From: Acidobacteriota bacterium
GTDB taxonomy: Bacteria; Acidobacteriota; Terriglobia; Terriglobales; Acidobacteriaceae
DNA: 64,000 nucleotides
Direction: 5' to 3'
Assembly: GCA_031296105.1 (NCBI GenBank)
Contig: JARLGJ010000022.1
Coordinates: forward strand, 1 to 64,000
The translations under genes were made by a program, and so were the position numbers. Positions 1 through 64,000 of the stretch are shown piece after piece. The notes beneath the pieces are model-generated. The model ran no database searches. It was not told where the DNA came from and saw nothing but the letters and a program-made list of their open reading frames with translations. Each line of letters starts with the position of its first letter. Position 1 is the first letter of the stretch.

Positions 1-66
1 CGGAATCCGCTGCTCCAAGGTCACATAACTGAACATCGCCGCCTGCTGCTTGTCGTCTCCACGCAT
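1..66 (-). pseudogene. 5' end of an IS transposase gene, cut by the window edge
   Basis: Reading leftward from an ATG at 66, the frame begins MRGDDKQQAAMFSYVTLEQR and runs off the window. This N-terminus is typical, as I recall, of IS5/IS1182-group DDE transposases (MRG-D-xQQ-xMFSY-x-xxxRxP). Only 22 codons are visible, so it cannot be said whether the gene is intact outside the window. An in-frame ATG at 84 is an alternative start. No terminal inverted repeat was identified to the right. The partial state here is due to the window edge, so pseudogene is only a container label. Confidence 0.6.
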
Positions 67-114
67 GCTTCGTTTGTAAAACATTGCAACCTCAAAAACA
101 GTGACAAACATCAA

Positions 115-207
115 GACTTTTTCCGCAGCCTGTAAAGCCCGCAGTTCCCTCGGCGCGATGCGGCACGGCTGAAGCCGTGCCCTGACAAAGTCGAGTTATG
201 AAACAGC
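115..207 (+). repeat. Interspersed palindromic repeat, copy 1
   Basis: Two conserved blocks sit between the transposase start and the 3' end of fabI: TTTTTCCGCAGCCTGTAAAG near 117-136, and a perfect palindrome around GGCACGGCTGAAGCCGTGCC (162-181) followed by CTGACAAAGTCGAG. The same blocks recur at 3801-3829 (inverted), 3958-4038 and, in part, near 6421. The stem-forming core and the position beside gene ends suggest a REP-like non-coding element. Confidence 0.6.
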
Positions 208-210
208 CGC

Positions 211-984
211 CTAGTAGCCCATCACGCTGTAGCCGCAATCGACGTGGATCACCTCACCGGTGATGCCCGAGGCGCCGTCGCTGGCCAGGAAGGCCGCGGT
301 GGTGCCGACTTCGTTCACGTCCACATTGCGCTTCAAGGGGGCGCGATCCTGCACGATCTTGAGGAACTCTCCAAGCGAGCCGACGCCGCGCGCGGCCAGG
401 GTCTTGATGGGACCGGCCGAAATGGCGTTGACACGGATGGCCCGGGGGCCGAGCGAAGAGGCCAGGTAGCGCACCGTGGCTTCCAGAGAGGCCTTGGCCA
501 CGCCCATGACGTTGTAACCCTGCATCACTTTTTCCGCGCCCAGGTAGGTCATGGTAATGATGCTGCCGCCTTCGGTCATCAAAGGAGCGGCTTCGCGGGC
601 CAGGGCGATCAGCGAATAGACGCTGACGTCGTGGGCGATGCGGAAGCCTTCGCGCGAGGTGAGTAGAAAGTCATTCTTCAGATCCTCGGCCGGCGCGTAG
701 GCCACCGAGTGCACCAGGGTGTGAATCTTGCCGCCATAGGCCGCGCCAATCTGGCGGAAGACCTCGGTGATCTCCTCATCCTTGGAGACGTCGCACTGGA
801 AGCCCTTGGCGCCGGGCAGGCTGGCGATCATGTCCTCGGCTTCCAGCCGGAGACGTTCGTTCTGATACGTAATTGCGATCTGCGCGCCCTCGGCGTGCAA
901 CTTCTGGGCGATTGCCCAGGCGATGCTGCGCTTGTTGGCCAAGCCAAAAACAACCGCGACACGCCCTTCCAGGCTGTTTGCCAT
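211..984 (-). CDS. fabI: Enoyl-[acyl-carrier-protein] reductase (NADH), FabI
   Basis: Catalyses the last reduction of each cycle of type II fatty acid synthesis: trans-2-enoyl-ACP to acyl-ACP with NAD(P)H, in the cytosol. The 257-residue length is normal for FabI. An SDR fold is evident: the cofactor loop GLANKRSIAWAI (residues 14-25), then Tyr147 in TMTYLGAEK and the catalytic Tyr157-x6-Lys164 (YNVMGVAK), equivalent to E. coli Tyr146/Tyr156/Lys163. The C-terminus ends in the usual ITGEVIHVDCGYSVMGY. The wide Y-x6-K spacing separates FabI from FabG-type reductases. It stands alone; the next gene rightward is on the other strand. Confidence 0.97.
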   Translation of the reverse strand: MANSLEGRVAVVFGLANKRSIAWAIAQKLHAEGAQIAITYQNERLRLEAEDMIASLPGAKGFQCDVSKDEEITEVFRQIGAAYGGKIHTLVHSVAYAPAEDLKNDFLLTSREGFRIAHDVSVYSLIALAREAAPLMTEGGSIITMTYLGAEKVMQGYNVMGVAKASLEATVRYLASSLGPRAIRVNAISAGPIKTLAARGVGSLGEFLKIVQDRAPLKRNVDVNEVGTTAAFLASDGASGITGEVIHVDCGYSVMGY

Positions 985-1161
985 CTACTTGATGCTCCAA
1001 TAAAGAAAGAAAGTACTGAGGACGAATCCTGTGGATACAGGATAACAGTCCGCCGCCCGATGTGGAAACCGGAGAGGCGGCTCCGGCTTTGGCACGGCTA
1101 TGGCAAGGGTCACGCCAAGGTGTGAGTCCAATCACATCAAGAGGCCGGAAAGACCGCTATC

Positions 1162-1485
1162 GTGATCCACGCTATGACCACCAAGAACGCCGATCCGACG
1201 CTGCCGGTGCTTCCGGACAACTCCGCGGAGCCGGCCCGGGGAGCGTGCGTGGAGTTCGTGAAGTTCTGCAAGGAGCAGCACCTCAACGCCCGCGCAGCCA
1301 AAACGTTCCTCCGCCTGCTCCAAAACAAGCCATGGGACCACGAGTGCGAGAAGATTCGCGAATCGATGCGCCCCGAGGTTGACCGTCTTTTCGAACCCGC
1401 CGAGAAAGCTCTCCTTGAAGGCAAAAACTGCCGCGAGGTTCTCGACCTGCTGGTGAAGACCTTGCATGAGGCAGAAAATCTGTAA
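1162..1485 (+). CDS. Hypothetical small soluble protein
   Basis: This 107-residue protein is not recognised. It has no signal peptide or membrane segment. After a low-complexity start of about 25 residues it is predicted mostly helical and charged, with three cysteines (Cys28, Cys36, Cys62) and a C-terminal stretch of acidic/leucine helices (EVLDLLVKTLHEAENL). An in-frame ATG at 1174 is an alternative start. It is followed by a clear intrinsic terminator, which supports it being a real single-gene unit. No function is proposed. Confidence 0.6.
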   Translation: MIHAMTTKNADPTLPVLPDNSAEPARGACVEFVKFCKEQHLNARAAKTFLRLLQNKPWDHECEKIRESMRPEVDRLFEPAEKALLEGKNCREVLDLLVKTLHEAENL

Positions 1486-1544
1486 GCGGCCCCAAAATCA
1501 GGATTCATAGATAACTCAGGAAAAATAGCAACCTACCTCGTCTA

Positions 1545-1573
1545 CAAGCCCGCCCTGCGCGGGCTTGCTTTTT
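1545..1573 (+). terminator. Intrinsic terminator after the hypothetical gene
   Basis: A perfect 9-bp stem (CAAGCCCGC / GCGGGCTTG, 5-nt loop) is followed by a T-rich run (GCTTTTT). It separates the 1162-1485 gene from the toxin-antitoxin promoter. Confidence 0.85.
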
Positions 1574-1591
1574 GAGGCGAAGAAAATCAGT

Positions 1592-1621
1592 TTGATAACT
1601 ATAGATCTATAAACTATAGTT
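1592..1621 (+). promoter_or_regulatory. Toxin-antitoxin promoter with overlapping operator
   Basis: A -35 box TTGATA (1592-1597) and -10 box TATAGT (1615-1620) are separated by exactly 17 bp. A perfect inverted repeat AACTATAG (1597-1604) / CTATAGTT (1614-1621) overlaps both boxes, and a second palindrome ATAGATCTAT (1601-1610) is nested between its arms. A repressor bound here would block RNA polymerase, which fits autoregulation by the XRE antitoxin encoded downstream. Confidence 0.8.
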
Positions 1622-1652
1622 CATAGAGTGGCAATCCTGGGAAAGGCGCGCC

Positions 1653-2036
1653 ATGCGGATCTTCAAGAACAGATGGTTTGCGCGATACGCGAGACGGGAA
1701 CACATTCCGGACGAGAGCTTGCGGGAGGCGGTCGCCAGAGCCGAGCGCGGACTCATCGACGCCGACCTGGGAGGCGGACTCATTAAGCAGCGCGTTGCCA
1801 GAAAGGGCCAGGGGCGTTCCGGAGGGTATCGAATGCTGCTTGCCTATAGGACGCGCGAGCGATCCGTGTTCTTTTATGCCTTCGCCAAGAATGAGCGGGA
1901 CAACATTGAACCGGACGAGTTGCAGAGCGCGCGAGAAATCGCAGCACACTGGCTTGCTGCCGACGCCAAAGAAATTACCAAAGCCATCACAGAAGGGAAG
2001 CTGGAAGAGGTTCACCATGACGAAGAAAAAGCCTAG
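1653..2036 (+). CDS. RelE/HigB-type toxin of a type II toxin-antitoxin system
   Basis: This 127-residue protein matches, from memory, the RelE-like family that carries the signature AVARAERGLIDADLGGGLIKQ, an SGGYRMLLAYR strand and FYAFAKNERDNI. Members are usually ribosome-dependent or free mRNA endonucleases neutralised by an XRE-type antitoxin. The toxin comes first and overlaps the antitoxin by 20 bp, the HigBA-like order. Its C-terminal 30 residues (from about 98) are charged and less typical, and partly reflect the overlap. Expression is probably controlled by the operator at 1592-1621. Confidence 0.85.
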   Translation: MRIFKNRWFARYARREHIPDESLREAVARAERGLIDADLGGGLIKQRVARKGQGRSGGYRMLLAYRTRERSVFFYAFAKNERDNIEPDELQSAREIAAHWLAADAKEITKAITEGKLEEVHHDEEKA

Positions 2037-2349
2037 CCGGCTGACGAGCGCACTTCTTGAAGCCGCCGATGATCTGCATGAACTCGGCATTATGGATCAT
2101 GCGGCGCACGGCAAAATCACGGCGCGGCATCTTGGCAAACAGGCGCTGGCCACTTCTACTCCCATCACGCCCTCCGAGGTCAGGGAGATGCGGGAACGGG
2201 CGAACCTGAGCCAGGCTGTTTTTGCCCGGTGCCTCAACCTTTCGATTGGTTATATTTCGCAACTTGAGCGTGGCGTGAAAAAGCCAACAGGACCGGCATT
2301 GACGTTGTTAAACGTGATCCGCCGCAAGGGCATAGAGGCCATTCTGTAG
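2017..2349 (+). CDS. XRE-family antitoxin (HigA/NadS-like)
   Basis: This 110-residue DNA-binding protein is the partner of the upstream RelE-like toxin. The ATG at 2017 lies inside the toxin gene (20-bp overlap, different frame). Residues about 53-110 form a Cro/C1-type helix-turn-helix: TPSEVREMRERANLSQAVFA, then LNLSIGYISQLERGVKKPTG. The N-terminal half is likely the toxin-binding region. It presumably represses its own operon through the palindrome at 1597-1621. There is no terminator before yggS, which starts 72 bp later. Confidence 0.88.
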   Translation: MTKKKPSRLTSALLEAADDLHELGIMDHAAHGKITARHLGKQALATSTPITPSEVREMRERANLSQAVFARCLNLSIGYISQLERGVKKPTGPALTLLNVIRRKGIEAIL

Positions 2350-2421
2350 CCGCAGAGTTTCCTTTGCCTGCGCAACCGGTGTAACCTGCGCAACTCGCGC
2401 TGCATTACAATCGTCTCCATC

Positions 2422-3138
2422 ATGACGATTGCCGCAAATCTTGAGGCCATTCGCCGGTGCGTGGACGCGGCGGCGCGGCGCGCCGGGCGCGATCCGCAAG
2501 CGGTGGCGCTGATGGCCGTGTCGAAGACGCATCCTGCCGAGGCCATTCTGGAGGCCGTTGCCGCCGGGCAGCTCCTGTTCGGCGAGAACCGGGTGCAGGA
2601 GTTTGCCGCCAAGCACGCGACGGTGGCCGCCTCAGGCGCAAAGTTTCATCTCATAGGACATCTGCAATCGAACAAGGCCGCCAGGGCCGCCGAACTCTTT
2701 GATGCCGTGGACAGCGTGGATTCCTTGAAGCTGGCCGAGCGTTTGAACGAGGTCGCGGCGCGCGCGGGGCGCACGCTGGACATTCTGCTTGAGGTGAACG
2801 TGGGCGGCGAAGAAGCCAAGAGCGGACTGGCACCGGATGCTCCCGAGTTGCTGGAGCTGCTGAGGGCGCAACCGCGGATGGCGAACCTGAAGATCAAAGG
2901 ATTGATGACCGTGCCGCCGGTCGGCGAAGATCCCGCGGAAGCGCGGCCATACTTCCGGCGCCTGCGCGAACTGCGCGACCACCTGCGCGGCCAGTGCGGA
3001 CTGGCACTCGACGAGCTTTCCATGGGCATGTCGCACGATTTTGAAGTGGCGGTCGAGGAGGGCTCAACCTGCGTGCGCGTGGGCACGGCCATCTTCGGCG
3101 CGCGCAGCTATCCCGCGCCGTTAGAGGAGACGCGATGA
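2422..3138 (+). CDS. yggS: YggS/PLPBP family pyridoxal 5'-phosphate homeostasis protein
   Basis: A cytosolic PLP-binding protein of the alanine racemase N-terminal (TIM barrel) fold, involved in vitamin B6 and amino-acid homeostasis rather than catalysis. It has 238 residues, the family's usual size. PLP Lys35 sits in MAVSKTHP. Family motifs LLFGENRVQEF, FHLIGHLQSNK, SMGMSHDFEVAVEEGST and VRVGTAIFG are all present. Its stop overlaps the next start as ATGA, so it heads an operon with the membrane protein and DUF167 genes, a grouping reminiscent of yggS-yggT-yggU. Confidence 0.95.
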   Translation: MTIAANLEAIRRCVDAAARRAGRDPQAVALMAVSKTHPAEAILEAVAAGQLLFGENRVQEFAAKHATVAASGAKFHLIGHLQSNKAARAAELFDAVDSVDSLKLAERLNEVAARAGRTLDILLEVNVGGEEAKSGLAPDAPELLELLRAQPRMANLKIKGLMTVPPVGEDPAEARPYFRRLRELRDHLRGQCGLALDELSMGMSHDFEVAVEEGSTCVRVGTAIFGARSYPAPLEETR

Positions 3139-3473
3139 AGAAGACTCTGGACGCCCTGTGTGCCTGGGCGCTGTTTGTGCTGGCCGCTGCATACTTTGTG
3201 GCCGTCTATCTGCACCAGTTGCCGATGTTCATCGCTCTGTGGTCGCCGGCGGCGGCCGTGGCCGTCATGGACGTGGCGTTGATGAACGCGGTGCGCTCGC
3301 AACGCCGCAACGATCGCTTTCTGCGCTGGGCATCGATTTGTGCAACGGCCATTACCGCGTCGCTGTGCCTGCGCTGGCTGTATGACTTTCCCGGTAACGT
3401 GCTGCATCAGCCGGTGGTGCTGGGCACCTGCCTGCTGCTGGTCATTGAAGTGATCTTCGCCGTGGCGGGCTGA
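3135..3473 (+). CDS. Small integral membrane protein, third-gene partner of yggS/DUF167
   Basis: This 112-residue protein has four predicted membrane segments (about residues 8-26, 31-52, 64-82 and 92-111) joined by short basic loops. It starts within the yggS stop codon (ATGA) and its own stop overlaps the next ATG, so all three genes are translationally coupled. It occupies the place of yggT in the yggS-yggT-yggU arrangement of other bacteria, but the sequence lacks an obvious YGGT repeat, so identity is not claimed. Confidence 0.75.
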   Translation: MKKTLDALCAWALFVLAAAYFVAVYLHQLPMFIALWSPAAAVAVMDVALMNAVRSQRRNDRFLRWASICATAITASLCLRWLYDFPGNVLHQPVVLGTCLLLVIEVIFAVAG

Positions 3474-3763
3474 TGGCCTTCCTTGTTCGAGAGACGAAAG
3501 AGGGCGCGCAGTTTGCCGTGCGCGTGCAGCCCAGGGCCAGCCGCAACAAGATTGCCGGCCTGATGGGCGACGCCATAAAGCTGGCCATCACAGCTCCGCC
3601 GGTGGATGGCAAGGCGAACGAAGCCGTGGTGGAGTTCTTTGCCGAAATGTTCGGAGTGTCGAAGTCGAGCGTGACCATCGTCAGCGGTGAGACCGGCCGC
3701 AATAAGGTGATTGCCGTGCGCGGCGTAAAGGCCGAGGCCGTGCGCGCGGCGCTGGGCGTGTAG
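3473..3763 (+). CDS. DUF167 (YggU) family protein
   Basis: This 96-residue cytosolic protein shows the DUF167 pattern: VRVQPRASRNKI, LAITAPPVDGKANEAVVEFF and VSGETGRNKVIAV. Structures of the family show a small alpha/beta fold with a basic surface; its biochemical role is unknown. Its start overlaps the upstream stop by one base. The linkage to yggS across phyla suggests a common, still undefined, housekeeping task. Confidence 0.92.
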   Translation: MAFLVRETKEGAQFAVRVQPRASRNKIAGLMGDAIKLAITAPPVDGKANEAVVEFFAEMFGVSKSSVTIVSGETGRNKVIAVRGVKAEAVRAALGV

Positions 3764-4140
3764 ATGGCGCTCAACAAAATAGCCATGTGCTTTTGAAAGG
3801 GCACGGCTTCACAAGCTGCGGAAAAACTCGAAATTGAAAGTCTGTTGTCAGGGCGCGACTTTAGTCGCGCCATTGAGTCAAGGCAAGATACAGCGGCTTC
3901 AGCCGCGGAGGGAGCGACCTCCTCAGCGGCTAAAGCCGAGTCGCACTTTCAGCGTTTAGCGGCATGGCTGAAGCCATGCCCTGACAAAACTCTTAAGCAT
4001 CGAATTTTTCAGCAGCCTCTAAAGCCATGCCCTGACAAGATGGGTGGAACCGTCACTCCCGCGCTAAGGGTACTGCCGCACCGCCTCCCGCGCGGCGAAT
4101 CCTGTAAGATGAACTTTCGCACGACTCCCGCGATACTGGA
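3764..4140. other. Gene-free stretch made mostly of palindromic repeats
   Basis: No convincing gene. It holds an inverted copy of the interspersed repeat (3801-3829), a hairpin GGGCGCGACTTTAGTCGCGCC (3852-3872), a CGGCTTCAGCCG palindrome near 3892, a further repeat copy with GGCATGGCTGAAGCCATGCC (3961-3980), and a copy of TTTTTCAGCAGCCTCTAAAG from 4005. The short open frame that can be read through it is composed of these repeats and is unlikely to be translated. Confidence 0.7.
3801..4038. repeat. Interspersed palindromic repeats, copies 2-4
   Basis: The minus strand of 3801-3829 reads GAGTTTTTCCGCAGCTTGTG then AAGCCGTGC, matching copy 1 at 115-139. The plus strand at 3961-4002 and 4005-4038 carries GCCATGCCCTGACAAAACTC and TTTTTCAGCAGCCTCTAAAG. 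Both orientations occur within 240 bp, so this is a small composite of the same family. Confidence 0.65.
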
Positions 4141-4146
4141 GTGTTC

Positions 4147-5619
4147 ATGCTGAACTTGTACGCCGTGGTGCTCACGGTGATTGTGGTGGCATTGCTCTCG
4201 GTGAGCCTGTGGCAGGTGCGCAAGGTTCATACCAAGGCCGACTATCTTGTCGCCGGCCGCTCGCTGCCCGCCTACGTGCTGGTGTTCACCCTGCTCTCCT
4301 CGTGGATCGGCGCGGGTTCCTTGTTTGCCGGGGCCGAGAACGCCTTCCGCAACGGCTTTGCCGCCCTGTGGCAGCCGGCGGGCGGATGGCTTGGGTTGCT
4401 GATTATCTACTTTGTGGCGCCGCGGGCGCAGAAGTTTGCCCAATTCACCATCCCCGATCTTTTGGAAGCGCGCTACAACACCTGGGCGCGTGTGCTGGGC
4501 ACCATCGCCATCCTGTTTGCCTACACGGCCATTGCCAGCTATCAGTTCCGCGCCGGCGGAGACATTCTGCACCTGATCTTCCCCGAGGTGGCCAAGGTGC
4601 ATGGGACCATCATCATTGCCGCCTTCGTCATCCTCTTCACTGCGCTGGCCGGCATGGCCTCGGTGGCCTACATGGACGTGGTGATCGGTGTGCTGATCAC
4701 CATCACCGGCTTCATCGCCTTGCCTGTGCTCTTTCACCAGGTGGGCGGACTCAGCGGCATGCATCACGCGCTGCCCGCCACGCACTTTACCCTGTTCGGC
4801 GAGTGGGGTATAACGCCGGGCACCTGCGGACGTTCGCGCAAGGAAGCCCTCATCAAGGCAATGGAATATTTTCTGCCGACCTTCCTGCTGATGATCGGCA
4901 ACCAGTCGATGTACCAGAAATTCTTTTCCGCCAAGACGGAGCGCGATGCCAGCGTGGCCGTCGTCGGATGGGTCTTCGGCACGGTGGTGCTGGAGACGTT
5001 GATTGTGACGCTGGCCGTGGCGGGATCGGCCTTGTTCATGTCGTCGTCAGCGTCGCCCGTGGACTTTGCGCCGCGCGAGATCATCCCCTACACGGCGCGC
5101 AACTTTTTGCCGCAGGCGGTGGGCGCGTTGCTGATGGGATCGGTGTTTGCCAAGGTCATCTCGACGGCGAATAACTATTTGTTCTCGCCGGCCACGAACC
5201 TGATCAACGACGTGTACACGCGCTTCATCAATCCGCAGGCGACGCAGAAGAGCATTCTGCTGGTCTCGCGCGTGCTGGTGGTGGCCCTGGGAATCTGGGC
5301 GCTGGTGCAGGGATTGAAGCTGACCAGCGTGCTGGAAAAAGCGATGTACGCCTACACGATTTATTCGGCGGCCATAACGCCGGTGGTGATGGCGGCCTTC
5401 TTCTGGCCGCGCGCCACCAAGCAAGGCGCGGTGGCCTGCCTGCTGTCGGGCACGGTCATCACCGTGGCCTGGGATTCGTTGAAGGGCTCGCTGCCGCGCA
5501 TTGTAGGTGAGCGCGATGCCATCTTTCCGGCCTTGATTGTGAGCGTGCTGGCGCTGGTGCTGGTGAGCCTGATGACGAAGCGCCCCGATGCGGAGAAGAT
5601 CGCGCAGTTCTACGAATAA
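4147..5619 (+). CDS. Sodium:solute symporter (SSS/SLC5 family)
   Basis: A cytoplasmic-membrane Na+-coupled uptake carrier; the substrate cannot be told from sequence. About 490 residues with roughly 13 hydrophobic segments, and the SSS hallmarks near the N-terminus: the loop TKADYLVAGRSLPAYVLVFT, then SSWIGAGSLFAGAENAFRNG. The later segment GSVFAKVISTANNYLFSPAT corresponds to the Na+-site helix. ATG 4147 is preferred over GTG 4141 because GGAG lies 5 bp upstream. It stands alone after the repeat region, and AlkD follows 42 bp later. Confidence 0.9.
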   Translation: MLNLYAVVLTVIVVALLSVSLWQVRKVHTKADYLVAGRSLPAYVLVFTLLSSWIGAGSLFAGAENAFRNGFAALWQPAGGWLGLLIIYFVAPRAQKFAQFTIPDLLEARYNTWARVLGTIAILFAYTAIASYQFRAGGDILHLIFPEVAKVHGTIIIAAFVILFTALAGMASVAYMDVVIGVLITITGFIALPVLFHQVGGLSGMHHALPATHFTLFGEWGITPGTCGRSRKEALIKAMEYFLPTFLLMIGNQSMYQKFFSAKTERDASVAVVGWVFGTVVLETLIVTLAVAGSALFMSSSASPVDFAPREIIPYTARNFLPQAVGALLMGSVFAKVISTANNYLFSPATNLINDVYTRFINPQATQKSILLVSRVLVVALGIWALVQGLKLTSVLEKAMYAYTIYSAAITPVVMAAFFWPRATKQGAVACLLSGTVITVAWDSLKGSLPRIVGERDAIFPALIVSVLALVLVSLMTKRPDAEKIAQFYE

Positions 5620-5661
5620 ACTCCACAGACGCGAACGGCACGGCTGTGATGGAGTGTTGCC

Positions 5662-6381
5662 ATGGCAAAGCCCGTTGCTTACATTGCCGATCACTTGCGC
5701 CGCGTGCTGGTGAATGGAGGCAGCGCGCCGCATTCGGCGGGCGTGCAGAAATTTTTCAAGGAAGAAATCCAGTCGCGCGGCTGGCGCACGGCTGAACTGC
5801 GTCAACTGGCGCGGCGCTTCTCCAAGGTGATCCGCCACGACGCGGGGCTGGATTACCTGGTGGCCGTCGCCGATGACCTCTTCCACGGCGATGTGCTGGA
5901 AGAAAAGATTCTGGCCGTGGTGCTCGTGCAGTCCTGCGTGAAGGAGTGCACAGCGGAACACTTCCAGCTCTTTGAAGCGTGGCTGGAGAGGGTGAGCACC
6001 TGGGCCGATCACGACGCGCTGGTGCAATACCTGATCGGCCCCATGATGGTGGCCGAGCCGAAGCGGGTGAAGAAGGTCTTCGCGTGGGCGAAGTCAACCC
6101 ATCGCTGGCATCGCCGCGCGGCGGCCGTGGCCCTTTTGCGCGGAACGAACCTCGGCATGTTCTTTTCCGAGGTAGAGAAGATCACCGCGAAGCTGCTGAC
6201 CGATGAAGACGATATGGTGCAGAAAGGCCTGGGATGGCTGCTGCGCGAGACCGCGCGCTACGACGCCCTGCACACCATGCCGCTGCTGCTGTCGATCCGC
6301 GAGAAAGCTCCGCGGCTGGTGCTGCGCACCGCCTGCGAGCGGCTCAGCAAGGCACAGCGCGAGCAGGTGCTGGCACGATAG
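5662..6381 (+). CDS. DNA alkylation repair protein, AlkD/HEAT-like
   Basis: 239 residues of antiparallel helical pairs. AlkD enzymes are HEAT-like DNA glycosylases removing cationic N3/N7-alkylpurines. Motifs of the family are visible: VSTWADHDALV (the Trp and Asp of the active-site cleft), FAWAKSTHRWHRRAAAVALL (the conserved Arg) and KGLGWLLRETAR. GGAG lies upstream of the ATG. It may be co-transcribed with the symporter, but no functional link is apparent. Some AlkD-family proteins lack glycosylase activity, so the activity is inferred. Confidence 0.85.
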   Translation: MAKPVAYIADHLRRVLVNGGSAPHSAGVQKFFKEEIQSRGWRTAELRQLARRFSKVIRHDAGLDYLVAVADDLFHGDVLEEKILAVVLVQSCVKECTAEHFQLFEAWLERVSTWADHDALVQYLIGPMMVAEPKRVKKVFAWAKSTHRWHRRAAAVALLRGTNLGMFFSEVEKITAKLLTDEDDMVQKGLGWLLRETARYDALHTMPLLLSIREKAPRLVLRTACERLSKAQREQVLAR

Positions 6382-6398
6382 AGACTGTATGCAGTCCT

Positions 6399-6441
6399 GA
6401 AAATATTTCTTAAAGTCGAGGGCTGACAAAACTCTTCTCAG
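6399..6441 (+). repeat. Partial interspersed repeat, copy 5
   Basis: GGGCTGACAAAACTCTT, followed by CTCAG, lies between the converging AlkD and msrQ genes and shares the GCCCTGACAAAACTCTT block with the copy at 3977. Only this tail block is recognisable. Confidence 0.4.
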
Positions 6442-7043
6442 TCCGCGGCTTGGGTTCTCGTCTGCGGCGGCCAATACTTCAGCACCAGGCGCGAGGCCAG
6501 CAGCACGACCAGCACGGCCACGTACTGTAGCGGCTCGTCCTTGTCTTTTTTAACCGACCAGAAGAAATGCCAGCAGCCGAAGGCGGCGGCGAGATAGACG
6601 AAGCGATGCAAGGTCGTCCAGCGCTTGCCCAGGCGGCGGATGGCCGCCTGCGTCGATGTAAGCGCCAGGGGCAGCAGGATGAGCCAGGCCAGGGTGCCAA
6701 TCAGGATGAACGGCCGCTTGGCCACGTCGTGCGCCATGCGGAAGAGATCGAAGCTCTGGTCCAGCACCAGGTAGGTGAGCAGGTGCAGGGAGGCGTAGAA
6801 AAACGCGAACAGGCCGATGAGGCGGCGATACTGCACCAGCCATAGCATTCGGGTCCACCGGCGCAGCGGCGTGATCGCCAGCCCCACCAGAAGGAGCACC
6901 AGCGCGGCTTGTCCGGTGCGATGGGTGATGCGTTCGACGGGATTGGCGCCCAGGTGGCCGGTAAGGCCTTGTTGCACGAGGCGCAGCAGCCAGTAGAGAC
7001 AGACCAGCCAGACGAGAGGTTTCAGAATCTGATTGCGTGTCAT
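6438..7043 (-). CDS. msrQ: MsrQ, heme-binding membrane subunit of the periplasmic methionine sulfoxide reductase
   Basis: An inner-membrane cytochrome b-type protein that passes quinol electrons to periplasmic MsrP for repair of oxidised methionines. About 201 residues with six predicted membrane segments. The family start ANPVERITHRTGQAALVLLL and AITPLRRWTRMLW is evident. Candidate heme-ligand histidines occur in YASLHLLTYL, TLHRFVYL and GCWHFFW. ATG 7043 is chosen; a GTG at 7052 would add three residues. No msrP lies beside it in this window, which is unusual since the two normally form an operon. Confidence 0.9.
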   Translation of the reverse strand: MTRNQILKPLVWLVCLYWLLRLVQQGLTGHLGANPVERITHRTGQAALVLLLVGLAITPLRRWTRMLWLVQYRRLIGLFAFFYASLHLLTYLVLDQSFDLFRMAHDVAKRPFILIGTLAWLILLPLALTSTQAAIRRLGKRWTTLHRFVYLAAAFGCWHFFWSVKKDKDEPLQYVAVLVVLLASRLVLKYWPPQTRTQAAD

Positions 7044-7171
7044 AGTTTGCACATGGCGGCGCGCGCCGAAGGCTCCTGGTATGTTGATGCGCGAAGCTGG
7101 AGTAAGGCTCCAACGAAGCGCATTTTGGGATTGCTTTTGCTTTCAAAGGGGTAGGTTGCTTTTCCACACAT

Positions 7172-7320
7172 GCACCGGTTTTGGGCCATTGACCTTACCC
7201 GGCCAGGGAGCTAGTCTCGCAACTGCCCGCCCTTTTTGTGAGTGAGAGCGGGGCCGTCTCCACGGTATTCCCCCAAAGCCCTGGTGCAAGCCAGCGGAAA
7301 CATATGCCGTCACGAAGTTA
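7172..7320 (+). ncRNA. Possible structured RNA (weak cobalamin-riboswitch resemblance)
   Basis: GCACCGG (7172-7178) can pair with CTGGTGC (7281-7287), closing about 100 nt that contain CGCAACTG (7218-7225). AGCCAGCGGAAACATATGCC (7289-7308) follows directly. CGCAACTG and AGCCAG-n-GCC are also core blocks of the AdoCbl riboswitch, but the GCCACTG block and the 5' GGGAA block are not evident. The element also lies upstream of the best nrdJ promoter. A low-confidence candidate only. Confidence 0.22.
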
Positions 7321-7399
7321 GCGATTTCGCCGTCATGGATGGAGCGTTTGCGCTAGATTTCCGGCGGGGGACCAATGCGGGCCGCTGTACTAAAATCAG

Positions 7400-7415
7400 C
7401 TACAATATGTAGCGG
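7400..7415 (+). promoter_or_regulatory. NrdR-box-like operator
   Basis: The core CAATATGTAG (7403-7412) matches 9 of 10 positions of the NrdR-box core CWATATMTWG, within the palindrome GCTACAATATGTAGC. NrdR is the ATP/dATP-sensing repressor of ribonucleotide reductase genes and usually binds paired boxes; a clear second box was not found. It sits just upstream of the nrdJ promoter. Confidence 0.6.
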
Positions 7416-7422
7416 TGGGTTC

Positions 7423-7451
7423 TTGACTCATACAACATAACGAGCTATTGT
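7423..7451 (+). promoter_or_regulatory. Probable sigma-70-type promoter of nrdJ
   Basis: TTGACT (7423-7428) and TATTGT (7446-7451) are spaced 17 bp apart, with the NrdR-like box 8 bp upstream. Transcription would start near 7458 and give a leader of about 350 nt before the nrdJ start codon. Confidence 0.55.
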
Positions 7452-7807
7452 ACGCATCCTACGGGTTTGAAGCAGTGGATGATCTTCCCAGTGTTCCCAC
7501 TCTGAAGGTCAGCAAAATGACAGCAGTTGTGGTTGCCTCGACGCTGCGATTTTTGGCTTTGCGAGGCGGTAGTGAAGGTTGCACGCCATCAGGAATGGCG
7601 GCGCACTGGAAGTAGTCTCTCTCAATTGACTCCGTCGTCCGATTCCCCAGCCGGGAGGCAGGAACTTGGCGTGACGGACTCTCCGCGGCCGGGCCGTGAG
7701 CGCCCGAGGCGCCCCACGTTGCGCGCCTTTGCCGGAGAGCAGGATGTTTGCGGCTTGTCCGCGGTTTCCCGGCGTATCCCCTTTGTGCACGAGAAGGAGT
7801 TTGCCTG

Positions 7808-10741
<2,934 letters not shown>

Positions 10742-10778
10742 ACAAAAAAGTGTTGTAGATGGATCGAGGCGATCCAAC

Positions 10779-10811
10779 AAAAAGGCCGGAGCTTCATGTT
10801 CCGGCCTTTTT
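10779..10811. terminator. Bidirectional terminator between nrdJ and the quinone oxidoreductase
   Basis: AAAAAGGCCGGA and TCCGGCCTTTTT form a strong stem-loop with A/T tails on both sides, suited to terminate both nrdJ (plus) and the converging oxidoreductase gene (minus). Confidence 0.9.
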
Positions 10812-10830
10812 GCTGCGCAAAAGCAAATTG

Positions 10831-11793
10831 TTATGGGACGAGAACAATCTTGCCGAAGGCGCCTGGCTCCAGCACTTCCCGGTGCGCGCGCGGGGCTTCG
10901 GCCAGCGGAATCTGTTTGCCGACCACGGGACGCAGAGTTCCGTTTTCCAGCCCGGCGAAGATGGCCGCGTGGATTTCTGCTTCTTCCGCGGCGGTGACGG
11001 CCCACAGGGTGAAGGCGTGGATGGTGCCGCGGCGCGCCATCAGATCGCGCGGGGTGATCGTTACGTCGCCACGGCTGCCGACGATGACCACGCGGCCGTT
11101 CATGGCCAGTAGCTTCAAGTCGTGCGCCAGGTTGACGTTGGCCAGCATTTCGACGATGGCGTCCGCGCCCTGGCCGCCGGTGGAGGCGAGAATCTGTTCG
11201 CGGTAGCCTTCCTGCGAGTGATCGAACGCCTGATGCGCGCCCTCGCGCAGGATGAGTTCGCGTCCGCGGGCGCTGCTGGCGGTGCCCAGCACGCGCAGTC
11301 CCGCGGCGCGCGCCCACTGCACGGCGGCAATGCCTACGCCGCCGCTGGCGCCGTGGATGAGCACCGTCTCACCGGCCTTGATGCGCGCCCGGTGATGCAA
11401 GGCGTGGAAGGCCGTGCCGTAGGGAACCCAGACTCCCGCGCCTTGCGCGAACTCGATGTTGGCGGGCAAGGGAAAGACCTGCGACTCCAGGGCCAGGGCG
11501 TACTCCGCGTAGGTGCCGGTGATGGACTTGGCGAGATAGACACGGTCGCCGGGATTGACGCGCGAGACTCCCGCGCCAACGGCTTCCACCAGGCCGCCGC
11601 CATCGGATCCGGGTGTGTAGGGCAGCGGCGGCTTGACGGCGTAGGTTCCGGTGCGCGTGTAGGTGTCGGCCGGATTGACGCCGGCGGCATGAATCCGGAC
11701 CAGCACTTGTCCCGCGGCGGGCTGCGGCGTGGAAACCTCGTGCAGAGTGAGAACCTCGGGTCCGCCGAATTCATGAACTTGAATGGCTTTCAT
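10831..11793 (-). CDS. NAD(P)H:quinone oxidoreductase, zeta-crystallin-like MDR family
   Basis: 320 residues, a medium-chain dehydrogenase/reductase without zinc ligands. The N-terminal GroES-like domain shows the standard start MKAIQVHEFGGPEVLTLHEV and GVNPADTYTRTG; the Rossmann domain carries GASGGVGIAAVQWARAAGL near residues 145-163. Such enzymes reduce quinones or enones with NADPH in the cytosol. It is monocistronic, terminated by the shared stem-loop at 10779. The physiological substrate is unknown. Confidence 0.9.
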   Translation of the reverse strand: MKAIQVHEFGGPEVLTLHEVSTPQPAAGQVLVRIHAAGVNPADTYTRTGTYAVKPPLPYTPGSDGGGLVEAVGAGVSRVNPGDRVYLAKSITGTYAEYALALESQVFPLPANIEFAQGAGVWVPYGTAFHALHHRARIKAGETVLIHGASGGVGIAAVQWARAAGLRVLGTASSARGRELILREGAHQAFDHSQEGYREQILASTGGQGADAIVEMLANVNLAHDLKLLAMNGRVVIVGSRGDVTITPRDLMARRGTIHAFTLWAVTAAEEAEIHAAIFAGLENGTLRPVVGKQIPLAEAPRAHREVLEPGAFGKIVLVP

Positions 11794-11870
11794 CGTGCCT
11801 CCAGAAAAAAACTACGCCATAGTTGGATGCGCTGGTGTGCCGCGGGACGCAAAGGCCATGGTAAAAGCGT

Positions 11871-11950
11871 CCCAGGTTAGCTCGCTGCGCTCGCGAACCT
11901 GGGGCACAACACGCGAACCTGGGGCACAACACTCGCGAACCTGGGGCACA
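11871..11950. repeat. Short tandem direct repeat with an inverted flank
   Basis: The unit CGCGAACCTGGGGCACAACA is repeated about three times (11892-11950) with period 20-21 bp. Immediately upstream, CCCAGGTT (11871-11878) forms an inverted repeat with AACCTGGG of the first unit around GCTCGCTGCGCTCGC. There are no spacers, so it is not a CRISPR. It fills the gap between two minus-strand genes. Confidence 0.7.
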
Positions 11951-11964
11951 GCGCAGGTTGCAAA

Positions 11965-13152
11965 TTACCCGAGCAGCACCGGTGCCAGCTCCTTCAACTC
12001 ATCAATTTTGCGCGCGATGTTCACCGCGTTGCGGCAGGTGGCGCGGCAGGTGACGCAGCCGGAGCAGGCAGCCAGCGCGTGCGGCGCGGCCAGGGCCAGC
12101 GTGAGGCGGGCGTGCTCGCGGTTGCCGTACTGCACGGCGTACATGTGGGTGCGCATCAACCCAGGGATATCCACCTGGCGCGGGCAGTCCTCGCGGCACT
12201 GGCCGCACTGGCGGCAGAACTCGGCCTGCGCCACGGTGGCCTTGTCACCGAGGAAGGCTTTCTCTTCGGTGGTGTAGGAGAGGTTCGCGGTCACCGAGAA
12301 GTTCTGCTCAAGCTGATCGAAGTTGGTGAAGCCGGGGATGGCGGTGGCGATGTGGGGATTGGCGAGCACCCACTTGAGCAGCGCCGTCTGGCTGCACGCG
12401 GGCAGTGTGCCGGGCAGCTTGGAACTGGGCTTGGCGGTGCCACCGGCCTGCGTCTTCATGGCCACAATGCCAATGCCGCGTTTGGCGGCCGTGGCGATGG
12501 CCGTGTGCAGAGCGGCGTCGTCCGCCATGGTGTAGTTGAGGCCCACCAGCACCACGTCATGCGCGCCGAGGCGCGTGGCGGCCTGCAACACCTGTGCGGC
12601 GTTGGAGTGGGTGGAGACGCCGAGGAAGCGCGCCTTGCCCTCCTTCTTGAACGCCATCATCGCTTCCAGAGGCGCTTCCAGGGCGACATCGTCGGCGTTG
12701 TCGAGGTTGTGGAAGTAGAGGATATCCACGTGGTCCATTTGCAGACGCTTCAGGCTGCCCTCGAAGATCGAGCGCATCTCGGCCTTCACCTCGGGGGCGC
12801 GGCGGCGGGCGGCGAGGATGTGCGTTTTGGTGGCGATGACGACCTTGTCGCGCACGCCGAGATCCTTGATGACCGTGCCGAGCATCTCCTCGTTGCGGCC
12901 GTTCTGGTAGACGGCGGCGGTGTCAAAGTGGCGGATGCCCATTTCATAAGCGCGGCGCACCACGGCCGGCATGTTGGCGTTCATCACGCCCATGCTGACC
13001 ACGGGCAGAGAGAGTCCGGTTTTGCCCAGCGTGCGATGGATGGGCGCAGGCGCGGTGGCGGCGTGCAGCAGCCCGGCCTTGCCCAAGACCTGCGAGGCGG
13101 CCATAAAGGCAAGAGGTTTGGCGATGAACTCCCGGCGATTCCAGTCTTTCAT
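11965..13152 (-). CDS. Tat-exported aldo/keto reductase fused to a C-terminal 4Fe-4S ferredoxin domain
   Basis: 395 residues. A twin-arginine signal NRREFIAKPLAFMAASQVLG starts the protein, then an aldo/keto reductase barrel with the Asp-Tyr-Lys-His tetrad visible in HFDTAAVYQNG, VIATKTH and ILYFHNLD. The last ~90 residues hold CRQCGQCREDCPRQVDIPG and CSGCVTCRATCRNAVNIA, two candidate iron-sulfur motifs. Start 13152 is preferred because GGAGG lies 5 bp upstream. It is the last gene of a minus-strand redox cluster. Ferredoxin-linked periplasmic chemistry is inferred; soluble NADPH is not expected outside the membrane. Confidence 0.88.
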   Translation of the reverse strand: MKDWNRREFIAKPLAFMAASQVLGKAGLLHAATAPAPIHRTLGKTGLSLPVVSMGVMNANMPAVVRRAYEMGIRHFDTAAVYQNGRNEEMLGTVIKDLGVRDKVVIATKTHILAARRRAPEVKAEMRSIFEGSLKRLQMDHVDILYFHNLDNADDVALEAPLEAMMAFKKEGKARFLGVSTHSNAAQVLQAATRLGAHDVVLVGLNYTMADDAALHTAIATAAKRGIGIVAMKTQAGGTAKPSSKLPGTLPACSQTALLKWVLANPHIATAIPGFTNFDQLEQNFSVTANLSYTTEEKAFLGDKATVAQAEFCRQCGQCREDCPRQVDIPGLMRTHMYAVQYGNREHARLTLALAAPHALAACSGCVTCRATCRNAVNIARKIDELKELAPVLLG

Positions 13153-13185
13153 GCGGTCCTCCAAAGTGAACCGGTAGAAACTGCG

Positions 13186-13926
13186 TTAGTGGTAGATGCC
13201 ATCTTCGGCAGAGGAATCAAGCAGCACCTGATTCTTGGGATTGCGCGTTTCGCCGACGCTGGTGACGTACACGCCGCGGCGGTCGGCAATGGGACACTTG
13301 TTTTCGCAGATGCCGCAGCCGGTGCACAACTCAGGATCGACGTGCGGCTGCTTGACGGCGAGCATGGTTCCGTCAGGCTTCATCACCTCGACCTCCTGGA
13401 ACCAGATGGCTTTCTTCGGCGTGGGGCAGTGCTCTTCGCAAACGATGCAGGTGCGCGCCGAAGCATACGGCAGGCAGCGGTTCTTGTCGAAGAAGGCGAG
13501 GCCAATTTTGACCTGCTGCTTTTCCGGCAACGAAACCTTCCGGATGGCCTGCGTGGGACAAACCTGCGAACAGAGGTTGCACTCGTACTCGCAGTAGCCC
13601 AGGCGCATGTTCATCACCGGCGTCCACAGTCCGGCCAGTCCGCCTTCGCTGAAGGCGGGTTGCAGCGCGTTGGTGGGGCACACCTTCATGCACTCGCCGC
13701 AGCGCACGCACTTGGAAAGGAATTCATCCTCGGGCACGGAGCACGGCGGGCGGATGAGTTCGGCGCTGAAGGTGCGTCCTTCGCCAAAGGCGCTGCTGCG
13801 CACGAGCAGTGCGGTGGTCACACCGGCGGCCGCGCCAAACACAACACCGCGGCGGGTGACGTCGAGCCGCGCTTCCCTGGGCGGCACAAAGAAATGTTTG
13901 ATCCAGCGAACGGAGGCGTTGCTCAT
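13186..13926 (-). CDS. NapG-like polyferredoxin with Tat-type N-terminus
   Basis: 246 residues with four 4Fe-4S motifs: CVRCGECMKVCP, CEYECNLCSQVCP, CIVCEEHCP with a preceding Cys, and CTGCGICENKCP. The N-terminus has TRRGVVFGAAAGVTTALLV, a twin-arginine-like signal, so the protein probably faces the periplasm. ATG 13926 overlaps the stop of the NapH-like gene as ATGA. Together they look like the NapG/NapH pair that moves electrons from quinol to a periplasmic acceptor, here probably the aldo/keto reductase-ferredoxin downstream. Confidence 0.88.
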   Translation of the reverse strand: MSNASVRWIKHFFVPPREARLDVTRRGVVFGAAAGVTTALLVRSSAFGEGRTFSAELIRPPCSVPEDEFLSKCVRCGECMKVCPTNALQPAFSEGGLAGLWTPVMNMRLGYCEYECNLCSQVCPTQAIRKVSLPEKQQVKIGLAFFDKNRCLPYASARTCIVCEEHCPTPKKAIWFQEVEVMKPDGTMLAVKQPHVDPELCTGCGICENKCPIADRRGVYVTSVGETRNPKNQVLLDSSAEDGIYH

Positions 13927-14864
13927 GGGCGGCCTCCGGGGACGTGAATCGAAAATGTGATGGCCTGGTGAGGGCAGGCGGACTGGCAGTTCCAGCAATA
14001 CATGCACTCGGTCGGCTTCCAGGCGGAGGAGTCGGGATTGGCCCCGCCCTGGCAGTTCTCCACGCAGATGCGGCAACCGTTGCAGGCGGCTTCATCGCGC
14101 TGGATCTGTACCAGGGGATTGTTGCCCACCACGCCGAGCAGCGCGCCCAAAGGACAAACGTAGCGGCACCAGAAGCGCGTGCGATGCAGGTTCAGCAGCA
14201 GCGCGCCGAAGAAGAGAATGGCCAGCAGAAAGCTGCCGGTAAAGTGCGGCTGCAAGTCGGCCAACACGGTGCGGCGCAGCACGTCATAGACGGGCTCGGT
14301 GGCCGAGGTGAGATGGAAGCCGTGGATCGCGGGATCGGTCTGATAGACCCAGCCAAAGCTGGACTTGGTGGCATCGTCCAGCATGGGATAGGCCACCATG
14401 GCCGTGCCGCGGAAGAGGAAGGAAAAGGGATCGATCCATCCGGCGAGGTTGAGACCCAGCAGCGAGCACACCACCAGTGCCAGCAGTACGTAGTATTTGA
14501 TGCGCTGGCGCGGCGAAAACGTGGACGAGGCTACGCGCAGTTTGGCTCCGCCGCGGCGCACGGCGGTCACGAGATTGTGCAGGGCGCCGAAGGGGCAGAT
14601 CCAGCCGCAGAACCAGCGGCCCGCGAGAAACGTGACGGCCAGGGTGATGAGAGCCAGCAGCATTCCGGAGGCGATCTGGTGCGAGGCAATAAAACTGGTA
14701 ACGAGCACCAGGGGATCGAACTGGAAGAAGAGGTCCACGCCGCGTCCCGCGCGGTTTACCGGATGATAGGCCGTTTGCAGGAATAGATAGACAAATGCGA
14801 ATACAAAGGCGGTCTGGCACACGCGGCGGAGCCAGACCGGCCAGGATGTTTTGTTCCGCGCCAT
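13923..14864 (-). CDS. NapH/CcoG-like membrane polyferredoxin
   Basis: 313 residues with about five membrane segments. Two membrane-adjacent cysteine motifs CGWICPFGALHN and CRYVCPLGALLG are the NapH/NosR/RdxA signature; two 4Fe-4S motifs follow at the C-terminus (CNGCRICVENCQGG, CMYCWNCQSACPHQA). Members oxidise quinol and transfer electrons across the membrane. It lies 3 bp after the DUF362 gene and overlaps the NapG-like gene, so the three are co-transcribed. Confidence 0.88.
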   Translation of the reverse strand: MARNKTSWPVWLRRVCQTAFVFAFVYLFLQTAYHPVNRAGRGVDLFFQFDPLVLVTSFIASHQIASGMLLALITLAVTFLAGRWFCGWICPFGALHNLVTAVRRGGAKLRVASSTFSPRQRIKYYVLLALVVCSLLGLNLAGWIDPFSFLFRGTAMVAYPMLDDATKSSFGWVYQTDPAIHGFHLTSATEPVYDVLRRTVLADLQPHFTGSFLLAILFFGALLLNLHRTRFWCRYVCPLGALLGVVGNNPLVQIQRDEAACNGCRICVENCQGGANPDSSAWKPTECMYCWNCQSACPHQAITFSIHVPGGRP

Positions 14865-14867
14865 GGA

Positions 14868-15803
14868 TTACCCAACCTCGATGCGGCGCGGGCGCAAGGA
14901 TTCAAAGTCCATGGTGCCCAGGCGGCGGTTGGCGGCTTCGACGATGTAGCCGATCTCCTGCGGCTTGTGGCCGAGCAGAGAGGCACCGAAGGCGTCGATG
15001 GCCACCTGGTCGGTTCCGGCGGCCACGGTGTCGCGGCGGTGCACGTCGGCCAGGTTGCCGCCCACGGGACCGTTGGCCACCAGCACGCGCACGGCGTCCA
15101 TGACGACGAGCGTGGGCTTGAGGAAGACGGCGAGATCGGCCAGCGTGTTGTTCAAATCCTGATGGAAGCGGTTACGCTCGCCGCCGACGACGCCCATCAG
15201 GTTCTTCATGCCGAGCGTGGCCTTGCAGAGGCCGTGATGTTTGACGATGGGCACGTTGATGAGCTTGTTGACGCCGAGCACGTCGCCGTACACGTCCCAG
15301 GAACTGAGCGCCTTGCCGTGAATGGTGGTCTTGCGGTAGCGGCGCTCGTCGAGGATGAAGCAATCGGCGCCGGCGTGTTGCGCGGCCTGCTGAATGCCGC
15401 TGCGCGCAAAGCAGGCGGTGGCCGTGTTGCAGGAGTTGTCGCTGACGATGACCTTCTTCGCGCCCGCCTCATAGCAGAGCGAGACGACGGTGGCCACCAC
15501 GTCGGGATTGGTGGTGGCGGCCTGCTCGGGCTGGCGATTCCAGCCGATGTTGGGCTTCACCCACACGGTATCTCCGCGCTGAATGAATCGTCCCATGCCG
15601 CCCAGGCCGTTGACGGCTTCGCGCGTCAGGCGGCGAGCCTCATCGGCGATGGCCGCGGGCTGTTGCGGAGACGATTTGAAATGGGCAATGCTCAGCGACG
15701 GCCCCGTGGCGGCCAGGGCATCCAGGGCGAACGGGCCCAGCTTGAGTGCGGCACCGGCCGCGGCGCAGGCGGCTAGAAATTCTCTCCGCGAAGTATCGGA
15801 CAT
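14868..15803 (-). CDS. DUF362 domain protein with Tat signal
   Basis: 311 residues. Twin-arginine signal TSRREFLAACAAAGAALKLG, then a DUF362 core: RGDTVWVKPNIGWN, VIVSDNSCNT, NVPIVKHHGLCKATLGMKNL and KPTLVVMDAVRVLVANGP. DUF362 proteins often neighbour ferredoxins and their role is not established. ATG 15803 has GGGAGGAG upstream. It is the first of the tightly packed trio with the NapH/NapG-like genes, implying function in the same extracytoplasmic electron pathway. Confidence 0.88.
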   Translation of the reverse strand: MSDTSRREFLAACAAAGAALKLGPFALDALAATGPSLSIAHFKSSPQQPAAIADEARRLTREAVNGLGGMGRFIQRGDTVWVKPNIGWNRQPEQAATTNPDVVATVVSLCYEAGAKKVIVSDNSCNTATACFARSGIQQAAQHAGADCFILDERRYRKTTIHGKALSSWDVYGDVLGVNKLINVPIVKHHGLCKATLGMKNLMGVVGGERNRFHQDLNNTLADLAVFLKPTLVVMDAVRVLVANGPVGGNLADVHRRDTVAAGTDQVAIDAFGASLLGHKPQEIGYIVEAANRRLGTMDFESLRPRRIEVG

Positions 15804-15887
15804 CGGCAAACTCCTCCCGGAATTTGCAACCTTGATACAACAAATCGCACAGGGGGCGCTGTGACGTCTAAACCGTTTTACGTTTCT

Positions 15888-16832
15888 TTACCGCAAATTT
15901 CGCAGGGCCTCGGCAAAAAGCGCCACGGGCGCGTTTTCCGGATGGAAAAGCACCACCGTGTACCGCCCTGTGGAACTGGCGACGGCCTGGCCTTCAAAGC
16001 TATTGCTGGCGCGAAATGCATGAGGGCCAAGCTCCGGAGCCTCGGCGCACTGGCCGGATTTTTTGAAGTGTTCGGCCAGCCGCGCCAAACGCTCAGTGGC
16101 ACCGGCTTCATCGGCGGCCACCGAAACCAGCAGCGTTGCGGACTTCTCCTCTGTGCCGTAGCTGGCCAGGTAAGCGGGACCAAGGAAGGAGTGGCCCAGA
16201 GGGTCCTGCAACACGTACTGCTCGCTGTGCGGCAGACGCGCCGCGGTGGGGAATTTCTGCAAGAGAGCAGGGAAGGACTTCTCCGGGCCGGCCTGTGCGG
16301 AGAGGGCGCAGGCAAACCGGTCGAGCGCGGCGTCGGCACCTTCGCCAAAGGCGGCCAGCTTGAAGTAGAACGGTCCCTGCAGGAAGTTGACGATGCCCTG
16401 ATTGCGATAGCCTTCCGCGCCGAGCGCGATGTAGTCATACGCGGGTGAGCGCTCGGAGGCGTACATGCCGAAGGCGTTCTCGGCTGTACCCATGTCGAAG
16501 ATGTCCACGGTCACATCTGCCGTGTCGGCCTTGAACTCCTGATGCAGCATGAGTTGAAGGTTGTAGAGCGCGTAGATATCGGCGCCGCCGTCCATGTACT
16601 GGTAAAGGTTGGCGGCGGAGTAGAACTCGGCGGGCGCGTTGGCCTTGGCCTGCGCGGGCAGCGCCGCGGGGATCAATTGCAAAAGTCGCACGCGCGAGGC
16701 GGCAAGTTCGGCGGGTACGGCGCGCGATGGGGACGAAGGCTGCGCAGCGGAGGAATCCTGAGAGTCCTGCGCCAAGGCCGGCAGCGCGGAGATTCCCAGA
16801 AGAACGGCGAGAGCAAATAGAAAATTACGCAT
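15888..16832 (-). CDS. Exported DUF6599-type protein
   Basis: 314 residues. Signal peptide MRNFLFALAVLLGISALPAL, then a domain with YQYMDGGADIYALYNLQ and FDMGTAENAFGMYASERSP, which I recognise as the DUF6599 pattern common beside DUF362 and ferredoxin genes in Acidobacteriota. No catalytic motif is evident. ATG 16832 is chosen because it begins the signal peptide; the frame extends upstream into the next gene only by chance. It lies 84 bp before DUF362 and is likely the first gene of the redox operon. Confidence 0.8.
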   Translation of the reverse strand: MRNFLFALAVLLGISALPALAQDSQDSSAAQPSSPSRAVPAELAASRVRLLQLIPAALPAQAKANAPAEFYSAANLYQYMDGGADIYALYNLQLMLHQEFKADTADVTVDIFDMGTAENAFGMYASERSPAYDYIALGAEGYRNQGIVNFLQGPFYFKLAAFGEGADAALDRFACALSAQAGPEKSFPALLQKFPTAARLPHSEQYVLQDPLGHSFLGPAYLASYGTEEKSATLLVSVAADEAGATERLARLAEHFKKSGQCAEAPELGPHAFRASNSFEGQAVASSTGRYTVVLFHPENAPVALFAEALRNLR

Positions 16833-16974
16833 AGGAAAATGCGGCGTGGACCGCTGCGGCCAATGTACGACAAAAACGCGGCAAGCCCCAAGCATTGGCG
16901 GAAACGGACAATCGCGGAGCAAGAATAATCCCCCGGCCAAAGCCAGGGGAAAGTCCTCAGGAGAGAGGGGAGAA

Positions 16975-17361
16975 TTAGCGGCGTCCGCCGCCACGGCCGC
17001 CATAACCGCCACCGCGGCCGCCGTAACCTCCGCCATGTGCATAGCCGCCGCCGTAGCCGTAACCGCGTCCGACCGGTCCGCGCCATCCACCACGGTATCC
17101 GTATCCGTAGTAGCGCGGATAGTATCCATATCCGTAACCGTACCCCACGGCGGGATAGACGTAGCCGGGGTCATACACCGCGTAAGGGTAACCATAGGGC
17201 GCGGGCGGAACCACGTAAGGCCCAGGGCCAACCGCTACGCCAAGCGCAACTCCCGGCGCCGGACGCACGCCAACTACCACTTGCGCATTCGCCTTGGCCG
17301 GTGCCATTAGCACCATGGCAAAGAGCAATCCAAACATCGCAACCATCGTCTTTTTCAGCAT
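16975..17361 (-). CDS. Small exported Gly/Tyr-rich protein
   Basis: 128 residues. A signal peptide (MLKKTMVAMFGLLFAMVLMA, cleavage near AKANAQ) is followed by Pro/Val-rich sequence and then a Gly-Tyr-Arg tail (GYGYGGGYAHGGGYGGRGGG). It is probably a surface or periplasmic low-complexity protein. The minus-strand ATG at 17361 has GGAGG 8 bp upstream. Neighbours on the same strand are exported too. No enzymatic role is suggested. Confidence 0.75.
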   Translation of the reverse strand: MLKKTMVAMFGLLFAMVLMAPAKANAQVVVGVRPAPGVALGVAVGPGPYVVPPAPYGYPYAVYDPGYVYPAVGYGYGYGYYPRYYGYGYRGGWRGPVGRGYGYGGGYAHGGGYGGRGGGYGGRGGGRR

Positions 17362-17569
17362 CTCGTTGACCTCCGTACAGCGATAAGAACCCATCAGAGG
17401 GAGAAAGTTTTGATGCCCTTTAGCGGGAAACACTTCTTTACGATGGCGGCCGGAGCCTTGGAAAGACCGGGTGAGCCACGACTGGAGCGCGTAAACGCGA
17501 AAGGGTGCGCCGCAGCAAAGAAAAGCGGACGCCTTGGAAGGCGCCCGCAAGGTTGAAACATACGAAGAT

Positions 17570-18694
17570 TTAGTGGTGCGGTTCGTCGTGTTTTTCGCCG
17601 TGGTTCTGATTGCCGCCCTTGGGCTGAGCCTGCGGCGCGCCGTGCTGTTGCTGCGGCGCAGAATGCTGCTGCTGCGCCTGCGGAGTCTGGCGTTGCTGTG
17701 GCGTCTGCTGGGCCGGGCGCTGCTGCTGCATCTGCTGCGGGCGGGCTGTGTTGGTCGTGGCTCCGCCGCCGCGCTGCGGCGTGTTGCCGGCCGCATTCCG
17801 TGCGGGCTGCGACGGGTAAGTGTTGTTGCCGGCCGCGGGGCGAGACGGGTTGGCGTTGCCGCCGCGGTTCATGTTGGACGGCGTATTGCCGCGCGTGGAC
17901 GGAGACGGCGTATTGCGCGACTCAGGCATGGAGCGCGGTGTGGCGTTCATGGTGGAAGGCGCTACACGTCCGCCGGCGGAACGGGCGGGAACGGCGTCGT
18001 GCCCGCTGAATTCACCGGGACGCGAGGTGGCTGCCACGGCGGGACGTCCGGCGTTGTTGCGGGCAAAGTTGCCGGGGTTGTGCGCCGCCGTGTCCTGATG
18101 CTGCATCTGGTGCTGCGTGGCCTCCATGTGGCGGTCGTGGGAGGCGATCATCTCCTCGCGTCCGGGCGCGCGGCGGATGCCGCCGGGGCCGTTGAAGCTG
18201 TAGCGCGGTCCGCCATGCTCGTTCACGATGACCGTGCGGTTGACGTACACGTTGGTGATGCGGGGACCACCGACGTTGAGGACGGCGCTGTTGTAGAAGA
18301 ACGATCCATGCCGCCATTCGCCCCCGAAAAATCCCACGCCGCCATAACCAAAGCCGTAGTTGACGCCACCGTAGAAGCCCACATGCGGTCCCCAGTAGCC
18401 GGCGTGCCACAGATAAGCGCCATCGGACCATCCCCAGTAGCCGGGCGTCCACAGCAGGCCGGGCTCGGGAGCGGGCACCCAGGTGCCGGGCACCCAGTAG
18501 TAGCCTTCGTCACCCCAGGCCCAAAAGCCGGGGGTCCACAGGAAGTCGGGGCCGGGGCAAGGCGGCTGCTCGTAAACCGGCAGCGGAGGCGGGGCCACGT
18601 TGATGGAGATAAACACCCCCGCAAAGGAGGCGGACGAGAGGGCCGTGAGCAGCGCAACAAAAACCAAAAGACGGGCAATGCGGGTACGCAACAT
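17570..18694 (-). CDS. Exported YXWXP/WXXGXW repeat protein with Gln/Pro/Asn-rich tail
   Basis: 374 residues. Signal peptide from MLRTRIARLLVFVALLTALS. Residues about 45-130 carry repeated aromatic units: LWTPGFWAWGDEGYYWVPGT, LLWTPGYWGWSDGAYLWHAG, the WXXGXW pattern known from bacterial exported proteins of unknown function. After about residue 200 the chain becomes Arg/Asn/Pro- and finally Gln-rich (QQQRPAQQTPQQRQTPQAQQ), likely disordered. ATG 18694 is chosen at the signal peptide; the frame is open further upstream without support. Confidence 0.82.
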   Translation of the reverse strand: MLRTRIARLLVFVALLTALSSASFAGVFISINVAPPPLPVYEQPPCPGPDFLWTPGFWAWGDEGYYWVPGTWVPAPEPGLLWTPGYWGWSDGAYLWHAGYWGPHVGFYGGVNYGFGYGGVGFFGGEWRHGSFFYNSAVLNVGGPRITNVYVNRTVIVNEHGGPRYSFNGPGGIRRAPGREEMIASHDRHMEATQHQMQHQDTAAHNPGNFARNNAGRPAVAATSRPGEFSGHDAVPARSAGGRVAPSTMNATPRSMPESRNTPSPSTRGNTPSNMNRGGNANPSRPAAGNNTYPSQPARNAAGNTPQRGGGATTNTARPQQMQQQRPAQQTPQQRQTPQAQQQHSAPQQQHGAPQAQPKGGNQNHGEKHDEPHH

Positions 18695-18942
18695 AATTCG
18701 ATCTCTCCTGGTCAACCAAGTGCAAGCTGCAACGGCCGGTTCCGAGACGGAAGCAGGCGGTTGCAGCCCCTTTTGATGAGCAGTTCGGCTTCCATTCGGG
18801 AAACCGCGTAAAATGCCGCACATCGCGGCTTAGGGGATTCAACCCGGGAAAAACTTACATGTCGCGGAGAAAGACTTTCTCGCAACCAGACATTATGCTC
18901 CTGGAAGGAGCGCCCCGCACGAGAATGGGGCTGGGGAGTGCC

Positions 18943-19467
18943 ATGCACATTGATGAGGAACTGGCGGGCGCAGCGTGCCTCCTGCGCGCCTTGCGGACGG
19001 AAGACCTGACGCCCCTGGCCGGGTTCGCCAATAATCCCCGCGTAGCCGCTTACCTGCGCGACCGCTTTCCCCACCCCTACGGTGAGCAGGACGCGCGGAA
19101 CTTTTTCGATTTCGTCAGCCACTCGCAGGAGGAGTGCGTAGCGGCCATCGTCTGCGGAGAGCAGTTGGCAGGCGTGATCGGGTTGCAATTCCGCACCGAT
19201 ATCGAGCGCTGCTCGGCCGAACTGGGGTACTGGCTGGGCGAGCCTTTCTGGGGGCGTGGACTGGCCACGGCGGCCGTGCGCGCCTTTACCGCCTGGGGCA
19301 TGGCGCGCTTTGAACTGACGAGAGTTTACGCCGAGGTGTTTGCGGAAAACCCCGCCTCGGGCCGGGTGTTGGAAAAAGCCGGCTTCGAAAGGGTGGGCGT
19401 GTTGCGTAAGGCGGCCATCAAAAGGGGACGGCACCACGACTACCTTCTCTACGACCTGACGGCCTGA
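18943..19467 (+). CDS. GNAT family N-acetyltransferase (RimJ/RimL type)
   Basis: 174 residues with the GNAT_3 layout: LLRALRTEDLTPLAGFANNP, GVIGLQFRTDIERCSAELGY, the acetyl-CoA loop PFWGRGLATAAVRAFTAWG, and FAENPASGRVLEKAGFERVG. Such enzymes acetylate protein N-termini, amino acids or small amines; the substrate is unknown here. GGGAG precedes ATG 18943; in-frame ATGs at 18859, 18895 and 18925 are alternatives that add a non-conserved N-terminal stretch. Confidence 0.88.
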   Translation: MHIDEELAGAACLLRALRTEDLTPLAGFANNPRVAAYLRDRFPHPYGEQDARNFFDFVSHSQEECVAAIVCGEQLAGVIGLQFRTDIERCSAELGYWLGEPFWGRGLATAAVRAFTAWGMARFELTRVYAEVFAENPASGRVLEKAGFERVGVLRKAAIKRGRHHDYLLYDLTA

Positions 19468-19819
19468 GGCGCGGGGAACACCAGGCGACAGGTTTTGTGC
19501 CGTGGACAGAGTGAAGGCCGCTGGAGAAGATCACCAGCGGCCTTTGCAATCTGATCACAAGCGCCCCCCGGGAGACGCCCGGTGGCGGGAACCGCCGTCT
19601 GGAGTACTCCACTTCGCCGCGATCACGCTGAGCAATGCCAGCAAACTCTACCCCTCGCAGAGGACGGAAAACGTCGCGGGAGTGACTCGTGAACGGCTAC
19701 CGCCAACCGGCCCGCGCGGGGATAAGAGTTCCTCATGGTATAGTTAGTCCCACTCGCGCCGGCCATAGGTTTTAACGGACATTTGCGGACATTTGCGGCG
19801 AGCGAAAGCGAACGACACG
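19468..19819. other. Intergenic region with a terminator
   Basis: About 350 bp. It holds the terminator at 19514-19545 and then, near 19790, a short GGACATTTGC direct repeat (19778-19787 and 19789-19798) just before the HTH-TPR gene. Nothing else is recognised. Confidence 0.5.
19514..19545 (+). terminator. Intrinsic terminator after the acetyltransferase gene
   Basis: AAGGCCGCTGG and CCAGCGGCCTTT form an 11-bp stem with a 9-nt loop and a short T run, about 45 bp after the acetyltransferase stop codon. Confidence 0.8.
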
Positions 19820-21199
19820 ATGAACGCCTCCGGCAAGCAGCGGTTGGATTCGTGGAAAGAGATTGCCGCATTTTTTGGCCGCGATGAACGGACAGTTCGT
19901 CGCTGGGAGAAGGAACGCGCCCTTCCGGTGCATCGAATGCCCGGTAAGGCTCGTGGCTCGGTATATGCGTTTCCGGAAGAGCTGTCACGCTGGCTGCAAT
20001 CGGCACCTCTAAGTTCTCCGGGCGAGGTTGGCGACGAGCTTTCCGGCTTGGAGCCTCCGGGAGAGTTTGAGGCGGACGCGCCTGCTTTTGTCCGGTGGCC
20101 ACGCTGGCTGCTGGCGGCGGTGCTGGTGGTCTTGCTGCTGGCGGCCGTCTGGGGAGTGCGCCGCGTGCGGGAGCACAGCCGGCCGGGCGAACCGGGTTCC
20201 GCCGCCAATTCCATCCGGGACAAGGTTTCCGCCGACCCTCAGGCGGAAGACCTCTATCTGAAAGGCCGTTACGAGTGGAACAAGCGCACACCGGAGAGCC
20301 TGAACCGGGCGGTGGAGCTGTTTAACCAGGCGATTGCGCGCGACCCGAGGTTTGCCCAGGCGTATGCCGGGTTGGCCGAGAGCTACAACCTTCTGCGCGA
20401 GTACTCATCCATGCCGGCACCGGAGGCCTACTCGAATTCCCTGACTGCGGCGCGTCAGGCGTTGGAACTGGATCCGTCGCTGCCGGAAGCGCATCGCGCG
20501 CTGGCTTTTGCCCTGTTCAACTGGGAGTGGGATCTGCCGGGGAGCGAGCGGGAGTTCCGACGGGCGCTGGAATTGAATCCTTCCGATGCCGTGGCCCACC
20601 ACTGGTACGCCACCTCTCTGCTGATGTCGGGCCGCACGGCGGATGCCCTGTCGCAGATTGAACTGGCGCGCCAGCTTGATCCGAGTTCGGCGGCCATTGC
20701 GGCCGATCGCGCGCTGATTCTCGCCAGGAACGGACAGCGCGGGGAAGCGATGAAGCTGCTGCGCCAGATCGAAACAACCGATCCCAATTTCCGTTCTCCA
20801 CACTGGTATCTGGCGTGCCTCGGCCTGGACGCGGGCGACATTCCCGAGTATTTGCGCGAAGCAAAGGTTGCCGCCGGATTGTCCCGGAACGCAACGCAAC
20901 TCGATATCCTGAACCAGGAGGAAAAAGCCTACCGGCAGGGCGGCGAAGCGGCAATGTGGCAGGCCACGCTTAAGGTGCAAAAGGACCTGTATGCTCGCGA
21001 CCGGATGGACGCCTACGACCTGGCCGTCACCTGCGAGCGGGGGAAGGATCGCGCCGGGGCCATGCACTACCTGACTCTTTCCTTCGAGCAGCACGACCCG
21101 CGCTTCATTGGCGTGCTCAGCGAAGAGCCGTTTACAGGAATGCGCGGCGATGCGGCCTTCCGCAGTTTGCTGAAGCGCGCACATTTGCCATTGCCTTAG
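19820..21199 (+). CDS. Helix-turn-helix / single membrane helix / TPR protein
   Basis: 459 residues in three parts. Residues about 5-55 form a MerR/excisionase-like DNA-binding motif (SWKEIAAFFGRDERTVRRWE, then RALPVHRMPGKARGSVYAF). A single membrane helix follows (RWLLAAVLVVLLLAAVWGV, about 95-115). The rest is TPR-like helical repeats (AVELFNQAIARDPRFAQAYA, AALELNPSDAVAHHWYA-like units). This layout is common in Acidobacteriota and suggests a membrane-bound one-component regulator with a periplasmic sensor. ATG 19820 begins the HTH part. It faces the porin gene; control of it is possible but unproven. Confidence 0.8.
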   Translation: MNASGKQRLDSWKEIAAFFGRDERTVRRWEKERALPVHRMPGKARGSVYAFPEELSRWLQSAPLSSPGEVGDELSGLEPPGEFEADAPAFVRWPRWLLAAVLVVLLLAAVWGVRRVREHSRPGEPGSAANSIRDKVSADPQAEDLYLKGRYEWNKRTPESLNRAVELFNQAIARDPRFAQAYAGLAESYNLLREYSSMPAPEAYSNSLTAARQALELDPSLPEAHRALAFALFNWEWDLPGSEREFRRALELNPSDAVAHHWYATSLLMSGRTADALSQIELARQLDPSSAAIAADRALILARNGQRGEAMKLLRQIETTDPNFRSPHWYLACLGLDAGDIPEYLREAKVAAGLSRNATQLDILNQEEKAYRQGGEAAMWQATLKVQKDLYARDRMDAYDLAVTCERGKDRAGAMHYLTLSFEQHDPRFIGVLSEEPFTGMRGDAAFRSLLKRAHLPLP

Positions 21200-21580
21200 C
21201 CCGCGGGGTGGTGGGAATGACCATGCGCAACGCCGCCGAAGGCCCGTGATTCCGCATTGATCCCAATATAAATTTGATACCTGCTATCCAGAATTTTTAT
21301 CGCTGCGCAATCGGCGATGCGATCCCTGTTGCGGAAAAACATGTAAAACCCCTTGGTTTTATGGATTTTCATGGGATTTTCATGGGAGCGCAATCTGGGG
21401 GGCAAAGCCGCTAGAACTGGTTCGGGATGCGATACAACCAATTCTTATCGGGACAATAAATAAAAGGAATTGGAATGGCGTGTTAAGCACAGATACTCTC
21501 GCTCAACGATATTTCACAAAGAGCAGTACACATGTAACGGGCCCTTTGCATCACTGAAATCTATTTTGGGAGAAAGTCTA
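21200..21580. other. AT-richer intergenic region before the porin gene
   Basis: About 380 bp, noticeably lower in G+C than its surroundings, so probably the promoter region of the porin gene. It includes a tandem repeat of GGATTTTCATGG (21363-21385). No gene or known RNA is recognised. Confidence 0.5.
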
Positions 21581-22918
21581 TTGGCTACGGGACGCCTCAT
21601 CTTGAAGGCGCTGGGAAGTGTATTCCTCGCGTGCGCTTTGTCTGTATCTCTGATGGCACAAACCACGGACACGGACAAAAAACTTGCCGACCTTGAAAAG
21701 CAACTGGAAGCCCTGCGCGCTCAGATTCAGGAGCTGAAGGCTGCTTCCGCACCTGCACCCGCAGCCGCGCCCGCTCCCGCAGCGACCACGGCGGCGGCAG
21801 CTCCGGCGGCCGCGCCTGCCGCGCCTCCGGCCAATCCCCTGGCGGGCATCACCAGTGTGCTGGGCGGAGTAAACCTGACGGGACTGGTGGACGCCTATTA
21901 CACGTATAACGCGAACCATCCCAAATCCCTTGGGTATCCTGGTGTGACTTATAACTCGACGACTCCGTTCAACGGCGTGGGCGGGCAGATCGGGTTGAAC
22001 CTTTTGGAACTGCAGTTGGACAAGCCGGTGGACAAGAGTTCGCCGCTGGGCTTCCGCACGGCCTTCGGCTGGGGCCAGGCGATCAACGCCATGAACAACA
22101 CCGGCTCGGATCTGGCCAGCGGCGCGTCGGGCGCCTCGCAATACCTGAAGGAAGCCTACTTCTCGGTGTATGCGCCGGTGGGCAAGGGCCTGCAGATCGA
22201 CGCCGGCAAGTTTGTGACCCCGGCGGGCGTGGAAGTGGTGGAGAGCAACCAGAACTGGAACTACACGCGTGGCTTGCTGTTCTACTACGCCATTCCGTAT
22301 TACCATTACGGCGCTCGCGCCAAGTACACCTTCAACGACAAGTGGACCGCGACCGCGTTCCTGGTGAACGGCTGGAACAACGTGATTGCCAGCAACAGCG
22401 GCAAGACCGGAGGTTTGAGCCTGGCCTGGACGCCGAACAAGAAGTGGTCCATTACCGAAAACTACCTGGGCGGCCCGCGCGACATCGCGATGAACGGCAA
22501 CAACACCGACTGGAACCATCTCTTCGATACGGTCGCCACCTACACGCCAACGGCGAAACTCTCGCTGGCCGGCGAACTCGATTACGACCTGCAGGAACTG
22601 ACCAGCAAGACTCATGCGGATTACACCGGTCTGGCTCTGTTTGCCAAGTACCAGATCAGCCCGGCGGTGGCGTATGCCGCCCGCTATGAGTACTTCAACG
22701 ATCACGACGGGCTGGGCACGCTGGTGACCGGCGGCCAGCACCTGAACGAACTTACCCTGACGGCCGAACGCAAGGTGTACGGCCATATGTTGACCCGTCT
22801 GGAATACCGTCACGATCAGTCCAACAAGGACTTCTTCTACTACGGCCAGACGAGCAGCAGCAAGCATCAGGACACGGCCACGCTGGGCCTGATCTACGTA
22901 ATCGAACCGGCGAACTAA
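21581..22918 (+). CDS. Outer-membrane beta-barrel porin (OmpL/BBP2-like)
   Basis: 445 residues if started at TTG 21581, which has GGGAGAAAG upstream and begins a signal peptide (LILKALGSVFLACALSVSLM). A short coiled coil (KKLADLEKQLEALRAQIQEL) and an Ala/Pro linker lead to a beta-barrel with alternating aromatic strands, opening with VNLTGLVDAYYTYNANHPKS and LEKAYFSVYAPVGKGLQIDA-like strands. It resembles the putative beta-barrel porin-2 family. The coiled coil may trimerise or bind peptidoglycan. A stem-loop separates it from the permease gene, which suggests paired expression for nitrogen or amino-acid uptake. Confidence 0.82.
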   Translation: MATGRLILKALGSVFLACALSVSLMAQTTDTDKKLADLEKQLEALRAQIQELKAASAPAPAAAPAPAATTAAAAPAAAPAAPPANPLAGITSVLGGVNLTGLVDAYYTYNANHPKSLGYPGVTYNSTTPFNGVGGQIGLNLLELQLDKPVDKSSPLGFRTAFGWGQAINAMNNTGSDLASGASGASQYLKEAYFSVYAPVGKGLQIDAGKFVTPAGVEVVESNQNWNYTRGLLFYYAIPYYHYGARAKYTFNDKWTATAFLVNGWNNVIASNSGKTGGLSLAWTPNKKWSITENYLGGPRDIAMNGNNTDWNHLFDTVATYTPTAKLSLAGELDYDLQELTSKTHADYTGLALFAKYQISPAVAYAARYEYFNDHDGLGTLVTGGQHLNELTLTAERKVYGHMLTRLEYRHDQSNKDFFYYGQTSSSKHQDTATLGLIYVIEPAN

Positions 22919-22956
22919 ATCCTGCGGCGGCCCTGAGGGCTGCTCTTGTCGGCGAG

Positions 22957-23000
22957 TTGGGTTGCGCCGGACCTTTGCAAAGGGGGCCGGCGCAGCCCAA
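22957..23000 (+). terminator. Strong intercistronic stem-loop
   Basis: TTGGGTTGCGCCGG (22957-22970) pairs with CCGGCGCAGCCCAA (22987-23000) with one G-U wobble around a 16-nt loop. There is no T run, so it may act as a partial terminator, attenuator or mRNA-stabilising hairpin between porin and permease. Confidence 0.6.
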
Positions 23001-23041
23001 ACGTCAACCTTTCAGCGGTGTATTACAGCGAGGAGATTCCC

Positions 23042-24841
23042 ATGGCGACACCCCCTGCCACGAACGTTGAAATGCAAAAGACATTGGGCCTGACCGGCTT
23101 GACGATGAATGCAATGGCACTCATCGCGCCGGGTGCATTCCTCTGGCTCACGTTCTACATTCAGGCCACCACCGGCAGCACGGCTCCGTCCATGTGGATG
23201 GGCATTGTGCTGGCTCTGCTGCTCTGTCTTGCGACGGCCGTCTGTTACGCGGAAATGGCCAAGCTCTACCCCGGCACCGGCAGCTCCTACTACTTCGCGG
23301 AACAGTCCTTCCTGAATCACGACAAAGTCTGGCGCTACGCGCGCATTTCCAAGTTCATTGTCGGCTGGGGCTCGCACCTCTATTACTGGATCTATCCCGG
23401 CGTGATGGTGGGCACCATGGGCCTGCTGTGCGGCTACATCGCCGGCACTCTGTGGCCCAACTTCATGAGCGCGTCGAACCCCGGACCGGTCTTCATGATG
23501 GTCGTGGCCGTGGTCTTCTCCTTCCTGATCGCCTACATTGCGCACCGCGGCGTGAACGGCTCGACGGCCATCAACATCGGCATTAACGTCATTCAGATTT
23601 CGGCTCTCGTGGTCTTTGCCTTGCTGGCGCTGGGCTATCGCACCAACCATCCGGCGGGCAGCCACGGACGCCAGTTTGACTCGGTCTCCGGCGCCAGCTA
23701 CGACTACGAATTCGCCACCACGACCACCACGGTCAACGGCCAGGCGACCGACACCATTGTGCGCGACACTAACCAGGTGCCGCAGCCGAAGATGGACGCC
23801 GCCGGCAAGCCGGTGCCGCTTATCGTCGCCTATCCGACCAGCGACGCTTCGGGCAACTTCCTGACCCACGAAAAAGCGAAGTCGGTCATCAGCCCGCACA
23901 AGTTCAGCTGGGTCTTCCTGCAGGCCACGGTGGCCATTCTGATCCTGGTGGGCTTTGAGTCGGTGACGGCCATGGGCGGCGAGGCCAAGAACGCCAAGCG
24001 CGACGTGCCCATCGCGGTCATCGTCTCGCTGCTGGTGCAGGGCTGCTTCTGCTACCTGTTTGAGTATTTCGCGGCCAACTACTTCCTCAGTAATGGATAC
24101 ACGATGCAGAGCGCGGCAGGTTCGGCGGCACCGATCGGCGACATGATGGTTCTGGTGGGCGACTCGTTGTTCGGCGCCGGCCGCGGCCGCATCTTCATGC
24201 TGGTGGAAGCCTTCACCGTGTTCCTGGCGCTGATCGGCACCACCCTGAGCTGCATGAACACGGGCGCTCGCGTAACCTACGCCATGGGCAAGGACCGCGA
24301 AGTTCCCGAGCACTTTGGCATGTTGCATGGGCAGAACCTGACGCCGCACCGCGCCATCTGGACGCTGGCAGTGATCGCCGCCGTGGTGGGCTGCGTTGCG
24401 GTCATCATGCCCTTCGGCGATGCCGGCGCTCCGGCGGACTCGGTCATTTCAGCTCTGCCGCACGGCTTCTGGTCGAGCTTCGGCTATACCACGCATGACA
24501 AAATGGCGGCGATGCCCAACTCGCTGCTGACGGTGACGCTGGCCTCCAACTTCGGCACCTTCCTGCTCTACGCGTTGAGCTGCATCACCTGCATGGTTGC
24601 GTTCCACAAGCACGCGAGCTTCAGCCTGGTGCGTCACCTGCTGATTCCGCTCTTTGGATTGCTAGCGAACCTGGCCTGCATGTTGACCTACCTGGTGGGT
24701 CCGTTCCTGGGCATTGGCACCAAAATGGAGCCGCTGCTGGCGCTGGGACTGGCCGTGGTGTGGGGCATTTACGGCGCGGTGTACTTCGTCGTTTCGTCGA
24801 AGGCCACCGGACGCACCACGCTGGTTACGTCGCGCGGTTAA
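23042..24841 (+). CDS. APC superfamily amino-acid/polyamine permease
   Basis: 599 residues with about 12 membrane segments; a cytoplasmic-membrane secondary transporter for amino acids or amines. The first segments show the APC pattern TLGLTGLTMNAMALIAPGAF and AVCYAEMAKLYPGTGSSYYF; later GFESVTAMGGEAKNAKRDVP is a conserved loop. A large polar insert lies between helices near residues 205-290, longer than in most APC members. GAGGAG precedes ATG 23042. It follows the porin gene, so outer- and inner-membrane steps may be linked. The substrate is not determined. Confidence 0.88.
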   Translation: MATPPATNVEMQKTLGLTGLTMNAMALIAPGAFLWLTFYIQATTGSTAPSMWMGIVLALLLCLATAVCYAEMAKLYPGTGSSYYFAEQSFLNHDKVWRYARISKFIVGWGSHLYYWIYPGVMVGTMGLLCGYIAGTLWPNFMSASNPGPVFMMVVAVVFSFLIAYIAHRGVNGSTAINIGINVIQISALVVFALLALGYRTNHPAGSHGRQFDSVSGASYDYEFATTTTTVNGQATDTIVRDTNQVPQPKMDAAGKPVPLIVAYPTSDASGNFLTHEKAKSVISPHKFSWVFLQATVAILILVGFESVTAMGGEAKNAKRDVPIAVIVSLLVQGCFCYLFEYFAANYFLSNGYTMQSAAGSAAPIGDMMVLVGDSLFGAGRGRIFMLVEAFTVFLALIGTTLSCMNTGARVTYAMGKDREVPEHFGMLHGQNLTPHRAIWTLAVIAAVVGCVAVIMPFGDAGAPADSVISALPHGFWSSFGYTTHDKMAAMPNSLLTVTLASNFGTFLLYALSCITCMVAFHKHASFSLVRHLLIPLFGLLANLACMLTYLVGPFLGIGTKMEPLLALGLAVVWGIYGAVYFVVSSKATGRTTLVTSRG

Positions 24842-24952
24842 CCCCGGGCGTTGCCAAACGATTGGGGATGCGGGCGGTGAACCAGCCGCCTGCATCTTCG
24901 TGCGTCAGCACTTTCTTCTGTCTGCCGAATGTGGCGCGGAGAATGGGGAACG

Positions 24953-25726
24953 ATGCTGGAGATTGAATTTGCCGGGGCCACCGACTGTGGTCCCGTGCGT
25001 CCGCATAACGAAGATTTCATCGGCCACCTGGAGCCGGGAAGCGAGGCTCAGCTCCGGTTGCGCGGCTGGCTGTTTGCCGTGGCCGACGGCGTAGGCGGCT
25101 CGGACCGCGGCGAAGTGGCCAGCCGCATGACCGTGGAGACGCTCCTTGCCGAGTATGCGGAGCCGGGCAAGTCGGCGGAGCCGCCGGCGGCGCGTCTGGA
25201 GCACGCCATCCAGACGGCAAACACCGCGGTGTATGAAGAAGGGCACGGCGCCATTGCTTCCACCGTTGTGAGCTGCGCGCTGCGTTACGATCGCGCGATT
25301 GTGGCGCACGTGGGAGACTCGCGCTGCTACCTGCTGCGCAATGGCCGCGCGCGGGTGTTGACGCGCGACCACACGCTGGCCAACGAGCAGGCGCGGCTGG
25401 GATTCGCCATGGCTCCCAAAAACGTGCTGAGCCGCTCCATTGGCACTCATCTTTTCGTCAGTGTCGAGGTCAACGAGTTCGAGGTGCGGCGCGGCGACAT
25501 GCTGCTGCTGTGCTCCGACGGGCTGCACGGCGCGATTACAGCCGAGAGCCTGACGCAGACGGCGTCCCAGGCCGCTCCCGGCCATTTGCAAGACGCGGTG
25601 CGCGAGTTGATTGCCGTTGCGAACCACAGTGACGGCGGTGATAATGTGAGCGTTCAGCTGATCCGTATCAAAAGCGTGGAGGCCGTGGGCATGTATCGCG
25701 GCCGTCCTTACCGGCTGCACGGTTAA
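24953..25726 (+). CDS. PP2C-type protein serine/threonine phosphatase
   Basis: 257 residues, cytosolic, Mn2+/Mg2+-dependent. All PPM motifs are present: GPVRPHNEDF, LFAVADGVGGSDRGEVAS, AIVAHVGDSRCYLLRNGRA, LLLCSDGLHGAIT and GGDNVSVQLIRI. It probably reverses the action of the kinase encoded 33 bp downstream. ATG 24953 is preferred; an ATG at 24929 would add eight residues. In several other bacteria these two activities occur as one fused phosphatase/kinase polypeptide; here they are separate genes. Confidence 0.93.
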   Translation: MLEIEFAGATDCGPVRPHNEDFIGHLEPGSEAQLRLRGWLFAVADGVGGSDRGEVASRMTVETLLAEYAEPGKSAEPPAARLEHAIQTANTAVYEEGHGAIASTVVSCALRYDRAIVAHVGDSRCYLLRNGRARVLTRDHTLANEQARLGFAMAPKNVLSRSIGTHLFVSVEVNEFEVRRGDMLLLCSDGLHGAITAESLTQTASQAAPGHLQDAVRELIAVANHSDGGDNVSVQLIRIKSVEAVGMYRGRPYRLHG

Positions 25727-25759
25727 AGCGATTCCATCTTCCGAGGCCCGTTCGAACTT

Positions 25760-26728
25760 ATGATCACCGTACACGCCGGCGAAAAACTCGACCACTACCT
25801 GATCAACCGCCTGGTGGCGCGCAGCGGCATGGCGTCCATTTGGGATGCCACCGACGAGCGCGACGGAACGCATGTCGCCATCAAGATTCCGCACCCGGAG
25901 ATGGAGTGCGATCCAATTTTCTTCGAACGCTTTCAGCGCGAGGAAGACATCGGCAAAAAGCTCGATCATCCCGGCGTGATGAAGGTCTATGACAATCCCC
26001 GGCGCAAAGACCTGTACATCGTCATGGAATGGGTGGGAGGACGTGGGCTGCGCCAGGTGATTCAGGAGTCCGGCAAGATGCCGGCCGGCCGCGCCACGCA
26101 CATCGTGATGCAGATCTGCAAGGCGCTCGATCATATCCACGGCAACGGCGTGATTCATCGCGACCTGAAGCCGGAAAACATCATGATCGACGAGGCAGAC
26201 AACATCAAGATCATCGACTTCGGCATCTCGGCCAATCTGGGGGCGCGGCGCATCACCTTCGCCAAGTTGACGGATACGATGGGCACGCCGGACTACATCT
26301 CTCCCGAGCAGGTGCAGGGTGGCCGCGGCGACGCGCGCAGCGACGTGTACGCCGTTGGCGTGATGCTGTACGAGATGCTGACCGGGACGGTGCCGTTCAC
26401 GGGATCGAATCCGTTCGTCATCATGAACAACCGTCTGCTGAACAATCCAATTCCGCCGCGCGAGGTGAATCCGGAGATTACGCCGCAGATGCAGGAGGTG
26501 CTGTATCGCGCGCTGGAACGCACGCCGGCCAAGCGCTACCGCAGCGCCCGGGACTTTGCGCGCGACCTGGAGCACCTGGACGACGTGGTGCCCAAGGACC
26601 GTCCCGAGATGCACGACTGGCAGCGGCAAAAGAATCCCTGGGTGCGGCAGGTGCTGCTGTACGTGGCGCTGGCGTTGATTCCAATCGTTATTTTTGCGGG
26701 GCTGTATTGGGTGGCCAAACACACGTAG
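25760..26728 (+). CDS. Membrane-anchored Ser/Thr protein kinase with atypical glycine loop
   Basis: 322 residues. Kinase motifs: Lys42 in VAIKIPHPE, HRDLKPEN (133-140, catalytic Asp135), DFG (153-155), GTPDYISPEQV and SDVYAVGVMLYEMLTG. The glycine-rich loop reads VARSGMASIWDA, with Ala and Ser where GxGxxG kinases have Gly, so nucleotide binding may be unusual although the catalytic residues are intact. A single membrane helix (VLLYVALALIPIVIFAGLYW) ends the protein, so the kinase domain is cytosolic. Forms a phospho-switch with the PP2C gene; the Amt-like protein downstream is a possible target. Confidence 0.9.
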   Translation: MITVHAGEKLDHYLINRLVARSGMASIWDATDERDGTHVAIKIPHPEMECDPIFFERFQREEDIGKKLDHPGVMKVYDNPRRKDLYIVMEWVGGRGLRQVIQESGKMPAGRATHIVMQICKALDHIHGNGVIHRDLKPENIMIDEADNIKIIDFGISANLGARRITFAKLTDTMGTPDYISPEQVQGGRGDARSDVYAVGVMLYEMLTGTVPFTGSNPFVIMNNRLLNNPIPPREVNPEITPQMQEVLYRALERTPAKRYRSARDFARDLEHLDDVVPKDRPEMHDWQRQKNPWVRQVLLYVALALIPIVIFAGLYWVAKHT

Positions 26729-26760
26729 AACGGAAGCAACATCGAAATGGAGCATTGGCA

Positions 26761-26937
26761 ATGAAATTTGCGGGCCTGTTTCTGTTGACATCGGGATTCC
26801 TCCTGATGGCCTGCGCCTGCTTTCTATTGAAGGGCGGCGCGGCGCAGGCAGTATTTGCCGCCGTGGCCTTTGTGATGCAACTGGTGGGCCTGGGACTGGC
26901 CTGCCGCGGGCACTACGTTTCCTATGAGGGGCAGTGA
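26761..26937 (+). CDS. Mini membrane protein (58 residues)
   Basis: Starts MKFAGLFLLTSGFLLMACAC and has two predicted membrane segments (about 5-24 and 28-48), ending GHYVSYEGQ. ATG 26761 follows GGAGC at suitable distance, and its TGA overlaps the ATG of the Amt-like gene by one base. The packing in a kinase-Amt operon supports it being real. It could be an accessory subunit of the transporter. Not recognised from any family. Confidence 0.7.
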   Translation: MKFAGLFLLTSGFLLMACACFLLKGGAAQAVFAAVAFVMQLVGLGLACRGHYVSYEGQ

Positions 26938-28196
26938 TGCAGGCGGTTCCCGTGCTGACTGAACTACAGACCGCGGTGTGCGCCGTGGCCCTGCTGCTGG
27001 CGCCGTTGGCGGTGGCCGGGCTGGTGATGATCAACGCGGGCTTTGGACGCTCGCGCAGCGCGGCGCACTCGCTGATTGCCTCGCTGTGCGCATTTGCCGC
27101 GGCCTCTCTGTCGTTTGTCATCTTTGGCGGCTGGCTGGCAAGTTATGCAGGCGGTCCGGCGCATTCGTTGCAGGTGGGCGCCACCGCGTGGCGTATTGCC
27201 GGGGCCGCGGGATTATTTTTGCGTGGCATTAAGTTCGATGGCTTGATGAACTCCGCAGCGCTCTCCACGTGTTTTCTGCTCATGGGCGCGGGCCTGGCGG
27301 CCATGATTGCCGTCGGTTCCGGCGTCGAGCGCTGGCGGCTGACGCCGAGCATTCTCTCCTCAGCGCTGCTGGCGGGCATCACCTATCCTTTGCTGGCGCA
27401 CTGGGTGTGGAGCGGCGGGTGGCTGGCGCAGTTCGGCGCCATCGATGGCGGCGGCGCGGCGGTGATCCAGGGCACGGGCGGATTTACCGCGCTGGGGGTG
27501 ACCTGGCTGCTGGGGCCGCGCGCGGGCAAGTACGAGGCGCAGGGCATGGCCATTCCCGGGCACAACATGGCCATGGTGATTTACGGCTGCGCGGCCACGC
27601 TGGCGGGATTTCTGGGGCTGAACGCGGCGGGTGCGATTCTGTTTGCGCAGGCTCCGTTGTCGAGTCTGCCGCTGGTGGCCATCAATCTGCTTGCGGCATC
27701 GTCGGCCTCTCTGCTGACGGCGCTGGTGGTTACGCGCCTCCGCTACGCCAAGCCGGATGCTTCGATCTGCGCCAATGGATTCGTCGGCGGGCTGGTGGCG
27801 GCTTCGGCCGGCTGCGCGCTGGTGCCCGTGGCGGCTGCCGTGGCCATTGGCTTTGTCAGCGGATTGTTGCTGCCCTTCGCGGTGGAGTGGATCGACCGCC
27901 TGGGCTATGACGATCCTTCGGGCGCCATTGCCGTGCACGGGGTGTGTGCCGTGTGGGGCGTGCTGAGCGTGGGCCTCTTCGCGCGCGGCGCGCACGTGCT
28001 GGCGCAACTGGCGCTGGTGAGCGCTTTACTGGGATTTGTGCTGCCGCTGACGTACCTGCTGAATCTGCTGCTGGGTCGCGTGACTCCGTTGCGCATCAAC
28101 AAGGACGGAGAACGGCTGGGCATGGACCTGAGCGAGCTTGGCGCGGGCGCGTACCCTGAACTGGGCCAGAGCATGAACGACGTGCACTTCCGTTAA
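26937..28196 (+). CDS. Amt/MEP-family ammonium transporter-like protein with altered pore residues
   Basis: 419 residues, 11-12 membrane segments. By hand alignment with E. coli AmtB, WSGGWLAQFGAIDGGG and AVHGVCAVWGVLSVGLFA match the two pore regions. The Asp of the IDGGG segment (Asp170) and the second twin histidine (His334) are kept, but the first twin histidine is Gln178 and the Phe215 equivalent is Leu228 (FLGLNAAG). It may therefore be a sensor or a transporter with changed selectivity. The C-terminal tail is short. It ends an operon with phosphatase, kinase and mini-protein genes; no glnK is present in the window. Confidence 0.85.
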   Translation: MQAVPVLTELQTAVCAVALLLAPLAVAGLVMINAGFGRSRSAAHSLIASLCAFAAASLSFVIFGGWLASYAGGPAHSLQVGATAWRIAGAAGLFLRGIKFDGLMNSAALSTCFLLMGAGLAAMIAVGSGVERWRLTPSILSSALLAGITYPLLAHWVWSGGWLAQFGAIDGGGAAVIQGTGGFTALGVTWLLGPRAGKYEAQGMAIPGHNMAMVIYGCAATLAGFLGLNAAGAILFAQAPLSSLPLVAINLLAASSASLLTALVVTRLRYAKPDASICANGFVGGLVAASAGCALVPVAAAVAIGFVSGLLLPFAVEWIDRLGYDDPSGAIAVHGVCAVWGVLSVGLFARGAHVLAQLALVSALLGFVLPLTYLLNLLLGRVTPLRINKDGERLGMDLSELGAGAYPELGQSMNDVHFR

Positions 28197-28240
28197 CAGG
28201 CTGCGCCGCGGGGGCCGCGAGAGCTTCGTGCAAAAAGTGT

Positions 28241-28264
28241 CAGGCTGCCGTCACCGGCAGCCTG
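28241..28264. terminator. Perfect hairpin between converging genes
   Basis: CAGGCTGCCG and CGGCAGCCTG form a 10-bp perfect stem with a TCAC loop between the converging amt-like and TonB-receptor genes. It lacks a clear T tract. The rest of 28197-28473 shows nothing recognisable. Confidence 0.55.
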
Positions 28265-28473
28265 AGATGGGTCCCAGCCGCATCAGGATTGTTTTCCGTT
28301 ATGCGGCGTTCCTTGAGGTATGCCGTGCCCGCCTCGGAGTTGTGCACGGCATAAAGAGATGCTAACCGGGCCGGTTGGCGGAATCCATACACAATTGTTT
28401 TGCCGGGGTTACTCCAGTGCATCGCCATGCACCGTTGGTAACTGCCTGCCGCGAGCGTCTTGCAGCAGAGTCT

Positions 28474-31400
28474 TTAGAACTCCACGCGCACCGCAAGCTG
28501 CAACACGCGCGGTCCGCCGCCACCCAGTCCAGGATTTCCCTGGGCCACGTCCGGCGTTTGGCTGAACTGGCCGAACGAGCTGGAGCCGAAGCTGCCGCCC
28601 GGCAAAGCGAAGTTCGGATGGTTGAAGATGTTGAAGAACTCGGCGCGAAGCTGCGTGCCGATTTTCTCCGTGAGTTGGGTGCGCTTTTCCACCGAGAAAT
28701 CGGTGTTTACGAACTTCGGTCCGAAGATCGCGTTGCGTCCCAGATTCCCGAAGGTGCCGTCATCGGGCTGCGCGAAGGCCGCGGGATTCAGGTAGCCGGT
28801 GGCGGCGCTCCAGTTGCTCAGAATCGGATTGATGCCGGGCACAAGGTTGGGGCGCTGGTTGTAGTGGTTATAGCGGCCGCTGTTGTCGCTGGAGTCTTCG
28901 ATGGGAATGGGGCGGCCGGTTTGCGCGGTTACGATGGCGCCGAGCTGCCAGCCCTTCTTCAGCTTGTCGGGTCCGAAGCCAATCGTTGGGATGGCGTAGT
29001 TGACGGCGGCGGTAAAGCGCTGACGCGTGTCGAACGTCGAGGGGCCGCGCTCGGCCCGCAGGTTATAGGAATCCTGCGGCAGCGTGGCGCCGGGAGTGAA
29101 CTCGATGGCATCGGAAGCATCATCCAGGGACTTGCTCCAGGTATAGTTCACAAAGCCGGTCACGCCCTTCCATTCGCGCACGCGCAACGAAGTTTGCAGC
29201 GCGTGATAGACGGAGCCGGCGTTGGTGGCCAGGGTATCCATGGCAAGGTAGTTGGTGTCGGGGAAGTTGCCGTTGGCGTCGGTCTGGTTCACGTCATAGA
29301 CGCGCGCCAGGTGCGTTCCCTTGCTGCCCACGTAGCCAATCTCCAACACGGCGGTCTTGTTGAGCGATTGCTGGATGTTGAGGTTCCAGCTCTGCGTGTA
29401 AGGCGTGGGGAGCTTGCGCGGCGTAATGAAGATGTCATACGGGCCGGAGGTAACGGCGGAGAAGGCCGCAGTGCCTCCCGAGGCCCATGCGGAGCCGTCA
29501 AAGCTGAGCGGCAACACGGCCTTGGGGCCGATGGGATTGGTGGTCAATCCGGCAACGTTGGTGTAGTTGGTGGTGATGACGTTCTGCGGAATGTAGTCGT
29601 AATACAACCCATAGCCGGCGTGCAGCACCGTGGTGGGGTAAAGCTGGTAGGCCAGTCCGAGGCGCGGCGAGAAGTTGGTCCAGGTGCGCTGCCACGCCGA
29701 GTTGATACCGCTGCCGACCATGTGCAGCAGGCCGTCCGTGCCGAGGTTGGAGAGCAGGTTGTTCTTCTCGGAGATCGGTCCGAAGTACTCCCAGCGCAGA
29801 CCTAGATTCGCCGTCAACTTGCTGCTGACCCGGTAGTCGTCCTGCACAAAGAGCGACGCGCCGTTATTGAACGTGGTGCGCTGCGTGTTACCGGTGTAGG
29901 CGGAGGCGTAAATGTCTCCGGTAAAGAAGGCGGTGAGGTCATCGACCACGCTGCCATCGGTGTCCACGTCGAGCAGGCCGCGCTCAAGGTTGTCGTTATA
30001 GCTGTCAATAGAGATGTGGCGGAACTCGCCGCCAAACTTGATGACGTGGCGATTGAGGGTCCAGGTGAAGTGGTCAAGCCACTGGAAGGTCTGGCTGATG
30101 CGGCCGCGCGGAACGCTGTAGGCCGCGGCGCCAAGGTTTTCCAGGTCGCCGTTGAAGTCGATCTCCGGCAGCCCGAACTTGCCGGTGCCCAAGTCGAGGC
30201 CGAGGGTTGCGGGATCGACGTTGCTGTCCGCGCCGCGGAAGCTGGTGCGGTAGCGGGTGTAACCGAAGCGCAGCTCGTTCAACTTATTTGACGAGAGCGT
30301 GGAGAGCAGACTGGCCGAGACCACCTGCACCCGCGTGGGCGAGAGCTGCGCAAAAGGCGCAAGGCGCGAGCCTCCGCCGTAAGAGGTGCCGCCCAGGGGA
30401 TAGCGCTGGTTGCTGCCGCTGTAGGCATAGCGCCCGGTGATCAGCTCGTTGGGGGAGAGCTGATGGTCGATCTTGACGATCACCGAGTTCAGGTCGTTCT
30501 TGTCGGGCACGGCCACCTGTGCCGTGCCGTTGCCGGTGGTGCTGTCCACGGTGGTGGCCGTCGGATAGTACTGCAACACCTTCAGCAGCGCGGGATTCAC
30601 CGATCCTCCAGCCTGGGCGACCGCCGCATTAATCTGGTCCGTGGTGGGCACGCCCAGCAGAAAGTCGCTGGTGACGCGCTCGCGCTGGCCTTCGTAGGCT
30701 CCGAAGAAGAAAGTGCGTCCATGCACGATGGGACCGCCCAGCGAAGCGCCAAACTGATTGTTCTTGAACGGGCTCTTTACGTTGGGCTTGGTGTTGAAGT
30801 AATTGCGCGCGTCCAGCGCCGAGTTGCGCAGGTACTCGAAGGCCGAGCCGTGGAACTGGTTGCCGCCCGACTTGGTGAGAATGTTGACCGTGGCGCCGCT
30901 GTTGCGGCCGTATTCGGCGGGAGCCTGCGTTTGCAGGTTGAACTCCTCGATGGCGTCGATGGGCAAAAGGGAAGCGGGCGCGCCGGTGATGCCAACCTGG
31001 TTCAAGGCGGAGTTGTTGAAGAACGGATCGTTGTTGTCGGTGCCGTCCAGCAGGTAGTTATTGCTACGGTCGCGATTGCCGTTGATGTTGAACTGGCCGA
31101 AGCCCTTCTCGGTGCCAGCCACACCGGAGCCTTCCACGGCAACGCCCGGAGTGAGCGCCACCAGCTTGCCGAAGTCGCGGCCGTTGAGCGGCAGATCGAT
31201 GACCAGCTTGTTCTCGATGACCTGCGAGAGAGTGTCCTGCGCGGGCTCCAGCAGCGAGCCGCTGGCCTGCACCTCGACCTGCTCCTGCACCTGCGCCACC
31301 TTGCCCAGGGTAAACGTCAGCGGCGTTTCCGCGCCCACGTCCACTTTGGCCGCCAGCTTGACGGGCTGTAATCCCTGGCCGCTGGCGGTGACCTCATAGC

Positions 31401-31626
31401 TGCCCGAAGGCAACTCGCTGATGACGTAAATGCCATCGGCGGAGGTCAGCGTGGTGCGCGTCCAAGAGGTCTGGGTATTGCGCGCCGCCACCGTGGCTCC
31501 GGCGATGGCCGCGCCCGAGGCATCTTTCACTTCGCCGCGCAGCGTGCCGCGAAAGCTTTGGCCATAGGCGGCCAGGGCGGCAAGCAGGAGTGTCAGCAGG
31601 AGCGCGGTAAATCGTAAGTTCTTCAT
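28474..31626 (-). CDS. Oar-like TonB-dependent receptor with carboxypeptidase-regulatory-like domain
   Basis: 1050 residues, outer membrane. Signal peptide MKNLRFTALLLTLLLAALAA, then an Ig-like carboxypeptidase-regulatory domain (SFRGTLRGEVKDASGAAIAG, to about 105), a plug with VIENKLVIDLPLNGRDFGKL and NNYLLDGTDNNDPFFNNSAL, and a large barrel. The chain ends with aromatic strand residues RVLQLAVRVEF. This is the expanded Acidobacteriota type, often linked to uptake of complex organic compounds; the ligand is unknown. ATG 31626 has GGGAGAAAAG upstream. It is 35 bp downstream of the SAM-hydrolase-like gene and likely co-transcribed. Confidence 0.92.
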   Translation of the reverse strand: MKNLRFTALLLTLLLAALAAYGQSFRGTLRGEVKDASGAAIAGATVAARNTQTSWTRTTLTSADGIYVISELPSGSYEVTASGQGLQPVKLAAKVDVGAETPLTFTLGKVAQVQEQVEVQASGSLLEPAQDTLSQVIENKLVIDLPLNGRDFGKLVALTPGVAVEGSGVAGTEKGFGQFNINGNRDRSNNYLLDGTDNNDPFFNNSALNQVGITGAPASLLPIDAIEEFNLQTQAPAEYGRNSGATVNILTKSGGNQFHGSAFEYLRNSALDARNYFNTKPNVKSPFKNNQFGASLGGPIVHGRTFFFGAYEGQRERVTSDFLLGVPTTDQINAAVAQAGGSVNPALLKVLQYYPTATTVDSTTGNGTAQVAVPDKNDLNSVIVKIDHQLSPNELITGRYAYSGSNQRYPLGGTSYGGGSRLAPFAQLSPTRVQVVSASLLSTLSSNKLNELRFGYTRYRTSFRGADSNVDPATLGLDLGTGKFGLPEIDFNGDLENLGAAAYSVPRGRISQTFQWLDHFTWTLNRHVIKFGGEFRHISIDSYNDNLERGLLDVDTDGSVVDDLTAFFTGDIYASAYTGNTQRTTFNNGASLFVQDDYRVSSKLTANLGLRWEYFGPISEKNNLLSNLGTDGLLHMVGSGINSAWQRTWTNFSPRLGLAYQLYPTTVLHAGYGLYYDYIPQNVITTNYTNVAGLTTNPIGPKAVLPLSFDGSAWASGGTAAFSAVTSGPYDIFITPRKLPTPYTQSWNLNIQQSLNKTAVLEIGYVGSKGTHLARVYDVNQTDANGNFPDTNYLAMDTLATNAGSVYHALQTSLRVREWKGVTGFVNYTWSKSLDDASDAIEFTPGATLPQDSYNLRAERGPSTFDTRQRFTAAVNYAIPTIGFGPDKLKKGWQLGAIVTAQTGRPIPIEDSSDNSGRYNHYNQRPNLVPGINPILSNWSAATGYLNPAAFAQPDDGTFGNLGRNAIFGPKFVNTDFSVEKRTQLTEKIGTQLRAEFFNIFNHPNFALPGGSFGSSSFGQFSQTPDVAQGNPGLGGGGPRVLQLAVRVEF

Positions 31627-31661
31627 CGATCTTTTCTCCCATGAATACAGGTGAAGCAGAG

Positions 31662-32573
31662 TTACTGCCGGTTGCGTTCGATTTCCAGCGTGGCTGGAAC
31701 CTTTAGGTCGAATTTCTTGGCGAAGCTCCCCTGGTTGACAGCCAGCCCGAGGCGTCCGCGCGAATCGATATAGAAAAGAGGCGTGCCCACCGGAACATCG
31801 CTGAAGGTTTTGACGAACTTCAGTTGCAGAGGCTTGCCCGCCAGTTTGAAGTGGACCGTCTGGCCAACTTTGTAGCCGAGCTGTGCGAAGTCCTCGCGCG
31901 AGATGTTGGTGACCAGGTTGCCGAAGGGGCCGTCGGTGTCGATGACCGTGGCGGAGATGCCTTGAGCGCTGACCGTGGCCTTTGGAATGTTCAGGCGAAC
32001 GAGGGTCTTCAGATCGATGGCCGGTCCGGCGGTGGAAGGGTCGTCGCCGCGCGCCACGTGCGCTCCGGCGGGCGAGAAGATGTCGCGGCCGTGGAAGGTG
32101 CTGGAGAGCGCGCTGCCGATCATCCACTGCGGGTTCTGGATCTCGTAGGCGGCGTCGATGCCGTCCTGGTTGTCCACCAGCGTGAGCACGCCATTATCCG
32201 GCGCGATGAACCACTGCCCGCGTTTGCTGTGGGCGACAATCGCACGGCGCGTGCTGCCCACCGTGGGATCCACCACAATGACGAAGGTCGTGCCCGGCGC
32301 GTAGTAGGGCGTGGTGCCGGAGAGGAAGCGCGCGGCCTGCAGAATGTTGAACGGCGTCACGTCGTGCGTCAGGTCGATGATGCGCAGCCCGGGCGCCAGG
32401 CCCAGCATGACGCCCTTGCAAATGGGCACCGAATCATCCACGTGTCCGAAGTCGGTCATAAAGACCACGGTTGGGTGCGATGCAGCGGGCGCGGCCTGCG
32501 CCGGCGACAGAGAGCAAAAGAGGAGAAGCGTGGCGAGCACGGCCACAGCGCCTCGGAATATACGGACTTGCAT
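31662..32573 (-). CDS. Exported SAM hydrolase/halogenase-fold (DUF62) protein
   Basis: 303 residues. A signal peptide (FRGAVAVLATLLLFCSLSPA, cleavage near AQAAPA) precedes a complete DUF62 fold: VVFMTDFGHVDD, IIDLTHDVTPFNI, FVIVVDPTVGSTRRAI, IAPDNGVLTLVD, FHGRDIFSPAGAHVARG and DTDGPFGNLVTNI. Cytosolic relatives hydrolyse S-adenosylmethionine to adenosine and methionine; others are fluorinases or chlorinases. Export is odd for a SAM enzyme. ATG 32573 is chosen (AAAGGA upstream); ATG 32585 is possible. It shares an operon with the TonB receptor, so a substrate in the periplasm is implied. Confidence 0.87.
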   Translation of the reverse strand: MQVRIFRGAVAVLATLLLFCSLSPAQAAPAASHPTVVFMTDFGHVDDSVPICKGVMLGLAPGLRIIDLTHDVTPFNILQAARFLSGTTPYYAPGTTFVIVVDPTVGSTRRAIVAHSKRGQWFIAPDNGVLTLVDNQDGIDAAYEIQNPQWMIGSALSSTFHGRDIFSPAGAHVARGDDPSTAGPAIDLKTLVRLNIPKATVSAQGISATVIDTDGPFGNLVTNISREDFAQLGYKVGQTVHFKLAGKPLQLKFVKTFSDVPVGTPLFYIDSRGRLGLAVNQGSFAKKFDLKVPATLEIERNRQ

Positions 32574-32973
32574 ACTGGGTTGCATCCTTTCGGTTAAAAC
32601 GACTGGGGCACATGGCGGGAATAACAGGAACGCGCCAAGACCCTGGCGTATTGCTTCAGCAATTCGGTTGAGGGAAGCCGGGTAGAGCAGGAAAATCAGA
32701 CCGCAACCGGAGTGCCGCAGCAAACAATGCGGCACATTCGACAACAGCAGCGGGCGTGATCACGGGATGTCATGGGCAAATACAAATGACCTACGTCAAC
32801 TTTAAAACGCGGCGCGGGAATTGTCGAGCGGCGGGAATCCGGGGCGGATTTTCCGTTCCGCATCCTTGTGCAACGCCGGCCTGCGCGCGATCATCCAAAA
32901 AGACGTTGGGCCGCGGCAAGGGCGTGAGCATTGGCTGCGCCGGCCGGAATGGCCCATGGATAAGGGGCTCCGA
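32574..32973. other. Divergent promoter region of the SAM-hydrolase-like and transglutaminase-like genes
   Basis: About 400 bp without a convincing gene. It contains a perfect inverted repeat TGCCGCA-N8-TGCGGCA (32713-32734) that could be an operator or a hairpin, and a looser GTCAT-N12-ATGAC near 32768. No known RNA is recognised. Confidence 0.5.
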
Positions 32974-34071
32974 ATGAATCGTCGCAAGTTTTTGATGTCG
33001 GCCGGCATTGCGGCCGTGGGAGCGGCACTGCCGCGCACGTCGCAACTGTTTGCCGTGGAGAAGCCGCCGGAGTGGCGCACCTTTGAACTGACTACGCGGG
33101 TGGAAATCGCAGACGCCGCGGGCGCAACGCGCGTGTGGCTGCCCGAGACGCTGCTGCGCGAGACTGCCTATCAGCGTTCGCTGGGCCAGCGTTTTGCAGC
33201 CCCCGGTGGCACCGTGGAACTGGTCAAGAGCGAGATTGACGGCCTGGGCATTGTGTCGGCCAGCTTCCCGGCCGGTGTAAAGCCCGTGGTGGTGCTTACC
33301 AGCCAGGTCTCCACACGCAACATAGCCGTGGACCTGGCGCATCCGGTGCATCATCACCACCAGGCCGATAGCGCTGAGTTGCAACACTTCCTGCGTTCCA
33401 CCAGCCTGATGCCGCTCGACGGCCTGGTGAAGACAACCTCGGACAAGATCACCGCCGGTGCAACCAATGATGTGGAGAAGGCGCGCGCCATTTATGAATG
33501 GATTGTGGACAACACCTTCCGCGATCCCAAGGTGCGCGGCTGCGGCACGGGAGATGTGCGCTGGCTGCTGCAATCCGGCGACCTGGGCGGCAAGTGCGCC
33601 GACCTGAACGCGCTGTACGTGGCGCTGGCGCGGGCTGCTGGCATTCCCGCGCGCGACGCTTACGGCATCCGCGTGGTGAAGTCCGAGCTAGGCTACAAGA
33701 GCCTGGGCGCTTCGTCGGAGAAGGTGAGCAAAGCGCAGCACTGCCGCGCCGAGGTTTACCTGAAAAAGTTCGGATGGGTACCGGTGGATCCGGCCGATGT
33801 GCGCAAGGTGGTGCTGGAGGAGCCGCCGGGAAATCGTCCGCTGACCGACGAGATGGTAGTGGCCGCGCGCAAGCGTCTATTCGGCTCGTGGGAGATGAAC
33901 TGGGTGGCCTTCAACTTTGCGCATGACGTGAAGCTGCCCGGCTCGGAGGGCGCGCCGGTGCCGTTCTTCATGTATCCGCAGGCGGAGGTGGCGGGTAAGC
34001 GCCGCGACAGTCTTGATCCCGACGGCTTCCATTACGAAATCACGGCGCACGAGGTCATGGCTTCGGTGTAG
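32974..34071 (+). CDS. Tat-exported transglutaminase-like protein
   Basis: 365 residues. Twin-arginine signal MNRRKFLMSAGIAAVGAALP, so exported folded. The core has the transglutaminase-like triad: Cys in DLGGKCADLNALYVALARAA, His in KAQHCRAEVYLKKFGWVPVD, and Asp in VDPAD. Bacterial members are usually cysteine proteases or amidases rather than cross-linkers. ATG 32974 has GGGG upstream; ATG 32956 adds six residues. The ldh gene starts 83 bp later and may be co-transcribed, without obvious functional logic. Confidence 0.88.
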   Translation: MNRRKFLMSAGIAAVGAALPRTSQLFAVEKPPEWRTFELTTRVEIADAAGATRVWLPETLLRETAYQRSLGQRFAAPGGTVELVKSEIDGLGIVSASFPAGVKPVVVLTSQVSTRNIAVDLAHPVHHHHQADSAELQHFLRSTSLMPLDGLVKTTSDKITAGATNDVEKARAIYEWIVDNTFRDPKVRGCGTGDVRWLLQSGDLGGKCADLNALYVALARAAGIPARDAYGIRVVKSELGYKSLGASSEKVSKAQHCRAEVYLKKFGWVPVDPADVRKVVLEEPPGNRPLTDEMVVAARKRLFGSWEMNWVAFNFAHDVKLPGSEGAPVPFFMYPQAEVAGKRRDSLDPDGFHYEITAHEVMASV

Positions 34072-34153
34072 CCTTAAGAAGATAGTTCCAAGGGGCCTGC
34101 GGACGACTGAGCGTTCGCAGGCTTTTCCTTGGATCGCAGCGAGGTGCGAAACG

Positions 34154-35095
34154 ATGACACGCATTGCGATTGTGGGTTTAGGCAACGTGGGCGCCAGCTT
34201 TGCCTACGCTCTGCTGTTCCGCGGATTGGCTTCCGAAATTGTGCTGATCGACGTGAACCGGGCCAAGGCCGAAGGCGAGGCCATGGACCTGAACCACGCC
34301 ATGCCATTTACGCATGCCACAAAAATCTGGGCCGGAGATTATTCAGACTGCGCGGGCGCGGCCGTCACGGTGATTACCGCCGGAGCCGCGCAGAAACCTG
34401 GCGAAACGCGCCTGGACCTGGTGAACAAGAACGCGCGCATCTTCTCCTCCATCATCCCCGAGGTGGTGAAGCACAATCCCGAGGGCATTCTGCTGATTGC
34501 CACTAATCCGGTGGACGTGTTGACCTACCTCTCATGGAAGCTGAGCGGACTGCCCGCCCGGCGCGTGATCGGCTCGGGAACCATTCTGGACACGGCGCGC
34601 TTCCGTTACCTTTTGAGCCAGCACTTCGGCGTGGACGCGCGCAGTGTGCACGGCTTCATCGTTGGCGAACACGGAGACAGCGAGGTGCCCGTCTGGTCGC
34701 TGGCCAACATCGCCGGCATGAGGCTGCCGGAGTTTGCCGAGCGCAACCATGTGGAGTGCTCGGCGGCGACGATGGAAAGCATCTTTACCCAGACGCGCGA
34801 TGCCGCCTACGAAATCATCGCCCGCAAAGGTTCCACCTATTATGGAGTGGCTGCCGGATTGATGCGCATTACCGAGGCCATCCTGCGCGACCAGAGCACG
34901 GTGCTCTCGGTCTCCAGTCTGGTGGAGGATTTCTACGGCATCAAGGACGTGTACCTGAGCCTGCCGACGGTGCTGCACCGCGGCGGCGTGGAAAGGGTCA
35001 TCCAACTCGGCCTGAGCGAAGACGAACAGACCAAACTCGTGGCCTCCGCCAAAGTCCTGCGCGAAACGATTGATGGGATTGAGGTGCTGCGGTAG
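34154..35095 (+). CDS. ldh: L-lactate dehydrogenase
   Basis: 313 residues, cytosolic, NAD-dependent pyruvate/L-lactate interconversion. Rossmann start IAIVGLGNVGASFAYALLFR; ATNPVDVLTYLSWKLSG; GSGTILDTARFRYLLSQHFG; catalytic His in VGEHGDSEVPVWS. The substrate-loop residue is Gln in AGAAQKPGETRLDL, the LDH choice (malate dehydrogenase has Arg). This points to fermentative or lactate-using metabolism. ATG 34154 is used; the frame is open upstream but the N-terminus at 34154 is the canonical one. Confidence 0.93.
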   Translation: MTRIAIVGLGNVGASFAYALLFRGLASEIVLIDVNRAKAEGEAMDLNHAMPFTHATKIWAGDYSDCAGAAVTVITAGAAQKPGETRLDLVNKNARIFSSIIPEVVKHNPEGILLIATNPVDVLTYLSWKLSGLPARRVIGSGTILDTARFRYLLSQHFGVDARSVHGFIVGEHGDSEVPVWSLANIAGMRLPEFAERNHVECSAATMESIFTQTRDAAYEIIARKGSTYYGVAAGLMRITEAILRDQSTVLSVSSLVEDFYGIKDVYLSLPTVLHRGGVERVIQLGLSEDEQTKLVASAKVLRETIDGIEVLR

Positions 35096-35445
35096 AGGGC
35101 AAGCCATGCCAGTAGCCAGGATTTAACTGCCCGGCCCAGGGCTAAAGACCTGAGTCGTGGGTTAAGTCTGTGAATAGTGTTTGCTTTATCCGAATCAGGC
35201 CGGCAAAGCGAACACTCTCGGATTAAGTCTGCAATCCGGCAAGAATCAGTGCGTCCATTTTTCGCAATTTATGGAAGACATCCCGCGAGTCGTAATCGAG
35301 CCGTCACAATCGGTGTGTATACTCGGTACACAGGCCGGCGGGAAGACTCGACGCTCGCGGGATGTAAGCCGGCCCCACCCAATTCTGCGTTGGAATGATG
35401 ACGCACCGGATTCTACCGTACTCGCACGAGGAAAGGCTGGATTCG
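35096..35445. other. Intergenic region with a dyad before the radical SAM gene
   Basis: About 350 bp. It holds a dyad GTGTA-N7-TACAC (35315-35331) about 115 bp upstream of the radical SAM start. No gene is recognised. Confidence 0.5.
35315..35331 (+). promoter_or_regulatory. Candidate operator (GTGTA-N7-TACAC dyad)
   Basis: GTGTATACTCGGTACAC is a 17-bp interrupted palindrome upstream of the radical SAM gene. The binding protein is unknown; it is reported only because of symmetry and position. Confidence 0.35.
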
Positions 35446-37014
35446 ATGAGTGTTCATCTCGTAAATCCCAGCGACAATTCATTTGGCACCGCCGTTATTA
35501 CCCCAAGATGGTTGTTCGTCCTTGCGGCGGCAACGCCCCAGTCAGCAGGCGATCCGATTCTCGTGGATGAGTCGTTGGAGCAGATTGTGCCGGAAACCAT
35601 CATGCCCGGCGACATTGTCGGCATCAGCGTCCATACCGGCAACGCTCTGCGCGGATATGCGGTGGGACGCATGGCGCGCGCCCGCGGCGCGTGGGTCGTC
35701 TATGGCGGAATTCACGCCACGCTGTACACCGAAGAGGTCTTCGAACGCGGCGATGCTCACGCCGTGGTGCGCGGCGATGGCGACGTTGCCTGGGGCAAGG
35801 CCGTGATGGATTGCCTGGCGGGCACGCCAGGCAGAGTCTATGAGGGCGGACTGATTGACGGCCACGAGTTCCTGGCCGCGCGCTGGGATCTGATGCCGCC
35901 CGACAAATATATGTGGGCTTCGGTGCAGACCATTCGCGGATGTCCGAAGCACTGCTCTTTTTGCAGCGTTTGGCGCACCGATGGGCTGCGTCCACGTCAG
36001 CGGCCGTATCAGCGGGTGGTTGATGAAATCATTGACCTGCGACGGATCGGCTTCCGCTTTATTGCGCTTGCCGACGACAACTTTTATCCGGTTACGCTAA
36101 CCGATCTGCGGCTGGCCCGCGAGCAAAACAACGCCGCGAAATTGGCAGAGTTGACGGCGATTCGCAACGAGCGCTTCCTCCTGATGGCGGAGTTGGCAAA
36201 GCTGCCCAGGGATATGGTGTTCTTCACCCAAATCACGATGGAGGCGGGCGAGGACGGAGAGTATCTGGACGCCATGCGCAAGGCCAACATCAAGGGCGCC
36301 CTGGTGGGCGTCGAAGCAGTAACGCCGGAGGGCCTCAAGGCGGTATTCAAGGACTTCAACCGCACGGGCGACGAACTGGCAACGCGCTTGCAAACATTTA
36401 AAAAGCACGGCGTCCATGTGCTGGGCTCGTTCATCTTCGGGCTGCCGACCGATAAGCCGGAAACCTTCGATGCGACGGTGGCCATGGCGCTGAAGGCTCA
36501 GGTAACCTTCGCCCAGTTCGTGATGATGACTCCGTTTCCCGGAACGGTGGATTTTGCGCGCTGGGAAAAAGAGCAGGGCGGCCATCCCACGCTGGTTGGC
36601 GATGTGCCGCTGACCCGCTATTGGTTGATTCCCCCGGAGGTTCGCCCAAAGATGTTTACGCCGCATCCGTCGATGAGTTCCGACGAGATTCGCGAGCGCA
36701 CGCAGAAGGTTTGGGACAGATTTTATAACTGGAGTTCGATCTGGCAGCGGTCTGCTTGCACGCCCACGCTACGCGCCAGAATCGCTTTCATATTCCTGTC
36801 CAAGCTCTACCGGCAGATGTATGCGGGCACGGGGATTTCCACGGACAGCGCGCGCCGGAAAAAGTCCAAGACCTGGGCCCGGTGGACGGCCAGGCAGTGC
36901 AGAATGCTGTTCCGGGCAGAGCCGATGCCGGAGCTGCAATCGCCATTGTGGGAGCCGGCGGTTGTGTGTCCGGCGTTGGCCGTGGAAAGCGGGGCGGAAC
37001 AGGGCCTCTCGTAG
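35446..37014 (+). CDS. B12-binding-domain radical SAM protein
   Basis: 522 residues. N-terminal cobalamin-binding-like domain (GDIVGISVHTGNALRGYAVG, GAWVVYGGIHATLY, GDAHAVVRGDGDVAWGKAVM), then a radical SAM barrel with the CxxxCxxC motif as CPKHCSFC near residue 168. Families of this layout do methylations or C-C bond chemistry on lipids, tetrapyrroles and natural products. A long basic C-terminal region may bind substrate or membrane. ATG 35446 has GAGGAAAGG upstream. Hopanoid or membrane-lipid modification is conceivable in this phylum but not demonstrable here. Confidence 0.85.
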   Translation: MSVHLVNPSDNSFGTAVITPRWLFVLAAATPQSAGDPILVDESLEQIVPETIMPGDIVGISVHTGNALRGYAVGRMARARGAWVVYGGIHATLYTEEVFERGDAHAVVRGDGDVAWGKAVMDCLAGTPGRVYEGGLIDGHEFLAARWDLMPPDKYMWASVQTIRGCPKHCSFCSVWRTDGLRPRQRPYQRVVDEIIDLRRIGFRFIALADDNFYPVTLTDLRLAREQNNAAKLAELTAIRNERFLLMAELAKLPRDMVFFTQITMEAGEDGEYLDAMRKANIKGALVGVEAVTPEGLKAVFKDFNRTGDELATRLQTFKKHGVHVLGSFIFGLPTDKPETFDATVAMALKAQVTFAQFVMMTPFPGTVDFARWEKEQGGHPTLVGDVPLTRYWLIPPEVRPKMFTPHPSMSSDEIRERTQKVWDRFYNWSSIWQRSACTPTLRARIAFIFLSKLYRQMYAGTGISTDSARRKKSKTWARWTARQCRMLFRAEPMPELQSPLWEPAVVCPALAVESGAEQGLS

Positions 37015-37094
37015 CCGTCGCGCAGACGCCTTGGCCACAAATTCCCCTGATCGAAAGCCGCCCGCCCTCCATGCCGCATGCATTGTGTCACCGG

Positions 37095-37919
37095 CTATTT
37101 CAGTGCGTCGGCCTTCCACCACAGCACGGCCCAGTGTGCGTTACGTTCATACGTGAACTGCCACAGGCCGTCTACCTGCTTTACGTTCTCATCGATGTAG
37201 CGCGCAAAGAGCGCTTCCTCTTCCTTGGTCATCTCATCCGCCACCCAGCGCACGGACTCCTCTGCCTGCTCGCGCGTCTGGTAGCGGCGCGGTGCGCGCT
37301 CCAGAATGTGCACGTTGACGTTGACGCCCATCTGGTGCAGAAGATTGACGACATAGATGTAGTCCGGGTTGATGATGGCCGGGCGGCCCAGGGCCTCCAA
37401 TACCTTCTGGTCGCCGGGGCCGTTGCCCACCGGCAGGGTGATGAACACCTGCTGGCGCGCGAACGACGACAGCTTGCGCAGCAGAGTGCGCGGGTCGGGC
37501 GCAATCATGGAGCGCGAGGCGATGGCTACGTCGTGCGGTTCAATGCCGGCGGCGCTCCAGTCGTCCTCCCAACTGACGACGCGTGCTTCGAGGTTGGTGA
37601 GCCCTAGCTTCCGCGTCTGCTGTTCGAGCAGGTCAATCATGGACGGAGAAAAATCGATGGCCGTTACCTTGCGCACCACCTGTGCCAGCGGATGCGCCAT
37701 GGTGCCCGCGCCGCAGCCGACGTCGAGCACCGTCCACTCGGGTTGCGGATCGATGATTTTGAGGAAGGGCGTGGCGTATTCGTCGTAGCCTTCACCCCGC
37801 GCATGGGTTGTGAATGACGGCGCGCGCTTGTTCCAGAATTCCTTGTCGCGATGCTTGTTGGGGTTGGTGCGTTCTTCCGTCCAAAGACGGTTCCAGTCAA
37901 TTGTGTCCGCTGTCAGCAT
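37095..37919 (-). CDS. Class I SAM-dependent methyltransferase (anaerobe, Mo/Fe-ABC-associated type)
   Basis: 274 residues, cytosolic. After IDWNRLWTEERTNPNKHRDK and FWNKRAPSFTTHARG comes the SAM motif TVLDVGCGAGTMAHPLA, then VTAIDFSPSMIDLLEQQ and DVAIASRSMI. I recall this subtype beside FecBCD-type transporters and FmdE genes in anaerobes. Start ATG 37919 begins the conserved N-terminus; upstream in-frame codons lack similarity. It lies 214 bp beyond the polyferredoxin gene on the same strand, so it may belong to the left sigma-54 arm or have its own promoter. The substrate is unknown. Confidence 0.83.
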   Translation of the reverse strand: MLTADTIDWNRLWTEERTNPNKHRDKEFWNKRAPSFTTHARGEGYDEYATPFLKIIDPQPEWTVLDVGCGAGTMAHPLAQVVRKVTAIDFSPSMIDLLEQQTRKLGLTNLEARVVSWEDDWSAAGIEPHDVAIASRSMIAPDPRTLLRKLSSFARQQVFITLPVGNGPGDQKVLEALGRPAIINPDYIYVVNLLHQMGVNVNVHILERAPRRYQTREQAEESVRWVADEMTKEEEALFARYIDENVKQVDGLWQFTYERNAHWAVLWWKADALK

Positions 37920-38133
37920 GATCTCCGAATCCGTATAAAAGATGGCCTTTGCCCGCCGCGGCCAGGAGTCGCGGAAACAGGCAAACACCATTCTCCCACC
38001 AGAAGGGCGCGGTGGCAGCAAAGCAAGAAAGAAAATGGCGTGCGCGCCTGGATTTTTCTGGCGACGGCAGCGCAGCCCGCATTGCCGGTCGATATGAGGC
38101 CTGTCGGCGGGAAACGCTGGGAAAGCCTCTCGT

Positions 38134-39318
38134 TTACTCTGCGGCGGCGTTATAAGTGTCCAGCGATGTATCCAATAGCGCTTCGAGTCCGCCCCAGGGA
38201 CGATCATGGGTTTCACCGTGAGAGGCCTGCACCTGCCGGGTAATCAGGATTTCAGGATCGCGGGAGATGCTTTCCTCGATGGTCCCGCTGTGAAGTAGGC
38301 TGAGCGCGCCTGATTGCATGGCTTGATGGCAAATGTCTTCGCAAAGATGGCAGCGCGTGCATCTGGCAGGTTGATGGGCGACGGCCTGGAGGTCGCCGTC
38401 GCGGCATACAATCAACGCGCCGGTGCTGCAAAAGTCCACGCATGCATGGCAGCCTGTACACTCGCCGCCGATTCGAACACGGTCGTTGAGAAATGTATAC
38501 GCGCCACCAGCCGTGGAAGGGCCAAGCCGGTGCAAGCACTCGATGAGTAGCTGGTGCCGCGCAGGAACTTCCCTGGGGTGCGCGTGGACTCCGCCGGCGA
38601 GCGGTTGCGCGGAGGCGTTATTTTGGGCAGAGCCGGCAAGGGCCGAGGCGGCGGTGGCGCAGGCCTCGCCACGCAAGGCCCGGAAGAACGTGCGCCTTGT
38701 TACGGGGGATGCGGCGCTTTGCGCACGTTTGGCAGCAACCGGGGCTGGGTTGTCCAGCGCAGTCAGGCAAGCCTGGGGAACGCTGCTCCACGCACTCAGG
38801 ATTGCATTTGCGCTTGCTACAGACTCGCGGGCAATGGCGAGCACCGCCTTGTGGCTGCAGGTGGAGCAAGCCGACTCATCAAGGAAGATGCCCGTTGCGC
38901 CGCTTGCTGCAGCCGCGACAATCAGCGACTCATCGACCCTTGCCAGACAGGGGACAGAAATCGCGAGCTGCTCCGCGCTGGGATAGGGAGCAGCCGTGTG
39001 GTTGCAGGCAAAGACCACAACTCTTCCCGCGGCACTCTGTTCCATGATCCGGGCGAGCTGGTGGTTTGCCGGTTTGCCAACCTCAATTGCGCCGCTGGGG
39101 CAGACCGTAGAGCACGCGCCGCAGCCAACGCAGCGTACGGCGTCGATATCGAGTGACTCCGCAGAACGGCTTAGAGCTTGCGCGGGACACGCTGCCACAC
39201 AACGATTGCAGCGCGAGGCACGGTGACGCAGCGGGCTGCATCGCGATGCGGTAATCCTCAGTGAGGAACAATCCAACTCATACAATCTGGAAACGACATC
39301 GGTTAATCCGAGTAACAT
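38134..39318 (-). CDS. Polyferredoxin-type protein with four 4Fe-4S motifs and a central Cys-containing domain
   Basis: 394 residues. N-terminal ferredoxin pair (CNRCVAACPAQAL, CVGCGACSTVCPSGAIEV), then a central domain with VVVFACNHTA, AISVPCLARVDESLIVAAAA and DESACSTCSHKAV, faintly like MvhD/hydrogenase-linked electron-transfer modules, then an Ala-rich stretch and a second pair (CTGCHACVDFCSTGAL, CTRCHLCEDICHQAM). There is no signal peptide or membrane helix, so it is probably cytosolic or membrane-associated. It lies 68 bp after the DmsC-like anchor gene and may link the membrane subunit to a cytosolic electron donor. Confidence 0.82.
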   Translation of the reverse strand: MLLGLTDVVSRLYELDCSSLRITASRCSPLRHRASRCNRCVAACPAQALSRSAESLDIDAVRCVGCGACSTVCPSGAIEVGKPANHQLARIMEQSAAGRVVVFACNHTAAPYPSAEQLAISVPCLARVDESLIVAAAASGATGIFLDESACSTCSHKAVLAIARESVASANAILSAWSSVPQACLTALDNPAPVAAKRAQSAASPVTRRTFFRALRGEACATAASALAGSAQNNASAQPLAGGVHAHPREVPARHQLLIECLHRLGPSTAGGAYTFLNDRVRIGGECTGCHACVDFCSTGALIVCRDGDLQAVAHQPARCTRCHLCEDICHQAMQSGALSLLHSGTIEESISRDPEILITRQVQASHGETHDRPWGGLEALLDTSLDTYNAAAE

Positions 39319-39386
39319 AACTGCGCTCTCATTCGAGTAATGCCGGCGATAAACATCTGCGCGCCGAAGCCAGGCGCGTGATCCCT

Positions 39387-40133
39387 TTACTGATCATCCT
39401 GCTTCAGAAAATCAGGTGTATCGCCATAAGCCGGTCCTGAATCGCCATTATTAGATCCGTTGTTGGCGGGCTGTGCTCCGCCTGGAGCGCCCGCACCGCC
39501 TGGCTGAGTGCCGATCTCCTCCGGGGCCGGACCAAAGCCGGCAGGCATCATTCCGCCCCGTGCGAGGTGAACCAGGGTAACAACGAAAATGGCGCCCGCG
39601 ACGGCCATCGTGGCCAGAGCACCTAGCCGAGGCCGCTTTGCCCCTTTGCGGAACAAATAAAACACCAGCGCGAAGCAGGCTGCCATGGCAACTGCCGCAG
39701 AAGAAAAAAGAGTGGCAAATAAGGCCACGGCGGTACCACTCCGATAGGGTATGGAGTGATAGCGGCCGAGCACTATCATCATTCCCACCGGCACCAGCAG
39801 GCCCAGGAGCGGCGCGAGTCTTCGTTGATTTGCGCGTTCATTCATACGGCGCAATTGAAACAAGCACGCGCAGAAACCGATAAACCAGGCAATCAGTCCT
39901 TCGGTGATTGGTGACTCGGGATTGGCAAAGGTTCCAAAGATGCGTTCCGGATGTCCCAGGTAGAGCGCGCTGAAGACTCCAGCAGCCGCCAACGCAATGC
40001 TGGCAGCCAGCGCCGCCAGCCGCCGGATTGGAAGTAACACTGGAGTAAGTCCACTGATTAGAGACAGAGCCAACAAGCCTGCTGCAATACAAGCCAATAG
40101 GGTAAACAAGCCCTGATCCCATACGGCCCACAT
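39387..40133 (-). CDS. DmsC-like membrane anchor subunit
   Basis: 248 residues with about seven membrane segments and a Gly/Pro/Asn-rich C-terminal tail. The DmsC hallmark is present: FSALYLGHPERIFGTFANPE, then SPITEGLIAWFIGF. DmsC-type proteins oxidise menaquinol (or reduce quinone) and exchange electrons with the B-subunit ferredoxin of a periplasmic molybdoenzyme. The minus-strand ATG at 40133 has GGAGG 8 bp upstream. It is transcribed away from the genes of its probable partners (42361, 45038), from the sigma-54 promoter at 40212-40227. Confidence 0.85.
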   Translation of the reverse strand: MWAVWDQGLFTLLACIAAGLLALSLISGLTPVLLPIRRLAALAASIALAAAGVFSALYLGHPERIFGTFANPESPITEGLIAWFIGFCACLFQLRRMNERANQRRLAPLLGLLVPVGMMIVLGRYHSIPYRSGTAVALFATLFSSAAVAMAACFALVFYLFRKGAKRPRLGALATMAVAGAIFVVTLVHLARGGMMPAGFGPAPEEIGTQPGGAGAPGGAQPANNGSNNGDSGPAYGDTPDFLKQDDQ

Positions 40134-40211
40134 GAAATAGTCCTCCTAAGCTGCCAACGTATAAAGCGGAGCTGCGCTGCGCGAGCCACACTTCACCTTC
40201 AGGTGGTGGAG

Positions 40212-40227
40212 TGCACGTCGAGTGCCA
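40212..40227 (-). promoter_or_regulatory. Sigma-54 (-24/-12) promoter of the left arm
   Basis: The minus strand reads TGGCACTCGACGTGCA, against the consensus TGGCACGRNNNTTGCW: the full TGGCAC and TGCA, with GG and GC exactly 10 bp apart. The start site would be near 40201, about 68 bp before the DmsC-like ATG. Confidence 0.8.
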
Positions 40228-40448
40228 TGCCCTGTGCAATACCACGTCCCCGGTAAGCCGGAGCGCGGCGCGGCCATGGCGGCGAATGCAACGAACATGC
40301 TGCCAGCAAGGCGGAGAACCAGCGTTGCCTTGTGCGGAGAAGGCAGTTGAAGAGCCGCTGCGGTGTGCTCTTGTGTCTGGGCTATGCTCTGCAACCTTGC
40401 GCAGAATGCAGTACGCAGGCGCTCAAACACTGGCTTATGCGTCACATT

Positions 40449-40477
40449 GAGTCAGTTCTACTGACTCTAGTGTCAGT
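40449..40477. promoter_or_regulatory. Candidate upstream activator sequence for the sigma-54 activator
   Basis: GAGTCAGT-TCT-ACTGACTC (40449-40467) is a perfect 8-bp inverted repeat; a third half-site GTCAGT follows at 40472-40477. It lies about 140 bp upstream of the right-arm start and about 255 bp upstream of the left-arm start, in the range used by NtrC-type activators. The Fis-type activator encoded at 46485-48503 is the obvious candidate to bind it. Confidence 0.65.
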
Positions 40478-40570
40478 GTCCGGCGTCGGCGCACAAGGGA
40501 CTCACGCGCCGGTGGCGTGTAAAGGCTGTAAAAACAGGGAGGCGAGGAGTCTTTTCCGGCAGGTGATTCA

Positions 40571-40586
40571 TGGCATGGAAAGTGCA
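40571..40586 (+). promoter_or_regulatory. Sigma-54 (-24/-12) promoter of the right arm
   Basis: TGGCATGGAAAGTGCA matches the consensus TGGCACGRNNNTTGCW at all but two defined positions, with correct GG-N10-GC spacing. The start would be near 40597, giving a 97-nt leader to the outer-membrane protein gene. Confidence 0.8.
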
Positions 40587-40693
40587 TATTGCAGTTCGGC
40601 ACCAACTAGCTCGATACCCTCGCACAAGGTTCGCGGTTAAGGAACCAAGGTCATCTTGAGGGTTGTTGAGACATCACTTGAAGGTAAAGAAGA

Positions 40694-41686
40694 ATGCAGA
40701 AAGTTAGTAGCTGGCGTTCTACTATTTTGATTGTCACTTCCATGGTACTGGTCTGTTCCAGTGTGCTGTTTGCCACAGAAAACGGCGCGAGCGTGTTTCC
40801 CGCGGGCGCGGAAGGCTACCTCATGGCGGCCGCCGAGCCTGGTAAGGGAGCAACTCTGGTTCAAAATTACAACAGCTTTTACATCACAAGGCAGATCGTG
40901 GATGGCAACGGCGAGACGGTCAGCGCAAATGGCTTCAAGCTGACCGCTGTGGCCAACGCGGTCAAGCTCTCGCACAATTGGGGCGTGCATTTTCTGGGCG
41001 GCGAGCTGGGCAGCTACGTCGCGATTCCGAACGTGTATCAACGCCTGAGTGTTGGTGGACAGACCTACACGAAGGATGCAATCGGCAATTTCAACATCGC
41101 TCCGCTGGCCGTATATATGCACAAGGGCATGGTCTTCCAGACCTATGAACTCGGCATTGAGCCGGTAGGGTCCGGATACGATTCCGGCGCCGCGCTCAAC
41201 ATTGGCCAGCACAACATCGGTTTCACTCCCGCGTATGCCATCACGGTGATGCCCAATCACGGCAAGACGGACCTGGGCGCGCGCATCGACTATGTGGTCA
41301 ACGACCAGGACCACGTCACTCACTATCACAGCGGCAACGAGCTTTACCTCACCTTCGACGCACAGCAGCACATTCCCGTGATGCGCTCCAACGCGATGAC
41401 CGTCGGCGTTGTCGGCTACTTCTATCAGCAGGTCACGGACGACAAGCAGAACGGAAAGACCGTGGTGGCCACCAACCTGAATGGCACCCAGTCGGTTGGC
41501 TATCGCGGACAGCGCTTCTCGATCGGTCCGCAGGTTACCTTCCCGTGTGGGTCCCGCGGGGGAGTTCTGGTGAAGTGGAACCATGACACGCTAGCCAGGA
41601 ACGGCGCGCGCGGCAACGCAGTGTGGGTTGAAGTCGGCATACCGTTTTCCTATCTCCATCACCCGAAGCCGGCGGAGTCGCGGTAG
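40694..41686 (+). CDS. Outer-membrane protein of the phenol meta-pathway (MetA/SphA-like) family
   Basis: 330 residues. A signal peptide (SWRSTILIVTSMVLVCSSVL, cleavage near LFATEN) and a beta-barrel-like chain: FPAGAEGYLMAAAEPGKGAT, LVQNYNSFYITRQIVDGNG, GIPFSYLHHPKPAESR at the end. The early AAEPGKG and later transmembrane-strand pattern resemble PF13557, proteins found in aromatic-degradation clusters and thought to be channels for hydrophobic aromatics. First gene after the right-arm sigma-54 promoter, so its ligand is likely the molybdoenzyme's substrate. The family call is from memory. Confidence 0.75.
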   Translation: MQKVSSWRSTILIVTSMVLVCSSVLFATENGASVFPAGAEGYLMAAAEPGKGATLVQNYNSFYITRQIVDGNGETVSANGFKLTAVANAVKLSHNWGVHFLGGELGSYVAIPNVYQRLSVGGQTYTKDAIGNFNIAPLAVYMHKGMVFQTYELGIEPVGSGYDSGAALNIGQHNIGFTPAYAITVMPNHGKTDLGARIDYVVNDQDHVTHYHSGNELYLTFDAQQHIPVMRSNAMTVGVVGYFYQQVTDDKQNGKTVVATNLNGTQSVGYRGQRFSIGPQVTFPCGSRGGVLVKWNHDTLARNGARGNAVWVEVGIPFSYLHHPKPAESR

Positions 41687-41759
41687 TCAGTTGGCCTGCG
41701 CATAGCGGCGCAGACATTTACGCCGCTATGCCGCTGCCTGATGAAGCAAAGGAGTTGCG

Positions 41760-42383
41760 ATGAGTGAAGGAATAGAACAGGTGCAGAGCGCACCGGAGCC
41801 GCATCAGGTTATCCAGCAGCGGATCGCCAGCGAGCCGGGCGACCGGGCGAGTCTGCTGAAGATCCTCGCACTATGCCAGGTCCCGCGGCCAACGGCAGAG
41901 GTCTACACCACGGTTCAGGGCTATGCGGAAATGGCAGTCAGCATACACACTCCGCAGATTTTGGTTTGCTGGCTGTTGGAGTGTGGGGCTCTCAGACCGA
42001 TCGGGGAGCCCGGCGAAAACGAAATGCTGGAGACAACCGAGGCGGGACGCTGCGAGGTGGAGAGCCAGAACTGCGGTCAGCTCTTGCGCCAACTGCTTGA
42101 GCGTGAGCCGGAGTACCGCCGGGAGTTCCTCGAGGTGTTGGAACTTTGTGTGAGTCCGCGAACGAGAAGCGAAGTCGAAGATGCGCTCGAAAGCCATGCT
42201 CCTGCCGATCGGCCTCCGGTTCTTGTCAGCTTTTACCTCGACGCGCTGGAACACGCCGGCGGCATCGAATGGAACCACAAATGGCAGACCACGGAAGTTG
42301 CGAAGCATCTCCTGCGCGAGATGCAGACGGACAGCAACCCATTCATTGATGGAGGGAATTGTGATCAATCAACCAGGGCTTAA
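41760..42383 (+). CDS. Protein of two tandem winged-helix-like repeats, unknown function
   Basis: 207 residues, no signal or membrane helix. Residues 25-100 and 116-186 repeat one pattern: E-P-x-x-R-x-x-(L/F)-L-x-(I/V)-L-x-L-C-x-x-P-R-x-x-(A/S)-E-V, a helix pair, and a wing with TTE. First copy: LLKILALCQVPRPTAEV; second: FLEVLELCVSPRTRSEV. The helix-helix-wing order suggests a winged helix. It could be a regulator or a maturation factor of the enzyme whose gene it overlaps by 23 bp. GGAG precedes the ATG. I do not recognise the family. Confidence 0.75.
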   Translation: MSEGIEQVQSAPEPHQVIQQRIASEPGDRASLLKILALCQVPRPTAEVYTTVQGYAEMAVSIHTPQILVCWLLECGALRPIGEPGENEMLETTEAGRCEVESQNCGQLLRQLLEREPEYRREFLEVLELCVSPRTRSEVEDALESHAPADRPPVLVSFYLDALEHAGGIEWNHKWQTTEVAKHLLREMQTDSNPFIDGGNCDQSTRA

Positions 42384-45036
42384 TCGAAGAGAGTTCCTGA
42401 AGGCAACAGCCATTACCGGAGTCGCCGCGGGACTCTGCTCGGGCACGGGATTTGCGGTTGGAAAGACCTATCTTCCCCATGTCTCGGGAGGCACCAGAAT
42501 TGTGCGTACCTGCTGCCGCGCTTGCATTTCCAATTGCGGCGTGCTGGCGCACGTAAAGAACGGCCGCGTCATCAAGCTGGAGGGTGACCCGGAGCATCCA
42601 ATGTCGCGCGGCGCAATGTGTGCCAAGGGACTCGCCGGAATTCAGGCGCTCTATCACCCGAATCGCAACAAGTATCCCATGAAGCGCGTGGGTGCCCGTG
42701 GCGAAAACAAATGGCGCCGCATCTCCTGGGATGAGGCGCTGGATACCATCGCCAGAAAGTTGATGGAGACGCGCGAAAAGTATGGCGCCGAAACCGTATT
42801 TGGTTCGACGGGCGGCGGCGGCAATCCGGAATTCTGGAGCGTGGCCCGCTTCTGCAACGCGTTCGACACTCCCAACTGGTTTGAACCTGGCTGCGCCCAG
42901 TGCTACCTGCCGCGCACGCTGGCCTTTGGCATGATGTACGGCGGCCCGGATACCAGCATCGCCGACTCGAACTGCCTGGAACTGTATTCTCCGCATACTA
43001 CGCCAATTAAGTGCCTGGTCCTGTGGGGAACGGATCCCTCGTACAGCTCGCCGGCCAGCGGTGGACGGGCTCTGGTTGAATTGCGCGCGCGCGGTATGCA
43101 CTCGGTTGTCGTCGATCCACGCCTGACGCCGGATGCGGCCAAGGCAGACGTCTGGCTGCCAATTCGCCCCGGTACCGATCCGGCCCTGATGTTGTGCTGG
43201 ATTCGCTACATCATCGAAAAGCATCTCTACGATCACGACTTCGTGATGAAGTGGACGAATCTTCCGTTCCTGGTGAATACCAAAACGAAGATGTTGCTGC
43301 GCGAGAGCGAGCTGCGCCCGGGCGGAAGCGAAGAGACCTTTGTCGTCTGGGACAAGGCAACCAACTCGGCCAAGCCTCTGCCATATCCCTGGGACGATGC
43401 GCTGCAGCCTGCGCTCGCCGGCAGTTATACGATCAAAGGAGTTGAATACAAGACGGGCTTCGAGCTGCTGAAGGAGCGCTCCGAACCCTACACCCTTGCC
43501 AAGGCGGCAGAGATCTGCTGGCTTGATCCTAAGCAGATCGAGAAGGCGATCAACCTCTACGCCAGAAACACTCCCTCTGGAATGAGCCTGGGCGTGGCGA
43601 CCGATCAGAATCCGAACTCTGTTCAGTCGGCCATGGGGTGCGCCACGCTGGAAATGATCATGGGCAATGTGGAGCGCCCCGGCGCATTGATGCAGCGCTT
43701 CCGCTCCAGCGGCGCCACGCCGATCTTTACTTACATCGTCAGCCCGGCGCTCAAGCTGCTTTCTGAAAAGCAGTTCAAAAAGCGCCTGGGCGTAGTGGAA
43801 TACAAGGGATTGTTGCAATGGCTGGCCGCGCACGCGCCGTCGGTGCAGCAGGCGATTCTTACCGGCAAGCCGTACAAGCCAAGGGTGTGGCTGGACCGCT
43901 CGGGCAACAAATTTGCCGTGCTCGGCAACGCCTCGTCTTGGCTGCCGGCCGTGGAACAGATGGATCTGATCGTCCACACCTACATGTATCCAACGTCGTT
44001 CTCGGCCTATGCGGATATTTTGCTTCCGGCCACCGAATGGCTGGAAACGAACATGATCGTCGAGGCGATCAACCGGGTCTTTGCCCGGCAGGCGGTCACC
44101 CATCTGTGGGAGACCATGGATGAGACGCTGTTCTGGTCAAAGCTGGTTCACCGGCTTGCCGCGCTGGGACACGAGAATTGCAAGCGCGCGATCGATCCTG
44201 TCTTCATGGGCAATGAGCTACCTTACTGGAACTCGATGGAGGAGCTGCTCGACACCCGTTGCAAGGCTCTGAACATGACTTGGGCGGAGTTGAAGAAAAA
44301 GACGCCGGTCGAGTACTGCTCGTTCAAGGAATGGAACCAGCACTACGTGTACAAGCAGATCGATCCGAAAACCGGCAAGCCCGCCGGTTTCGGCACAGGC
44401 TCCAAGAAGCTGGAGGTTTACGCCGAGAGCATGATCATTCTGGGGCGCACGGGCAAGCCCTTTGCACCGTTCCCGCTGCCGCCCGCTTCCAGGGACTACG
44501 ACCCTCTGCCGCATTATCTCGAACCGGCGGAGAGCCCAATCGCCGGCGAAGTTGGCAAGAAGTTCCCGCTGGTGATGACCAACGGGCGGTTGCCGATCTT
44601 CCATCACGGCACACTGCGCAACAGTCCGTGGATCCGCGAGATATATCCGGCGCCGGAGCTATGGATTCATCCCAAGACGGCGGCGGCTCACGGCGTCGCG
44701 CAGGGCAACTGGGCCTGGATCGAATCGCTGCGCGGCAAGATCCGTGCCCGCGTTCGCGTAACCAAGGGCATTGCCATTGGGGTTGTTTACATGGAGCGCT
44801 TCTGGAATCCGGAGCTGCTCAATGGTCAAACTCACGGCTGGCGCGAGATGAACGTCAACATGCTCTCCAAGAACACGGCTCCATTCAATGACGTTGTCGG
44901 CACCTACACGCTGCGCGGTTACCAGGTGCGCATCTCCAAGGCCGACGGTCCTCCGCAGGGGGTGTGGCTGAAACCGGCGGACTTCAAGGCGTGGCTCCCT
45001 GAGCCCTCTGATCCCACCAAACTGGTGGAGGTGTAG
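42361..45036 (+). CDS. Tat-exported molybdopterin oxidoreductase, catechol-dehydroxylase-like clade of the DMSO reductase family
   Basis: 891 residues. GTG 42361 with GGAGG upstream gives a twin-arginine signal LNRREFLKATAITGVAAG. A 4Fe-4S site follows: Cys52-x2-Cys55-x3-Cys59-x27-Cys87. The segment FEPGCAQCYLPRTLAF (Cys178/Cys181) is where the protein ligand of Mo/W normally sits. Then LVLWGTDPSYSSPASGGRAL and the C-terminal molybdopterin-dinucleotide domain from about residue 755. MSRGAMCAKGLAGIQALYHP and the PGCAQCYLPR block resemble, as I recall, gut actinobacterial catechol dehydroxylases. Partners: the ferredoxin at 45038, the anchor at 39387 and the chaperone at 45707. Substrate inferred, not shown. 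Confidence 0.88.
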   Translation: MINQPGLNRREFLKATAITGVAAGLCSGTGFAVGKTYLPHVSGGTRIVRTCCRACISNCGVLAHVKNGRVIKLEGDPEHPMSRGAMCAKGLAGIQALYHPNRNKYPMKRVGARGENKWRRISWDEALDTIARKLMETREKYGAETVFGSTGGGGNPEFWSVARFCNAFDTPNWFEPGCAQCYLPRTLAFGMMYGGPDTSIADSNCLELYSPHTTPIKCLVLWGTDPSYSSPASGGRALVELRARGMHSVVVDPRLTPDAAKADVWLPIRPGTDPALMLCWIRYIIEKHLYDHDFVMKWTNLPFLVNTKTKMLLRESELRPGGSEETFVVWDKATNSAKPLPYPWDDALQPALAGSYTIKGVEYKTGFELLKERSEPYTLAKAAEICWLDPKQIEKAINLYARNTPSGMSLGVATDQNPNSVQSAMGCATLEMIMGNVERPGALMQRFRSSGATPIFTYIVSPALKLLSEKQFKKRLGVVEYKGLLQWLAAHAPSVQQAILTGKPYKPRVWLDRSGNKFAVLGNASSWLPAVEQMDLIVHTYMYPTSFSAYADILLPATEWLETNMIVEAINRVFARQAVTHLWETMDETLFWSKLVHRLAALGHENCKRAIDPVFMGNELPYWNSMEELLDTRCKALNMTWAELKKKTPVEYCSFKEWNQHYVYKQIDPKTGKPAGFGTGSKKLEVYAESMIILGRTGKPFAPFPLPPASRDYDPLPHYLEPAESPIAGEVGKKFPLVMTNGRLPIFHHGTLRNSPWIREIYPAPELWIHPKTAAAHGVAQGNWAWIESLRGKIRARVRVTKGIAIGVVYMERFWNPELLNGQTHGWREMNVNMLSKNTAPFNDVVGTYTLRGYQVRISKADGPPQGVWLKPADFKAWLPEPSDPTKLVEV

Positions 45037-45037
45037 C

Positions 45038-45619
45038 GTGAGCAAACAGAACACTCTCATTATTGATTTGGATCGCTGTATTGGTTGCCATGGCTGCCAC
45101 GTGGCCTGCAAGCAGGAGAACAACGTGGCTCTGGGACTTTACTGGAACCAGGTTGTGACCATCGGCCCGAAGGGTGACTACCCGAACACGCAAATGTACT
45201 TTCTGCCGCTGATGTGCCAGGAGTGCAAGGAGCCAAGCTGCGTGAAGGTTTGTCCCACGCAGGCTTCCTATCGTGCCGAGGATGGCGTCGTGCTCATCGA
45301 TCACAGCAAGTGCATCGGCTGCAAGCTGTGCATGAAGGCATGCCCGTATGGAGCACGCTCGTTCAACCCGGCCACCAACGTAGTGGAGAAGTGCACCACC
45401 TGCGCCCATCTGCGCCAGATTGACGAGAAACCTGCCTGCGTCAAGAACTGCGTTGGCAAGGCGCGCCTCTTCGGCGACATCAACGATCCGAATAGCGAAG
45501 TGTCGCAGGCACTGAAGAGGGCCGGCGCCGCGAACGTTCATGCTTTGCCGGATAAGGGCACGCACCCGTCAACGCGCTATATTCTGCACGCGAAGATGGG
45601 AACGTGGATGACGAAGTAA
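45038..45619 (+). CDS. DmsB-like four-cluster ferredoxin subunit
   Basis: 193 residues with sixteen cysteines arranged as four 4Fe-4S sites: CIGCHGCHVACKQEN, CQECKEPSCVKVCP, CIGCKLCMKACPYGAR, and CTTCAHL with CVKNC. This is the electron-transfer B subunit of DMSO-reductase-type complexes. It has no signal of its own and would be co-exported with the Tat-tagged catalytic subunit. The GTG start is 2 bp after the catalytic gene's stop with GGAGG upstream. It carries electrons between the DmsC-like anchor and the molybdoenzyme. Confidence 0.95.
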   Translation: MSKQNTLIIDLDRCIGCHGCHVACKQENNVALGLYWNQVVTIGPKGDYPNTQMYFLPLMCQECKEPSCVKVCPTQASYRAEDGVVLIDHSKCIGCKLCMKACPYGARSFNPATNVVEKCTTCAHLRQIDEKPACVKNCVGKARLFGDINDPNSEVSQALKRAGAANVHALPDKGTHPSTRYILHAKMGTWMTK

Positions 45620-45665
45620 CCGGCCCGCGCCTGGCATTCGCAAGGCGCGGCCATGACTCAGCCTG

Positions 45666-45691
45666 GCGGGCGGAGGACGCCCTCCGCCCGC
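45666..45691 (+). terminator. Perfect 11-bp intercistronic hairpin
   Basis: GCGGGCGGAGG and CCTCCGCCCGC pair around an ACGC tetraloop between the ferredoxin and chaperone genes. There is no T run, so it more likely tunes the chaperone:enzyme ratio (partial termination or mRNA processing) than ends the operon. Confidence 0.6.
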
Positions 45692-45706
45692 GATGTTCAG
45701 AGGTGA

Positions 45707-46393
45707 ATGATGGAAGTAATTACGCAATGCGAAGCAGTTCTGGCAAACCAGCAATTCCTTTATTCTCTGCTGGCCGGACTCTACCGAAACGAAGTAAGTC
45801 AGTCCTCCTGGGACGAGTTGTCGAAGCTCGCGTTTCCCCGGGAATGCCCGGTTCCAGTTCTGAGCGAGGGCTATCGCCAGTTGGAGGCGTACTTCAAGCG
45901 CCCCGGGCGCGATCCCATAACCGACCTGGCCGTGGACTACGCGCGCGTGTTTCTCGGTGCCGGCATTGCCGAAGGGACCGCGGCTTATCCCTATGCCTCG
46001 GTGTACACCAGCGCGGAGCGCCTGATGATGCAGGAGGCGCGTGATCGCGCGCTGGCCATGTACACGGAGCGGCAACTGGCGCGCTCGGCGGAGTTCGACG
46101 TGCCGGAGGACCATCTCAGTCTTGAACTGGAATTTGCGTGCCGCCTGGCGGAGGATGCCAAGCTGGCTCTTTCCCGCGGAGACCTTGCCGCCGCCGTCAC
46201 GGCCCTGCAGGCGCAGGAGAACTTTCTCACGCAAGAGGTTCTGCCGTGGCTGCCCCGCTTCTGCGAGGATGTCGAACGCTATTCGCAGACCCAGTTCTAC
46301 AAGGCAGTTGCTAAGATTACGGGTGCCTGCGTTGCGCTGCACGCTGGCGTACTGCAGGACATGATTGCGGATCTGGGAACGGTGGCCGCATAA
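45707..46393 (+). CDS. TorD/DmsD-family molybdoenzyme maturation chaperone
   Basis: 228 residues, all-helical, cytosolic. The family pattern is seen in YRNEVSQSSWDELSKL at the N-terminus, YARVFLGAG, and the diagnostic VPEDHLSLELEFACRLAED. Such chaperones bind the Tat signal of their partner and hold it back until the molybdopterin cofactor is inserted. The gene follows the ferredoxin gene after an 87-bp gap with a strong hairpin, so it is the last gene of the right arm. ATG 45710 is an alternative start. Confidence 0.9.
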   Translation: MMEVITQCEAVLANQQFLYSLLAGLYRNEVSQSSWDELSKLAFPRECPVPVLSEGYRQLEAYFKRPGRDPITDLAVDYARVFLGAGIAEGTAAYPYASVYTSAERLMMQEARDRALAMYTERQLARSAEFDVPEDHLSLELEFACRLAEDAKLALSRGDLAAAVTALQAQENFLTQEVLPWLPRFCEDVERYSQTQFYKAVAKITGACVALHAGVLQDMIADLGTVAA

Positions 46394-46484
46394 CAGCCGC
46401 CGCGGGCCGTGCACTTCTTTGCCGGTGTACGCTCTGGCGCAAGCCTCTGCTGTGTTGCAGTTGTGAACGATACGATTGGCGAGG

Positions 46485-48503
46485 CTACTGAATCCCGTTG
46501 AGCAGTTGCTTCGGGTCAATCCCGTAGCGGCGCATTCTCCACAGCAAAGTAGTGCGCTTGATGCCAAGGCGCTGGGCGGCTCCCCTGGGGCCGCCGACGA
46601 TCCCATTCGTCTCAATCAAGACCCGCTGGATCATCTCAGCGGAAATCTCATCGGGGTTCACCGGAATTGGCGGTGCCGCCGGCCTGCTCAGCGCCGCGGC
46701 CTCGGCCGGAAACATTGCGTCCTGCCAGTAGTCATTTTGCAGCGTGAGGACTGGCCCGCGGCTCAGGATCACCGAGCGTTCAATCAGGTTCTCCAACTCG
46801 CGGATGTTTCCCAGCCAGGGAGCATTGGCCAGCCGCTGCATTACATCTTCGGGAACCGTGTCGATCTGCCGGTGCATCAGGGTGGAATACTTGCGCACAA
46901 AATGCCAAACCAGGCGGGGTATATCCTCGCATCTCTCCCGCAGCGAGGGGATTCTGACCGGGAAGACGTTCAAACGATAAAACAGGTCGCTACGGAACTC
47001 GCCCTGCTTCACCTTCTCCGCCAGGTCGCAGTTGGTGGCGGCGATCACCCTTACGTCCGCCCTCTGGGTTTGCGTACTGCCCAGCCGGCAGAATTCCTTT
47101 TCCTGCAGGAAGCGCAGAAGTTTGGGTTGCAATTCGAGCGGCAAGTCACCCACTTCATCCAGGAAAATCGTTCCATGGCTCGCGGCTTCCACTAAGCCAA
47201 GCTTGCTGCTGACCGCGCCGGTGAATGCTCCCTTTTGGTAGCCGAAGAGCTCGCTTTCCAGTATTCCGCTGGGCAACGCCGCGCAGTTCACTTTGATCAG
47301 AGGATGGTCACGGCGCGGGCTGAGGGCATGAACAGCGCGGGCGACGAGTTCCTTGCCCGTTCCCGTCTCTCCCAGAATCAATACCAGCGCCGGGGTATCC
47401 GCCACCAGACGCACCTGCTCCAGCACCGACCGCAACGCCTTGCTCTCACCGATGATCCCAGCCTCCTCCGCATAGTAGAGGGAGGGAGCCGGGGGCGGAG
47501 CCGCGACGCGAATTTCACCCGCCCGCTGCTTCTGTTGCATATCCAGAAGTTTTACGGTGGAGGCGATGAGTTTGCCGACGGCGTTGAGGAACTCAATACT
47601 GTCACGGCTGAAGGCGCCGCATTGTGCATTGCCTATGTTCAACGTGCCGATCGACGCTCCCTGGACGATGAGAGGAACGGAGCAGAACTCCCGCAGTCCT
47701 TCCTGCCAGAAGCGCGAGACGACGTCGAAATGGCCGACCATCTCTTGCATTTGCCATTGGTTGGTCAGCAGGCACTCACGCCGTTGGAAGGCAACCACGC
47801 CGGTGGTCTCATCGAGCCTGTGGGTTTTCCCTGTCAATTCCGCGGAAGTACGGTCCCGGGTGATAAAGTGCACGGCCGAGCGGCGCATCATCTCATGCAT
47901 GGGATCGTAAACCAGGAGATCGAGGTACTGGGCGCCACAGGTCTGCGCGATCAGCCGCGACAATCCAGCCAGCAGATAGTCCGGGGAATCATGAGAAGCC
48001 ACCGCGTCGGCGATCTCCTGCATTGTTGCCAGGGACTTGCACGCGGCCGCCGCTTCAATTCTGCTCTCCCGCGTCTTGGCCGCAGCCGCCAGCCGCTCCA
48101 GCAGTGCGAGGAAGTGTGTGCCCACATCGCCCAGTACTGCCGTGGGCGGAAGTTCGTCTGCCCCTGGTCCGGCGCATGAGTCTCCCATTGTCAAGGTGCC
48201 TACCTGGTGACCATCAATGAGCAGGCTGACCGACCGGCAGTTCTGGATGCGGTATTGATCGAGTAGAGTTTTCAGGCCATCGGGGCCGGTTTCCAGACAG
48301 CAGGGTTTGAGCAGCAGCGAGCGGTAGGTGGAGAACGCCGGGTCGTACAACTGCAAGTGCAGAAATTCTCCCCGCACATGCGGATCGATATAGTGCAGAA
48401 ATTCGTCAGCCACTTGGCTTAACGAGACGCCAGAGAGCGCCGTGGACATGAGGCTGGCTATCTCCGGTTGGATGATCGCGGAAGTATTATTTATGTCAAA
48501 CAT
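46485..48503 (-). CDS. Sigma-54-dependent transcriptional activator, two GAF domains, FhlA-like
   Basis: 672 residues. Two GAF-like sensor domains (about 20-140 and 160-320), an AAA+ domain with Walker A GETGTGKE (378-385), the sigma-54-contacting loop GAFTGA (425-430) and Walker B FLDE (447-450), and a C-terminal Fis-type helix-turn-helix (AAQRLGIKRTTLLWRMRRYG). It lacks a receiver domain, so GAF ligands rather than phosphorylation probably control it. It converges on the right arm and is the likely activator of both sigma-54 promoters at 40.2-40.6 kb. The inducer is unknown. Confidence 0.93.
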   Translation of the reverse strand: MFDINNTSAIIQPEIASLMSTALSGVSLSQVADEFLHYIDPHVRGEFLHLQLYDPAFSTYRSLLLKPCCLETGPDGLKTLLDQYRIQNCRSVSLLIDGHQVGTLTMGDSCAGPGADELPPTAVLGDVGTHFLALLERLAAAAKTRESRIEAAAACKSLATMQEIADAVASHDSPDYLLAGLSRLIAQTCGAQYLDLLVYDPMHEMMRRSAVHFITRDRTSAELTGKTHRLDETTGVVAFQRRECLLTNQWQMQEMVGHFDVVSRFWQEGLREFCSVPLIVQGASIGTLNIGNAQCGAFSRDSIEFLNAVGKLIASTVKLLDMQQKQRAGEIRVAAPPPAPSLYYAEEAGIIGESKALRSVLEQVRLVADTPALVLILGETGTGKELVARAVHALSPRRDHPLIKVNCAALPSGILESELFGYQKGAFTGAVSSKLGLVEAASHGTIFLDEVGDLPLELQPKLLRFLQEKEFCRLGSTQTQRADVRVIAATNCDLAEKVKQGEFRSDLFYRLNVFPVRIPSLRERCEDIPRLVWHFVRKYSTLMHRQIDTVPEDVMQRLANAPWLGNIRELENLIERSVILSRGPVLTLQNDYWQDAMFPAEAAALSRPAAPPIPVNPDEISAEMIQRVLIETNGIVGGPRGAAQRLGIKRTTLLWRMRRYGIDPKQLLNGIQ

Positions 48504-48526
48504 CTCTGACCACTATCAAATAAAGC

Positions 48527-48543
48527 TCACGCGCAATGCGTGA
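48527..48543. promoter_or_regulatory. Palindrome upstream of the activator gene
   Basis: TCACGCGCAATGCGTGA has perfect 6-bp arms around 5 nt, 24 bp upstream of the activator's ATG, a position suited to autoregulation. Its sequence differs from the palindrome at 40449, so the same protein need not bind both. Confidence 0.4.
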
Positions 48544-48554
48544 TATCAAATATT

Positions 48555-48570
48555 AGCTTACATATTGCCA
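48555..48570 (-). promoter_or_regulatory. Weak sigma-54-like promoter of the activator gene
   Basis: The minus strand reads TGGCAATATGTAAGCT: TGGCA and GC at correct spacing, but the -12 element is AAGC instead of TTGC. A start near 48544 would leave about 40 nt of leader. Could be coincidental. Confidence 0.3.
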
Positions 48571-49333
48571 AAGGAAGATCGTCCTTTCGCCCGCCGCACG
48601 CCATGCTTGCGCGCAGGGCAATCGTCATATCTCCCCGTTAAATGTATAGGAGACCGGACCACCTCGGGTTCCCATGTGCGATATCTGGTTCGAGCGCTCC
48701 AGAAATAGTCCCTATCGCCCGCTTCTCGTCCGTTATTGCCCTCAACCTTTCGTGGCAAACAGCACTGAGTCCCCGCCGCACCGGCGCCAGAATACGGATC
48801 CAGGCAGCCGGACTGGCAAAGACCTTCCCTGCGCGGGGAGTTACTCCATGGATAGCGTTCGCCGTGGAACCACACTCATCACGCACTGACGCAATTGTCG
48901 GTTATCGCGGACTACCGGGTATAGCTGCACGTCAGCAGCCATCGTATGTATTTCGGTTTGCGTCCTGGAATCAGCGACTTGGCCGCACGGGCAAGCTCGT
49001 CCAACTGACACTTTTGTCAAAAGCTGCAAAGCGTATCAATGACAGTTCGCTGGTTGCGGACAGGCGATGCTGCCGCCGGGGCCGTGGAACCTCCGCCGGG
49101 ATTCCAGGCGTTCCAGACAATCCACACCCGTGCTGCGTCGTTGACCTCCGCTTTACCCGTATTGTGGGCATGTTCTTCAGGCGACAGCCGCTTTCCGGCC
49201 ATTCCGGCCATCGGCTCGTTCCCTTGGCGCGGACCGCAAGCAGCCGTGGAAAGCCGCCGACTGGTCGCGAATATCGCATACCGGTATTTTTTACTGGAAT
49301 TCGATGTCCTTATTACGATATGTTGTCGTGCGT

Positions 49334-49347
49334 ACAAAACATTTTGT
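49334..49347. promoter_or_regulatory. Candidate operator before the metallophore-type cluster
   Basis: ACAAAA-CA-TTTTGT is a perfect inverted repeat 66 bp upstream of the TonB-receptor GTG. A metal- or ligand-responsive repressor site is possible. It does not match a Fur or ModE consensus well. Confidence 0.35.
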
Positions 49348-49412
49348 CTGGACTGCAACCTCGCCCTTGCCGGGATGGGGGCTGCACCTTTGCGCTAATA
49401 AGGAGAGAAGCC

Positions 49413-51743
49413 GTGAAGTGTTTTTGGAGAAACGTATTCAGGATGAAGGTGGCGTTGCTTGCGGCAGCGCTCTTAACGCCCGTCTTCGCGCTGGCACAGC
49501 ATGGTCAATTGACCGGTGAGGTACGCGACCCGCATCAAGCCGTGGTGGCGGGGATAACCGTAAAGGTGAAGAATACGGCCACCGGAAAAGTGAAGACGTC
49601 GCACGGTAACGCCGCGGGAAAGTTCGTGTTCAACGATCTCGCCGCCGGGGATTACAGTCTTGCGGTGGATGCCGCGGGCTTCAAGCCGGTTCGTATCGAC
49701 CGGGTGACGGTCGCCGAGACCGGCGAGACCACCCAGAACATCGTGCTTGAGCTGGCCGGCACAAAATCGTCGGTTACGGTTAGGGCGCTCTCCCTGAATC
49801 CAGACGTCAAGTCCCAGGAACAGACCTCGCTGCTGGAAATTCCCGCAGGCATTGCGAACGACAATATTGTCTTCACGGCCAAAGATATTGAGGCGCTGCA
49901 TCCGTCCTCGCTGCTGGATGTCCTTCAGACCGTGCCCGGCGTGGAAATCACCGCGCAGGGGCGTCAGCACATGGACTTCATGACCATGCGCGGCGGCAGC
50001 TTCCAGGTGATCATCGATGGCGTCTATCTCTCGCAGGCCGATCGCATTCTCGGTACGGTTCCGGTGGAACTGGTCGAATCGATGACGATTGTGCGCGACT
50101 CGACGGCGCTGACCATCGGTCCCTTGGTCGCCTATCACTCCATCAGCAGCAGCGGCACCGGCGTCTCCAACCAGGGATTTGTCATCATCCGCACCAAGCG
50201 CTCGGCCGCCACCGAGGCTGGCTTTGCTTCCAGCGGCGGCAGTTACGGCACGGCCATGGGGCACGCCTACGTGGGCAGCAAGAGCGGCAAATGGGACTAT
50301 CGCGGGGCCTATACCTACAGCACCACCGCCGGCCGCGACCGCTGGAATATGGCCGCGCGCAACGGATCGGCGATGTTCCACGGCGGCTACGCCAGCGGCA
50401 ACCTGACCATGGATTTTGTTTACTACGGTCTGCGCGGCATGCGTCAGTTCGAATATGGCGAAGTGCTGCTGGCTTCCACCGGCACCTCCTGCACCCCGAA
50501 GGCCGCCGTGGGCGGGCTGTGCGCGACCACCATGAACATGTACAAGGGCGACGGTGATCTTTTTGCCCTGAATGTCGCCAAGCGCTGGAACGATAGCAAT
50601 CGCACCACCCTGCAATATGGCTTTGACCGTTCGATCATCAACGCGGGTATGCTTCCGGTAGCAACCGGATCGAGTAACGAGCAGGACTCCACCGAGGGTT
50701 CCGTGGTCCTCAAACACACTTATATGTTCAAGAAAAATGAACTGACTGGCGGCGGACAGTTCATGAAGTACATTGCGCCTCTGGGCTCGGCGCCCACCAA
50801 CGGCAAGGTCGCCAACCGGCTCGACGATGCAATGTATAGCTGGTTTGTGCAGGACGAGTACCGTTTCCTCGGCGGCAAACTTGTCCTTGACGGCAGCATT
50901 CGCGGGGACAAGCTGCATAGCAGCAATTACAATTCGACCATCAAGGCCAGCAGCGACGTGTGGGGTTCCACCTTCAAGACGATTGCCTTTGGAGCCACCT
51001 ACAAGTTCAATCCCAGGGTGACCACCTCGGCGCGCTACGGGTTGGTGACCACGCCGGCGGCCAGCAACGACGTTTATCAGACCAGTTCCATGACGGCGCC
51101 TTCTACCAATCTGCCAAACCAGACCCAGAACCGCGGCGAGTTGACGACCGAAGTCAAGGTGAACCCGCACTTTGTTCCCAACGTTGCTCTCTACCTTTAC
51201 AGCACGCAGAACGCCACCGCATCGGCTTCCACCTGCACCAACCCCAGCGGCGTCAAGAACCAGTCCTCGTGGCTGAATTCCAACGGCAACGAAATTGATT
51301 GCGTGAGCCTGGCGGGAACGGTGACGACGGCGGGCACGGAAACAGGATTTTCCGGGCGCCTGGTGGGCCCATTCAAATACAAGGCCGGGTATGGCTACAT
51401 CGGCACCGACAATAGGGCGACGAACAAGACGATGTCGCATAACTTCGTCGATGCCAGCCTTGGCTTTGCGGATCGCGGCTACTTCGCGAACTTCAACATG
51501 GTTTACGTCGGACCCAAGTGGTCGGCTTCTTCGCCGAGCACAACGTACTATGGCCTGCTGGCGAACTACACCCGTCTGGATCTGAACGGCGGCTACAACT
51601 TCCATGTCGCCGAGCGGCCCATGACGTTTACCGTCTTTGGCCGCAACCTGAATAACAACCTCTATGCCACGCGTTACGTTACGGGCGCTTATCGCGATCC
51701 GGGCCGTGTGTGGGGCGTGGAGCTGGCGGCCAAAGTATTTTAA
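49413..51743 (+). CDS. TonB-dependent receptor of the metallophore-type cluster
   Basis: 776 residues, outer membrane. GTG 49413 follows AAGGAGAG; a signal peptide (MKVALLAAALLTPVFALAQH) precedes a carboxypeptidase-regulatory-like domain (HGQLTGEVRDPHQAVVAGIT, to about 110), a plug (LLDVLQTVPGVEITAQGRQH, RGGSFQVIIDGVYLSQADR) and a barrel ending NLYATRYVTGAYRDPGRVWG. It is smaller than the receptor at 28474. It starts an operon with FecBCD-like genes, so it should import a metal chelate or cofactor-like compound rather than a polymer. Confidence 0.92.
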   Translation: MKCFWRNVFRMKVALLAAALLTPVFALAQHGQLTGEVRDPHQAVVAGITVKVKNTATGKVKTSHGNAAGKFVFNDLAAGDYSLAVDAAGFKPVRIDRVTVAETGETTQNIVLELAGTKSSVTVRALSLNPDVKSQEQTSLLEIPAGIANDNIVFTAKDIEALHPSSLLDVLQTVPGVEITAQGRQHMDFMTMRGGSFQVIIDGVYLSQADRILGTVPVELVESMTIVRDSTALTIGPLVAYHSISSSGTGVSNQGFVIIRTKRSAATEAGFASSGGSYGTAMGHAYVGSKSGKWDYRGAYTYSTTAGRDRWNMAARNGSAMFHGGYASGNLTMDFVYYGLRGMRQFEYGEVLLASTGTSCTPKAAVGGLCATTMNMYKGDGDLFALNVAKRWNDSNRTTLQYGFDRSIINAGMLPVATGSSNEQDSTEGSVVLKHTYMFKKNELTGGGQFMKYIAPLGSAPTNGKVANRLDDAMYSWFVQDEYRFLGGKLVLDGSIRGDKLHSSNYNSTIKASSDVWGSTFKTIAFGATYKFNPRVTTSARYGLVTTPAASNDVYQTSSMTAPSTNLPNQTQNRGELTTEVKVNPHFVPNVALYLYSTQNATASASTCTNPSGVKNQSSWLNSNGNEIDCVSLAGTVTTAGTETGFSGRLVGPFKYKAGYGYIGTDNRATNKTMSHNFVDASLGFADRGYFANFNMVYVGPKWSASSPSTTYYGLLANYTRLDLNGGYNFHVAERPMTFTVFGRNLNNNLYATRYVTGAYRDPGRVWGVELAAKVF

Positions 51744-51760
51744 GATTGGTCGAGTCACAG

Positions 51761-52387
51761 ATGAACGCAGAAAGCTACAGTGCGATTGCCGGCGAACTCT
51801 TTGCCCCGCTCTACCCGTATTATGCCGGGCAGATCGTGGCCCGGACCGGCATTCGCGCTGGCGCCTGCCTGGACGCGGGCTGCGGCTGCGGCGACCTTGG
51901 CCTGGCCGTGGCTGCCGCGGGCGAGTTCGAGCTTTTCTTCCTCGATCGCTCCGCGGCCATGCTGAGCAAGGCCCGCGAGAGGGTGTGCCAGAGTGGCCGC
52001 CGCTCGGGCGTTACCTTTCTTGAAGCCATGGTCGAGAGCATTCCCATGCCCGAGGCCAGCTTCGATCTCGTCGTCAGCCGCGGCTCGGTGCCTTTCTGGG
52101 AGAACCTTGCGGATGCGTTTGGCGAGATTTTCCGCGTGCTTAAACCCGGCGGCCATGCCTACATTGGCGGCGGACTCGGCACCCGGGAGATGCGCGAAAA
52201 GATTCAGCAGGCAATGCGCGAGCGCGCCGCCGGGCGCGGAACGGAAGAGATGGGAAAGATTCCGCAACGCACCATGGGAGAGTACGAGGACGCGTTGCGC
52301 CGCGCGGGGATTTTGCATGGAAACGTGGAGCGGAGCGACGAGGGAACCTGGATTCGCTTCACCAAACCACCCGCCGGAGTGGAGTAG
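51761..52387 (+). CDS. Class I SAM-dependent methyltransferase of the metallophore-type cluster
   Basis: 208 residues, cytosolic. Motif I is Cys-rich and slightly unusual (ACLDAGCGCGDLGLAVAAAG), followed by LFFLDRSAAMLSKARERV, SIPMPEASFDLVVSRGSV and FRVLKPGGHAYIGGGLG. It resembles UbiE/methyltransf_11 enzymes. It lies 17 bp after the receptor and 27 bp before the binding-protein gene, so it is part of the operon. It may modify the imported or a self-made chelator. The role is inferred from position only. Confidence 0.85.
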   Translation: MNAESYSAIAGELFAPLYPYYAGQIVARTGIRAGACLDAGCGCGDLGLAVAAAGEFELFFLDRSAAMLSKARERVCQSGRRSGVTFLEAMVESIPMPEASFDLVVSRGSVPFWENLADAFGEIFRVLKPGGHAYIGGGLGTREMREKIQQAMRERAAGRGTEEMGKIPQRTMGEYEDALRRAGILHGNVERSDEGTWIRFTKPPAGVE

Positions 52388-52414
52388 CGCTCCCGCGGCC
52401 GAGAGGACTAAATC

Positions 52415-53431
52415 ATGAAGAAGATTGCTGCCGTTCTTATGCTGCTGGCGGCGCTGCTTGCACAGGCGAGCGCCCGCGAGATTACGGACATGGCGGGCCG
52501 CAAGGTCACCATCCCCAACGATCTTAAAAAAGTTTACGCACCCTCTCCCTACGGGGCGTACATGATGTACGCAATTGCTCCCGACCTGATGAGCGGCCTG
52601 GTGTTTCTTCCCAAGGAGAGCGACAAAAAGTTCCTGCCCAAGGCGTTGCTGAATTTGCCGGTCATCGGTGGCGGCCCGGGACTGACCGCCAACCCGGAGA
52701 TGTATGTGAAGACCGGCACGCAGTTGCTTGTCATTTGGCGCGCCGAGCCCCGGCCCATTGACGAACGCACCACGGCAACGCTGGATAAACTCAACATTCC
52801 TTATGTCATCGTCGATGCCACCACACTCGCCGACTACCCCAAGGCCATCCGCTTTCTGGGCGCGCTGACGCATCGCGAAGCGCACGCCGAGAAGATGGCC
52901 CAGGCGGCGGAGAAAATTCTCGCCGACACCCAGGCCGCGGTTGCCAAGGTTCCGCCCAACCAGAGGCCCAGAGTCTATTACGCCGAGGGCGTGGATGGAC
53001 TGAGCACCGAGTGCAACGATTCCATCCACGTGCAACTGCTCACCCTGGCTGGCGATCTTGATGTTCACCGCTGCCACACGGCCAGCCACATGGGCATGGA
53101 GAAGATCTCGCTGGAACAGGTGATGCTGTACCAGCCCGATGTGATTCTGGCGCAGGAAAGCATGTTCACCGCCAAGGTGTACAGTGACCCGGCCTGGGCG
53201 CAGGTCAAGGCGGTCCGGGAGCACCATGTGTACCTGATTCCGCGCCTGCCGCTCAACTGGTTTGACCGTCCGCCCTCGTTCATGCGCTTCGCCGGTCTGG
53301 AGTGGCTCACCAACAAACTCTACCCAAGGCAATATCCCATCGACATCCACAAAGAGACGCAGAAGTTCTATTCAACATTCCTGGGAGTCAAGTTGAGCGA
53401 CCAGGACGTTGCGGAGATTCTTGGCCAATGA
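52415..53431 (+). CDS. Periplasmic substrate-binding protein of an iron-complex/cobalamin-type ABC transporter
   Basis: 338 residues. Signal peptide MKKIAAVLMLLAALLAQASA, then the helical-backbone binding fold (PF01497 type): REITDMAGRKVTIPNDLKKV at the start, GTQLLVIWRAEP, SLEQVMLYQPDVILAQESMF and AVREHHVYLIP. It captures the chelate passed by the TonB receptor. Its stop overlaps the permease ATG (ATGA). Substrate class only (siderophore, corrinoid or other metal chelate) can be stated. Confidence 0.9.
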   Translation: MKKIAAVLMLLAALLAQASAREITDMAGRKVTIPNDLKKVYAPSPYGAYMMYAIAPDLMSGLVFLPKESDKKFLPKALLNLPVIGGGPGLTANPEMYVKTGTQLLVIWRAEPRPIDERTTATLDKLNIPYVIVDATTLADYPKAIRFLGALTHREAHAEKMAQAAEKILADTQAAVAKVPPNQRPRVYYAEGVDGLSTECNDSIHVQLLTLAGDLDVHRCHTASHMGMEKISLEQVMLYQPDVILAQESMFTAKVYSDPAWAQVKAVREHHVYLIPRLPLNWFDRPPSFMRFAGLEWLTNKLYPRQYPIDIHKETQKFYSTFLGVKLSDQDVAEILGQ

Positions 53432-54537
53432 GCGTTCCTGAAGTTGCCTTACCGGACCGCCCGCACCAGGCCGCCGAGGCGAGTTCCCCGGCGGCGGCCG
53501 TGGGCAGCCGTCTGCTGCACATAGCGCGCGGCGCGGCCCCACTGCTGGGCAGCGCGCTGCTGCTGGCGGCAACCATGCTCGTCTCGCTGTCGCTGGGGAA
53601 ATACAAAGTATCGCTGCGGGAGATCGCGCTCTACTTCTGGCAACGCTGGGTGGGCGGCAACGCCATCGCCGCCGATCGCATGGCGCTGCTCAATGGCGTA
53701 CTCATGGAAATCCGTTTGCCGCGCATTCTGGCGGCGGCCTTGGTTGGTTCGGCGCTATCGGCTTCGGGTGCATCCTTTCAGGCCATGTTCGTTAATCCGC
53801 TGGTTTCGCCCAGTTTGCTGGGAGTGCTGGCCGGGGCATCGTTTGGCGCGGCGCTGGGCATCGTGTATCTGAAGACCTGGTTTGCCGTAGAAGTTGCTAC
53901 CTTTATTGGTGGACTGGCGGCGGTCATGCTTGCCGTCGGCATTGCCAGCATTTACCGCAACAACTCAACCATTATGCTGGTGCTGGGCGGCATCATCAGC
54001 GGTGCGCTGTTTACCTCCCTGCTCTCGCTCGTTAAATATCTCTCCGACCCCTTCAACCAGTTGCCCACCATCGTGAGCTGGCTGATGGGAAGCCTGACGC
54101 TCACGGACCGCTCGATGCTGGGCAAGGTAAGCATTCCGATCCTCGGCGGCCTGTTGCTGCTGCTGTTGCTCTCGCGCCATTTGAATGTGTTGAGCATGGG
54201 CGACGAGGAAGCGCACGCGCTGGGCGTCAACGTGCGCGCGGTGCGTCTGCTGGTCATCTTCGCGGCCACGGTTGTCAGCGCTCTCACCGTGGTCATCGCC
54301 GGAACCATCGGCTGGGTAGGACTGATCGTTCCTCACTTTACCCGCATGATTACCGGGCCGGATAACACGCGGCTGATTCCGGCAAGCATGCTGATCGGCG
54401 CGGCTTACCTGATTGTGGTCGATTCCATCGCGCGGCTGGCGTTCACCTTCGAACTGCCCATCGGCATCGTTACCGCCTTGGTCGGCATTCCGTGCTTTGC
54501 CGTGGTGCTGCGCAACGCGCGCAAGGGGTGGAACTGA
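53428..54537 (+). CDS. FecCD/BtuC-type ABC permease
   Basis: 369 residues, about ten membrane segments. FecCD signature regions: EIRLPRILAAALVGSALSAS, QAMFVNPLVSPSLLGVLAGA, the coupling loop DEEAHALGVNVRAVRLLV, and VVIAGTIGWVGLIVPHFTRM. A Pro/Ala-rich 30-residue N-terminal extension is unusual. It works as a homodimer with the ATPase that overlaps by one base. ATG 53428 is chosen by the ATGA overlap. Confidence 0.93.
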   Translation: MSVPEVALPDRPHQAAEASSPAAAVGSRLLHIARGAAPLLGSALLLAATMLVSLSLGKYKVSLREIALYFWQRWVGGNAIAADRMALLNGVLMEIRLPRILAAALVGSALSASGASFQAMFVNPLVSPSLLGVLAGASFGAALGIVYLKTWFAVEVATFIGGLAAVMLAVGIASIYRNNSTIMLVLGGIISGALFTSLLSLVKYLSDPFNQLPTIVSWLMGSLTLTDRSMLGKVSIPILGGLLLLLLLSRHLNVLSMGDEEAHALGVNVRAVRLLVIFAATVVSALTVVIAGTIGWVGLIVPHFTRMITGPDNTRLIPASMLIGAAYLIVVDSIARLAFTFELPIGIVTALVGIPCFAVVLRNARKGWN

Positions 54538-55325
54538 TGGCGCTGCTCGAAATCGAGTCGCTTGAGTTCGGCTACACACGGCAGCCAGTCATCGAGAATC
54601 TGAGCCTTTCCTTCGCGGCCGGCTCGGCCACCGCGATTCTGGGGCCCAATGGCAGCGGCAAGAGTACGCTGCTCAAGCTCCTGCTCGGCCTGCTGCGTCC
54701 GCGCAAGGGAACGATCTGGCTGGACGGGATGGCGCTGCCTTCAATTCCACTTCGCCAACTGGCACGGAAGGTTGCCTACGTGCCGCAGGTGCATCGCGAG
54801 GCTTTTGGTTATTCGGTCTTCGACGTGGCGCTGATGGGACGAATGCCGCATAGCTCGCTCTTTTCCCGCTACAGCGAGAAGGACCGTGACGCCGTGCGCG
54901 AGGCCCTCGAGCGGATGGAGATCTCTCACCTTGCCGCGCGCCCCTACACGCAGATCAGCGGCGGAGAGCGGCAGTTGACGCTGATTGCGCGCGCCCTGGC
55001 GCAGGGGGCCGGAGTGTTTGTAATGGACGAGCCCACCAACAGCCTGGACTACGGCAACCAGGTTCGCTTGCTGGAGCGCATCGGCAACCTCTCCGCCGAT
55101 GGCTTCACCTTCATCTTCACCACGCATCATCCCGACCATGCGATGGCCATTGCCGACCGAGTTGTTATGATGCAGAAAGGCCGCATTGTGCGCGACGGAG
55201 CGCCGGAGGCCGTGATTGGGCCGGAGACGCTTGCCTCTCTGTATGGGCTGCCGCCGGGCCTGTTCGCGCAGGATGCGGGCAGGCATGGATCGGTTCCCAG
55301 GCTGCGGCGCGCCGCCACGCTCTAA
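54537..55325 (+). CDS. FepC/BtuD-type ABC ATPase
   Basis: 262 residues. Walker A LGPNGSGKSTLLKLLLGLLR, signature ISGGERQLTLIARALAQGA, Walker B VFVMDEPTNSLDYGNQV and the switch His in FTTHHPDHAM. It powers the FecCD-like permease. The start codon overlaps the permease stop. The next gene follows after 48 bp with its own strong ribosome binding site. Confidence 0.95.
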   Translation: MALLEIESLEFGYTRQPVIENLSLSFAAGSATAILGPNGSGKSTLLKLLLGLLRPRKGTIWLDGMALPSIPLRQLARKVAYVPQVHREAFGYSVFDVALMGRMPHSSLFSRYSEKDRDAVREALERMEISHLAARPYTQISGGERQLTLIARALAQGAGVFVMDEPTNSLDYGNQVRLLERIGNLSADGFTFIFTTHHPDHAMAIADRVVMMQKGRIVRDGAPEAVIGPETLASLYGLPPGLFAQDAGRHGSVPRLRRAATL

Positions 55326-55373
55326 ATACCTCGCACATTCGGACGGCGCAGGAAACTGCGCCGTGGAGGATCT

Positions 55374-55880
55374 ATGGAAAGACCGGCTCGGGAACACGAA
55401 AAAGTTTTCGGACAGCAGTGGATGACCCATGAAATCACCGTCAGTGGCGAGGTGAATCACCCGCTCACGCTCACCGCGGACGATCTTCGCGGCATGGAGA
55501 TGACCGAGGTGAATAACGTCGGACTCATCTGCGGCAGCGGGCGCCACGATGGCATTGTGAAAAGTTACCGCGGCGTGCGTCTTACGGCGGTGCTGGAGCG
55601 GGCCGAGGTGAAGATGAAGTTTCATGACTCGCCCAACTACCTTTATGTCACGGTGGTTTCCAGCGACCACCACTGGGCCATCTTTTCCTACCAGGAACTG
55701 TTCAACAGCGCGGTTGGCGAGCAGGCGGTTGTGATCGTCGAGCGCGACGGCCAGCCGCTGGACGAGAAGGAAGGCGAGATCGCGTTTATCTCCGCCAACG
55801 ACGTGCGTCCCGGGCCGCGCCGCTTGCGCTACCTGTCGCACATCCAGGTGCACGAACACCAGTTGGAGAACGGAGAATGA
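55374..55880 (+). CDS. Small molybdopterin-binding-fold (sulfite-oxidase-like) protein
   Basis: 168 residues, no signal peptide. It matches the oxidoreductase molybdopterin-binding fold: ITVSGEVNHPLTLTADDLRG, VGLICGSGRHDGIVKSYRGV with a Cys at the Mo-ligand place, LYVTVVSSDHHWAIFSYQEL and RLRYLSHIQVHEHQ. It is half the size of a complete sulfite oxidase domain and lacks the dimerisation domain. ATG 55374 has GGAGG 4 bp upstream. In this cluster it may handle or sense molybdopterin or metal rather than be a full enzyme. Not MsrP: too short, no Tat signal. Confidence 0.75.
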   Translation: MERPAREHEKVFGQQWMTHEITVSGEVNHPLTLTADDLRGMEMTEVNNVGLICGSGRHDGIVKSYRGVRLTAVLERAEVKMKFHDSPNYLYVTVVSSDHHWAIFSYQELFNSAVGEQAVVIVERDGQPLDEKEGEIAFISANDVRPGPRRLRYLSHIQVHEHQLENGE

Positions 55881-56722
55881 CTGCGCCCGCGCCGGCCGGC
55901 ATCCTCGACGAAGCCGCGGAACAGCTCTCGAAGCTCCACGGCGATGCCATTGAAAAGCTCGCCGTCGAGCAGGCCGTTGTCGGCGTCTTCTTCACCGGGG
56001 TTCGTTTCTCGGATGGCAGCACAGGAGTCGCCTACACGCCGCCGGAAATGATTCAGCGCGCCAGCACGCGCATCCTCGGCGACCGCCCGCGCTCTTACCG
56101 GGGCAGGACGGCCGCCCAGATGATCTCCTCTTCGCTCGACGGCCATTTTGCGCCTGTCGTGCGGCTGGCGGCGCTCAACGCGCTCTCGGCGGAGTATCTG
56201 GCGCGCGCCGCTGGCGAGCACGCCCCCGCCAACGATCTAAGCAACATGCCGAAGCTCTTTACCGGACGCCGCGTCTGCATGGTGGGAGCCATTGTTCCCT
56301 TGCTCAAAAAAATCTCGCAGCTCGGCGCGGCGCAGATCGCCATTATCGACCGCAAAAAGGAGACCGAAGCGGAAGCCGGGTTAGGCAGCTTCGTCCCGTT
56401 GGAACAGACTGCCCAGGTGCTGTCGGAATGCCAGACCGCGGTGCTCACCGGCGCAACCATTGCCAACGGAAGCATTGAGGAGCTGCTCGGCTATATTCCC
56501 GCCGATGCCGCCATTGCCGTGGTGGGGCCGACGGCAGGCTTTGTCCCCGAGCCGCTCTTCCGGCGCGGCGTGGCCGTCGTGGGCACGGTCACCATTACGG
56601 ATGGCATCCGCGCCATGGAGATCATCTCCGAAGGCGGCGGGGCGCTGGAGCTTTTCCGCCACAGCGCGCGTAAAGTGAATCTTGTGAATCAACCAAGGCT
56701 GGCGGCGCTGGGTTTATGCTGA
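55877..56722 (+). CDS. DUF4213/DUF364 protein, putative heavy-metal chelation type
   Basis: 281 residues. The N-terminal DUF4213-like part (AVVGVFFTGVRFSDGSTGVA, to about 80) is joined to the DUF364 Rossmann-like part (KLFTGRRVCMVGAIVPLLKK, AVLTGATIANGSIEELLGYI, VVGPTAGFVPEPLFRRGVAV). Families of this type are annotated as putative heavy-metal chelators and are often next to FecBCD transporters and FmdE. The start overlaps the previous stop (ATGA). The exact function is unknown. Confidence 0.87.
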   Translation: MTAPAPAGILDEAAEQLSKLHGDAIEKLAVEQAVVGVFFTGVRFSDGSTGVAYTPPEMIQRASTRILGDRPRSYRGRTAAQMISSSLDGHFAPVVRLAALNALSAEYLARAAGEHAPANDLSNMPKLFTGRRVCMVGAIVPLLKKISQLGAAQIAIIDRKKETEAEAGLGSFVPLEQTAQVLSECQTAVLTGATIANGSIEELLGYIPADAAIAVVGPTAGFVPEPLFRRGVAVVGTVTITDGIRAMEIISEGGGALELFRHSARKVNLVNQPRLAALGLC

Positions 56723-56737
56723 AAGCCGATCTTAGAG

Positions 56738-57310
56738 GTGAATGAATTGGAAACACTCGACTACACCAGTTATGACGCCATGCTGAAAGTGGCTGGCGAA
56801 TTTCATGGCCACGTTTGCGCGGGCATCTGTATTGGAACGCGCATGGCCATCGCCGGCATGAAGAAGGTTGGCATCTCCGATCCCCGGGGCGCCGACCGCA
56901 AGAAGCTCATCGTCTTTGTTGAAATTGATCGCTGCGCCACCGACGCCATCATGGCCATTACCGGATGCAGTCCGGGGCGCCGCAGCATGAAGATCTTCGA
57001 CTACGGCAAAATGGCCGCCACCTTCCATAACCTCGAAACCGGCAAGTCGGTTCGCCTGGTTGCCAGGAGAAAACAGAATGGCCAGCCTACCGAACCGGAG
57101 GAGTGGGGCCGCTTGAATGAGGAGGAGATCTTCTCGGTGCAGGACGTGCGGGTGTTCCTTGCTCCCGAAGACCTTCCCGGCAAACCTCTGCGCCGTCGCG
57201 ACTGTGCGCGCTGCGGCGGCAGCATAATGGATGGCCGCGAAGTTGAGGCGAACGGCGAATGCCTCTGCCGCCCGTGCGCCGCGGGCAAGGACTACTACCA
57301 GCCGGCGTAA
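56738..57310 (+). CDS. FmdE-family protein with C-terminal zinc finger
   Basis: 190 residues. The FmdE domain has the H-x-C pair GEFHGHVCAGICIGTRMA, EIDRCATDAIMAITGCSPGR and KIFDYGKMAATFHN; a treble-clef-like zinc finger ends it (CARCGGSIMDGREVEANGE then CRPCA). FmdE was named from formylmethanofuran dehydrogenase, a Mo/W enzyme, but most members occur in bacteria next to molybdoenzyme or metal-uptake genes, so a metal-handling role is plausible. Start GTG 56738 or TTG 56747; AGAGG lies at better distance for the latter. Last gene of the cluster. Confidence 0.88.
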   Translation: MNELETLDYTSYDAMLKVAGEFHGHVCAGICIGTRMAIAGMKKVGISDPRGADRKKLIVFVEIDRCATDAIMAITGCSPGRRSMKIFDYGKMAATFHNLETGKSVRLVARRKQNGQPTEPEEWGRLNEEEIFSVQDVRVFLAPEDLPGKPLRRRDCARCGGSIMDGREVEANGECLCRPCAAGKDYYQPA

Positions 57311-57364
57311 GCACAAGGATGATCCGTCTGTGGCGCGAGAGTGTGTTGCTACCCATGTCTGGCC

Positions 57365-57392
57365 CTGCCTCCGGGTCAGACGTGGGAGGCAG
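57365..57392 (+). terminator. Stem-loop after the metallophore-type cluster
   Basis: CTGCCTCC and GGAGGCAG form a perfect 8-bp stem with a 12-nt loop, 55 bp after the FmdE stop. There is no T run. The rest of 57311-57533 is unremarkable. Confidence 0.5.
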
Positions 57393-57533
57393 GCTATATG
57401 CCTCGTGAGTCATGTTCCAAAAGTTGCGATGGACCCGTTACACCTACATCTGCCCCAAGACGGCAGACATAAGGGCGCAACTCCGCCGCAGCCCTTTACG
57501 AGCTTGATCCGGCAATCAGAGTTGGAAGAGTTT

Positions 57534-57621
57534 TGGTGCCGGGAGGGGGAATCGAACCCCCACGACCCGAAGGCCGGCAGATTTTGAGTCTGCTGCGTCT
57601 GCCAGTTCCGCCATCCCGGCA
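57534..57621 (-). tRNA. tRNA-Leu (CAA), CCA encoded
   Basis: The minus strand folds as a class II tRNA: acceptor GCCGGGA/TCCCGGC, D arm GCGGAACTGGCAGACGC, anticodon stem GCAGA/TCTGC with loop CTCAAAA (anticodon CAA), a long variable arm with GGCC-TTCGGGTC, T arm GGGGGTTCGATTCCCCC, then ACCA. It borders the right end of the metallophore-type cluster. Confidence 0.93.
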
Positions 57622-57720
57622 AGGGAAGTGGTATTCAGAATTTAACACACCGCGCGGGGTCGGCCAAAATCGCCATCTGTGAATTCCACTCCGCCCGCGC
57701 CGCCGTATTACACTCGCCCT

Positions 57721-58866
57721 ATGAGAAAACTTGCCTGTTGTTTGGGATGCGCGCTGGCGCTGGCGGTGCCTGCGTGGGCGCAAACTCCGTCTGCTGCCGC
57801 GTCCACGGTGCCGTCTGCCGCGGCGGCCTCCGCCTCTCCGGCCGTGCCGGTGTTTACGGCCACGGCGACGTTGCGCTTTGCCAATCTGGCGCTGGGCTGC
57901 GTCAACAAGGAATACCCCAACAAGCTGAGTCACACTCTGCAAAGCGATGCCGACGCGCGGCTTCCACGCGAGCTGACGCCGTCCTTTTACGGATGCTATG
58001 ACTGGCACTCCTCGGTGCATGGACACTGGCTGCTGGTACGCCTGCTGGAGCAGTATCCGAACTCTCCGTTTGAGCCGCAGGCGAGGCTGGCCCTGGGGCG
58101 CGACCTGACGGCCGCCAAGCTACAGGCCGAGGCCGCGTACCTGGAGCGCAGCGACCGCACCGGCTTTGAGCGTCCCTACGGGCTGGCGTGGTTGTTGCAA
58201 CTGGCGGCCGAGTTGCGCGAGTGGCACGATCCCCAGGCCATGGTGCTGATGTCCAACCTGCGTCCGCTGGAGCTGGCGGCGGTGTCCCGCTTGAAGCCTT
58301 GGCTGGCGAAGCTGCCGTATCCCGTGCGCGTGGGCGAGCACTCGCAGACGGCATTTTCCCTGGGGCTGATGATGGACTATGCGCAGACGGCCGGCGACCA
58401 TGAGTTTGCCGAACTGCTGCGCAGCAAGGCCCGCCAGTTCTATTTGCACGACCGCTCGTGTCCGATGAATTACGAGCCGTCGGGCGAGGATTTCCTCTCG
58501 CCCTGCCTGGCGGAGGCCGACGTGATGCGCCGCGTGCTGCCGCCGGCGGAGTTCGCCGCCTGGCTCACGGACTTTTTGCCCGAGATTCCGGAGGACGGTT
58601 CGGCCAGTTGGCTGCCCCCGGTGGTGTCGCCCGATCCTGGCGATCCGAAGCTGGCGCACCTGGACGGATTGAACCTAAGCCGGGCGTGGATGCTGAAGGG
58701 CATTGCTCGCGGGCTGCCCGCGGGGGACGCGCGCCGCACGGCCATCGAGGCGGCGGCCACGGCTCACGCCAAGGCAGGGCTGGCGGCCGTTACCGGAGAG
58801 CATTACGAGGGTGGGCACTGGCTGGGCAGTTTTGCCGTGTACCTGATAACGCAGCGCGGATATTAG
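57721..58866 (+). CDS. Exported DUF2891 protein
   Basis: 381 residues. Signal peptide MRKLACCLGCALALAVPAWA and an Ala/Ser/Pro linker lead to the DUF2891 core: CVNKEYPNKLSHTLQSDADA, RELTPSFYGCYDWHSSVHGH (residues ~80-100), HDRSCPMNYEPSGEDFLSPC and EGGHWLGSFAVYL. The all-helical core with conserved His, Asp and Trp looks like an alpha/alpha-barrel carbohydrate-type fold, but no activity is established. ATG 57721 begins the signal; an upstream in-frame ATG at 57679 is less likely. Confidence 0.88.
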   Translation: MRKLACCLGCALALAVPAWAQTPSAAASTVPSAAAASASPAVPVFTATATLRFANLALGCVNKEYPNKLSHTLQSDADARLPRELTPSFYGCYDWHSSVHGHWLLVRLLEQYPNSPFEPQARLALGRDLTAAKLQAEAAYLERSDRTGFERPYGLAWLLQLAAELREWHDPQAMVLMSNLRPLELAAVSRLKPWLAKLPYPVRVGEHSQTAFSLGLMMDYAQTAGDHEFAELLRSKARQFYLHDRSCPMNYEPSGEDFLSPCLAEADVMRRVLPPAEFAAWLTDFLPEIPEDGSASWLPPVVSPDPGDPKLAHLDGLNLSRAWMLKGIARGLPAGDARRTAIEAAATAHAKAGLAAVTGEHYEGGHWLGSFAVYLITQRGY

Positions 58867-59010
58867 AGAACGGCGCGTTTTGCGGCGCGAGGAACGGAAT
58901 CTGCCCGAACGATGAGTCCGCCGGGGTTATCTTGCGGGCAGTGTGGATTCTCCATTCCCGTTTTTCCTGCTCAGGTGGGCCTGGCGCGGCGCGAGATTTA
59001 TCATGTAACC

Positions 59011-61680
59011 ATGCCTGTGCCGCAACGTTCGACTTGTCGTTTCTTACGACTGTTTCTCTGCGCCGTGACTCTGCTGCTTCCTTTCTCATTGCACGCGGAG
59101 GATGGGGCGTCCTTTGACCTTCTTGGCCCGCAGGTGGAAGTCAATGTGACGCGCGGCGGCCGCACCTTACCCATCGGCCAGGTGCCGAACCTGCTGGCGG
59201 GCGACCGCATCTGGGTTCATCCCGCGCTACCGGACAACCAGCAGGCGAAGTACCTGATGGTTGTGGCTTTTTTGCGCGGCGCAACCAATCCTCCGCCGGA
59301 TAACTGGTTTACCAAGGCGGAGACCTGGAACAAGCCGATTCACGCGGAAGGCATTGTGGTGACGGTGCCCGACGGCGCGCAGCAGGCTCTGATCTTCCTG
59401 GCGCCGCAAACGGGCGGCGACTTCAACACGCTGCGCAACGCCGTACAGGGCAAGCCGGGAGCATTTGTGCGCGCGGCGGTGGACCTGCAACTGTTCAGCC
59501 TGAATCGCGCGCGCCTGGAAAAGTATCTGGCGGCCATACGCGCCGAGCAGGATCCCAAGACCTTGCAGAAGGATGCCACCACCCTGGCGCGCAGCCTCAG
59601 TATCAAGGTGGACGAGTCGTGCTTTACGCGCCCCGTGCTGCAACAGGCCTCCTGCCTGATGCAGAAGAGCGACCAGCTTGTTCTCGACGACGGATACAGC
59701 CAGAGCAAGGCAGTCAATCTAATGTCGGGCGCTGGTGGCGATCTGCTGGGTGCCATTAGCAGCACCTCCATGGCCGGCGGCGGAGCCTACAGCCCTTACG
59801 TCGGCGTGGTGGTGGACCTGGCGCGCCTGATGGAAAACCTGCACACGGCAAAGTATCAATACATCTCCGCGCTGGCCTTGCCGCAGGGAGATCAGTTGCA
59901 CCTGCGGCTGAATCTTCCGCCATCGTTCCACAAGCCGCAGTCGGTGATTGTCATCGGCCTGCCGGCGGTGCAGCAGGTCGAGCCGCCCATCATGCGCCCG
60001 GTGAATCCGGAGGCGGTCTCCTGCGCGCAGGCCCCGCATTTGACGCTGGCCGCCGAGGGTGCGCCGCTGGTCTTCTCCTCCGAACTGGCACACAACCTGC
60101 ATCTGCACGTGGAAGACAGCAAAGGCCACACCGCGGATATTCCGGTGACGGCCAATGCGCTGCAAGGCGGCTTTACTCCAACCGGCAATGTGCCGGAACT
60201 CGACTGGCTTCCGCCGTCCTTTTCCGCACGCATTCACGGCGAGTGGGGCTTTGATACCTTTACCGGACCGGAGTACAAGCTGGAGCGCTCCGACGAAGGC
60301 ATCAAGTGGGCGATTCCTCCCGAGCAGCAGAGCGAGGTGATTGCCGGTCACGACTCCAAGCTGCACCTGCAAGCGGCCAATAGCGTATGCGTCGAGCAGA
60401 TCGGTTTCCGCAGCGCCAAGGGAGAGGTCTCCAAGGTGGAGTGGAAGCAGGCGTCCGGCAAGGTGGAGGTGGAACTTCCGCTGAGCAAGGCTCCCGCCGG
60501 TGAAAGCGCACTGCAGATTAAACAATTTGGGCTTCCGCGTCCGCTGGAAGTGCCTCTGCACGTCTATCAGGAGGACTGCAAGCTCACTGGCTTCCAGGTT
60601 CACTCCGGCGACAGTGATGGCACACTGAAAGGCTCCTGCCTGGATGAGGTGGACGTGCTGGATGCCTACGGCTTGCACTTCCATCCCAAGGGCGCACCGG
60701 TAAAGGACGTGCTCAGTTTGCACACGGATTCCGAGGTGAAGGCCGCGCGTGACACCACGGCGCGCGTCTCCCTGAAAGACGGCCGCGTCTTCGAGGTCCA
60801 TGCCACGGCGCTGGCCGCGCGCCCGCGCGTGCAGTTGATCGGCAAGTCCATTGAGCTTTCGGCCTCGCCGATTCATCTTTCGGGCGATGACGATCTTCCG
60901 GCCGACGCGCGCTTGCAGTTCCGCATCAAGTCGGACCTGCCGTTTGCCCGCGCGGAGAAAATCGAAGTGCAGAGCGCCGACGGCTTCTACCGCGAGGAGT
61001 TGAAGCTGGAGAATGGCGGCCTGATGCGGCAGAGCGCGCACACCGTGGTGGCGACGCTGGCGATTCCCAAGGGCATTGCCGAGTCCTCCTTCGGCGCGCT
61101 GCATTTCCGCGCTGTTTCTCCCGAAGGGTTTGAGGGCGACTGGCAGCCGCTGGCCACCCTGGTGCGCCTGCCGCAGATCGGCGACGTGCGCTGCCCGGCG
61201 GCCAAGGATGCACCCTGCACGCTTACGGGCAACAACCTGTTCCTCATCCAGGCAGTCTCGCCGGATGCGGACTTCCAGCACAGCCAGAGCATCAGCGAGA
61301 GCCTGATGAACTCCTCACTCGATGTGCCGCGTCCGCGCGGCAAAGTGCTCTATCTGCGGCTGCGCGACGATCCCAGCGAGATACACACCATCGAAATGCC
61401 TTCGCCAAAAACCGCGGCGCGCAAGGATGACAAGGGCAGGGAGGCGAAGACGGACGCCGCCGCGGGCGGCAACGATGGCGTAAAGACGGCTCCGGCACAG
61501 GGTGACCCCGCGAAGAGTGACGCCGCCCCGGGCGGCAGTACATCCCCAAGCAGTGCTCCGGCTGTGGCTCCCGCGCCGCAGCCTGCGCCGGACAAAGCTG
61601 CGCCGGCCGCCCCTGCGGAACAGTCGCCCGCACCCGCGCAAACTGCGCCGGCCACGTCAACGGATGGTGCTCCCAAGTAG
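59011..61680 (+). CDS. Large exported protein of unknown function
   Basis: 889 residues, not recognised. Signal peptide MPVPQRSTCRFLRLFLCAVT to LHAEDG; then a mostly beta, Ig-like-looking chain with scattered cysteine pairs, and an Ala/Pro/Lys-rich disordered tail from about 790 (PAVAPAPQPAPDKAAPAAPA). A segment with SGAGGDLLGAISSTSMAGGG near residues 240-260 is small-residue-rich. The tail resembles wall- or surface-exposed linkers. ATG 59011 chosen for the signal peptide. It is 144 bp after DUF2891 on the same strand. Confidence 0.75.
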   Translation: MPVPQRSTCRFLRLFLCAVTLLLPFSLHAEDGASFDLLGPQVEVNVTRGGRTLPIGQVPNLLAGDRIWVHPALPDNQQAKYLMVVAFLRGATNPPPDNWFTKAETWNKPIHAEGIVVTVPDGAQQALIFLAPQTGGDFNTLRNAVQGKPGAFVRAAVDLQLFSLNRARLEKYLAAIRAEQDPKTLQKDATTLARSLSIKVDESCFTRPVLQQASCLMQKSDQLVLDDGYSQSKAVNLMSGAGGDLLGAISSTSMAGGGAYSPYVGVVVDLARLMENLHTAKYQYISALALPQGDQLHLRLNLPPSFHKPQSVIVIGLPAVQQVEPPIMRPVNPEAVSCAQAPHLTLAAEGAPLVFSSELAHNLHLHVEDSKGHTADIPVTANALQGGFTPTGNVPELDWLPPSFSARIHGEWGFDTFTGPEYKLERSDEGIKWAIPPEQQSEVIAGHDSKLHLQAANSVCVEQIGFRSAKGEVSKVEWKQASGKVEVELPLSKAPAGESALQIKQFGLPRPLEVPLHVYQEDCKLTGFQVHSGDSDGTLKGSCLDEVDVLDAYGLHFHPKGAPVKDVLSLHTDSEVKAARDTTARVSLKDGRVFEVHATALAARPRVQLIGKSIELSASPIHLSGDDDLPADARLQFRIKSDLPFARAEKIEVQSADGFYREELKLENGGLMRQSAHTVVATLAIPKGIAESSFGALHFRAVSPEGFEGDWQPLATLVRLPQIGDVRCPAAKDAPCTLTGNNLFLIQAVSPDADFQHSQSISESLMNSSLDVPRPRGKVLYLRLRDDPSEIHTIEMPSPKTAARKDDKGREAKTDAAAGGNDGVKTAPAQGDPAKSDAAPGGSTSPSSAPAVAPAPQPAPDKAAPAAPAEQSPAPAQTAPATSTDGAPK

Positions 61681-61702
61681 TTGTAAGGGGTGGAAAAGCG
61701 AT

Positions 61703-62575
61703 CTACGGGCGGCTCAGCGGGGCCGCCTCGCTTTTGGGCCGCGCCTCGGCCTGTGCCTTGCGCACCTCACGCCGCAGGCGAACCAGGTGCTGCACGTACT
61801 CGGCGAAGATCTTCAGCGACGCTTTGCTTTCGCCGCGCTGGCGCGAGCGGAAGACGTAGCCCACCTCGGCAATTCGTTCGATGTGGGCGCGCACCAGAAT
61901 TTCCACCAGAATCTTGTAGCCGCATGGATTCAGCCGCACGCCTTGCACGGACTCGCGCCGCACGATGAAAAATCCTGTCATGGGATCGCTGACGCGGCTC
62001 AACTCGCGGGGCAAAACGGCACGCCCCAGGGCACGTGAGCTGCGTGAAATAAAGCCTCGGAGAGCGGGCCAGTCGCTGGTGCCTCCGCCTTCGGCGTCAC
62101 GGCTGGCCACGGCCAGGTCGGCTCCGGCCAAGGCTGCCTGCAACAGGCGCGCAATGGCCTCGGGAGGGTGCTGCAAGTCGGCGTCAATGACCCCGAGCCA
62201 CTCGCCGCGCGCCACCTGCCAGCCGCGAACCACGGCCGTGGCCAGGCCGCGCTCGCCAATGCGGCGCATGGCGCGCACCCGCGGATTGCGGGCGGCAATC
62301 GCGGCGGCCACTTCCCAGGTGCGGTCGGCGCTGTCGTCATCCACCACCAGAATTTCGTACGACTGCCCCACGGCACTGGCGATGGCCGGTTCCAGTTGCG
62401 CAATCAACTCTTCCAGGTTCTGGCTTTCGTTCAAGGTAGGAACGACGAGTGAAAAAGTGATGCCCTCGCCGGCGCCGCGCACGGGCACAATCATCGGGCC
62501 CTGCGGCACCGCCATCAAGTTACCGGAGGTCGTCACCATTTCGTTGATTTCCAATGCACTATCCGCTCCCTCCAT
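61703..62575 (-). CDS. GT2 family glycosyltransferase (dolichyl-phosphate mannosyltransferase-like)
   Basis: 290 residues. GT-A motifs: FSLVVPTLNESQNLEELIAQ, ILVVDDDSADRTWEVAAA, VIDADLQHPPEAIARLL (DxD-like metal site), SDPMTGFFIVRRESV and CGYKILVEILVRA. It makes polyprenyl-phosphate sugar donors or transfers sugars at the membrane face; there are no clear membrane helices, so it is a cytosolic peripheral enzyme. The first 35 residues are poorly conserved, so the real start may be later (ATG at residue 13). Confidence 0.9.
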   Translation of the reverse strand: MEGADSALEINEMVTTSGNLMAVPQGPMIVPVRGAGEGITFSLVVPTLNESQNLEELIAQLEPAIASAVGQSYEILVVDDDSADRTWEVAAAIAARNPRVRAMRRIGERGLATAVVRGWQVARGEWLGVIDADLQHPPEAIARLLQAALAGADLAVASRDAEGGGTSDWPALRGFISRSSRALGRAVLPRELSRVSDPMTGFFIVRRESVQGVRLNPCGYKILVEILVRAHIERIAEVGYVFRSRQRGESKASLKIFAEYVQHLVRLRREVRKAQAEARPKSEAAPLSRP

Positions 62576-62812
62576 TGCAGCATAGGTGCCGTGGGGAGTC
62601 CAGCCATACGAGCCTGCGAAGTAGCCATAATATGCGCTTTGCTGCTTTAAAGTCCCTTCGCCTTAGCTGGAGAACTCCTGATTGCCCTTGTGAAAATCAC
62701 CGGCTACGCGCAACTCCCGTCCCGCGGCAGGGTTTGGTTCGAGTGAAGCAAACGCCGGTATCCCCGGCTCCGCGCTGGTTAAAGCTCGTGGCGCGCAAAG
62801 GAGAATTCAACG

Positions 62813-63412
62813 ATGCACAACCTTTCCATGCGAACCGCTATCTTGCTGCTCGGCTTGTCCGTGAGCGGCGGGGCTCTGTTGGCGCAAGCCGCGCCCAACG
62901 CCGCAGCCAATGTCGCGCCGGAGGCGGCACAGAGCGCTCCCGCCCGCGGCGCGCTGCGTTTGACCGCCGAGCAACGCCAGAAGATGCAGGAACTGCGCGC
63001 CGGCGCCCGCGACCGGGCGGAGATCATCCGCCACGATCAGTCGCTGACCGAAGCGCAAAAGCAGGACAAGTTGAAGGCCCTGCGTGTCGCAACCGGCGAG
63101 CAGATGAAAGCCGTGTTGACGCCCGAACAGCAGCAGGCATTCGCCGCTCGCCGCGCTCAGGGCGCACAGAAGGCGGCCGCGCGCTTGAACCTCACCGACG
63201 ATCAGAAGGCCAAGCTGAAAGCCCTGCGTGTCTCCAACCGTGAGCAGCGCCAGGCGGTGCTCAACAACCAGTCCTTGACCAGCGAGCAGAAGCAGACGCA
63301 ACTGGCGCAGATCCGCGCCAGCAACAAGACGCAGTTGGCGTCCATCCTCACTCCCGAACAACTCACCCAGTTGCGGCAGATGCGCCATTCTCGCCGTCAC
63401 CAGCAACTGTAG
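62813..63412 (+). CDS. Periplasmic Spy/CpxP-like protein with two tandem repeats
   Basis: 199 residues. Signal peptide through ALLAQAAP. Residues about 49-113 and 124-190 are two copies of one helical unit: RLTAEQRQKMQELRAG ... QSLTEAQKQDKL ... AVLTPEQQQAFAARR, and NLTDDQKAKLKALRVS ... QSLTSEQKQTQL ... SILTPEQLTQLRQMR. The LTxEQ and LTPEQ pattern is that of Spy/LTXXQ chaperones, which normally have one unit pair per dimer subunit. Ends in HSRRHQQL. GGAGA precedes ATG 62813; the terminator follows. Confidence 0.85.
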   Translation: MHNLSMRTAILLLGLSVSGGALLAQAAPNAAANVAPEAAQSAPARGALRLTAEQRQKMQELRAGARDRAEIIRHDQSLTEAQKQDKLKALRVATGEQMKAVLTPEQQQAFAARRAQGAQKAAARLNLTDDQKAKLKALRVSNREQRQAVLNNQSLTSEQKQTQLAQIRASNKTQLASILTPEQLTQLRQMRHSRRHQQL

Positions 63413-63431
63413 CCCGCCAAAAAAACACGGG

Positions 63432-63456
63432 CCGGAGCCAACGCTCCGGCCCGCCG
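63432..63456. terminator. Terminator-like stem-loop between converging genes
   Basis: GGGCCGGAGC and GCTCCGGCCC form a 10-bp stem with a short CAAC loop, preceded by an A run, between the Spy-like and RlmI genes. The A run upstream suits the minus-strand gene. Confidence 0.75.
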
Positions 63457-63474
63457 GCCTTTTCACGATATCGC

Positions 63475-64000
63475 TTAGAACACCGAGCACACCAGGCACT
63501 TCAGGTAGTGCGTCTCCGGCACGTTCAGCAGCACGGGATGATCCACGGCCTGCATGCGCTTTTCGATGATGTGCAGGTTGCGGCGCGCGTCCAGCGCCGC
63601 CGCCGAGAGCATGGCCACAAAATCCTGCTCGCTCACATGGAACGAGCACGAGCAGGTCACAAGCACGCCGCCGTTGCGGATCATCTTCAAGGCGCGCAGG
63701 TTGATCTCCTTGTAGCCGCGCAGAGCGTCCTCGGCCGTGCGCTTCGATTTGGCAAAGGCCGGCGGGTCCAGCACCACGGTCTCATAACGGCGATTCTCGT
63801 CGGCGTACTTGCGCAGCAATTCGAAGGCGTCGGCCTCAATCCACTCCACCGGCTTCTGCTGGTTCAGCACGCGATTCTGCTCGGCCACCGCCAGCGCCTC
63901 GGACGAGATGTCCACGGCCGTCACTGCGTCGCACACGCGATTCATGTGCAGCGAAAAGCCGCCCTGGTAGGTGCAAATTTCCAGAGCCTTGCCGCGCGCG
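63475..64000 (-). CDS. RlmI-type 23S rRNA (cytosine) methyltransferase, N-terminal part outside the window
   Basis: The visible 175 C-terminal residues are a class I methyltransferase domain: CTYQGGFSLHMNR, AVTAVDISSEALAVAEQNRV, VEWIEADAFELLRKYA, catalytic motif VVLDPPAFAKSKRT and LVTCSCSFHVSEQDF. This is the RlmI/RlmK class that methylates 23S rRNA (m5C1962 in E. coli). The frame continues to the window edge; an ATG at 63945 is internal because motif I residues lie upstream of it. Confidence 0.9.
   Translation of the reverse strand, partial: ARGKALEICTYQGGFSLHMNRVCDAVTAVDISSEALAVAEQNRVLNQQKPVEWIEADAFELLRKYADENRRYETVVLDPPAFAKSKRTAEDALRGYKEINLRALKMIRNGGVLVTCSCSFHVSEQDFVAMLSAAALDARRNLHIIEKRMQAVDHPVLLNVPETHYLKCLVCSVF

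Follow-up and report, generated by a model that had tools for sequence, protein, structure and literature searches.

An eight-gene operon in an Acidobacteriota bacterium as a putative TonB-dependent molybdenum/tungsten acquisition system

The window analysed here, a 64,000-nucleotide stretch of an Acidobacteriota genome (GCA_031296105.1, contig JARLGJ010000022.1, positions 1 to 64,000), carries eight + strand genes between 49413 and 57310. They run in the order TonB receptor, SAM-dependent methyltransferase, substrate-binding protein (SBP), FecCD permease, ABC ATPase, mini sulfite-oxidase-fold protein (mini-SUOX), DUF4213/DUF364 protein and FmdE protein (Table 1). Stop-to-start distances along the series are 2, 27, -4, -1, 48, -4 and 15 nt, and the genes are therefore likely to form a single transcription unit. 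A preliminary description of this DNA had proposed such a cluster, and all eight open reading frames are in place, tightly spaced on one strand and each matching its Pfam family. The same description called the transporter FecB/C/D-like; the importer type holds, while the exact set is one SBP with a single adjoining FecCD permease gene and a single ATPase gene, and the permease presumably works as a homodimer.

Table 1. Features of the operon and of the DNA upstream of it (window coordinates).
Feature	Coordinates	Strand	Evidence and remarks
DMSO-reductase-family molybdoenzyme: catalytic subunit, Fe-S subunit, TorD/NarJ-type chaperone	42349..46393	+	Pfam/NCBIfam; outside operon
FhlA-like GAF-GAF-sigma54-activator, between molybdoenzyme locus and operon	46485..48503	-	Pfam
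TonB-dependent outer-membrane receptor, N-terminal CarboxypepD_reg + Plug	49413..51743	+	Pfam, 62.4 and 47.1 bits
Class I SAM-dependent methyltransferase	51746..52387	+	Pfam Methyltransf_11, 72.2 bits
Peripla_BP_2 substrate-binding protein (SBP)	52415..53431	+	Pfam, 46.8 bits
FecCD/BtuC-type permease	53428..54537	+	Pfam FecCD, 265 bits
ABC ATPase of class II importer	54537..55325	+	Pfam ABC_tran, 112.4 bits
Mini sulfite-oxidase-fold protein (mini-SUOX)	55374..55880	+	Oxidored_molyb PF00174, 38.8 bits (cut-off 24)
DUF4213/DUF364 protein, enolase-N + Rossmann type	55877..56722	+	Pfam, DUF4213 46.9, DUF364 124.9 bits
FmdE-family protein	56738..57310	+	Pfam FmdE, 110.6 bits

A molybdoenzyme locus lies upstream, as had been noted, but the two are not in direct contact: the divergent GAF/sigma-54 activator gene and roughly 0.9 kb of DNA ahead of the operon lie between them. 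No sigma-54 promoter for this activator was found upstream of the operon, and the corresponding pattern occurs at chance level in the window. Inverted repeats upstream are weak and without counterpart at the operon on contig 8, and no regulator site was recognisable at the window operon. Neither a Moco riboswitch (RF01055) nor a cobalamin riboswitch was detected anywhere in the window, including, for the former, the region ahead of the operon, and siderophore biosynthesis genes are absent from its called neighbours.

The receptor gene begins with GTG behind a GGAG-type ribosome-binding site, and its product is 41% identical to the receptor of a Syntrophorhabdus operon (L053); genes for ExbB, ExbD and TonB are embedded in related operons. 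The methyltransferase reading frame opens at 51710, ahead of the receptor stop, and the true start, which is uncertain, most likely lies inside the called frame, past that stop. Homologues of this enzyme (E<1e-15) are present in 15 of 75 related loci, and among operon neighbours that carry no other label, methyltransferases come up most often (31/147). The SBP has a hydrophobic, signal-like N-terminal helix and, against solved structures, matches 4pag, a Sulfurospirillum homologue (5.6e-67), and HI_1472/MolA (7.1e-12). Its family profile (A3) aligns over the full length of MolA (PDB 3psa) at 8.1e-34, ahead of heme-binding IsdE (8e-19), B12-binding BtuF (4e-15) and Fe-citrate-binding YfmC (5e-12), so that MolA (HI1472) is the top-scoring solved SBP of known ligand. 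An AF2 model of the SBP (pLDDT 89.2) gave VIA Z scores of 37.0 with 4pag, 26.7 with MolA, 23.7 with YiuA, about 23 with CeuE and 18.3 with BtuF. The fold similarity thus extends to the Fe-siderophore binders YiuA and CeuE, and the likeness to MolA is not exclusive. The permease is 51-62% identical to permeases of loci tagged with Mo/W genes; its top NCBIfam match is BtuC, at 189 bits far below the 461 cut-off.

The three remaining proteins all exceed the curated cut-offs of their families, which are 24, 23 and 22.9 bits for mini-SUOX, DUF364 and FmdE respectively. No signal peptide was seen on mini-SUOX. One cysteine, Cys53 in the window protein, is invariant across six homologues and aligns, with modest probability (hhalign, 35.6%), with the cysteine that ligates Mo in E. 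coli MsrP/YedY. VIA Z scores were about 15 with SoxC/SorA and 13.9 with PruR. Of 35 genomes, six have a mini-SUOX homologue, which lies within the transporter locus in five and between two FmdE genes in the sixth. The solved DUF364 structure, 3npg, is a weak match to the window protein. The FmdE protein carries an FHGHVC motif and a C-terminal Cys4 zinc-finger-like tail, and a DksA/TraR-type zinc finger scores below threshold (20.1 bits, cut-off 24.9); it matches PDB 2gvi at 4.6e-08 and is 50-56% identical to FmdE proteins of Syntrophorhabdus, Desulfocapsa and Nitrospirales loci. The structure papers of 2010 already placed DUF364 (PF04016) and FmdE (PF02663) beside metal-ion/ABC transporters, and for DUF364 they named genes for Mo, W, V and Fe as neighbours (PMC2954201, PMC2954224).

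A scan of genome contigs with the window SBP as query yielded 75 loci, in which Mo markers were counted within about 10 kb. ModE, Mop, ModA, ModB or MoeA/Glp genes accompany 35 of these and any Mo-specific marker 41, the marked loci spanning Campylobacterota, Alpha- and Betaproteobacteria, Desulfobacterota, Chlorobi, Actinobacteria and Synergistota; 17 loci have neither Mo-type nor FmdE/DUF364 markers. The nearest relatives of the window operon (L053, L060-L062, L065) carry FmdE/DUF364 tags, not Mod genes. In a matched control of FecCD loci, drawn from 19 of these genomes, 8 of 20 family loci had Mo markers against 2 of 32 others (Fisher p=0.004), and DUF364/FmdE/TrmO at 11 against 3 (p=0.0005). 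Gene-neighbourhood evidence of this kind is correlation, and the matched control is small. Within the phylum, the whole operon was not found near the best DUF364 matches among 297 genomes (13 matches).

Riboswitches of homologous loci point to the same metals. In Geobacteraceae (L066) two RF01055 Moco riboswitches, the nearer 220 nt before an SBP-FecCD-ABC-FmdE series, are accompanied by a Moco-II RNA; both RF01055 copies lack P3, a trait associated with the tungsten cofactor (PMC2408646). Two Syntrophomonas loci carry one Moco riboswitch, 161 nt before FecCD-ABC-DUF364-SBP (L086), and two Moco riboswitches (L088). A further riboswitch (L121) was excluded from the tally because it is oriented away from the SBP. 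Cobalamin riboswitches were missing from all 25 family loci scanned, against four of six further FecCD loci in those genomes that have one (p=0.0005).

Mo is in use in the host, as W probably is: elsewhere in its genome Moco riboswitches stand ahead of formate dehydrogenases, an AOR-family gene and MoaA paralogues. It also has a canonical ModABC, on contig 47, so that other Mo importers are not absent; this makes the need for a second one less plain and counts against a Mo/W reading of the window operon. A TonB-FecCD-ABC locus on contig 40 bears a cobalamin riboswitch (107.5 bits), indicating that the host has a separate B12 system. Since two formate dehydrogenases flank that locus, proximity to Mo enzymes does not mark each FecBCD locus of the host as a Mo system, as had first been supposed. 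Other TonB/FecBCD loci of the host (C16, C54) have no Mo genes in view.

Taken as a whole, the evidence suggests, with a probability of about 0.72, that the operon is a TonB-dependent molybdenum/tungsten acquisition system. Import of Mo or W is the most likely function because relatives in many phyla adjoin Mo genes, some of them behind Mo/W-cofactor riboswitches. The choice of these metals in the preliminary description agrees with the ModE, Mop, ModAB and MoeA neighbours and Moco riboswitches of homologues and with MolA as the closest solved SBP of known ligand; the support comes from homologous sequences, rather than from an element at the window itself. The missing Moco riboswitch and regulator site, the FmdE/DUF364 tags of the nearest relatives and the 17 unmarked loci weigh against it. 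Gene content, operon layout, homology, the kept Mo-ligating Cys and the Mo/W regulation and surroundings of homologous operons are observed; the metal carried here, its form as chelate or oxyanion, and every cytoplasmic step are predictions. Scarce Mo or W, probably in the form of a small chelate and possibly as the bare oxyanion, would be captured by the receptor and brought into the periplasm at the expense of TonB/ExbBD energy. There the SBP would pass it to the homodimeric permease and ATPase, in the manner of MolBC-A. DUF364, methyltransferase and FmdE may then work in the cytoplasm on the imported ligand or on the metal it holds, and mini-SUOX, with its Cys, could bind either the metal-pterin that results or metal destined for cofactor assembly. 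The receptor, DUF364, FmdE and mini-SUOX together hint at the chelate-based uptake and cofactor loading suggested earlier. Tentatively, and with more doubt than confidence, a widespread class of operons labelled as iron ABC transporters may be a TonB-energised molybdophore or tungstophore route, in which DUF364 and methyltransferase would act on the chelator inside the cytoplasm and the single-domain mini-SUOX, its Mo ligand intact, would take the metal or metal-pterin for assembly of the cofactor.

The annotation of relatives as 'iron ABC transporter', the textbook siderophore architecture of TonB receptor, Peripla_BP_2 and FecCD, the resemblance of the SBP model to YiuA and CeuE, and the host loci of this type with no Mo genes in view would all fit import of a ferric xenosiderophore, with DUF364, FmdE and methyltransferase releasing or modifying the ligand and the molybdoenzyme a neighbour by chance. 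Such an operon is unlikely given the enrichment of Mo markers at this SBP family relative to FecCD loci outside it in the same genomes, the Moco riboswitches ahead of homologous operons, MolA as the best known-ligand match, and the inclusion of a mini-SUOX with a Mo-ligating Cys. Import of a pterin or molybdopterin-like compound, on which DUF364 would act and which mini-SUOX would bind in the manner of PruR, appears less probable still. FecBCD-type importers do carry large cofactors, mini-SUOX matches PruR structures, and a flavin/pterin-derivative active site was proposed for DUF364 in its structure paper (PMC2954201). However, PruR is missing the Mo-ligating Cys that the mini-SUOX family retains (PMC13259868), no DcpA/DTB-type partner is among the called genes beside mini-SUOX, and the neighbours of relatives are molybdate genes, not pterin genes. 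Cobalamin or corrinoid uptake of the BtuB-BtuFCD kind, whose architecture also combines TonB and FecCD and to which the sub-threshold BtuC match of the permease would correspond, is highly improbable: BtuF ranks far below MolA, the host has its own riboswitch-tagged locus of B12 type, and cobalamin riboswitches mark other FecCD loci but neither the window nor any of the 25 family loci scanned.

If the Mo/W reading is true, phylogenetically broad 'iron/siderophore' transporters would become Mo/W importers with dedicated outer-membrane receptors. This would bear on how anaerobes with large sets of formate dehydrogenases, formate hydrogenlyases and tungsten enzymes obtain metals that are hard to come by under sulfidic or acidic conditions. 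A testable setting would also be gained for the long-known DUF364 and FmdE families, whose function is unknown, and a one-domain, Cys-bearing SUOX protein would be a simple possible metal-pterin carrier.

Among known systems, PruR (7kos, 7kom, 7rkb) resembles mini-SUOX in consisting of a SUOX fold alone, some 150 residues long. It has a signal peptide and a Trp in place of the Mo-ligating Cys (PMC13259868), whereas in the window protein no signal peptide was seen and, on alignment, the Cys is kept; the flanking genes encode the ABC ATPase and DUF364, with no DcpA/DTB-type regulator alongside. The 2010 papers on DUF364 and FmdE, in their available text, describe no combination with a TonB receptor, class II importer or mini-SUOX, and no riboswitch link. 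ModABC, TupABC and WtpABC serve the same metals through SBPs and permeases of families other than Peripla_BP_2 and FecCD and have no outer-membrane receptor. The operon is thus distinct from them by protein family, as proposed, but a FecBCD-type Mo/W importer is already known in MolBC-A (HI1470-1472) of Haemophilus influenzae, a class II molybdate/tungstate importer (PMC4031551; PDB 3psa/3psh). Common to both are a Peripla_BP_2 SBP, alike in full-length profile and fold, a FecCD/BtuC-type permease, an ABC ATPase and an association with Mo/W. Identity between the window SBP and MolA is only 21%, and a W-x-DRPPS-type motif found family-wide is not conserved in the aligned MolA stretch. By SBP homology and its set of one permease and one ATPase, the operon is assigned to the MolBC-A type, with Mo/W transport putative. 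The available description of MolBC-A places no TonB receptor, DUF364, FmdE, mini-SUOX or methyltransferase alongside it (PMC4031551). Since MolBC-A is already a known importer of this type, the window operon is regarded as a variant rather than a wholly new system, most likely one that adds a TonB receptor and a set of cytoplasmic accessory proteins to MolBC-A-like uptake of Mo/W.

The eight genes of the import operon (TonB receptor, SAM methyltransferase, substrate-binding protein (SBP), FecCD permease, ABC protein, mini-SUOX, DUF364 and FmdE) lie on one strand in the order given in the preliminary description, and each was matched by Pfam. Stop-to-start spacings are 2, 27, -4, -1, 48, -4 and 15 nt, and these gaps of 2 to 48 nt, with overlaps, indicate an operon-like arrangement. 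Upstream lie a DMSO-reductase-family enzyme with an Fe-S subunit and a NarJ/TorD-type chaperone, and a divergent FhlA-like activator. No Rfam regulatory RNA was matched in the window, tRNA being the only RNA matched.

The nearest solved structure to the SBP is 4pag from Sulfurospirillum deleyianum (5.6e-67); the nearest with a known ligand is MolA (HI_1472; 7.1e-12), the SBP of the Haemophilus influenzae importer MolBC-A, followed by BtuF (4e-5). An 18-member family profile matched MolA (8.1e-34), heme-binding IsdE (7.6e-19), BtuF (4.1e-15) and YfmC and FeuA (both ~5e-12). The SBP was modelled with confidence (pLDDT 89.2), and the model gave Z scores of 37.0 to 4pag, 26.7 to MolA, 18.3 to BtuF and 23-24 to two Fe-binding proteins, YiuA and CeuE; given the scores to YiuA and CeuE, a siderophore ligand would be compatible with the structure taken alone.

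The genomic context of homologous loci supports molybdenum or tungsten as the metal. Scanning genome contigs with an alignment of the SBP yielded 75 loci, whose genes were predicted by a small in-house program based on dicodons and named from BLAST matches to reference proteins. Within about 10 kb, ModE, Mop, ModA, ModB or MoeA/Glp was present at 35/75 loci, any Mo-specific marker at 41, DUF364, FmdE, mini-SUOX or TrmO at 36, and neither marker kind at 17. In the deposited annotation of a Shinella plasmid, the same SBP and permease adjoin Glp, Mop and ModA. FecCD loci located in 19 survey genomes served as a control (52 loci, annotated by the same procedure): Mo-specific markers accompanied 8/20 SBP-family loci versus 2/32 others (Fisher p=0.0043), and DUF364/FmdE/TrmO 11/20 versus 3/32 (p=0.0005), these p values being indicative, since the loci are few and not phylogenetically independent. 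Among 147 same-operon neighbours tallied by Pfam, SAM methyltransferases were most frequent (31), followed by TonB_C (14), ExbB (10) and ExbD (9); several related operons thus have their own TonB energiser. Bacterial globins also recur among these neighbours, as do luciferase-like monooxygenases inside Mo-linked FecCD operons of Sulfurospirillum (L055, L057, L058, L075).

No cobalamin riboswitch was found at the 25 SBP-family loci scanned with Rfam, and at three of them (L066, L086, L088) Moco riboswitches are aimed at import genes. L066 carries a Moco-II RNA and two RF01055 copies (78.9 and 77.4 bits), of which the closer one lies 220 nt 5' of the SBP gene; L086 has one copy (55.7 bits) 161 nt 5' of FecCD, and L088 two (79.4 and 66.2 bits). 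Six other FecCD loci of the same genomes yielded a cobalamin riboswitch at four and the Fe-responsive PrrF RNA at one. Regulski et al. (PMC2408646) associated the tungsten cofactor with Moco RNAs that lack stem P3, and molybdenum with RNAs that have it. Neither L066 copy has P3, nor does one of the two L088 copies, but it is present in the other L088 copy and in L086; the family therefore appears to serve the two metals. Among the riboswitch-tagged relatives, the one closest to the window, whose permease is 61% identical, points to tungsten.

The 3.45-Mb genome itself holds eight FecCD permeases and three DUF364 genes. At the contig 8 operon there are also genes for a cysteine desulfurase, a methyltransferase, an XRE-PBP_like (PF12727) regulator and a TrmO_N protein whose tail weakly resembles FmdE; L082 has a similar layout, and L120 and L125 share part of it. 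The contig 60 locus adjoins a formate-hydrogenlyase-type complex, a MoaA gene and a CsoR-like gene. The contig 40 locus is a B12-type system, as judged from its 107.5-bit cobalamin riboswitch; a nearby tRNA-Sec and SECIS_3 element indicate that the organism probably makes selenoproteins. Canonical ModABC lies on contig 47. Three Moco riboswitches, two adjoining MoaA paralogues, and an AOR-family gene indicate that the host uses Mo, and probably W.

Loci related to the import operon or its components
Locus	Coordinates	Feature
L004, contig 8	3435-13983	Second DUF364-FecCD-ABC-SBP operon; TonB receptor divergent
L018, contig 60	6976-13324	TonB-SBP-FecCD-ABC, then TrmO_N fused to heavy-metal-associated (HMA) domain
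L015, contig 40	7313-12040	TonB-FecCD-ABC flanked by formate dehydrogenase genes
L226, contig 39	1498-1923	Second mini-SUOX homologue, distant (29% identical) and not within a transporter locus
L080, Gaiellales	5989-6975	Longer PF00174 protein (328 aa) between SBP and DUF364-FecCD-ABC
L066	1137-2643	Pair of Moco riboswitches without P3, plus a Moco-II RNA, around methyltransferase-like and SBP genes

The mini-SUOX protein is a stand-alone PF00174 domain of 168 residues, in which no signal peptide was found; homologues in L068 and L101 have signal-like N-termini. Its model (pLDDT 76.4) has a SoxC/SorA-like fold (Z about 15; 13.9 to the periplasmic pterin-binding protein PruR). All six homologues compared share one Cys, which aligns with the Cys that serves as Mo ligand in E. 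coli MsrP/YedY. PruR has Trp at the position of the Mo-ligating Cys of Moco enzymes (PMC13259868), whereas the window protein and its homologues have Cys. Of 35 genomes that have the transporter, six also have a mini-SUOX homologue; in five the gene is part of the transporter locus, and in the sixth it stands between two FmdE genes. The L226 homologue adjoins a phosphoglucomutase/phosphomannomutase-like gene. The L080 locus, with a Mop gene nearby, shows the association of a PF00174 protein with such a transporter in Actinobacteria as well.

Most likely, the TonB receptor would capture the substrate at the outer membrane and hand it over to the SBP in the periplasm, with import by FecCD2-ABC2 and processing in the cytoplasm. 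Porins let free molybdate through, which makes the TonB receptor the main argument for a chelate, a possibility raised in the preliminary description. Alternatively, the receptor could scavenge a very scarce oxyanion, since MolA itself binds free molybdate and tungstate (PMC4031551). We infer that DUF364 and the methyltransferase may alter the chelator, and that FmdE and mini-SUOX may handle the metal or metal-pterin.

No description of TonB-linked Mo/W operons of this composition was found in the open-access literature, and an earlier one may exist elsewhere. DUF364 and FmdE have been linked to metal transporters since 2010 (PMC2954201, PMC2954224), and the importer type and its metals are already known from MolBC-A.
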